From: a virus
DNA: 25,608 bases
Direction: 5' to 3' (one strand)
IMG/VR virus record: IMGVR_UViG_3300035034_000844
Span: 1 to 25,608 of that record
Shown: positions 1 through 25,608 of the stretch, piece after piece
How positions within the stretch are numbered: position 1 is the stretch's first letter
Layout of the letters: each line of letters starts with the position of its first letter
Notes under the pieces: model-generated
Told to the model about the DNA's origin: nothing
Databases searched by the model: none
Seen by the model: the letters and a program-made list of their open reading frames with translations, nothing else
Position numbers and translations under genes: made by a program

Positions 1-692
1 AGGGTGAAGAAAAACTGAAACAATGGTTGAATGCACTCAAGGAACGTGCTATAGTGGTGAACGAAGAATGGGCAGAGAAGTTGGGAATCAACCCAGCAAC
101 TGCTATCACCTGTGTAAAACCGTCTGGAACGGTATCACAGTTGGTTGATTCAGCGTCAGGGATTCATCCTCGTTATGCACTATATTATATCCGAACGGTT
201 CGTGCTGATAATAAAGACCCATTGGCACAAATGATGGTAGATAAAGGTTTCCCTGTAGAGAAAGACCAAATGAAACCGGGAACAGGATTAATTTTCTCAT
301 TCCCTGTTAAATCACCGGCAGGTTCAGTATTCCGTGATGACCGAACTGCCATAGAGCAGTTGGAACTTTGGAAGATTTATCAAGAGCATTACTGTGAACA
401 CAAGCCGTCAATCACTGTGTATGTAAAAGAACATGAGTGGTTACAGGTGGCATCGTGGGTATACGATAACTTTGATATGATATCAGGTGTTGCGTTCTTA
501 CCTCACTCCGATCACAGTGGAATACAGGCACCATATCAAGAGTGTGACGAAGAGACATACAAGAAGATGTTAGCGAGAATGCCAATAGATACAGATTGGA
601 CCGAACTAGCGGAGTATGAGAAAGTTGACACAACAGAAGGTATGAAAGAGTATGCTTGTTCAGGAAATTCGTGTGAGTTCACAGGGGCGTAA
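1..692 (+). CDS. nrdJ: adenosylcobalamin-dependent (class II) ribonucleotide reductase, C-terminal part
   Basis: This is the 3' end of a gene that begins before the window; the open frame runs from base 3. Class II reductases convert ribonucleotides to deoxyribonucleotides using coenzyme B12, supplying dNTPs for phage DNA. The stretch KPSGTVSQLVDSASGIHPR is typical of the class II barrel. The C-terminus ACSGNSCEF carries a Cys-x4-Cys pair, like the mobile redox cysteines of monomeric NrdJ that re-reduce the active site. The stop codon lies in the loop of a small GC hairpin next to the following promoter. Family assignment is firm; the 5' end is missing. Confidence 0.93.
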   Translation, partial: GEEKLKQWLNALKERAIVVNEEWAEKLGINPATAITCVKPSGTVSQLVDSASGIHPRYALYYIRTVRADNKDPLAQMMVDKGFPVEKDQMKPGTGLIFSFPVKSPAGSVFRDDRTAIEQLELWKIYQEHYCEHKPSITVYVKEHEWLQVASWVYDNFDMISGVAFLPHSDHSGIQAPYQECDEETYKKMLARMPIDTDWTELAEYEKVDTTEGMKEYACSGNSCEFTGA

Positions 693-700
693 AAAACCCC
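684..700 (+). terminator. short GGGG/CCCC hairpin at the end of nrdJ
   Basis: GGGG at 684-687 pairs with CCCC at 697-700 across a 9-base loop that contains the nrdJ stop codon. Only TT follows, so it would be a weak terminator. It directly abuts the -35 box of the next promoter. Confidence 0.35.
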
Positions 701-729
701 TTGACTCCATCCTTTAAACGAGGTATAGT
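701..729 (+). promoter_or_regulatory. sigma-70-type promoter
   Basis: TTGACT (701-706), 17 bp spacer, TATAGT (724-729). Transcription should start near 736 and read the small genes from 763 onward. The ribosome-binding site AAGGAG is at 750-755. Confidence 0.8.
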
Positions 730-762
730 GATAAAAACTTGTAATCTGAAAGGAGATTGATC

Positions 763-993
763 ATGACAATTACAGTAGGCGAAGAGGTAGAGAGAACCGT
801 GTATGATTTTCCTGTCGAATTAGGCGAACCGGAGAAAAGTGCTTTACTAGAACACGCAATGGAAACCATCACAACTGACGAAATGGATGAGCTTTTGTTG
901 GGATGGGTGATGTTGAAAATTCTCCAAGAAGAACTGGATAGATTTGAATTATCGAAAGAAACACTAAATACCCCCGTAGACGAGGAAAAATAA
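763..993 (+). CDS. hypothetical protein, 76 aa, acidic
   Basis: No recognised family. The start at ATG 763 is chosen over the TTG two codons earlier because AAGGAG ends 7 bases before the ATG. The protein is strongly acidic and probably mostly helical, with a Leu-rich segment around residues 40-60. It is the first gene after the promoter at 701-729. Its stop overlaps the start of the helix-turn-helix gene by one base (TAATG), so the two are probably co-translated. Confidence 0.75.
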   Translation: MTITVGEEVERTVYDFPVELGEPEKSALLEHAMETITTDEMDELLLGWVMLKILQEELDRFELSKETLNTPVDEEK

Positions 994-1292
994 TGGAAAA
1001 ACTTATCAAGGCGTGTACTGGTTCAGAAATCGCACGGACTCTTGGAATTTCACGACAGGCAGTAAGTCAGACATTAAAGAGGTCGGTGACAAAGATTTAT
1101 AAAGGTCTTCAAGATGAAGGTATTACCACCTCACCAATGGAAACGATTCTATATATGCGAGATTGGTTTAATATTACTGACGAGGAAGACCTGCAACAGT
1201 TCTATGATATGTTTCCAAAAACAATAAGGGATGAAATAAAGGAACATGCAAGAACTTACTCAATTGCAGAATACCGAGATACTATACACTAG
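993..1292 (+). CDS. small helix-turn-helix protein, sigma region 4-like
   Basis: A 99-residue protein. Residues 10-36 (GSEIARTLGISRQAVSQTLK and following) read as a helix-turn-helix of the sigma-70 region 4 / LuxR type, with the pattern EIAxxLGISRxxVxQ. The rest is acidic and helical. It probably binds DNA or host RNA polymerase and could regulate phage transcription, but no target is visible. The TAATG overlap with the previous gene suggests an operon from the promoter at 701-729. HTH call good; regulatory role inferred. Confidence 0.7.
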   Translation: MEKLIKACTGSEIARTLGISRQAVSQTLKRSVTKIYKGLQDEGITTSPMETILYMRDWFNITDEEDLQQFYDMFPKTIRDEIKEHARTYSIAEYRDTIH

Positions 1293-1434
1293 ACTTTGTA
1301 AAGACTGTGCTTACTGTCTGATGCACCAATCAAAACGGGAATGTGAATGGGATATGTTTGACCCTGTTTGTGCCGATAAATCAGACCTTTACACACCTAT
1401 CGAATTTGACTGTATAAATTTCTATAAACGTTGA
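1246..1434 (+). CDS. small cysteine-rich protein, 62 aa
   Basis: Overlaps the end of the HTH gene by 47 bases in another frame. It contains CKDCAYC, then CEW, VCAD and DC, six or more cysteines in about 45 residues, suggesting metal binding. The start is uncertain: ATG 1246 has AAAGGA only about 2 bases upstream, and a TTG at 1264 would give a shorter product beginning just before the cysteines. Function unknown. Confidence 0.55.
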   Translation: MQELTQLQNTEILYTRLCKDCAYCLMHQSKRECEWDMFDPVCADKSDLYTPIEFDCINFYKR

Positions 1435-1462
1435 AATTAACTGTAGAAGAAAGGTTTGAATT

Positions 1463-2866
1463 TTGAAACTTCAAGAAGATAAAAATCACTATTGTTATGA
1501 ATGGTATTGGGTTGACACTGGTACCCCATGTTATGTAGGGGAAGGTAGTGGCGACAGAGCATATACAAAACACTCCGGTCAGGGTGAAATGAATCAGTAT
1601 AAATCTGATGGTCTGATTGCTGTGAGGATATTACAAGACGGTCTGACAAAAGGACAGGGTGAGACTTTTGAAACCAATACCATAAAAAAATACCTCAGTG
1701 AAGGTATCGTATTATACAACCGTAATGTGGGTAAATCGTCAACTTTCGTTGATATCATGTCTGACAATAAATTGACGGATGCAGAAAAAATCAGGAAACT
1801 GACTGATACAATGGTTCTGTATTCCGCAGAGAAACGTCCTACTCCGGTGTCAATTATCGACGAACTGGTTAACGGAATTCTAAACACACCCAACTTTTCG
1901 CCAGTAAACAAGTCATGGATGAATCCAGTATCCAGATATGGGGAGTTTTACATTCCTCTGGCTGAAAAAATTGGATACCAGAACATCAAAAATAATATGA
2001 CTATGATTGATTCTGCTGAAAGTCATTCGGTGTTTATTGGTTCTGGAAGAAAAGGGGAGAGCAAGATGCAGGAAATTAAATGTATTGAAGCTGATTTTAA
2101 TGAATGGAATACTACCGAAAGGTATGATGTTATTCTAATGAACCCACCATTCAAAACATTTGGTGAAAAGTTCGTGTTAAAAGCAGCAGGACTATTGAAA
2201 GATGGTGGCTATCTTGGTGTAGTAATGTCACCAACTTGGCGAACAGTAGGTGTTGATGTTGGCAGAAAAGCGTATTACAAACTGCTGCAACAAGGTGGAT
2301 TTCATATGATTCATATGTATTCCGCAAAAGATACCGTAGATTTATTCAAACAAACCATTGGACAGGTTGATACCTTTGTATGGCAGAAAGGTGTCACGGT
2401 AGCCAACACTAAAATAACCAATCAACGGGGGGAAGAATATTCTTGTGATTTGTCAAACTATCCACAAGCACCACCTGTATTACCCGCATATATCTACAAC
2501 CAACACTTTGACCAATCAGACGGGCTGAAATGGAATAGGTTTACCAATCCAAGAAACAAGACATATGGGCCAGCCGAAAACATATTCACTGATATCACAA
2601 CAGGTAAAGAGTTCAACTGCAATGACACGAATATTGAAAAGACCAAAGGTAAAAAGGTAGTAGTAGACCAACACCTTAAAAACTATTGGGTTGATAATAC
2701 AGGTGATATGGTTGTAAATGACAGTTTTATGTTCTTCTTTGATACAGACGAAGAAAGAGATACCATTGTAAAATCATTACAATACATTATATCCAACAAC
2801 CTTGCAGACTTGTTCGTTGTTGTAAGTTCTTTCCAATTAGCATCAATCCCCGGAATAAAACGATGA
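1463..2866 (+). CDS. GIY-YIG-like domain fused to N6-adenine DNA methyltransferase
   Basis: A 467-residue protein with a TTG start behind AGAAAGG. Residues 10-90 resemble a GIY-YIG nuclease fold: YEWYWVDTGTPCYVGEG followed by DRAYTKH and a later acidic ETFET, matching the usual Tyr, Tyr-Val-Gly, Arg and Glu positions. Residues 120-470 form an amino-methyltransferase of the Eco57I/type I sort: motif X (TPVSIIDEL, about 127), a degenerate motif I (NPVSRYGEF, 154-162) and catalytic motif IV NPPF (227-230). It probably methylates adenines in DNA; the N-terminal domain could nick or cut. Its stop overlaps the next gene (ATGA). Methyltransferase call strong, GIY-YIG call moderate. Confidence 0.8.
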   Translation: MKLQEDKNHYCYEWYWVDTGTPCYVGEGSGDRAYTKHSGQGEMNQYKSDGLIAVRILQDGLTKGQGETFETNTIKKYLSEGIVLYNRNVGKSSTFVDIMSDNKLTDAEKIRKLTDTMVLYSAEKRPTPVSIIDELVNGILNTPNFSPVNKSWMNPVSRYGEFYIPLAEKIGYQNIKNNMTMIDSAESHSVFIGSGRKGESKMQEIKCIEADFNEWNTTERYDVILMNPPFKTFGEKFVLKAAGLLKDGGYLGVVMSPTWRTVGVDVGRKAYYKLLQQGGFHMIHMYSAKDTVDLFKQTIGQVDTFVWQKGVTVANTKITNQRGEEYSCDLSNYPQAPPVLPAYIYNQHFDQSDGLKWNRFTNPRNKTYGPAENIFTDITTGKEFNCNDTNIEKTKGKKVVVDQHLKNYWVDNTGDMVVNDSFMFFFDTDEERDTIVKSLQYIISNNLADLFVVVSSFQLASIPGIKR

Positions 2867-3159
2867 GTAAAAAAGATAAACCACATCAAGATATATTCAC
2901 CCCTGCTGTGATGGTAAATGAGTTGTTAAGCAACATACCATTAAAATCAGGTGATAAGGTATTGGAACCTTGTTGTGGTGACGGTAACATGATAAATGAA
3001 ATGTTGGATAAGTGTGATGGGTTGGATATTACTGCATGTGAATTACAACATAAACATGTTTTATCTACATACAATAGATTCAAAGACAGAGAAGGTGTAA
3101 AAATCACCAAAGAAAAACACAAAACACTATTTCAACATCTATTCCATTTTAACGATTAA
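2863..3159 (+). CDS. truncated SAM-dependent methyltransferase-like protein, 98 aa
   Basis: Starts with a 4-base ATGA overlap with the methyltransferase fusion. It holds motif X (IFTPAVMVNELL) and a good SAM-binding motif I (VLEPCCGDGNM), then an acidic motif II region (CELQHK), but ends about 30 residues later with no catalytic (N/D)PPY/F motif. It could be a remnant of a second methyltransferase or a SAM-binding partner of the upstream enzyme. Translational coupling to that gene favours joint function, but this is inference. Confidence 0.7.
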   Translation: MSKKDKPHQDIFTPAVMVNELLSNIPLKSGDKVLEPCCGDGNMINEMLDKCDGLDITACELQHKHVLSTYNRFKDREGVKITKEKHKTLFQHLFHFND

Positions 3160-3164
3160 TTATC

Positions 3165-3196
3165 AAACAGGTCATGGTTAACGCCGTGACCTGTTT
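3165..3196 (+). terminator. hairpin terminator overlapping the next promoter
   Basis: AAACAGGTCATGG (3165-3177) pairs with CCGTGACCTGTTT (3184-3196) around loop TTAACG, a 13-bp stem with one G-T pair. The 3' arm ends in TTT and overlaps the -35 box that follows. Confidence 0.7.
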
Positions 3197-3222
3197 ACAT
3201 TTACACTCATATATGGTAATAT
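3194..3222 (+). promoter_or_regulatory. sigma-70-type promoter with extended -10
   Basis: TTTACA (3194-3199), 17 bp, TAATAT (3217-3222) preceded by TGG, an extended -10. The predicted transcription start (about 3228-3230) coincides with the ATG of the next gene, so its mRNA may be leaderless. Confidence 0.75.
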
Positions 3223-3227
3223 CACCC

Positions 3228-3530
3228 ATGCAAACCAAAGTAATACATATTAATTGGGCACCAAGAGGTTGGCAACATAACCCTGATTATGTCTATATTG
3301 GTCGTGCTGGTCACGGTCTTGATGGTTATTTTGGGAATCCTATCAAACTTGAAGGTGGAACACGTGGTTCTACACTCAAAAAGTATAGGGTATATCTTGA
3401 TGACAGGTTAGTGAATGACTCCACGTTTCATAGGAGAGTCAAAGAACTCAAAGGTAAGACATTGGTTTGTTTTTGTAAACCAAAGCCCTGTCATGGGGAT
3501 ATTCTAATAGAATACGTTGAAAGGTTATGA
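3228..3530 (+). CDS. DUF4326 family protein
   Basis: A 100-residue protein. YIGRAGHG...GNP near the N-terminus and LVCFCKPKPCHGDIL near the C-terminus match the DUF4326 family, small proteins common in phages and plasmids with no established function. The conserved Cys/His cluster CFCKPKPCHGD suggests a metal or nucleotide site. ATG 3228 is chosen because the family begins shortly before the YIGR motif and the promoter lies directly upstream. The longer frame from 3174 would start inside the terminator. It overlaps the primase start by 4 bases. Confidence 0.85.
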   Translation: MQTKVIHINWAPRGWQHNPDYVYIGRAGHGLDGYFGNPIKLEGGTRGSTLKKYRVYLDDRLVNDSTFHRRVKELKGKTLVCFCKPKPCHGDILIEYVERL

Positions 3531-4558
3531 TAGAGCAATATAAAGTAGAAGAGTTCGTTTATTCTTACCTTCAAAAACCGAAGAGAAGAGGAAAAGGATA
3601 CATAGCCCGATGCCCCATATGTGGTGATTCACAGAAACACCTCAATATGCGTAGGCTGAATATCGACTATTATTCCAAGTATGACGAATGGATATATAAA
3701 TGTTACAATGGTGGATGTCCTGAAAATGCAGGTAACATACAGTCGTTGTATGCTCACGTCATGGGATGCACTTGGAAAGAGGCAAATATTGCTCTAGGTG
3801 AAGAAGAGAAATATGACCCCGATAATCTGAAAGAGAAGCTAGCCGGTGGTAAGAAATATGAAGATTCTGTTGACGAACAGGGTACATTAGACCTTGATGA
3901 TAATGATTGTATAGGTCTTTTTGATAAACCAGAAGGTCGGATAGAACATAACTACCTCAAGGCTCTACAAAAGTTCGTTGTGGGTCGCAGAATACCCACT
4001 AGAAGGAATGTTAAGGTAGCGGTGAGGGGAAGGTATAAGAATAGGTTCATTCTCCCTGTGACCAATAATATAGGTCAAATGACCTATTTTCAAGGTCGTG
4101 CCCTAAATGACGATATGTTGCCGAAATATCTGAATCCTGTCGTTATTAAGGAAAATATCATACTAAATAGTCATTTGTTTGACCCCGACAGATATATTAT
4201 CGTATGTGAAGGACAGATTGATGCTTGGATGGTAGAATATAATCAAGGCACAACTTGTTTGGGTGCTTCGATATCGGATGTATTTATTGAGAATGTATTA
4301 CCTATGAGTCATAAGGGTATCATATGCGCTCTAGATAATCCATTATTGGATAAATCAGGATATGAAAATTATCAGAAGTTATTGGAGAAATCACGATACG
4401 GCAGGCAGATAAAATACTTCTTTATGCCTAACGAAATTGACAAAGATTTGAATGATGTGCGGGTGCGGAATGGAAATGCATTTAATATCTATGATTTTGT
4501 TGTAGAAAACTCATATAATTCTTTCAAAACCTCTATGAAGTTGAATGGAGTTATATAA
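3527..4558 (+). CDS. 61: DNA primase, T4 gp61 family
   Basis: A 343-residue DnaG-type primase that makes RNA primers for lagging-strand synthesis with the phage helicase. The N-terminal zinc ribbon shows CPICGD (about residues 30-35) and CYNGGC (about 59-64). The central Toprim fold includes IIVCEGQIDAWMV, with the conserved acidic EGxxD, followed by ALDNPLLDKSGYENY, where the second Toprim acidic motif is expected. Length matches T4 gp61 (342 aa). It starts in an ATGA overlap with the DUF4326 gene. A late-promoter octamer straddles its stop codon and serves the next gene. Confidence 0.9.
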   Translation: MIEQYKVEEFVYSYLQKPKRRGKGYIARCPICGDSQKHLNMRRLNIDYYSKYDEWIYKCYNGGCPENAGNIQSLYAHVMGCTWKEANIALGEEEKYDPDNLKEKLAGGKKYEDSVDEQGTLDLDDNDCIGLFDKPEGRIEHNYLKALQKFVVGRRIPTRRNVKVAVRGRYKNRFILPVTNNIGQMTYFQGRALNDDMLPKYLNPVVIKENIILNSHLFDPDRYIIVCEGQIDAWMVEYNQGTTCLGASISDVFIENVLPMSHKGIICALDNPLLDKSGYENYQKLLEKSRYGRQIKYFFMPNEIDKDLNDVRVRNGNAFNIYDFVVENSYNSFKTSMKLNGVI

Positions 4559-4561
4559 ATA
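4554..4561 (+). promoter_or_regulatory. T4-type late promoter
   Basis: The exact octamer TATAAATA, the T4 late consensus read by the gp55 sigma. It overlaps the primase stop and lies 34 bases before the start at 4596, which has GGAGG as its ribosome-binding site. Confidence 0.7.
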
Positions 4562-4595
4562 TATGTAAAATTGTATTTGTATTGGAGGAAGTTGT

Positions 4596-5051
4596 ATGAA
4601 GATAACGAAGATGGGGAGTGACTACATCTGCATAAATGAGTTAAACATGGCAGACCAGAAGTTACAGGAAATACCACGTATCCATCTTATAAAACTGGAT
4701 TTTAAAGAACCTACCTTAGAGAAGGTGGAATTTGTTCTTAATACATTCAAATCGACAAACCGATTTGTCATTGATAACAACATCAGATTTTATAATGATA
4801 TACTGCGTAACACGAATAAGAAGTATTACATATCAAATACCGAAGCAGACAAAATAATCACCTTTTTTAAACGTAACAACAAGGTAATATTGGACACAAC
4901 AAGATTGAGTGTATTAGAGAAAGCCTTTGTCTTCTCAGTGGCACTTGAAGATGTGTTATCAAATACCGAAGTAATCATTGTAGGACAAAAATACTACAGA
5001 GAGAATCCCGGTCCGTATAATAATTGGAGTGGGAATTTAATTCTGGTTTAA
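4596..5051 (+). CDS. hypothetical protein, 151 aa
   Basis: No recognised family. A strong ribosome-binding site (GGAGG, 4584-4588) and the late promoter at 4554 support it. The sequence is a mixed alpha/beta protein with basic patches (residues 70-95) and no signal peptide or membrane segment. It is followed within 12 bases by the glycosyltransferase-like gene, so the two probably share a transcript. Confidence 0.75.
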   Translation: MKITKMGSDYICINELNMADQKLQEIPRIHLIKLDFKEPTLEKVEFVLNTFKSTNRFVIDNNIRFYNDILRNTNKKYYISNTEADKIITFFKRNNKVILDTTRLSVLEKAFVFSVALEDVLSNTEVIIVGQKYYRENPGPYNNWSGNLILV

Positions 5052-5062
5052 GGGAATAATTA

Positions 5063-5899
5063 GTGAGTAAACGTGTGTTGGCTCTCGGACCATTTATAGG
5101 TTCGTTTGAACAAGAAATATTAACTTTTAGACCTCATATGCGATGGATAGAATTGAACACTGATGTCAAGTATACGTTCTATTCATCACATTTCAATCGT
5201 AAATTCCTGTATCCACAGGTTTCTAACAAGAGGTTCTTGCCTGTGTATAAACAGATTACACGTCAAGAAATCCATCAAAACGGTTACTCACATAAAGATG
5301 TCGATCAACGAGATTTTATGTCTCTCATTAGAGATTATAAAGATAGTATCGTTGAACAGGTAGGTTGTATCAAGAAGGACATAAACCACCAATCATTACC
5401 TTATGTAAAGTATATCTCCCCTGTGTCAGTCTATCACAAGGTCTTTGAACCAATCAAAGTACCGAAATCCACTAAGAAAGGTAACATTGTATTCATCCCG
5501 GATGGGTCGATGTCACCCGGTGATGCGATAAGGATATGGGAATTCCTGCAGCAGTATAAGAAGGTATCGCTGGTAGGGGATATGAAGTGTCACCTACCTG
5601 ATGAGAATGAAATCCTCAAGAATGTAGATTACTTACATAATGGTTACAAGAAGATAGTGACCGCTATAACCAACGCTACATGTGTGATAACCCCTTGTTC
5701 ACATTGGGCTGTAATAGCAAATCTACAGGGCGCACCGTGTATGTCATGGGGAACGAATGTTGGTCAGTTTAAAGAGGGTGGTATCTATAACTTCAACAAC
5801 ACCCAATCAAAATCAATAGTTTATGATGACGATAGTAATATCGATAACTTGCTGAAGAATTTAAGTATATTTTTGGAGAATGTAAATGCCTCTGTTTGA
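5063..5899 (+). CDS. glycosyltransferase-like protein (GT-B / heptosyltransferase-like)
   Basis: A 278-residue protein with a GTG start preceded by AGGGA. The N-terminal segment RVLALGPFIGSFEQEIL resembles the first strand and glycine loop of a GT-B fold. The second half has KGNIVFIPDG and then ITPCSHWAVIANLQGAPCMS, resembling the C-terminal donor-binding region of GT-B enzymes such as GT9 heptosyltransferases (small-residue-rich strand, His, Gly-x-Pro). It may glycosylate DNA, a capsid protein or a host target. Fold assignment is moderate; substrate unknown. Confidence 0.55.
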   Translation: MSKRVLALGPFIGSFEQEILTFRPHMRWIELNTDVKYTFYSSHFNRKFLYPQVSNKRFLPVYKQITRQEIHQNGYSHKDVDQRDFMSLIRDYKDSIVEQVGCIKKDINHQSLPYVKYISPVSVYHKVFEPIKVPKSTKKGNIVFIPDGSMSPGDAIRIWEFLQQYKKVSLVGDMKCHLPDENEILKNVDYLHNGYKKIVTAITNATCVITPCSHWAVIANLQGAPCMSWGTNVGQFKEGGIYNFNNTQSKSIVYDDDSNIDNLLKNLSIFLENVNASV

Positions 5900-6077
5900 A
5901 TTTTGTTGTTCATCATGCGGACACGTAGAAGAACATATTATGAGTATGAGTGAATCGGATATAGATAAAATTGAATGTTTTAATTGTGGTGGAGATTCCC
6001 CTAAAATGATTAGTAGATCATCATTTACACTAACAGGAGGAGGATGGTATGCCGCAGGGTACACTAAATCAAGTTGA
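5886..6077 (+). CDS. FmdB-like zinc-ribbon protein, 63 aa
   Basis: Begins MPLFEFCCSSCGHVEE, the FmdB-family opening in which a short strand leads into a CxxC knuckle; a second CxxC (CFNC) is near residue 33. It probably binds one zinc ion. It overlaps the end of the glycosyltransferase-like gene by 14 bases and is followed by two more CxxC-containing small proteins. Role unknown. Confidence 0.78.
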   Translation: MPLFEFCCSSCGHVEEHIMSMSESDIDKIECFNCGGDSPKMISRSSFTLTGGGWYAAGYTKSS

Positions 6078-6324
6078 ACCAGAAACGTATGTTCATTATG
6101 ATTGGAGTGAGGTAGTATGTAAAGTTTGTGCTGGTGCCTCAGAACCATTCGTAACCAAAGACCATCTAACCGCTGATGAGTCGTTAGCGTATATCGAAGA
6201 AATGACCGGATTCAAGGTTAGAAAAGACGGAATCGTGAGTGAAGGTTCCTTTGTATGTACAGGAATAAATTCAAATAAAGGTGGGTTGGCTTGTCCAACT
6301 TGTTATAAAGATGTGGAGGTCTAA
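6049..6324 (+). CDS. small CxxC zinc-binding protein, 91 aa
   Basis: Starts at ATG 6049 behind a very strong GGAGGAGG site (6036-6043) and overlaps the FmdB-like gene by 29 bases. It has CKVC near residue 24 and CPTC near the C-terminus, a split pair of zinc knuckles with about 55 residues between. No family recognised. Confidence 0.72.
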   Translation: MPQGTLNQVEPETYVHYDWSEVVCKVCAGASEPFVTKDHLTADESLAYIEEMTGFKVRKDGIVSEGSFVCTGINSNKGGLACPTCYKDVEV

Positions 6325-6591
6325 ATGGCTAGAGTAATGGTAGACATAATTTGTCAAGAATGTAAGATAATCAAGACTGATAAGATGTTGGCTTATGGTG
6401 AGCAACCAACAGAGGTCTGTCCTGATTGTGGTAAACAAATGACCAAGAAGGTAGATTTTGGTTCATTTGAATTAAAATATAACAATAAAACTGATATGTG
6501 TGATTGGACAGGTGAGACATCACAATATTGGAGAGAATTTAATGAGGCAAAAGGTCGTGGTGAAAATGTCAAGCCTGCTGATGATGAATGA
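6325..6591 (+). CDS. small zinc-ribbon protein, 88 aa
   Basis: Starts at the base after the previous stop, with GGAGG just upstream. CQEC (residues 10-13) and CPDC (32-35) form a compact zinc ribbon. The C-terminal half is charged (EFNEAKGRGENVKPADDE). It resembles its two upstream neighbours in having paired CxxC motifs, so the trio may have arisen by duplication or have related roles. Its stop overlaps the nuclease start. Confidence 0.75.
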   Translation: MARVMVDIICQECKIIKTDKMLAYGEQPTEVCPDCGKQMTKKVDFGSFELKYNNKTDMCDWTGETSQYWREFNEAKGRGENVKPADDE

Positions 6592-6956
6592 TGAATTTTT
6601 ATTATTACAAAGCTGATGTGGTCAGGGTTATAGACGGTGATACCATCGTCTGTAATATCGACTTAGGATTCGATAATTGGTTACACAATGAACATATCCG
6701 TTTGTTAGGTATTAATTGTCCTGAGACACGGACACGTGACCCTATTGAAAAAGAGGCAGGGCTTATCGCAAAACACTTTGTTGACACCTTTCTTAAAGAT
6801 AACGGAAATAAAGTTATATTAGAAACAGTTTATGATAGTGGCGGTAAATATGGAAGAACATTAGCAGTAATTCACGTCATGGATGTCGAGACAAACCAAC
6901 TCATAAACTTGAACGAGATACTTATTGATGAGGGTTATGCTATGAGGTATAACTGA
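6588..6956 (+). CDS. thermonuclease / staphylococcal-nuclease-like protein
   Basis: A 122-residue SNase-fold protein. VIDGDTI (residues 14-20), HIRLLGINCPETR (37-49) and GKYGRTLAVI (85-94) are the signature segments carrying the calcium-binding Asp and the catalytic Arg, Glu, Arg of micrococcal nuclease. The family cleaves DNA and RNA. There is no signal peptide, so it acts in the cytoplasm or in the particle. The ATGATG start overlaps the previous stop. It is the last gene before the promoter at 6959. Confidence 0.9.
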   Translation: MMNFYYYKADVVRVIDGDTIVCNIDLGFDNWLHNEHIRLLGINCPETRTRDPIEKEAGLIAKHFVDTFLKDNGNKVILETVYDSGGKYGRTLAVIHVMDVETNQLINLNEILIDEGYAMRYN

Positions 6957-6958
6957 CG

Positions 6959-6987
6959 CTGACACACTATACCCTTTATGTTATCCT
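6959..6987 (+). promoter_or_regulatory. sigma-70-type promoter with extended -10
   Basis: CTGACA (6959-6964), 17 bp, TATCCT (6982-6987) preceded by TGT. The -10 is off-consensus but has the extended TGn. It serves the small-gene operon 7011-7788, whose first gene has AAAGGAG. Confidence 0.6.
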
Positions 6988-7010
6988 TCTCTAAATGAAA
7001 GGAGTCACCG

Positions 7011-7205
7011 ATGGAAAAACAAGAGATTAAAATTTGTGTAAGACCCTATTATCACGATGTTGTAAAAACTATTACAAGGAAACCAAAATTTAACAAAACA
7101 AAAGACCGTCATTATATCCGATTACAAGGTAAAGATCATAGATTGGACCGAACTGGTGGAGGATTTGTCATATGGATAGAGGAAGATGATAGAGAAAAAT
7201 ACTGA
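7011..7205 (+). CDS. hypothetical protein, 64 aa, basic
   Basis: No recognised family. First gene after the promoter at 6959, with AAAGGAG 7-8 bases before the ATG. It is rich in Lys, Arg and His in the middle (residues 20-50) and acidic at the end. The product could bind nucleic acid, but no motif shows this. It overlaps the next gene by 20 bases. Confidence 0.7.
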   Translation: MEKQEIKICVRPYYHDVVKTITRKPKFNKTKDRHYIRLQGKDHRLDRTGGGFVIWIEEDDREKY

Positions 7206-7425
7206 ATTTGTCCGATACCAAAAGTATCTTGTAGCCAAACGAAGTGATGTAATAAAGCACTTGACCCCTACAGAAGCGAATCAACTGACGGGATTGCTTG
7301 AGAAGGTCGATGTCGGTAGGTTGCGTGAGGGTAAAGACTTCATCTGCTGTGTAGTGGTGGAGGATGATTGGCCTGAATATGAAACCGTTTGGAATATGAT
7401 TGAGGATAGGGTGAAAAATGATTGA
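7186..7425 (+). CDS. hypothetical protein, 79 aa
   Basis: No recognised family. Starts inside the end of the preceding gene, with AGAGGAAGATG upstream as ribosome-binding region. Helical N-terminal half, then a hydrophobic strand (FICCVVVEDD). Its stop overlaps the next small gene by 8 bases, in keeping with a tightly packed operon. Confidence 0.68.
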   Translation: MIEKNTEFVRYQKYLVAKRSDVIKHLTPTEANQLTGLLEKVDVGRLREGKDFICCVVVEDDWPEYETVWNMIEDRVKND

Positions 7426-7576
7426 GAAAAATAAAAATTATGCCAACACAGGCAAAATTGTTGTGATTGAGGGGAAATCATACCCCTTATTGAAGACTAC
7501 GGAGAAGATGGTTTTCTATATGATAGAAGACGAAATCAAACGTACTAAAATTGATAAGGTCGAGTCAGTAAAATGA
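7418..7576 (+). CDS. hypothetical small protein, 52 aa
   Basis: A short frame from ATG 7418 to TGA 7576 that starts inside the end of the preceding gene and ends in an ATGA overlap with the next start. This chain of overlaps supports translation. The product begins MIEKNKNYANTGKIVVIEG and ends in a Lys/Glu-rich helix. No family recognised. Confidence 0.6.
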   Translation: MIEKNKNYANTGKIVVIEGKSYPLLKTTEKMVFYMIEDEIKRTKIDKVESVK

Positions 7577-7788
7577 TTGATTGCCCAGAGTGTGACGCTA
7601 AAGGTCATAAAGGTGTATTTTTTAAGAAGATATGTGAACGGTGTGATGGCCGTGGTCAATGTGATGATTGTGATCATAATTGGCGTCCTGAAGGTGATTT
7701 TTATGCTGATTGGTGGGTATGTACAAAGTGTGATCGAATAGACACTCAACGACCAAAACCAAAAAAAGGGGAACGAATTTATTACTAA
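7573..7788 (+). CDS. DnaJ-type zinc-finger-like protein, 71 aa
   Basis: CPECDAKGHKG, CERCDGRGQC and CDDC/CTKC are cysteine-glycine repeats like the CxxCxGxG modules of DnaJ. Two zinc sites are likely. It lacks a J domain. It is the last gene of the operon from 6959; a late-promoter octamer follows 5 bases after its stop. Confidence 0.72.
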   Translation: MIDCPECDAKGHKGVFFKKICERCDGRGQCDDCDHNWRPEGDFYADWWVCTKCDRIDTQRPKPKKGERIYY

Positions 7789-7792
7789 AGTT

Positions 7793-7800
7793 TATAAATA
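7793..7800 (+). promoter_or_regulatory. T4-type late promoter
   Basis: Exact TATAAATA followed by CC. No protein gene lies directly downstream; it faces the structured stretch 7806-7985. Confidence 0.6.
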
Positions 7801-7805
7801 CCAGT

Positions 7806-7985
7806 GGACGGTTCGGGGATTTTCCTTAAAAAATCCCTTTGTGCAGAGACTCCCTACTGAGTCAGCCCATAGGATGAGGGCAATTATATCATCCCCAACC
7901 CCCCTTAACAGCGGATTCGCTGTTGATATAAGGTTTTTTTCTGACCCTTTTTTTTCCTAACAAGAATAAAAAAGGGTCTTTTGTT
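7806..7985 (+). ncRNA. candidate late-expressed structured RNA
   Basis: About 180 bases between a late promoter and a terminator with no convincing ORF. Successive perfect hairpins: GGGATTTT/AAAATCCC (7816-7823/7830-7837), GGATGA/TCATCC (7872-7877/7889-7894), AACAGCG/CGCTGTT (7907-7913/7918-7924), then the terminator GACCCTTTTTT/AAAAAAGGGTC (7943-7978) with a T-rich tail. It resembles no RNA family I recognise. It could also be only a stack of terminators between transcription units. Confidence 0.35.
7943..7985 (+). terminator. rho-independent terminator, likely bidirectional
   Basis: GACCCTTTTTT (7943-7953) pairs with AAAAAAGGGTC (7968-7978), followed by TTTTGTTT. The A/T tracts are symmetric, so it could work from either side. 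Confidence 0.65.
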
Positions 7986-7992
7986 TATATTG

Positions 7993-8021
7993 TTTACAAA
8001 TCCAATTCTATTTGGTAAGAT
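7993..8021 (+). promoter_or_regulatory. sigma-70-type promoter with extended -10
   Basis: TTTACA (7993-7998), 17 bp, TAAGAT (8016-8021) preceded by TGG. Transcription would start near 8028 and run through the gene-poor stretch to the terminator at 8346. Confidence 0.72.
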
Positions 8022-8345
8022 GTAGGTCATGAAGGTGAGGGTTTATTTGATGTTAGCGCTGACTGATATATAACCCTGTCCTCGGTTTTGGCCAAAGCTG
8101 GAAATTAAACGACAATCTGTTAACTAAGGAGAACGTATGAGAACTAGACTAGATATCAGAGGTTCCCCGTAGAATTACACTTATAAATGACTTTACATTG
8201 ATATAACTAAATGATGTAGCAAGTCCTTGATCGAAAGCTATGGGTCAGGAGATAACAAGGACGTAAATATAAAAAATTCTTACCCTTTCTATATAATCTA
8301 AAATAGATGAGATTATATAACTTATAGAAGATACTAGAGAAGACC
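8022..8345 (+). other. gene-poor transcribed stretch with two tiny ORFs
   Basis: No ORF of normal size. A 14-codon frame starts at ATG 8029, essentially at the predicted RNA 5' end. An 11-codon frame (MRTRLDIRGSP) at 8137-8172 has a strong TAAGGAG site 6-7 bases upstream and ends at TAG; if that codon were read through it would continue five codons as NYTYK to TGA. The hairpin GTCCTTG/CAAGGAC (8223-8229/8256-8262) lies further on. Options are a regulatory leader, a small RNA or tiny peptides; none can be chosen from sequence. Confidence 0.35.
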
Positions 8346-8384
8346 AAGAAGGGATGCTATAAATAGATAGTATCCCTTCTTTTA
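8346..8384 (+). terminator. strong terminator with TATAAATA in its loop
   Basis: AAGAAGGGATGCTAT (8346-8360) pairs with ATAGTATCCCTTCTT (8367-8381), a 15-bp stem with one G-T pair, followed by TTTATTT. The loop region contains the late-promoter octamer TATAAATA at 8358-8365. Confidence 0.8.
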
Positions 8385-8396
8385 TTTGGTAATTTA

Positions 8397-8404
8397 TATA
8401 AATA
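8397..8404 (+). promoter_or_regulatory. T4-type late promoter
   Basis: Exact TATAAATA, 33 bases before the start of the acidic-protein gene at 8437. It follows another copy at 8358. Confidence 0.72.
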
Positions 8405-8436
8405 CTCTTGTAATAAACACAATAGGAGTGTATGAT

Positions 8437-8838
8437 ATGGACTTACTTGAAAAAATAGATATGTTTATTGGTGAGACTTTCGCCAAGTTTGATGATGTCT
8501 TGATTAAATCAAAGAATAAAGCTGGTATGATATATTCAATATCAGGTGACAAGGTTGTTGTTAAAACTGTCTCAGGGATGATTAAGACCACAATCTCAGA
8601 TTTGAAAATGATGAGTGAAGGTGAGAGTGACGGTAAAGGATTCCCTGCCAAAAAGAAGAAAGACGATGCAGATTCAGACGAATCCGCTGAAGATAAAAAA
8701 GGTCAAGGCGAAGAAAAGGAAGATGATACTGAGGAAGACGTTGAAGACCCTGATACTGATCTAGAAAAAGAGAAGAAACAGAAACAGTTAAAAAAGAAGT
8801 CAGAATTGACTGACTACACCCCAGCTTACGAAGGATAA
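8437..8838 (+). CDS. acidic protein with capsid-targeting-like N-terminus
   Basis: Start at ATG 8437 behind AGGAG (8424-8428). The product opens MDLLEKIDMFIGE|T, close to the shared leader of the 18784-23202 cassette and ending in I-x-E, like T4 prohead-protease sites. Residues 25-60 look like a small beta domain (MIYSISGDKVVVKTV). The C-terminal half is very rich in Asp, Glu and Lys and probably disordered. The late promoter and charge suggest a head-core or internal head protein (compare the charged T4 scaffold proteins), but this is inference. Confidence 0.7.
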   Translation: MDLLEKIDMFIGETFAKFDDVLIKSKNKAGMIYSISGDKVVVKTVSGMIKTTISDLKMMSEGESDGKGFPAKKKKDDADSDESAEDKKGQGEEKEDDTEEDVEDPDTDLEKEKKQKQLKKKSELTDYTPAYEG

Positions 8839-8842
8839 GAAA

Positions 8843-8968
8843 ATGGCGAAGAAAAAGAAAAAGAGCATAGTAGAACAAATCCGGAAGCCTATTGCTCCGC
8901 CTACTATCCCCCATGATGATAAGAACAAGTACAATCGTAAGGAAAAACATAAAAAAGAATTGGAGTAA
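8843..8968 (+). CDS. small basic protein, 41 aa
   Basis: From ATG 8843 to TAA 8968, beginning MAKKKKKSIVEQIRKPIAPP and ending in a Lys-rich helix. Five bases separate it from the previous stop. The AAGGATAAGAA before the start serves as a site. Very basic, so nucleic-acid or acidic-protein binding is plausible, perhaps with the acidic neighbour. Function unknown. Confidence 0.65.
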   Translation: MAKKKKKSIVEQIRKPIAPPTIPHDDKNKYNRKEKHKKELE

Positions 8969-8978
8969 GGAGAAATAG

Positions 8979-9251
8979 ATGAATAAAGCTGAACTTGTGG
9001 ATTATGTATCAGAAGTAACAGGTGCATACAAAAAAGACGCTAAAGCTGTAGTAGATGCTGTATTAGAAGGTATAGAACGAGGTATGAAACGTGACGGTAA
9101 AGTTACTCTAGTAGGATTTGGAAACTTCATCGTCCGAAGACGTAAAGCGAGAACTGGTCGGAATCCTCAAACGGGTGCGGCTGTGAGAGTCCCACCTAAA
9201 GATGTTCCAACCTTTAAACCCTCCAAAAAACTCAAAGACTCAGTAGAATAG
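8979..9251 (+). CDS. HU/IHF-family DNA-bending protein
   Basis: A 90-residue protein matching the HU/IHF family over its whole length: MNKAELVDYVSEVTGAYKKD, then VTLVGFGNF, RxGRNPQTG and VPPKDVPTFKPSKKLKD, the beta-arm and C-terminal helix signatures. The intercalating Pro sits in the arm (RNPQTG). It bends and compacts DNA; in a phage it may aid replication, packaging or transcription. AAGGAG precedes the start and a clear terminator follows the stop. Confidence 0.95.
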   Translation: MNKAELVDYVSEVTGAYKKDAKAVVDAVLEGIERGMKRDGKVTLVGFGNFIVRRRKARTGRNPQTGAAVRVPPKDVPTFKPSKKLKDSVE

Positions 9252-9257
9252 AAATTG

Positions 9258-9285
9258 AAGACGGTTTACAAGCCGTCTTTTTTTT
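9258..9285 (+). terminator. terminator of the HU gene
   Basis: AAGACGG (9258-9264) pairs with CCGTCTT (9273-9279), then a run of T to 9285. The loop TTTACAAG contains the -35 box of the next promoter. Confidence 0.85.
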
Positions 9286-9293
9286 GATATTAT
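9265..9293 (+). promoter_or_regulatory. sigma-70-type promoter nested in the HU terminator
   Basis: TTTACA (9265-9270, in the hairpin loop), 17 bp, TATTAT (9288-9293) preceded by TGA. Start expected near 9300, feeding the clamp-loader operon. Confidence 0.7.
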
Positions 9294-9328
9294 GTATGGA
9301 AATCAAATCAAAGGAACAAATACCAAAT

Positions 9329-9583
9329 ATGTATACACAGTGTAAATACGTTGTATTAGAACAAGAAGACGGTGATCAGATCAAAACCAGAGAGAATATC
9401 TATGTTTTCCCTGCCCATGTCGTCCACAAAGTAGTAGCAAACAGAATGAGAGGCACCGTAGTGAGTGCAGGTTTCGTCAAACGAGGCACAAAGGGCAATC
9501 TATTCTGTCACGGTCGTTCTGAATCTCTAGGTGTCGTATCCAGAGAGAAAGATACTATGTTGTTAATGGAGTTATTTGCATGA
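9329..9583 (+). CDS. hypothetical protein, 84 aa, ahead of the clamp loader
   Basis: No recognised family. Two starts are possible. ATG 9296 has no ribosome-binding site and lies before the predicted RNA start; ATG 9329 has AAGGAA upstream (spacing 12) and is preferred. The core (YVVLEQEDGDQIKTRENIYV, FPAHVVHKVVANRMRGTVVSAG) suggests a small beta-rich fold. It ends in an ATGA overlap with the gp44 gene, so it is probably translated with it and may have a replication role. Confidence 0.7.
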   Translation: MYTQCKYVVLEQEDGDQIKTRENIYVFPAHVVHKVVANRMRGTVVSAGFVKRGTKGNLFCHGRSESLGVVSREKDTMLLMELFA

Positions 9584-10491
9584 ACCAAACCCCCTACGAA
9601 TTCAAGTACCAACCAAAGTCATTTGATGAAATGATTGTAGCCGAAGATATCAAACCCGTCCTCAAGAAAGCCCTTGATGAACTACCAAGTCTTATCCTAT
9701 CTGGTCCTCCCGGAACAGGTAAGGGAACATTCGTTGATATCTTGAAAGCCACGAATCCTGATATTGATATCCTTAAAATTAACTGTTCAGATTACACCAG
9801 TATCGATGATGTCCGAGACAAGGTTAAACCCTTTGCACAGGCAATCGGATTTGGTGCGCTCAAGATCGTCTTCCTAAACGAAGTTGATTACCTGTCACAT
9901 AATGGGCAAGCAATGCTCCGTGACCTGATTGAACAGACCCAGAAATACACCCGATTCATTCTGGCGTGTAACTATCCCCATAAGATCATGGACGAAATGT
10001 TCTCCCGTTGCCAACATATTGAGTTGAACAACCCACCAGCGATTGATGTTGTTAAACGTTGTTGGAGTATCCTTGACCAAGAGGGTGTCACATACAATAA
10101 GAAAACCGTTGTAGATATGATCAAATCTATCTGGACAAAGAAACCAGACGTAAGACAGGCACTAGTTGCCCTACGAATGAATGTCATAGATAATGTATTA
10201 AGAGAAAACTTTGTCTTATCAGCATCCGATGAGGTCTATGGAGAGGTCTTGAAAGGTCTGTCTGGTGGTGATCTAGAAGGTATCACAAAGACTTTGAAAT
10301 CAAATACTATAGATTATGTCCAACTTTACAGATATATTGGTGATTCTATAATGAAGGATGATATCTGGAAAAATTACGGAGTTGCTATTGAACTGGTAGG
10401 TGAACACGCTTACCGAGATAATGGTCACGCCAATAGAGAAATAAACTTTAGGCACATGTGTGTAACAATGATGAGAAGAGAGGTAATATGA
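9580..10491 (+). CDS. 44: sliding-clamp loader ATPase subunit, T4 gp44 family
   Basis: A 303-residue AAA+ ATPase that, with gp62, loads the gp45 clamp onto primed DNA. Walker A is GPPGTGKGT (about 41-49). The Walker B region reads KIVFLNEVDYL, with Asn where DExx normally has Asp. Sensor 1 is in ILACNYPHKI and the SRC arginine finger in MFSRCQHI. C-terminal helices form the collar. T4 gp44 is 319 aa. The ATGA overlaps at both ends bind it tightly to its neighbours. Confidence 0.93.
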   Translation: MNQTPYEFKYQPKSFDEMIVAEDIKPVLKKALDELPSLILSGPPGTGKGTFVDILKATNPDIDILKINCSDYTSIDDVRDKVKPFAQAIGFGALKIVFLNEVDYLSHNGQAMLRDLIEQTQKYTRFILACNYPHKIMDEMFSRCQHIELNNPPAIDVVKRCWSILDQEGVTYNKKTVVDMIKSIWTKKPDVRQALVALRMNVIDNVLRENFVLSASDEVYGEVLKGLSGGDLEGITKTLKSNTIDYVQLYRYIGDSIMKDDIWKNYGVAIELVGEHAYRDNGHANREINFRHMCVTMMRREVI

Positions 10492-10709
10492 GTAGTCAAA
10501 AACAGAGAAGACGTAACAGGAAGTTTGAGGTAACAGACGATGTGCTTCAGAAGTTACAAGAAGCGATGAACGACAAAATTAAACCTGATTACAAGGAAAA
10601 ACGAGATGGCAAAGGTAAAGGCAAAGGCAAAGGCAAAGGCAAAACCCAAGAAAAAGGGGAGTCACCTAACGGAAGTGCTGAACGCAATCAACCTCAAGGA
10701 ACCGTGTAA
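10488..10709 (+). CDS. small basic protein overlapping gp62
   Basis: A 73-residue frame starting in an ATGA overlap with gene 44 behind AGAGAGG. It begins SSQKQRRRNRKFEVTDD and ends in (GK)n repeats. Its last 104 bases are also the first codons of gene 62 in another frame, including the hexanucleotide repeat. Very basic; perhaps binds nucleic acid. The good start and coupling support it, but it could be a leader that couples translation of genes 44 and 62. Confidence 0.65.
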   Translation: MSSQKQRRRNRKFEVTDDVLQKLQEAMNDKIKPDYKEKRDGKGKGKGKGKGKTQEKGESPNGSAERNQPQGTV

Positions 10710-10992
10710 CTACAATCCTAAAGAGGTCAGTGCGTGGGTTATTTCTCTGTTTCTATCAGAAGACCCAAATCTCATTGAAATCGTTAGTGAAATGAACAAA
10801 AATCATTTCACCCTTGACGATAGGCTCATTTTCAAGTATTATGTTGAAAAAGTTCCACAGAAACGCAGATACATAAAGTTCACTAAAAAGTCACAAGAGT
10901 CCAAAGACAAAGAAGACGATGTTAAATACTTAATGGAAACGTATGGTGTCTCAAAACGTGAGGCGATACTTTCACTACAAGGAAAGGGTTAA
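10606..10992 (+). CDS. 62: clamp loader small subunit, T4 gp62 family
   Basis: A 128-residue protein. The core aligns with T4 gp62: LNAINLKEPCNYNPKEVSAW against the T4 segment around residues 43-60, and FKYYVEKVPQKRRYIKFTKK against the T4 segment with VPRGKRYGKW. Position directly after gene 44 fits. It is shorter than T4 gp62 (187 aa), missing much of the C-terminus. The N-terminus is a low-complexity Lys/Ala tail from the hexanucleotide repeat. It acts with gp44 in clamp loading. Confidence 0.85.
   Translation: MAKVKAKAKAKAKPKKKGSHLTEVLNAINLKEPCNYNPKEVSAWVISLFLSEDPNLIEIVSEMNKNHFTLDDRLIFKYYVEKVPQKRRYIKFTKKSQESKDKEDDVKYLMETYGVSKREAILSLQGKG
10608..10644 (+). repeat. hexanucleotide GGCAAA repeat read in two frames
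   Basis: About six tandem copies of GGCAAA (one variant GGTAAA). They encode Lys-Gly repeats in the 10488 frame and Lys-Ala repeats at the N-terminus of gp62. Copy-number changes by replication slippage would keep both frames. Confidence 0.85.
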
Positions 10993-10996
10993 ACCA

Positions 10997-11290
10997 ATGG
11001 AAGACGAGAAGAGTTTCAGAGAACGACTTGGGAATGATTTGAAGAATCTCAAACGAACCATTATCAAGGAAGAAGCGAAAAGTGCCTTAATGGCGATTTG
11101 TTTTGGTGCAAATGCCGTGTGTATTGCCCTGATGCCTTTTACTGTTTTCACCCTGCTTAACATTGCGGCGGCATACTTTATTCTGAAACAGTTCAAACCG
11201 ACTGTTAAGAAGCAGATTATGTACCGTGCCCACCTTGATTTCCTCAAAACAATCAAGAAGGATAAAGTCTGGACTCAGGGTGACAAATAA
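10997..11290 (+). CDS. small membrane protein, two predicted transmembrane helices
   Basis: A 97-residue protein from ATG 10997 (AAAGGG upstream). Charged N-terminus (about 30 residues), then two adjacent hydrophobic stretches (about 34-55 and 57-70) forming a hairpin, and a basic C-terminal tail. It probably sits in the inner membrane with both ends inside. It lies between gp62 and gp45, an unusual place for a membrane protein. No family recognised. Confidence 0.72.
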   Translation: MEDEKSFRERLGNDLKNLKRTIIKEEAKSALMAICFGANAVCIALMPFTVFTLLNIAAAYFILKQFKPTVKKQIMYRAHLDFLKTIKKDKVWTQGDK

Positions 11291-11306
11291 AACTCTGAGG
11301 TAATAT

Positions 11307-12044
11307 ATGAATATCAATGTAAACAACCTTCAAACGATCATTAAGAAGGCAACGCTTAACTATGTAATCCCCTCTGTTCACCTGAATGTAACAGGTCAAC
11401 AGGTAAGTTCCAAAATGAGAAGTCAGGGTAACTCTGTGGTAATCTGGTTAGATTTACCTAATGATGTTATTACAGACATCCCTGATGCCGTAGACCTAAA
11501 CTTTGACGAACCAAACGTTAATGTCAAACCGTATCTAAATCTGATTGATAATGATATCTGTCAGATTACGGTCAATGATGCCGGTCTACAGTTGAAAGAT
11601 GGTCGCCAGAAGACAAACCTGTTTTTCTGTATGCCGTCAACCGTCACCACATTTTCAGGTGATACCCCGAACGTTACACCATTCCACGAAATTGAGTTGA
11701 ATGATGAGACAAAGGGATATTTCGACAAAATTCGTAAGATCGCAGGTAAATTTGAGGTCGTATACTTCACTGTAAGGAACAATAAGTTCTACATTGAGGC
11801 AACAGACCGTTCCAATCGATACGTTAACGGAATCAGTTTTGAACTAGCTGACGTAGAATGTAATGACTTGGATATCTGTATTGAATACAAGAACTTCAAT
11901 GCTCTCCTACAGGTCATTGATAACAATTTTACAAACTTTAAGGCAAGTTTCTCTTGGCTTGAGGCTCAAGAAAGTGGTATGGTATCATTTATAAGAAATG
12001 ATGATAAAGAGAAATACTATCTTCTACAAAAGATGGATGATTAA
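11307..12044 (+). CDS. 45: DNA polymerase sliding clamp, T4 gp45 family
   Basis: A 245-residue protein with the organisation of T4 gp45 (228 aa), the trimeric processivity clamp of phage DNA polymerase, which in T4 also activates late transcription through gp33/gp55. The N-terminal segment and the alternating strand pattern fit, and the gene lies just after 44 and 62. Order here is 44-62-45, while T4 has 45-44-62. The presence of TATAAATA late promoters fits a clamp-dependent late system. Confidence 0.85.
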   Translation: MNINVNNLQTIIKKATLNYVIPSVHLNVTGQQVSSKMRSQGNSVVIWLDLPNDVITDIPDAVDLNFDEPNVNVKPYLNLIDNDICQITVNDAGLQLKDGRQKTNLFFCMPSTVTTFSGDTPNVTPFHEIELNDETKGYFDKIRKIAGKFEVVYFTVRNNKFYIEATDRSNRYVNGISFELADVECNDLDICIEYKNFNALLQVIDNNFTNFKASFSWLEAQESGMVSFIRNDDKEKYYLLQKMDD

Positions 12045-12065
12045 CTCAAACTGAAAGGGAATAAT

Positions 12066-12554
12066 ATGAAACTGTTGGAAGCAATTGAAAACAAGATTAA
12101 TGGATGGTTGTTCAAGGAAGAAATTGAGGATCATATTGCTAATAAAGGGCAAGCCCCTCAACCTTCTGATGCTGAAATGGAAGCCGAAATGAAACGGATG
12201 GAGAAAGTTCACGAAGAACAAGTTGAACTGATCAAAGCCGAAGATCATACAAACGCTCCGACACCGGCAGACATCAAACGGTATTACGGGTATCACGACA
12301 ATTTTGTAAACAATATGAAATTGTTTAAAGAAACAACTGGTAAAACTCCACCGTTTAATGTACCATCTAATCCACTTGGTATTGTTGAATTCACCGAAAA
12401 GGCACAAAACAAAGGTTGGGTGTTTTTGAGAATGTCGTGTGGTCTTCCAACAGGAGACTTGACAAAACCACGGAAACCGTGGACAATGGGTGACGGTGAC
12501 AAGGCTTGGAAAGTTGACTCCGACCCAGAGATTCACTGGAAAACAAAAGAGTAA
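12066..12554 (+). CDS. hypothetical protein, 162 aa
   Basis: No recognised family. AAAGGG precedes the start, 21 bases after gene 45. It opens MKLLEAIENKINGWLF, slightly like the leader motif of the late cassette but without a clear L-x-E site. An acidic coiled-coil-like helix spans residues 40-65. The C-terminal part is rich in Pro, Trp and Gly (PTGDLTKPRKPWTMGDG). The promoter of the ubiquitin-like gene starts right after its stop. Confidence 0.72.
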   Translation: MKLLEAIENKINGWLFKEEIEDHIANKGQAPQPSDAEMEAEMKRMEKVHEEQVELIKAEDHTNAPTPADIKRYYGYHDNFVNNMKLFKETTGKTPPFNVPSNPLGIVEFTEKAQNKGWVFLRMSCGLPTGDLTKPRKPWTMGDGDKAWKVDSDPEIHWKTKE

Positions 12555-12560
12555 AAAAGA

Positions 12561-12589
12561 TTGACATACAAGATACAAATTGATAAGAT
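12561..12589 (+). promoter_or_regulatory. strong sigma-70-type promoter of the ubiquitin-like gene
   Basis: TTGACA (12561-12566), 17 bp, TAAGAT (12584-12589) preceded by TGA. A perfect hairpin TGAACGA/TCGTTCA (12600-12606/12612-12618) falls at the start of the expected 5' leader and may stabilise the mRNA or act as an operator. Confidence 0.85.
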
Positions 12590-12645
12590 GTAACTCACTT
12601 GAACGAATAACTCGTTCACAACTTTAAACGAAATGGAGAAAGATT

Positions 12646-12867
12646 ATGGCTGAAAACACAACTCTGACAATTAACGGTTCCACTACTACCATCGCTGATG
12701 GTTCCTCTTTCCGAGACACCGTGGTTAACGCCGCACGTGACGCAGGATTGGGTAAGTTCCGAGTTATCCTGAATGGGTCTGAGATTGACCCGGCAGACGC
12801 ACCTGAGACTCTGGATGCAGGTATGTCTCTGGAAATCCGTCCTTATGAGGTTGCCGGTTCTAAGTAA
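12646..12867 (+). CDS. ubiquitin-like beta-grasp protein
   Basis: A 73-residue protein with the ThiS/MoaD/ubiquitin-like plan: TLTINGSTTTI hairpin, helix (FRDTVVNAARDAG), FRVILNGSEID strand, AGMSLEIRPYEVAGSK end. In such proteins the C-terminal Gly is adenylated by an E1 and joined to a target. Here a single Gly is followed by Ser-Lys, so a protease, perhaps the JAB enzyme encoded downstream, would have to trim two residues. AATGGAG precedes the start; it is a single-gene transcript between promoter and terminator. Confidence 0.75.
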   Translation: MAENTTLTINGSTTTIADGSSFRDTVVNAARDAGLGKFRVILNGSEIDPADAPETLDAGMSLEIRPYEVAGSK

Positions 12868-12886
12868 TCGAAATGATTGAAGTTTT

Positions 12887-12910
12887 GGGGTTGATTATTC
12901 AACCCCTTTA
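12887..12910 (+). terminator. terminator of the ubiquitin-like gene
   Basis: GGGGTTGA (12887-12894) pairs perfectly with TCAACCCC (12899-12906) around loop TTAT, followed by TTTA. Confidence 0.8.
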
Positions 12911-12960
12911 CTTTATTCGGTCACACCAGTAACCTTTGTAGGGTATACTTGTTTTTACCA

Positions 12961-12989
12961 TTGACAACCACCACCAACATGTATAAGAT
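12961..12989 (+). promoter_or_regulatory. sigma-70-type promoter of the E2-like gene
   Basis: TTGACA (12961-12966), 17 bp, TAAGAT (12984-12989), the same boxes as the promoter at 12561. Start near 12996; AAAGGAA precedes the gene at 13023. Confidence 0.85.
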
Positions 12990-13022
12990 GTTCGTATAAT
13001 TGAAACGAAAGGAATTTGTAAT

Positions 13023-13931
13023 ATGACTGCATGGAATGTAGACACAGCAGAAGCACTAAAAACTGATATGGAATCAACCCTTGACGGTATTAATATCGAC
13101 GATGTTAAATCAGAGGGTATGACCGTCCGCATCGGTGGTAAGGTTGTCAAACTTCAATTCACAGAAGAGGTCACTCTACCCGAAGATGAAATTCGTGAAG
13201 AGTATTCCGCAAAACTCACCGAAAAACTTCAATTGATCAAAGGTATCCTCAACGAGAAAATGTCAGAAATGACATATATGGTTGAACAGAACCGACAAGA
13301 CTTTGAAGAAAAGGAACGTGAATTACAAGCTCGTCTTTCCGAGGCGAACTTGATGCCGAATATCACTTACGATCAAGCCAAAGCAGGTCTATCGGTAGTC
13401 AAGGGTCATAAAGACTATCGTGGAGATGCTGACGTAATGACTTGGTTATATCAAGGGGTGTATTGGCCGAAGTTTGTTGACTCAAAACCGATTGACCCGA
13501 AATACGCCAAACGGTTGATTTCACCTGTCACACTGGAAATTGTCACCGTCAAAGATCGTGTTCGTTCCGTAACGGTTCGTAAAACCATCGGTCTTGCCAA
13601 ATTCCGCCACTACCACTCAATGGGTGGTGATAATGACTGTTGGGGTCAATGGAGCATCCCGACTCGTTGGGCTGAACCAACGGATATCCTTGGAATCGCA
13701 CAACACGCCATGGGTGTTCTTGAAAATGTTAATACTCGTTCACCGGGTGATCAATCGCCAAGTGGTCTTCCGAGACTTAGCACACTATCCCAACACGTTT
13801 TGACGGGTGATGCCGCAAGGAACGTTGAATACACTACAAGTCGTGCAGATGAACGAGCAGGTATTGAACGGGAAACTGATCGTGGTGATCAGGAAACAAG
13901 AGGTCGAACTGGTCAGGTTTGGTCTACTTAA
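13023..13931 (+). CDS. candidate E2-like ubiquitin-conjugating protein with coiled coil
   Basis: A 302-residue protein. Residues 55-108 form a charged coiled coil. Residues 165-245 read like an E2 fold core: strands (SPVTLEIVTVKD, SVTVRKT), then HYHSMGGDNDCWGQW with His196, His198 and Cys206, the usual spacing of the HxH/HPN motif and catalytic Cys, then WAEPTDILGIAQHAMGVLE and VN, matching the W-x-P and helix after an E2 active site. The C-terminal 60 residues are polar and probably disordered. It would carry the ubiquitin-like protein as a thioester. Fold assignment is by pattern only; position between the Ubl and E1 genes supports it. Confidence 0.5.
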   Translation: MTAWNVDTAEALKTDMESTLDGINIDDVKSEGMTVRIGGKVVKLQFTEEVTLPEDEIREEYSAKLTEKLQLIKGILNEKMSEMTYMVEQNRQDFEEKERELQARLSEANLMPNITYDQAKAGLSVVKGHKDYRGDADVMTWLYQGVYWPKFVDSKPIDPKYAKRLISPVTLEIVTVKDRVRSVTVRKTIGLAKFRHYHSMGGDNDCWGQWSIPTRWAEPTDILGIAQHAMGVLENVNTRSPGDQSPSGLPRLSTLSQHVLTGDAARNVEYTTSRADERAGIERETDRGDQETRGRTGQVWST

Positions 13932-13942
13932 TCTCTCCGAAA

Positions 13943-13975
13943 AAAGGGGATTCTTAACGGAATCCCCTTTCTTTT
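13943..13975 (+). terminator. terminator of the E2-like gene
   Basis: AAAGGGGATTC (13943-13953) pairs perfectly with GAATCCCCTTT (13960-13970) around loop TTAACG, then CTTTTT. The same loop TTAACG is seen in the hairpin at 3165. Confidence 0.85.
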
Positions 13976-13994
13976 TAAAACGAAGGATAATAAA

Positions 13995-14291
13995 ATGAAA
14001 CAGCTCATTTTTGGATTTGTACCACAAGGCGCTATTGAAGATGGCGATTCTTGTTTTGCCATTTCATACAAAGAAGATTTTGAACGTGATGGATATATGA
14101 ACGACACCTATGAAGATGAATGTTATCCAATGTTCAACGGATGGGGTGAAATTCAGATCAACGAACTCATGGAATCAATTTTTGAGTATCCTGAGAATGC
14201 CGCCGATCTGGTTCAAGTATATCTTGAAACATTTAATCTTCAACGACACGCCGAATTTGAGGATTATTTATCTACAGATATTTGGGGTTGA
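13995..14291 (+). CDS. hypothetical acidic protein, 98 aa, in the Ubl locus
   Basis: No recognised family. It starts 63 bases after the E2-like gene, just past its terminator, with GAAGGA as site and no clear promoter of its own, so it depends on read-through. Very acidic (many Asp and Glu), with a helical C-terminal half. Its placement inside the Ubl/E2/E1/JAB cluster suggests a related role, for example a substrate or adaptor, but nothing in the sequence shows which. Confidence 0.7.
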   Translation: MKQLIFGFVPQGAIEDGDSCFAISYKEDFERDGYMNDTYEDECYPMFNGWGEIQINELMESIFEYPENAADLVQVYLETFNLQRHAEFEDYLSTDIWG

Positions 14292-14316
14292 CAACCGATA
14301 AATTCTGATATACACT
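14288..14316 (+). promoter_or_regulatory. sigma-70-type promoter
   Basis: TTGACA (14288-14293, overlapping the previous stop), 17 bp, TACACT (14311-14316). Serves the gene at 14346. Confidence 0.75.
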
Positions 14317-14345
14317 GGTCTTGTCTCTAACAAAAGGATATGACA

Positions 14346-14690
14346 ATGACCAAAAAAGAACTCCGTGGAAAAATTGAAACCGTTCTTGTCCGTAAGGATA
14401 AGGTTGGTATGAATGCCGTTGGTCGTGCTTTGGTTCATTTGAAGAATCGCCAAACCGCTGATGAACAACGGTCAGAAGAAACCAAAGTACAGAATGGTAT
14501 GGGGTTTCAACCGGCTCATGCTTTCATGGGAACCAAAATGGCAACTTTCTACGAACAGCGTGGATTTCTATCACCGAAACAGGTTGACTACTGGCAGAAT
14601 CCTCATGGTAAACTCAACAAACCTCGTATCACCCGTTATTGGAAACAGTTAATGCAAGAAGCGGAAATCAAGATGGGTGAAAAGTTGTGA
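14346..14690 (+). CDS. conserved-looking hypothetical protein, 114 aa, in the Ubl locus
   Basis: ATG 14346 is preferred to ATG 14340 because AAAAGGA then has 7-base spacing. The middle reads NGMGFQPAHAFMGTKMA, then GFLSPKQVDYW and RITRYWKQLM; I have the impression of similar small proteins (NGxGF, then KQ) in other mobile elements but know no assigned function. Basic overall. It has its own strong promoter and sits between the E2-like and E1-like genes. Confidence 0.7.
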   Translation: MTKKELRGKIETVLVRKDKVGMNAVGRALVHLKNRQTADEQRSEETKVQNGMGFQPAHAFMGTKMATFYEQRGFLSPKQVDYWQNPHGKLNKPRITRYWKQLMQEAEIKMGEKL

Positions 14691-14691
14691 G

Positions 14692-14720
14692 TTGACAACC
14701 AATAAATCATTAAGTATACT
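14692..14720 (+). promoter_or_regulatory. consensus-like sigma-70 promoter of the E1-like gene
   Basis: TTGACA (14692-14697), 17 bp, TATACT (14715-14720), one base from full consensus. Start near 14727; AAAGGAA precedes the gene. Confidence 0.88.
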
Positions 14721-14757
14721 GTATAAACATTAACATTTAAACGAAAGGAACAAAAAT

Positions 14758-15348
14758 ATGTCCATGTTAGAACGTCAAGATTTAATTGAAGGTATTAATA
14801 CAGATATCAAGGTCTGTGTAGTCGGGGCAGGTGGTATCGGTTTTCACGTAGCCAAAGGTCTGGCTATGTCAGGTGTTGAAGACTTGTATGTTTTTGACCC
14901 CGATACGTTGGAAGAGTCTAATCTTAATCGATTGGATTTGACAGTTGACTTCATCGGTAAGAATAAAGCCGATATCGTCCGAGAGGTCTGTAAGTCTCTC
15001 CGACCTAAATGTAACGTCAAACGATTCCCATTTCCAATGAAGGAACATACGTTCCCCAAAGGGGTAGATTGGGTTATTGACTGCACCGATAACCACGCCT
15101 CTCAACTGGCGAACCAGAAAATGGCAGATGACAACGGTGCCAAGTATCTGAAGATTGGATATGATGGCACTCGTATGAGTTTGAATGACCGTGTTGCTCA
15201 ATGGGATGCAGGGGAAACCCAAGATGGATATCGTGTCACTCCAAGTTGGGCGGCACCGGCAATCATTGTTGCATACTTAGGTGTTGCTAAAGTTCTTAAG
15301 TATCATAACGGTGAAATGGGTTGTGATTTATCTGAAATGTATCGGTAA
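14758..15348 (+). CDS. E1/ThiF-like adenylating enzyme
   Basis: A 196-residue ThiF/MoeB/E1 superfamily protein that would adenylate the C-terminus of the ubiquitin-like protein. Seen: VCVVGAGGIGFHVAK (glycine loop, 23-28), DPDTLEESNLNR with the ATP-contacting Asp47/Asp49 and Arg58, Lys70, and IDCTDN (108-112). It is short (ThiF is about 245 aa), with no CxxC zinc pair, and a catalytic Cys is not obvious; Cys189 in GEMGC is conserved in the orphan copy downstream. Its 3' end, from codon 134, is duplicated beyond an inserted homing endonuclease gene, and the last 46 bases overlap that gene on the other strand. Confidence 0.85.
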   Translation: MSMLERQDLIEGINTDIKVCVVGAGGIGFHVAKGLAMSGVEDLYVFDPDTLEESNLNRLDLTVDFIGKNKADIVREVCKSLRPKCNVKRFPFPMKEHTFPKGVDWVIDCTDNHASQLANQKMADDNGAKYLKIGYDGTRMSLNDRVAQWDAGETQDGYRVTPSWAAPAIIVAYLGVAKVLKYHNGEMGCDLSEMYR

Positions 15349-16001
15349 TATAAAACGGATATATCTTTATAACTCCTACTTCCACTCTTTAATAGTTGTC
15401 TAAAAGAAGCGTAGTTGTAGGAGTTATCATTACACCATTGTTTGAGATTGATTATTGATTGTTCTATACCATCTTTTTCTATGGTTAGTTGATGCTTACA
15501 TCGCCTTGATTTTTCTGACTCACTGTGACGGTAATTTTCTTTCATCCATTTACTATGATTTTCTCTGTGGATAGGATCATTCACCGCAAGTTTATGTTTT
15601 TCTATGACTTCTGGGCGTTTCATGGGGTTATTTTCTCCACAAAAAGATTGCATTGCTTTGTGTGTATTCTTTTGATGTTTATCTATCAACTCTTTTGAGG
15701 GATTTATCATAGGACTTGTATAACCACCACCTGTCATGTTATATCCATTAGGTATTAATGTTTCAAACTTATCAATAAAAGAAATCTCTTTTTCATTAAG
15801 TTCGTTTAAAGTATTACATTTACACACCACTGACCAACTAAAATCGGTTTGGTCATATTTCATTAAAGACCTATGAAATACATTATCACTACCACAACGG
15901 GCATTACCGTAGTGGACACTTTTTCTTCTCTGTAATGTTTTTGTTGTCTGCCCGATATATATTTTACCATTGACGAGATTGGTTACTTTGTATATGATCA
16001 T
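15303..16001 (-). CDS. GIY-YIG homing endonuclease inserted at the E1 gene
   Basis: A 232-residue protein starting MIIYKVTNLVNGKIYIGQT, the GIY-YIG catalytic opening, with Arg in LQRRKSVHYG, Glu in LNEKEISF and GYNMTGGGY. The middle NPMKRPEVIEKHK resembles a NUMOD3 DNA-binding repeat, and the C-terminal INLKQWCNDNSYNYASFRQLL a NUMOD1/IENR-like helix-turn-helix, as in T4 Seg/Mob enzymes. It cuts related genomes to spread itself. AGGAG precedes the start; a late-promoter octamer lies 18 bases upstream. The frame from 16232 to 16002 is a shadow of the orphan E1 end. The stop lies inside the E1 gene. Confidence 0.9.
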   Translation of the reverse strand: MIIYKVTNLVNGKIYIGQTTKTLQRRKSVHYGNARCGSDNVFHRSLMKYDQTDFSWSVVCKCNTLNELNEKEISFIDKFETLIPNGYNMTGGGYTSPMINPSKELIDKHQKNTHKAMQSFCGENNPMKRPEVIEKHKLAVNDPIHRENHSKWMKENYRHSESEKSRRCKHQLTIEKDGIEQSIINLKQWCNDNSYNYASFRQLLKSGSRSYKDISVLYYRYISDKSQPISPL

Positions 16002-16018
16002 TTTTAATCTCCTAATAG

Positions 16019-16026
16019 TATTTATA
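16019..16026 (-). promoter_or_regulatory. T4-type late promoter for the homing endonuclease
   Basis: TATAAATA on the minus strand (TATTTATA on plus), followed by an AGGAG site and the start at 16001. Confidence 0.65.
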
Positions 16027-16031
16027 TAAAA

Positions 16032-16229
16032 GGCTATGATGGTGAACGAATGAGTTTGAATGACCGTGTTGCCACTTGGGATACGGGTGAGACTCAAGAC
16101 GGTTACCGTGTGACACCAAGTTGGGCTGTTCCTGCCATTATCATCGCCTACCTTGCTGTTGGTAAGGTTCTGAAATACAACGGTGGTGAAATGGGTTGCC
16201 ATATGAAAGATTTCTACAACGCCGCATAA
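16032..16229 (+). pseudogene. orphan 3' end of the E1-like gene
   Basis: Translates as 65 residues from GYDGERMSLNDRVATWD to a TAA stop, homologous without gaps to E1 residues 134 on (GYDGTRMSLNDRVAQWD) but diverged at the DNA level and ending in KDFYNAA instead of SEMYR. It lies just beyond the homing endonuclease and lacks a start or nucleotide-binding part. It is probably the original end of the gene, displaced when the endonuclease arrived with a substitute end. Confidence 0.85.
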
Positions 16230-16233
16230 CAAG

Positions 16234-16262
16234 TTGACAATGGTATAGGGGTAGTGTAAACT
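16234..16262 (+). promoter_or_regulatory. sigma-70-type promoter of the JAB gene
   Basis: TTGACA (16234-16239), 17 bp, TAAACT (16257-16262). Start near 16269; AAAAAGGAA precedes the gene at 16292. Confidence 0.82.
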
Positions 16263-16291
16263 ACCTCTATACTCATAAAAAGGAACGAATT

Positions 16292-17695
16292 ATGGCAAAA
16301 CAAAGTTGGTGGCAACGCCAAAACTTCAATAAAAATAAAAATAGAAAGAACAAACGAAATCAACCGAAAGGAAAGAATATGACAGAAAAACCAGTAACAC
16401 CTATTGCCGTGGGGAAAGAATTGACTGAGGCAGAATTTCAGCAAGTTATGGAAGCCCACAATACAGGTGGTGCTTTCAAACAAGCCGTCGGACAATCCTG
16501 TTGGGATGCCGGAATTGAGATTCTATCCAATTGTGGAAAGATGAAGGTTCCCTCGTATCATATTCAATTTGATCTGTTGGCACATCAAAAGATCAATGCC
16601 CTCAAGAAAGCATATCCATCTTTGGAATGGTTGGCTTATCTTGTTGGTTCGGTAAATCACGAAACCAATTTGGTCAAAGTTGAAGACCTGATTATCCCTG
16701 ACTCTCAAAAAGTCACAGGTGCGAGTGTCTACAACGTAGAATACACTTGGCCCGTACTTCCCGAAGGAAAGATTATAATTGGTGTTATCCATAGTCACCA
16801 CACAATGGGAGCATTTTTCTCTGGAACTGATGACGCATATATCAACCAGAACCATGATGTTTCTATCGTTGTCGCAACCGCTAAAGGTCGTGAAATCAAG
16901 AGTCAAATTCGTGTCAAGACTCCATGTGACGCTTATGTTCTGGCAGAAGATATCACATACTCTGTCAATTATCCTCAAGTCTTGGATGAAGTGGCTTTTG
17001 AGACTGAATTTAAATCTAAAATTTCGTCTTACACCCCGGTCCAGTATATAAATTACAGGGGTAATTACTTGGGAAACTCATCAAGGGGTTATTCACACCG
17101 AGGGATAGGTAGCGGTGGCACAAACAGATTTTCGGGTAACCCCCCTCGCAATTCGGAATCCCAGATGGGCTTCGGTTACGATACCGAAGATTTGGAAGAT
17201 GAGTTTGACAATCCATACTTGATGAGTTCCGAAGAACTGAAAGACAACTTGTTGGATTACTACAACCCGACTGAGGTTGATGAGTGGATGAATCAAGGAT
17301 TCCAGATTGCGGCTCAAGAGTTGAATATCGTTCAACAACTGTGTCAAGTAGGGGTAGATGTCCGGACCGACAATGATAAAGATTGGGATACAGATGTCCG
17401 AACCGACAATGATAAAGATTGGGATACAGATGTCCGAACCGACAATGATAAAGATTGGGATACCGATATCATCTTAGAACTTGATGAACTTGATGCTGAA
17501 CTTGATGAACTTGATGCTGAACTTGATGAACTTGATGCTGAACTTGATGAACTTGACAATGATACCAATCCACAAAATGGTTTAGGTCAGGTATCAAGGG
17601 GTGTTCCTCTAGGTGACCAAGATAACGGAAAGGTGGTCTGGTCAACAGGTGACAATTCCGAAGATACCAGTGATATCAAACAAGTAATGAACTAA
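16292..17695 (+). CDS. JAMM/JAB-type isopeptidase with Asp-rich repeat tail
   Basis: A 467-residue protein. The JAB/MPN+ domain covers about 85-240: Glu112 in LEWLAYLVGS and the zinc motif HSHHTMGAFFSGTD (His167, His169, Ser177, Asp180), an exact HxH-x7-SxxD. Such enzymes remove ubiquitin-like proteins from targets or trim their C-terminus. The N-terminal 30 residues are basic. A Gly/Ser/Asn linker (about 250-300) and an acidic helical region follow, then three 12-residue and three-plus 7-residue tandem repeats rich in Asp/Glu (356-422). It is the last member of the Ubl/E2/E1 cluster and has its own promoter and terminator. Confidence 0.88.
   Translation: MAKQSWWQRQNFNKNKNRKNKRNQPKGKNMTEKPVTPIAVGKELTEAEFQQVMEAHNTGGAFKQAVGQSCWDAGIEILSNCGKMKVPSYHIQFDLLAHQKINALKKAYPSLEWLAYLVGSVNHETNLVKVEDLIIPDSQKVTGASVYNVEYTWPVLPEGKIIIGVIHSHHTMGAFFSGTDDAYINQNHDVSIVVATAKGREIKSQIRVKTPCDAYVLAEDITYSVNYPQVLDEVAFETEFKSKISSYTPVQYINYRGNYLGNSSRGYSHRGIGSGGTNRFSGNPPRNSESQMGFGYDTEDLEDEFDNPYLMSSEELKDNLLDYYNPTEVDEWMNQGFQIAAQELNIVQQLCQVGVDVRTDNDKDWDTDVRTDNDKDWDTDVRTDNDKDWDTDIILELDELDAELDELDAELDELDAELDELDNDTNPQNGLGQVSRGVPLGDQDNGKVVWSTGDNSEDTSDIKQVMN
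17357..17464 (+). repeat. three 36-bp tandem repeats in the JAB gene
   Basis: Three nearly identical 36-base units each encode DVRTDNDKDWDT. The DxDxDxD spacing recalls calcium-binding loops (dockerin or thrombospondin type 3), though no conserved Gly is present. Copies differ at only one or two bases, so the expansion is recent or maintained by conversion. Confidence 0.92.
17477..17557 (+). repeat. 21-bp tandem repeats in the JAB gene
   Basis: Three full copies and one partial copy of a 21-base unit encode ELDELDA, predicting a regular acidic helix with Leu every 3-4 residues (coiled-coil heptad). Confidence 0.92.
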
Positions 17696-17723
17696 AAATT
17701 ATAGAAGTTCCTCCGATGCAATT

Positions 17724-17761
17724 GGGGTGGTCGCCGTAAAGGTGATCACCCCCTTTTTTTT
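17724..17761 (+). terminator. terminator of the JAB gene
   Basis: GGGGTGGTC (17724-17732) pairs with GATCACCCC (17744-17752) with one G-T pair, then a run of eight T that merges into the next late promoter. Confidence 0.85.
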
Positions 17762-17768
17762 ATAAATA
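17761..17768 (+). promoter_or_regulatory. T4-type late promoter of the lysis genes
   Basis: Exact TATAAATA directly after the terminator T-run, 18 bases before the start at 17786. Confidence 0.78.
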
Positions 17769-17785
17769 CCTTTAGAGGTAACTAT

Positions 17786-18088
17786 ATGTCTATAAAATCT
17801 ATTTGGGAGTTCTGTCTCCCTCTTGTATCGGAAAAGAATGATGAAGGTGTGTTTAAGAGAGCATCTTTAGGCAGGGTTGCATTCTGGGTAGTATTCAGTA
17901 TGGCAATCTATGTGTGGATGTTCACTACAGGTGATATTCAACCTGCACATCTACAAATGTTATATATTACAACTACTTACAATCTAATGAAAAAAGCATC
18001 TTGGTTTGGTAATTTCAAATCTGGCGATTCCAGTATGTCGATAAACCAGACAAAACCAGAAGATAAAGAACCAGCACCAAGAATATAA
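17786..18088 (+). CDS. small membrane protein, holin candidate
   Basis: A 100-residue protein. A hydrophobic segment at about 30-48 (VAFWVVFSMAIYVWMF) and a weaker one at about 55-68 suggest one or two membrane spans; the C-terminus is charged and Pro-rich. First gene after a late promoter and directly before an i-spanin/o-spanin pair, which is where holins or holin-like proteins often lie. No lysozyme gene is in the window. Identification is by context and topology, not by family match. Confidence 0.55.
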   Translation: MSIKSIWEFCLPLVSEKNDEGVFKRASLGRVAFWVVFSMAIYVWMFTTGDIQPAHLQMLYITTTYNLMKKASWFGNFKSGDSSMSINQTKPEDKEPAPRI

Positions 18089-18100
18089 GGAGATACTAAT

Positions 18101-18529
18101 ATGTGGATGACACTGTTACAAGGAGTGTTGAACAGACCGTGGATAATAGCAATGGCTTTTATGTTGATATTCATGGGTTATCAATGGGTCAACATAAACT
18201 CCCTGAAAGGAGATATCGTAGACCTAAAAGATGATATTGTTGATATCAGGGGAAATTACAACACCTGTAAGACCAATGAAGGAACATTGAATGGCGCACT
18301 GGATAGTTATGCTTTTCAAGTGACTCAGTTTGAACAGAACATTGAACTACTGGAAGGTCAGATTGTTAAAGAGAAGGGTAGAGTGGTGTACTGGCGAGAT
18401 AAATACAACAACAAGATATGTATTACATGTCCAGAACAAACATGTGAGAATCCAACAGATGTGGAGGTATTGACAAATGAATCGAGTCTGGATGTTATTA
18501 ATCGTATTAACACTATCTTTAAGCCTTAA
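18101..18529 (+). CDS. i-spanin (Rz-like inner-membrane lysis protein)
   Basis: A 142-residue protein with an N-terminal membrane anchor (about 13-32, PWIIAMAFMLIFMGYQW) followed by a long coiled-coil-like periplasmic helix (35-110) and a Cys-containing tail (CITCPEQTC). This layout, together with an overlapping lipoprotein gene, is that of Rz/Rz1-type spanins, which fuse inner and outer membranes at the end of lysis. The TAAGGAG site precedes the start. Confidence 0.78.
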   Translation: MWMTLLQGVLNRPWIIAMAFMLIFMGYQWVNINSLKGDIVDLKDDIVDIRGNYNTCKTNEGTLNGALDSYAFQVTQFEQNIELLEGQIVKEKGRVVYWRDKYNNKICITCPEQTCENPTDVEVLTNESSLDVINRINTIFKP

Positions 18530-18794
18530 TGGATGTGGATGGTTACATGGACAGTTGGATAGTTATTGTCCTGAATGTAAGGTAAAGGTAGAGACAGTGT
18601 ATCATTATACACATTGTCCTGTAGATGAAGTGCCGAATTATGTTGAACTGAGAACCGAAGATCATATTGGTTCAGTTAATAATGTAAATATATTGATACC
18701 AAATTTTGAAATCCTTACAGAATACAACAAAAGCCTTATAAATACAATTAAATGCTATGAAAAACAACAAGTGGAGAAACCAAATGAAGATTGA
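18477..18794 (+). CDS. o-spanin (Rz1-like outer-membrane lipoprotein)
   Basis: A 105-residue protein starting inside the i-spanin gene in another frame (53-base overlap), behind GGAGG (18463-18467). The signal peptide MNRVWMLLIVLTLSLSLNGC ends in lipobox LNGC, so Cys20 would be lipidated. The mature part (86 aa) has several cysteines (CPEC, HCP) but little Pro. The overlap with an i-spanin is typical of spanin pairs. A late promoter lies within its 3' end. Confidence 0.8.
   Translation: MNRVWMLLIVLTLSLSLNGCGWLHGQLDSYCPECKVKVETVYHYTHCPVDEVPNYVELRTEDHIGSVNNVNILIPNFEILTEYNKSLINTIKCYEKQQVEKPNED
18737..18744 (+). promoter_or_regulatory. T4-type late promoter of the internal-protein cassette
   Basis: Exact TATAAATA inside the o-spanin gene, 39 bases before the first leader-bearing gene at 18784. 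Confidence 0.72.
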
Positions 18795-19023
18795 CGAAAC
18801 GGTAGACAAATATCTGAGTGAAAAGCGAGACAGTGATATGATGGTTATGGCAAAAGAAATCTCATACAAGACCGCAATCAACCCAGATGCAGTTATGAAG
18901 TATTTCAAAGTCAAAAATATCACTGATATGTTAGCCGCAAATGATATTATGGTAAAGCATTCAAAAGACAAGTCATGGACTAAGCTATCTGCTGAAATCC
19001 TGAACACTAAGGGAGTTCTGTAA
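18784..19023 (+). CDS. cassette protein with capsid-targeting-like leader, 79 aa
   Basis: ATG 18784 is chosen because GGAG (18773-18776) precedes it and the product then opens with the shared motif: MKIDETVDKYLSE|K. In T4, internal proteins start MKTYQEFIAE|A and are cut after Glu by the prohead protease; the (L/I)-x-E match suggests this protein is packaged and trimmed. Mature part about 66 residues, helical, basic. No further family recognised. Stop overlaps the next start (TAATG). Confidence 0.72.
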   Translation: MKIDETVDKYLSEKRDSDMMVMAKEISYKTAINPDAVMKYFKVKNITDMLAANDIMVKHSKDKSWTKLSAEILNTKGVL

Positions 19024-19331
19024 TGGATATTCTAGAGAAGATCGACAACAAATTAAGCGGAAATCTAAATGAAGGCGATTCCAAGTTCCGCAAACCAGTT
19101 GAAGCGGTTGCGAAGCAAATAAAATCTATGATGGAACAAGCTATCAAAATGGAAGACCGAGCAAGTCAAATATACGATAAGATCACAGATAAAATGAATA
19201 CCGATACTACTCAAACAGAAATGGGTCAAGTTCAAGCCGAACTCATGGAAGTTGTTGATGCCGCAAATGAATTGTATCAAAAGACTAAGAAGGCTTGGAA
19301 AGAAATTGATAACATAGGGTCACGGTTTTAA
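19023..19331 (+). CDS. cassette protein with capsid-targeting-like leader, 102 aa, helical
   Basis: Opens MDILEKIDNKLSGNLNE|G, a lengthened version of the shared leader. The rest is almost entirely charged helix and looks like a coiled coil (VAKQIKSMMEQAIKMEDRA, VQAELMEVVDAANELYQKT). GGGAG lies before the start. No family recognised; role in the head or injected with DNA is inferred from the leader and the late promoter. Confidence 0.72.
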   Translation: MDILEKIDNKLSGNLNEGDSKFRKPVEAVAKQIKSMMEQAIKMEDRASQIYDKITDKMNTDTTQTEMGQVQAELMEVVDAANELYQKTKKAWKEIDNIGSRF

Positions 19332-19721
19332 ATGAGATTACAGACCTATCTTAGTGAAGGTGATGGTGATTTTGATTTGAGTAAACGTATTGTCTTTTCA
19401 TGGAAGGGTCACAAGATTGTTGACACGGCTCATGGAAAGGAGCGCATTGAACAGCGCAACACCCTTACCGATTTTCAGTTAATTAAGATGTTCCAATCAG
19501 CGATAATGAAGGTGGATAAAAAGAAGGTGAAGATCGGTGAAAAGATCGTATTCTGGTCAAAAACACTGGGACAAGCCTTTATAGCTAAGGTAGATGATGT
19601 CAAAGACTTGATTTTATTGACATTTTACCCCCGTCACCAGAAACCAAATACAGACGCACACCCATGGCAACGTGAGGTTGTTATTGAAGGTGAATCATTA
19701 AGAGTTGTGGAGTTGGATTAA
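19332..19721 (+). CDS. cassette protein with leader and DUF4258/RelE-like domain
   Basis: Starts at the base after the previous stop. Leader MRLQTYLSE|G. Residues 28-115 contain HGKERIEQRN, then IVFWSKTLGQAFIAKVDD and LILLTFYP, a strand-helix layout with His/Arg positions like DUF4258 or BrnT/RelE-type RNase toxin folds (helix with HxxxR, then a beta-sheet). If the leader is functional, this would be a packaged, possibly injected RNase-like protein. Fold call is tentative. Confidence 0.7.
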   Translation: MRLQTYLSEGDGDFDLSKRIVFSWKGHKIVDTAHGKERIEQRNTLTDFQLIKMFQSAIMKVDKKKVKIGEKIVFWSKTLGQAFIAKVDDVKDLILLTFYPRHQKPNTDAHPWQREVVIEGESLRVVELD

Positions 19722-20443
19722 TGAAAAAGTTCTTTGATGAGTTAAATGAATCAACGATTACAGGTGGCTATCCCGATAGCGGCACTGTTAAAGGTGTATC
19801 AACGGATGATGATTTGCCGACAGGTACTACCGTGTTTGGTGATAAGATGGTTAAGGTTGAAGTAGAGAACCGCCTGACAGGTAAGACAATCAAGTATGTT
19901 CCTGCTGATGAAGTTGGTCAGACATGGAATTATGATGAATTTGAACACTCGAAAGGTATGGGTTCGTATGACTCTTATTCGGATACATTGGATGGTTTGA
20001 AAAATCTCCTTGGTGACCGACTCTGGAAACATACCAGCGCCAAAAAACAAACCCTTGGAATTGACAAAGTGATTGCCAGATCAGAAACCGATATAGATCA
20101 AGACACTAAATTAGCAGATGATAAGGACGATGAAACTATGGATATACAAGAGAAGATTGACCGTTACTTAGATGAACCAGAAGAAATCAATGAAGAAATT
20201 GTAGATGCTTCTGATAGGAAGGTATTGACCAGAGCGATTATGAGTGGCAAAGCCTCAAAATTGAAGATCAAAAGTTTAGGTATAGATGCTACACTTGAGA
20301 ATGATGGTGAAGAGGTGACAATACAATACCCTAAGAGTGATGACTTTACACTAACACTAGTGGATATCTCTGATGCTCTTGGTTATTCTTTTGATGTAGG
20401 AAAAAATAAAGGTAAAACTGAATTTACAATTTATATAAATTAG
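19721..20443 (+). CDS. cassette protein, 240 aa, with a second leader inside
   Basis: Leader MKKFFDELNE|S at the N-terminus. At residues 140-152 a second leader-like sequence appears, MDIQEKIDRYLDE|P, beginning with an ATG (20138) that has AAGGA upstream. The polypeptide is therefore either a fusion of two cassette genes or carries a nested start for a 101-residue protein. The first half is polar; the second half (160-240) predicts a small alpha/beta domain (LKIKSLGIDATLENDGEEV). Start overlaps the previous stop (TAATG). Confidence 0.72.
   Translation: MKKFFDELNESTITGGYPDSGTVKGVSTDDDLPTGTTVFGDKMVKVEVENRLTGKTIKYVPADEVGQTWNYDEFEHSKGMGSYDSYSDTLDGLKNLLGDRLWKHTSAKKQTLGIDKVIARSETDIDQDTKLADDKDDETMDIQEKIDRYLDEPEEINEEIVDASDRKVLTRAIMSGKASKLKIKSLGIDATLENDGEEVTIQYPKSDDFTLTLVDISDALGYSFDVGKNKGKTEFTIYIN
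20138..20443 (+). other. possible nested in-frame gene starting at an internal leader
   Basis: Same frame as the 19721 gene. ATG 20138 with AAGGA (20123-20127) would yield a 101-residue protein beginning with a complete leader MDIQEKIDRYLDE. Alternatively the internal Glu site could be cut by the prohead protease, releasing the C-terminal domain from the fusion. Confidence 0.4.
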
Positions 20444-20454
20444 GGAGATTGACG

Positions 20455-20997
20455 ATGGAAGAATTAGAAAGCACTAAGATATTAATGGTAATTCCAAAGA
20501 CTAAGGTTGATAATATCTGTGAGAAATTTCTGGATGCTTTACAGAGTGCTGGCAATACTGTAGAGATTTTCGTTAATGCCTCCAAACGTGATATTAAAAG
20601 TGCCCGTGATGCAGAGGGTGCTTACTCCAAGAATATCCGGTTCATAGCTGATGGTAATACCAAGAAGATTTATTGTTGGAATGCGGCATTGTATTTACAC
20701 GCTAATATGTTACGTTGGTTGAAAGATAATGGGTATATTGCTAGTAATGTCAAACTCTATAATGACCCTGATGTTACGTCTGGGGAGTGGAATACCAGTG
20801 ATGATGTTGAGTTGTTTTACAATGTCAACTGGGGACCAGCAGAAATGGGTAATGTAATTATGGATGGAGATTGGTCATGGGTTGGTAAGACAGGTTTCAA
20901 GGACTTTGAGCGTAAACTTCTTAGAACTGTTTACAAGGAAATGAAAGCCAATGGTAAAGATATTGACCCGGCAGTTGCTAAAGCGGCGGGATTTTAA
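20455..20997 (+). CDS. cassette protein, 180 aa, SKR-domain paralogue, no clear leader
   Basis: ATG 20455 is chosen for its GGGAG site (7-base spacing). Residues 35-85 (VEIFVNASKRDIKSARDA, then IRFIADGNTKKIYCWNAALY and MLRWLKDNGY) are similar to the protein at 21308 (TEVFLNPSKRELKDAIAV, YRFMVDFKKKEFYAWTDRIF, IMTWLRDEQ). The shared domain is unknown to me. Unlike its neighbours it lacks an evident leader; MEELESTKIL is only loosely similar. Its stop overlaps the next gene by one base. Confidence 0.72.
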   Translation: MEELESTKILMVIPKTKVDNICEKFLDALQSAGNTVEIFVNASKRDIKSARDAEGAYSKNIRFIADGNTKKIYCWNAALYLHANMLRWLKDNGYIASNVKLYNDPDVTSGEWNTSDDVELFYNVNWGPAEMGNVIMDGDWSWVGKTGFKDFERKLLRTVYKEMKANGKDIDPAVAKAAGF

Positions 20998-21311
20998 TGA
21001 AGTTAGAGAAGTATTTGACAGAGAAGAAAGAGGAAAAGAACCTTTATACCTTCAAAGGTAAGCCTTTCTGGTCAGGTGCTTATGACTTCATAGATGGTTT
21101 TATCTATGAGGTATATCCTTATGAAACTGCAGAGGAATCAGATTTTCACCATTCAATGTATTTCAGTAACAAAGCAGTTGCTAAGATGGCGAAGGAAGAG
21201 TGGGGATTCTTCTGGATGGATGATAGAGGTCTTAATACAATGTGGCGAAATGGGGAAGATGCCCCGAAACAGGTACAGAAATCTATTATGAAACAGGTAA
21301 AGAAACGATGA
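20997..21311 (+). CDS. cassette protein with capsid-targeting-like leader, 104 aa
   Basis: Leader MKLEKYLTE|K. The rest is rich in aromatic residues (PFWSGAYDFIDGFIYEVYPY, WGFFWMDD) with a basic C-terminus. No family recognised. It starts in a TAATG overlap and ends in an ATGA overlap, and lies between two members of the SKR-domain pair. Confidence 0.72.
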   Translation: MKLEKYLTEKKEEKNLYTFKGKPFWSGAYDFIDGFIYEVYPYETAEESDFHHSMYFSNKAVAKMAKEEWGFFWMDDRGLNTMWRNGEDAPKQVQKSIMKQVKKR

Positions 21312-21769
21312 GGTTTGAGCAATACCTGAATGAGAAATACATTGGAACATATCATGAAATCACTGAGGTTTTTCTAAACCCATCCAAGAGAGAACTAAAG
21401 GATGCTATAGCTGTCACTGGTTATGGGTATAGATTTATGGTTGACTTTAAAAAGAAAGAATTCTATGCTTGGACAGATAGGATATTCCATGATCATATTA
21501 TGACTTGGTTACGGGACGAACAAGGTCGTAATTACCTACCAGACTTTCACTCTTACTGGTACAAAGGTAAAGAAAATGACTTTATATTTACTGGTAGCTA
21601 CAGCACATATGATGGTGGTACTTTTGAGAGCGATCACATGTATACGGTAGAGAAGAATGGAAGTCTTGATGCACTATTAGCTCAAGATATGACATGGCTC
21701 AACAAATACATTGATAGCAAGAAGATGAAAGCCCTTTTCCAAGATTACCGTGACGGAGTAATACATTGA
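21308..21769 (+). CDS. cassette protein with leader and SKR domain, 153 aa
   Basis: Start ATG 21308 in an ATGA overlap with the previous gene; this removes 22 upstream codons of the open frame and exposes the leader MRFEQYLNE|K. Residues 17-60 share the unknown domain found in the 20455 protein (VFLNPSKRELKDA and the FYAW strand). C-terminal half is polar with many aromatic residues. Its stop overlaps a decayed leader (TTGA at 21766). Confidence 0.74.
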   Translation: MRFEQYLNEKYIGTYHEITEVFLNPSKRELKDAIAVTGYGYRFMVDFKKKEFYAWTDRIFHDHIMTWLRDEQGRNYLPDFHSYWYKGKENDFIFTGSYSTYDGGTFESDHMYTVEKNGSLDALLAQDMTWLNKYIDSKKMKALFQDYRDGVIH

Positions 21770-21798
21770 GATTCCAACAACATTAAAAGAGGAATAAA
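21766..21798 (+). pseudogene. vestigial leader of a lost cassette gene
   Basis: TTG overlapping the previous stop, then codons for RFQQH and a stop, almost the same as the start of the 22176 gene (MRFQQHLK). One base missing from the T-run of CATTTA makes the stop. Probably the remains of a deleted member. Confidence 0.45.
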
Positions 21799-21803
21799 AG
21801 ATA

Positions 21804-22175
21804 ATGACAAAATTACGAGAATTTTTAAATGAGAGTTGGATAGATGTATTAAACACCGCAAAACTTTCAGTCGCTTCTACTGGATTTGTCAGAGAACTTG
21901 ACAAGTTTTATAAGAAAGGTAAATATGTTGAGTTTGGTAAAATTTTATCCAATTCTAAATCTAAAATAGAAAACATCGACGTGGGTGATAAAAATATAAA
22001 TGATAACTTCGTTGATTTATTATATAGTTCTATCGTAGCCGCTATATCAGCAATAGAGTTAGATATGGGAACTGCGAAGGACGCGACATCAGATAGCGTA
22101 AAAACTAAATATGGTTTGAGCAACGACCAATGGAAACAATTAGAAGGTATGTTTAATATTGGGTCAGGATTATAA
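21804..22175 (+). CDS. cassette protein with capsid-targeting-like leader, 123 aa
   Basis: Leader MTKLREFLNE|S. The rest is helical, with a hydrophobic helix around residues 72-88 (LLYSSIVAAISAIELDMG) that could be membrane-active or a packed core helix, and a basic N-terminal half. GAGGAATAAAAG precedes the start. No family recognised. Confidence 0.72.
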   Translation: MTKLREFLNESWIDVLNTAKLSVASTGFVRELDKFYKKGKYVEFGKILSNSKSKIENIDVGDKNINDNFVDLLYSSIVAAISAIELDMGTAKDATSDSVKTKYGLSNDQWKQLEGMFNIGSGL

Positions 22176-22565
22176 ATGAGATTTCAACAACATTTAAAAC
22201 TGCACGAAGCAGTTCTGAAACATCCGGATATCCCTGCTAATAACCAAAATGGTACTTGTTATCAGGATGCTATGAAGTATATGATGAGTCATAGCACCGA
22301 TAGAGGGTTGATGTTGTGTCACGGTTTAGTCACAGGACAAGGTGACATAGAAGGTGTCATTTATAACCACGCATGGGTAGAGAAGGGTAATAAGGTGATT
22401 GACGAAACTATTCCTATTACTGTTGACAAGCGTGTGTATTATGCTATAGGAAATATCAGTGAGAAGAACGTCTACCGATACACTCACAATGAAATGAATG
22501 AAAAGGTAGTAGAGTTCAAGACATACGGTCCTTGGGAAAAGAAATTAATCAATAACAAATATTAG
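22176..22565 (+). CDS. cassette protein with leader and Cys-His-Asp (papain/transglutaminase-like) triad
   Basis: Starts one base after the previous stop. Leader MRFQQHLKLHE|A. The body has NGTCYQDA (Cys28), YNHAWVEKG (His65) and NKVIDET (Asp76), the order and spacing expected of a papain/transglutaminase-like cysteine hydrolase, where HAWVE and VID form the His and Asp strands. If packaged and injected it could be a protease or amidase acting on host proteins. Fold call is by motif only. Confidence 0.74.
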   Translation: MRFQQHLKLHEAVLKHPDIPANNQNGTCYQDAMKYMMSHSTDRGLMLCHGLVTGQGDIEGVIYNHAWVEKGNKVIDETIPITVDKRVYYAIGNISEKNVYRYTHNEMNEKVVEFKTYGPWEKKLINNKY

Positions 22566-22574
22566 GAGATTATA

Positions 22575-22769
22575 ATGAAAATAGATGAAAAGATAGACAA
22601 TTATTTGAACGAGGATTATCGTAGTGATGATCTGGAACGCCCTGCTATCTACAGTAAACTTGAAAAGGAACGTGACTTCATAAACAAAGCATTGAAACGA
22701 CATGGAGACTTTGATTATTATAAAGCACAATTAGATTTGATTAATAAACTCATCAAAGAATTTAAATAA
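22575..22769 (+). CDS. cassette protein with capsid-targeting-like leader, 64 aa
   Basis: Leader MKIDEKIDNYLNE|D, the clearest form of the motif. The remaining 51 residues are charged helix (YSKLEKERDFINKALKRHG, YYKAQLDLINKLIKEFK), probably a two-helix hairpin. AGGAG precedes the start. Confidence 0.75.
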   Translation: MKIDEKIDNYLNEDYRSDDLERPAIYSKLEKERDFINKALKRHGDFDYYKAQLDLINKLIKEFK

Positions 22770-22775
22770 TAGGGG

Positions 22776-22818
22776 TTAAAATGAATATAACAGAGAAAAT
22801 AGACAAATACTTGAATGA
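22776..22818 (+). repeat. duplicated leader segment, copy 1
   Basis: About 43 bases covering TTAAA, the ATG and the first 12 codons of the 22781 gene recur at 23161-23202, differing only by one missing A. Confidence 0.9.
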
Positions 22819-23131
22819 AGGAAAAGTGGTGGATTGGAGTAAGTTATATAAACAGAGTAAATATAACTATGATGATGGTCTTGATGCTATAATGTTCTTT
22901 TTTGAAGGCACCAAGGATGATGATAATACTTTTGTTGACGGTATATACGGGTTTTATAAGAATCGTGGAACTGATGATAAGAGGAAATCAGAAGCCGCAT
23001 ACAAAGCTGCTGAAGAGGAGCTATTTAATAGAGAGTCTGAGGTTCTTTCAGCAATAAATAGTGGTAATACATCAAAAATCATTAACATCGCAAAAGATGT
23101 ACAGCAATTGGTGAATAAGGAATTATCGTAA
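22781..23131 (+). CDS. cassette protein with capsid-targeting-like leader, 116 aa
   Basis: Leader MNITEKIDKYLNE|G. The body is a charged alpha-helical protein with an aromatic stretch (AIMFFFEG, GIYGFYKN). AGGGG lies before the start. Its first 43 bases are repeated at the next, broken gene, direct evidence that leader modules are copied between members. Confidence 0.74.
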   Translation: MNITEKIDKYLNEGKVVDWSKLYKQSKYNYDDGLDAIMFFFEGTKDDDNTFVDGIYGFYKNRGTDDKRKSEAAYKAAEEELFNRESEVLSAINSGNTSKIINIAKDVQQLVNKELS

Positions 23132-23160
23132 CTAAATTAAACTATTAAATTAAATCGGGA

Positions 23161-23202
23161 TTAAAATGAATATAACAGAGAAAATAGACAATACTTGAAT
23201 GA
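23161..23202 (+). repeat. duplicated leader segment, copy 2
   Basis: Matches 22776-22818 except for one deleted A in the GACAAATAC run, which breaks the reading frame after MNITEKID. Confidence 0.9.
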
Positions 23203-23509
23203 ATACAAGTCACAAGAAAAGAGACAGAAAAGGATTATATTATCACTCTTTTTGATGAAAAGGGTGAAAGAGTTGCTAATTCTTTAATGTCTTCTATTGC
23301 GGGTTCATTTGAACTCACCTTTCAAGTGCCTGATGTTAAGAGAATCCTTGCGGGTGGTTTTAGAAAAACACAAAATGTAAAGCATGACTTTACATTTTGT
23401 TGGAATTTTAATATTGTTTCACTTGGTGACATTCGAATCGGCTCGTAATGGTGAAATATTCACCGCTGCTGTGTCTGTTGATAGTAAATACAAAGACCTA
23501 TTTAATTAG
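23166..23509 (+). pseudogene. frameshifted cassette gene
   Basis: The leader copy MNITEKID runs into a stop after a 1-base deletion. Restoring one A gives KYLNEYKSQEKR. A second indel is needed near 23223 to reach the frame encoding KDYIITLFDEKGERVANSLM and onward to about 23420, and a third, one base in a T run near 23423, to reach LVTFESARNGEIFTAAVSVD and the final stop. All three lie in short homopolymers, so sequencing error is possible; otherwise this is a recently decayed member of the leader family. Confidence 0.7.
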
Positions 23510-24393
23510 AATAACTCATAATATCGCTGACCTTCCATTACATTGTATTCAGTCACATCAAACTCTTCAATATTGTAATGCTTTAATCTAATATCTGAGT
23601 GTTTTGTCAGGTGTTTTGTCGTGTCACAAATATCCCATACTGTAGCACCATTATCCTTATCTGCATGTAGACGTAGAGTTCTACCAATAGACTGTAACAC
23701 CCTGATTTTACTCTTGAATGGTGATGCCAGTATCAAATGACTCAACGATTTGATGTTTATACCTTGCTGAAAAATGCCGAATGTCGCTATCAAGATAATA
23801 CGTCTGCCTTTTTCATCCATACACTTACGCCACTTTTCTCTCTCTGTAGCGGAATCTCTACCACTCAAGAACTCTATTTCATAGTCTGAGAATTCCGTAT
23901 CTTCCTGTAGGATGGTCTTAAGGACTTCACCCTCATCCGACACCTTTCCAACGAGAATAAGTATGTTACCGTCAGAATTCAGGATAATATCTTTAATCAG
24001 ACCTTGACGAAACGGTTTCTGGAAACAGATATCCTTGATTTCATTGTAAGTTCCCTTGATAACATCCTTGTATTCAACGTGAACCATCTTGATGAATGCC
24101 TCAGCAACATAACCCATCTTGGCAAGACGTGCCGCCCCATACTCACGGAGAACTGGTCCGAGGTATTGCTGAACCTGTAGACATTCCAATGAGTCGTGTG
24201 GCATAGTTCCAGTGAAACCGAACCTCCAGCGAGCGTTAGGACATTCCTGTAATAACTCACTTAATACTTGAGCTTTTGTTCCGTGGCAATTTGACACCAC
24301 TATATCATTTGCAACATAATTATTGTTATTCTTTATATGAAGATTATAAACATTTTCAGGTTTGTCTATTTCTGTTCGTTTTACAAGTTTCAT
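23506..24393 (-). CDS. uvsW: UvsW helicase C-terminal part preceded by a C-intein (split intein)
   Basis: The first 35 residues are a C-terminal intein fragment: VYNLHIKNNNNYVANDIVVSN, ending in the splice-site Asn followed by Cys. Residues 36-295 are the rest of UvsW, starting CHGTKAQVLSELL (end of the DExH box) and including FGFTGTMP (motif III) and VLQSIGRTLR (motif VI). UvsW is the T4 branch-migrating helicase of recombination-dependent replication. This gene has its own ATG with GAGG upstream. Joined in trans to the N-part at 25298-25608, it would restore the DECHG motif. Penultimate residue is Ser, not the usual His. Confidence 0.9.
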   Translation of the reverse strand: MKLVKRTEIDKPENVYNLHIKNNNNYVANDIVVSNCHGTKAQVLSELLQECPNARWRFGFTGTMPHDSLECLQVQQYLGPVLREYGAARLAKMGYVAEAFIKMVHVEYKDVIKGTYNEIKDICFQKPFRQGLIKDIILNSDGNILILVGKVSDEGEVLKTILQEDTEFSDYEIEFLSGRDSATEREKWRKCMDEKGRRIILIATFGIFQQGINIKSLSHLILASPFKSKIRVLQSIGRTLRLHADKDNGATVWDICDTTKHLTKHSDIRLKHYNIEEFDVTEYNVMEGQRYYELF

Positions 24394-25261
24394 TTAATTT
24401 CCTCATAGTTTCTTTGTCAAACACATCATCATCCAATTTATGTATATTATCAGAAACATAATCCTCTGTTAATACATCATAAGTATATCCATGATTATCA
24501 CACCAAATGGATAGTGATGTTTCTTTTGATTGTTCTATTTTTCCATTAACCCTACATTTAGGTTTTAATTCAACAACATGTTTTTTTGTATGGTTGACAA
24601 AATCCACAATGTATATTTTGTCAACATCATCAATAGCGTATGGTATACGCAAAGTTTCGTATTCATATTCTTGGTTAAAGTGGTGAAAAAATGCTTCCCA
24701 TGAAGACCTATATCGTCTACCGTTATATTCAATTTGCCAGTGAGTATGTGAATTGTGAATGTTAGGAGTAAAGTCACCATTCTCAATGAGTTGTTTCATA
24801 CTATCTGACTGTTTCTTCTTTGTTTCGTCTGACGAAATAGACCCAAACATGTGATTGCCTTCACCACACCTATCTATAGATAGTTTCAACAGCCTACCAT
24901 CTTCATTCTTAGTCAAACCTTTATTCCAAGGCTCTATCCCTGTAGGTTTGTCTTTGTTCCAAGGTGTTCCTGTATTCAAATTATTTTTTATACGGTCACC
25001 ATGTTTATCTTGACAACTATATCCACCAATTCTACATTGAACTGATTTGATTTCCTTTAATATATCACCTCTACCTTCAGAATATATCACATCAAATTTC
25101 ATCACATAATGGTTTTTCTTTATTCTTTTATTAAAGTTTATAACTTCATCCCTACCAGTAACAATAAAACTATTTGATAAATCAATTCTCGTTGGATTGT
25201 AGTCAATAACTCTTATAGATTGACCGTTACTCTCTAATATCTCGTTATGTTTATCTTTCAT
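24356..25261 (-). CDS. free-standing homing endonuclease between the intein halves
   Basis: A 301-residue protein. The middle has NUMOD3-like DNA-binding repeats (GTPWNKDKPTG, PWNKGLTKNEDGR, GNHMFGSISSDETKKKQ). The C-terminal part has a Vsr/PD-(D/E)xK-like core: YRSSWEAFF (Glu189), YIVDF (Asp220) and VVELKPK (Glu231, Lys233). It overlaps the C-intein gene by 38 bases and is read from its own late promoter, with AAGGGG upstream of the start. Free-standing endonucleases between split intein halves are known from fractured phage genes. Catalytic fold moderately sure. Confidence 0.8.
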   Translation of the reverse strand: MKDKHNEILESNGQSIRVIDYNPTRIDLSNSFIVTGRDEVINFNKRIKKNHYVMKFDVIYSEGRGDILKEIKSVQCRIGGYSCQDKHGDRIKNNLNTGTPWNKDKPTGIEPWNKGLTKNEDGRLLKLSIDRCGEGNHMFGSISSDETKKKQSDSMKQLIENGDFTPNIHNSHTHWQIEYNGRRYRSSWEAFFHHFNQEYEYETLRIPYAIDDVDKIYIVDFVNHTKKHVVELKPKCRVNGKIEQSKETSLSIWCDNHGYTYDVLTEDYVSDNIHKLDDDVFDKETMRKLNETCKTNRNRQT

Positions 25262-25294
25262 AATACCTAACCCCTTGTGGAATGAACTTATAGG

Positions 25295-25302
25295 TATTTA
25301 TA
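25295..25302 (-). promoter_or_regulatory. T4-type late promoter for the intein-associated endonuclease
   Basis: TATAAATA on the minus strand, overlapping the stop of the N-intein gene and 33 bases before the start at 25261. Confidence 0.65.
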
Positions 25303-25608
25303 TATTTTCACAAAAATTTATAATTTCGTGTTCTTCTGTTAATTCATCAGCTCTTATATAACCCTTATCTGTTAATATTTTATGGTTCCCTGTAACTTTT
25401 AATATGACACCGCTATCAAACTCCAACTCATACATTTTCTCGTTAGATGATATAGTCATATTTTCGTATACCTTTTCTATAACATCGTCTTCGTATTCAC
25501 CTGTTTCTATATTATAAGAAACAACAATGTCACCAACAACCAAATCTTTTATTCTTTTTTGTCCGTAGTCTGTCATTATAAGAGTATCACCATCCAAACA
25601 CTCATCAA
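25298..25608 (-). CDS. uvsW: UvsW N-part ending in an N-intein (split intein), 5' end outside window
   Basis: At the window edge the frame reads ..DE then CLDGDTLIMTDYGQKRIKDL, a canonical intein N-terminus (Cys1, block A). VVGDIVVSYN and VTGNHKILTDKGYIRADEL (block B, with the TxNH-type motif) follow, and the ORF stops after 100 intein residues at INFCENI. The two extein residues DE are the start of the UvsW DExH box, whose remainder CHG opens the C-extein at 24288. The helicase N-terminus lies outside the window. A split (not deleted) intein is supported by both halves having intact splice residues. Confidence 0.88.
   Translation of the reverse strand, partial: DECLDGDTLIMTDYGQKRIKDLVVGDIVVSYNIETGEYEDDVIEKVYENMTISSNEKMYELEFDSGVILKVTGNHKILTDKGYIRADELTEEHEIINFCENI

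Follow-up and report, generated by a model that had tools for sequence, protein, structure and literature searches.

The window, a 25,608-nucleotide stretch of viral DNA, covers part of the genome of an uncultured T4-like phage, as indicated by the presence of gp44, gp62 and gp45 and of a gp23-type capsid in 7 of 14 partial genomes. Four of its genes encode, in this order, a ubiquitin-like modifier (Ubl), an E2 of UBC fold, an E1 of the ThiF type and a JAB/JAMM peptidase (Table 1), and all four open reading frames lie at the positions given in the initial annotation. Invariant active sites, predicted folds and co-occurrence in relatives bear out the claim that a full Ubl/E1/E2/JAB set resides in a T4-like phage, and make it stronger than originally put; the checks set beforehand (a beta-grasp Ubl, an E2 fold and co-occurrence in relatives) all came out in its favour. 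An Rfam search gave no match.

Table 1. Features of the cassette and its surroundings, with coordinates in the window.
Feature	Position	Strand	Support
Clamp loader large subunit (gp44-like)	9580..10491	+	phrog_168 6e-53
Clamp loader small subunit (gp62-like)	10606..10992	+	phrog_225 4.9e-19, Pfam Phage_clamp_A
T4 gp45-like sliding clamp, next to the cassette on its upstream side and conserved with it	11307..12044	+	phrog_223 9.6e-8
Promoter-like TTGACA-N17-TAAGAT before Ubl	12561..12589	+	promoter scan
Ubiquitin-like modifier, 73 aa, beta-grasp, C-terminus ...PYEVAG/SK	12646..12867	+	AlphaFold2 and PDB matches
Hairpin after Ubl, terminator-like, weak T-run	12887..12906	+	sequence
Promoter-like TTGACA-N17-TAAGAT before E2	12961..12989	+	promoter scan
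E2-like protein, 302 aa	13023..13931	+	AlphaFold2 fold and invariant Cys206
E2 C-terminal tail motif VWST	13917..13928	+	conserved Trp; tail predicted disordered
Terminator-like hairpin and T-run after E2	13946..13976	+	sequence
Two non-conserved ORFs (98, 116 aa) between E2 and E1	13995..14690	+	absent from relatives
Promoter-like TTGACA-N17-TATACT before E1	14692..14720	+	promoter scan
E1-like adenylating enzyme, 196 aa, intact, family-typical length	14758..15348	+	Pfam ThiF 1.2e-24, over cut-off
GIY-YIG homing endonuclease inserted behind E1	15303..16004	-	Pfam GIY-YIG 7.2e-9; TIGR01453 5.6e-16, over cut-off
Second, foreign E1 3' end, 68 aa	16023..16229	+	identity comparison
Promoter-like TTGACA-N17-TAAACT before JAB	16234..16262	+	promoter scan
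JAB/JAMM metallopeptidase, 467 aa, long acidic repeat tail	16292..17695	+	Prok-JAB 6.7e-9, over cut-off
Terminator-like hairpin after JAB	17724..17761	+	sequence

The Ubl had been described as a beta-grasp protein ending in EVAGSK, and its AlphaFold2 model (pLDDT 81) agrees, with elements in the beta-grasp order strand-strand-helix-strand-strand-strand and with ubiquitin, SUMO, MoaD and ThiS as the best PDB matches. Among 33 aligned rows, 26 have AG as the C-terminal dipeptide, and the conserved end point is G in 28 and A or S in the other 5, with 0-6 extra residues beyond the dipeptide, such that 15 of the 33 would need trimming. For the E2 candidate, the active-site pattern noted earlier is joined by a UBC-like predicted fold and by Cys206, which, together with His198, is invariant in 33/33 rows, is the sole conserved cysteine and is surrounded by conserved residues in E2-type order. 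The protein consists of a coiled-coil N-terminus, a UBC-like core at about residues 107-260 and a disordered tail ending in VWST. The mean AlphaFold2 pLDDT is about 90 for residues 107-259, and 48 of the 50 rows in the VIA-align list for the core are ubiquitin-conjugating enzymes, the best structural match being moderate (Z 6.5 over 120 residues; Foldseek E 0.53). Searches of Pfam, PHROGs, NCBIfam, PADLOC and PDB sequences returned nothing specific for either the Ubl or the E2, and no E2 match was found among 50,697 records of cultured phages.

The two enzymes already recognised by their motifs also hold up. In the E1, read earlier from GAGGIG and DCTDN, the ThiF match is accompanied by GxGGxG and DCTD motifs that are invariant among 33 aligned relatives; among solved structures the enzyme is nearest to ubiquitin E1, MccB, ThiF and MoeB, and it has a single domain with no invariant cysteine outside the DCTD motif. 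The exact JAMM motif of the JAB protein is likewise confirmed by the Prok-JAB match and by its metal-site residues, H167, H169, S177 and D180 being invariant in 33 rows together with a candidate upstream glutamate, E112. The best NCBIfam match of this protein is PRTRC_A, under its cut-off. Modifier, E1, E2 and JAMM peptidase thus each show the sequence or fold features of prokaryotic ubiquitin-like conjugation systems; no E3 was seen.

As the initial annotation had stated, each of the four genes has its own promoter, with separate TTGACA sites before Ubl, E2, E1 and JAB. There are six sites of this type in the window against 1.97 expected, and five of the six lie in this block. T4-type late promoters (TATAAATA) are not enriched before cassette genes and none occurs in the cassette; one at 17761, past the JAB hairpin, serves the next (holin-like) gene.

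The order Ubl-E2-E1-JAB is retained in all distinct contigs with the four genes (about 30 contigs), in which the identity of E2 and JAB falls to about 25-35%, a recurrence that exceeds chance. In almost all of these contigs the cassette stands immediately behind a T4-type clamp loader and sliding clamp, and gp44-gp62-gp45-Ubl-E2-E1-JAB is the sole stretch kept in nearly all compared loci, the remaining neighbours being variable. When the clamp loader alone served as bait, the cassette was present in 39 of 47 contigs. The tree places it as ancestral or nearly so, with about five presence/absence changes and losses from several lineages that retain the clamp. Component distances correlate with one another (Mantel r 0.55-0.74, p 0.001), and dN/dS is 0.07-0.24 where dS is unsaturated, which indicates purifying selection. 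With regard to the host, two relatives lie in MAGs (Izimaplasma and Thermoplasmata) that are possibly mis-binned. A second, distant phage lineage (L068-L072) has the same four-gene order and a C-terminal Trp tail on its E2, which aligns by profile across the active-site cysteine and the N-x-x-S region (hhalign E 6e-6, probability 85%). No clamp gene was found in the retrieved loci of this lineage, and the clamp is therefore not the sole reason for the system. The conserved linkage to clamp and clamp loader, missed in the initial annotation, favours a replication-linked role; it may also be mere conserved T4-like synteny.

We compared the cassette with known systems that combine similar components. 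The PRTRC system of plasmids (row 6d of Iyer et al. 2006; Prok-E2_D, PRTRC A/B/C/ThiF) likewise brings Ubl, E2, E1 and JAB together on a mobile element, but its gene order is ParB-E-C-F-B-A-ThiF, the active site of its E2 reads GxxCxG and the histidines follow the cysteine, whereas in the phage site, HYH...DCWGxW, they precede it, its Ubl ends in KG or nearly so rather than AG, and its partner is ParB in place of the clamp. Membership was rejected, as the E2 reaches an hhalign probability of 0.16% against the Prok-E2_D/PRTRC B family and the JAB and E1 stay below the curated cut-offs of PRTRC A (37.4 vs 101.8 bits) and PRTRC ThiF (33.5 vs 144.75 bits). The phage loci contain no matches to PRTRC B, E or F, the clamp genes being the sole conserved neighbours, and the only link to PRTRC B is indirect and weak, through the distant phage E2s. 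Bil (BilABCD) and CBASS Cap2/Cap3 share prokaryotic E1-E2 chemistry and a JAB-type deconjugase with the cassette, but they are antiphage systems, whereas the present genes are carried by a phage and have no CD-NTase. In Cap2 the E1 is fused to an E2, and BilD contains a pair of adenylation domains and a further insert (PMC11354881), unlike the free, single-domain E1 of 196 aa encoded here. The cassette falls outside both systems on account of this E1 and of a Cap2_3 model score of 42 vs 320 bits, and PADLOC matches overlap the ThiF domain only. The system is thus not PRTRC, Bil or CBASS, and its E1 and JAB are of the same superfamilies.

Partial counterparts exist in other phages. Salmonella phage Arash (Gp246-248) encodes adjacent E2-like, JAB and E1 proteins and Vibrio phage D69 adjacent E2-like and JAB proteins, but the E2s of both tend towards Prok-E2_D without reaching its cut-off, the genes are arranged E2-JAB-E1, and neither clamp linkage nor a Ubl was recognised. 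In crAss001 a JAB adjoins a ThiF (gp77-gp76) within phage replication genes, but with no recognisable Ubl or E2 and with a long N-terminal extension on ThiF. The lambda-type tail assembly proteins TAPI (Ubl) and TAPK (JAB) share these two components without an E1 or E2, and they belong to a late-expressed tail cluster (PMC1779556). In the literature searched, of which coverage was incomplete, no description of a complete phage-encoded Ubl/E1/E2/JAB set was found.

Based on the folds, motifs and co-occurrence, conjugation and deconjugation chemistry probably operates here, and we consider it reasonably probable that the four genes constitute a phage-encoded system as set out below. In phages whose Ubl has a short tail beyond Ala-Gly, JAB would remove it; the Ubl C-terminus would then be adenylated by the single-domain E1 and move onto Cys206 of E2 as a thioester. 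Transfer would proceed straight from the adenylate, since the E1 has no invariant cysteine outside its DCTD motif. From E2 the Ubl would pass to lysines of target proteins, and JAB would reverse the bond. The system is probably made early, and it is passed on together with the clamp loader and clamp as a unit; the phage replisome, sliding clamp first, is therefore the likeliest target. This remains a tentative leading guess, and the clamp linkage yields a specific testable prediction. Modification of the clamp would parallel, in its logic, PCNA ubiquitylation and SUMOylation. The data suggest that a lineage of uncultured T4-like phages runs its own ubiquitin-style regulation during infection: bacteria turn ubiquitin-like conjugation against phages, and here a phage lineage carries the complete set, which nearly always accompanies its replication clamp. 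If active, the cassette would represent regulatory ubiquitin-like signalling operated by a bacterial virus, an E2 family recognised by no library, and a small model for the evolution of ubiquitin-type cascades.

A Trp occurs within the last 10 residues of the E2 in 33/33 rows, and the same motif is found in JAB and most Ubl tails. It shows no genome-wide enrichment in two relatives and therefore appears confined to the cassette, where it probably docks these proteins on a common partner. As a clamp-binding motif it was rejected, the DNA polymerases of these phages carrying ...LFF-type tails. More speculatively than for the target itself, the T4-like lineage may regulate its sliding clamp and the rest of its replisome through a self-encoded ubiquitin-like pathway whose machinery the Trp tail assembles.

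The main rival to regulation of the phage's own replisome, possible but rather doubtful, is anti-defence or host takeover, in which the same chemistry would act on host proteins, or strip Bil/CBASS-type Ubl off phage proteins, and the synteny would simply be inherited. The early-type promoters, the sporadic losses, resembling those of accessory anti-defence genes, and the relatedness of the E1 to CBASS-type E1-E2 proteins fit this explanation, as does the deployment of related enzymes by bacteria against phages (PMC10097602, PMC11354881). A full conjugation arm is nevertheless carried, beyond a DUB alone, the cassette predates its diverse members and is under purifying selection, and its location is fixed, whereas typical anti-defence islands turn over. 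It is unlikely that the Ubl is instead a ThiS/MoaD-like sulfur carrier, activated by a ThiF-like E1 for tRNA or metabolite thiolation, and that the 302-aa protein is no E2. MoaD and ThiS do match the Ubl model about as well as ubiquitin does, and the E1 is equally like ThiF/MoeB and ubiquitin E1, being of one domain without an invariant catalytic cysteine; but the 302-aa protein is UBC-like with an invariant cysteine and E2-type residue order, the Ubl ends in AG or AA with no strict GG and often needs trimming, and the conserved neighbours in the compared loci include neither a thiolase nor a rhodanese.

Replisome regulation is also preferred over a role in the virion, which appears quite improbable and in which the enzymes would be packaged or would process head or tail proteins, as with the JAB and Ubl of lambda-type tail assembly. 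Ubl and JAB genes do lie in tail clusters of lambda-type phages (PMC1779556), and the E2-JAB-E1 trio of the unrelated phage Arash was detected in purified particles by mass spectrometry (PMC10585845), in a particle list so long (116 proteins) that carry-over is possible; here, the cassette has no late promoter, yet the next gene has one, and replication genes adjoin it, not tail genes. Transfer of a PRTRC/6d-type system into the phage is very improbable. JAB and E1 do match PRTRC A and PRTRC ThiF by profile (hhalign 95% and 98%), but the E2 and Ubl profiles match neither PRTRC B nor C, the E and F partners and a conserved ParB-like neighbour are absent, and gene order and C-terminal motif differ.

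The initial annotation had counted six genes in the system, and this part did not stand: the 98- and 116-aa ORFs (13995 and 14340) are outside the conserved block, in which no relatives of them were found, and the gap between E2 and E1 in related phages is mostly 0-140 bp. Both look like an insertion, ORF 14340 matching phrog_21015. The adaptor or substrate role suggested for them is unsupported because of this lack of relatives in the block, except that the ORF 13995 product, apparently by chance, has a DIWG-type tail like those of the cassette proteins. The block as first described also omitted the antisense GIY-YIG homing endonuclease and the foreign E1 3' end. The latter is 76% identical to the resident E1 tail and 79-81% identical to the L032/L033 lineage, and the resident tail is 88% like that of L028.

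The four open reading frames that the initial annotation had read as a ubiquitin-like protein (Ubl), an E2, an E1 and a JAB protease are real and lie where it placed them, forming one cassette. The E1 is of the ThiF family (1.2e-24), the solved structures nearest to it being ubiquitin E1, MccB, ThiF, MoeB and UBA5, and the DCTD motif supplies its only Cys invariant across 33 sequences, so that no separate catalytic Cys is conserved. The JAB matches Prok-JAB (6.7e-9) and, in weak profile matches (E 0.012), AMSH-like DUBs; the H-x-H, S and D of its JAMM motif are invariant, as is a Glu upstream of them, and its acidic C-terminal tail is repetitive, with short exact units: three copies of DVRTDNDKDWDT and, after them, ELDELDA repeats. 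The E2 was recognised by no family library. Its predicted structure, confident across residues 120-260, supports the proposed E2 fold, with ubiquitin-conjugating enzymes making up 48 of the best 50 aligned chains (Z up to 6.5, 120 residues). Cys206 is the only conserved Cys (33/33), and the conserved residues run HYH...C...W...P-x-D-I...LEN-x-N-x-x-S-P, an order that resembles the H-P-N...C...W-x-P...I...L...PN...P of canonical E2s. The Ubl model (pLDDT 81) has its elements in the expected beta-grasp order and matches ubiquitin, SUMO, MoaD and ThiS; the Z-scores, up to 7.9, are middling, and the fold call thus rests jointly on element order, size, context and C-terminus, the conserved end being Ala-Gly in 26 of 33 sequences, followed by 0-6 further residues. 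One relative's cassette holds a tandem pair of E2 paralogues (L057:4240-5979).

Features of the window around the cassette
Feature	Position	Strand	Remark
Ubl	12646-12867	+
E2	13023-13931	+
E1	14758-15348	+
GIY-YIG homing endonuclease	within 15303-16229	antisense	between E1 and JAB
Second E1 3' end	within 15303-16229		directly after the endonuclease; from another phage lineage
JAB	16292-17695	+	repeats at 17380-17560
Lysis genes, holin-like and spanin-like	17786-18794		directly behind the cassette; late promoter at 17761
About nine successive small genes	18757-23131		common N-terminal motif
Helicase gene split by intein	23506-25597	-	Hint-like start 25298-25597; ...VVSN/C end near 24280

Scans of IMG/VR with JAB, E2 and E1 as queries yielded relatives on ~38 distinct contigs, ~30 of them from the window's lineage, where the order Ubl-E2-E1-JAB on one strand is constant, gaps are usually 0-140 bp and the clamp loader genes gp44 and gp62 and the clamp gene precede the cassette in nearly all contigs. 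With the clamp loader as sole query, a direction free of bias towards the cassette, 47 contigs were returned; 39 carry cassette genes on the downstream side of the clamp, in some cases truncated where the contig ends, and eight carry none. E2 and E1 searches across the records of these eight, most of them fragments, gave no match. On the clamp-loader tree, cassette presence or absence requires five changes, and the preferred reading is an old cassette lost several times. Clustering of all ORFs in the compared loci left only the seven-gene block of gp44-gp62-clamp plus cassette in nearly all; the next most frequent real gene encodes an upstream HU-like protein (26/55 loci). Distances of the cassette components are all correlated, dN/dS is 0.07-0.24 between the relatives L032 and L033, and dS is saturated between the window and another relative, L028. 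The clustering also grouped a 526-aa protein downstream of JAB (L130:13041-14621) with relatives in 9 loci; its sequence pattern looks Ro60/TROVE-like.

Six sites in the window fit the promoter pattern TTGACA-N16-18-TANNNT against 1.97 expected, and 2 of 100 shuffles reach six. Five of these sites fall in the cassette block, upstream of Ubl, E2, the ORF at 14340, E1 and JAB; early-type promoters had indeed been proposed before the cassette genes. No T4-type late promoter (TATAAATA) precedes a cassette gene in the window, and one stands before the next gene, the holin-like ORF, behind a terminator. This arrangement would fit early expression of the cassette by the host polymerase.

The six-gene block first proposed stands in part: Ubl, E2, E1 and JAB recur together, while the two ORFs between E2 and E1, at 13995 and 14340, are in no relative's cassette, and dedicated scans with them found no relatives. 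The latter has a distant match elsewhere in the comparison locus L039 and a match to phrog_21015. The former ends in DIWG, as E2 tails do, which may be chance because this ORF is without relatives. The second E1 3' end is 79-81% like L032/L033 and the resident E1 tail 88% like L028; together with the endonuclease it is the mark left by homing in which target sequence was carried along, and L009, another relative, has a related endonuclease at the equivalent position. The resident E1 is full length, and the cassette is therefore intact.

A short acidic/aromatic motif ([DE]x[VYI]W[SGD][TS]-like) places a Trp within the final 10 E2 residues in 33/33, close to the N-terminus in most Ubls that do not belong to the subgroup of the window, and within or just ahead of the JAB domain in all JABs; the motif is not enriched elsewhere in the genomes of two relatives. 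On the simplest reading, the motif would dock on a common partner inside the system; a role as clamp binder was dropped, as the DNA polymerases of cassette phages end differently, in an LFF-type sequence. Conjugation and deconjugation are the probable chemistry, judged from sequence: the Ubl would be adenylated, form a thioester with the E2 and be conjugated to lysine, and the JAB would trim the Ubl and remove conjugated Ubl, with docking through the Trp tails. As main target, the clamp or replisome is a tentative first guess, host or defence proteins are only slightly less probable, and other targets take up the rest of the probability.

Among known systems, the plasmid PRTRC loci, fetched for direct comparison, have E1 and JAB proteins that match those of the cassette by profile, whereas the cassette E2 and Ubl have no such match and the ParB/E/F partners are missing from the phage loci; the cassette is therefore not PRTRC. 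In Bil and CBASS, the architecture of the E1 is different, and so is the context (PMC11354881). In Iyer et al. 2006 (PMC1779556), the sections on sets in bacteria and on Ubl-JAB pairs in phage tails make no mention of an E1-E2 set in a phage, and a non-exhaustive literature search found no published complete Ubl/E1/E2/JAB set in a phage. A distant second phage lineage (L068-L072) has the same gene order, with no clamp gene near the cassette in the fetched loci. Its E2 aligns to the window's by profile across the Cys (E 6e-6, probability 85%) and likewise has a C-terminal Trp tail; its match to the active site of PRTRC B is short and, by itself, not significant (probability 2.5%). Additionally, comparable genes had gone unrecognised in cultured phages: Salmonella phage Arash (L197) has adjacent E2-like, JAB and E1 genes (Gp246-248), whose products were detected in purified particles and published just as structural proteins (PMC10585845), Vibrio phage D69 (L198) has a similar E2-JAB pair, and in crAss001 (L199) JAB adjoins ThiF.

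At the DNA level the window, a 25.6-kb virus record, matches none of 50,697 cultured phages. Its genes include those for a clamp and clamp loader subunits of T4 type, a primase, a partial ribonucleotide reductase and a helicase, whose intein seems to carry a homing endonuclease. A gp23-type capsid gene is present in 7 of 14 contigs bearing the same cassette, and the lineage is therefore T4-like. Three cassette contigs (L074, L075, L076) were binned in MAGs of Candidatus Izimaplasma and a Thermoplasmata archaeon, either a host hint or mis-binning. The small genes behind the lysis genes share N-termini such as MKLEKYLTEK, MRFEQYLNEK, MRLQTYLSEG and MNITEKIDKYLNEG, which are reminiscent of the sequences that target internal head proteins to the T4 capsid, and possibly encode packaged, injected proteins.
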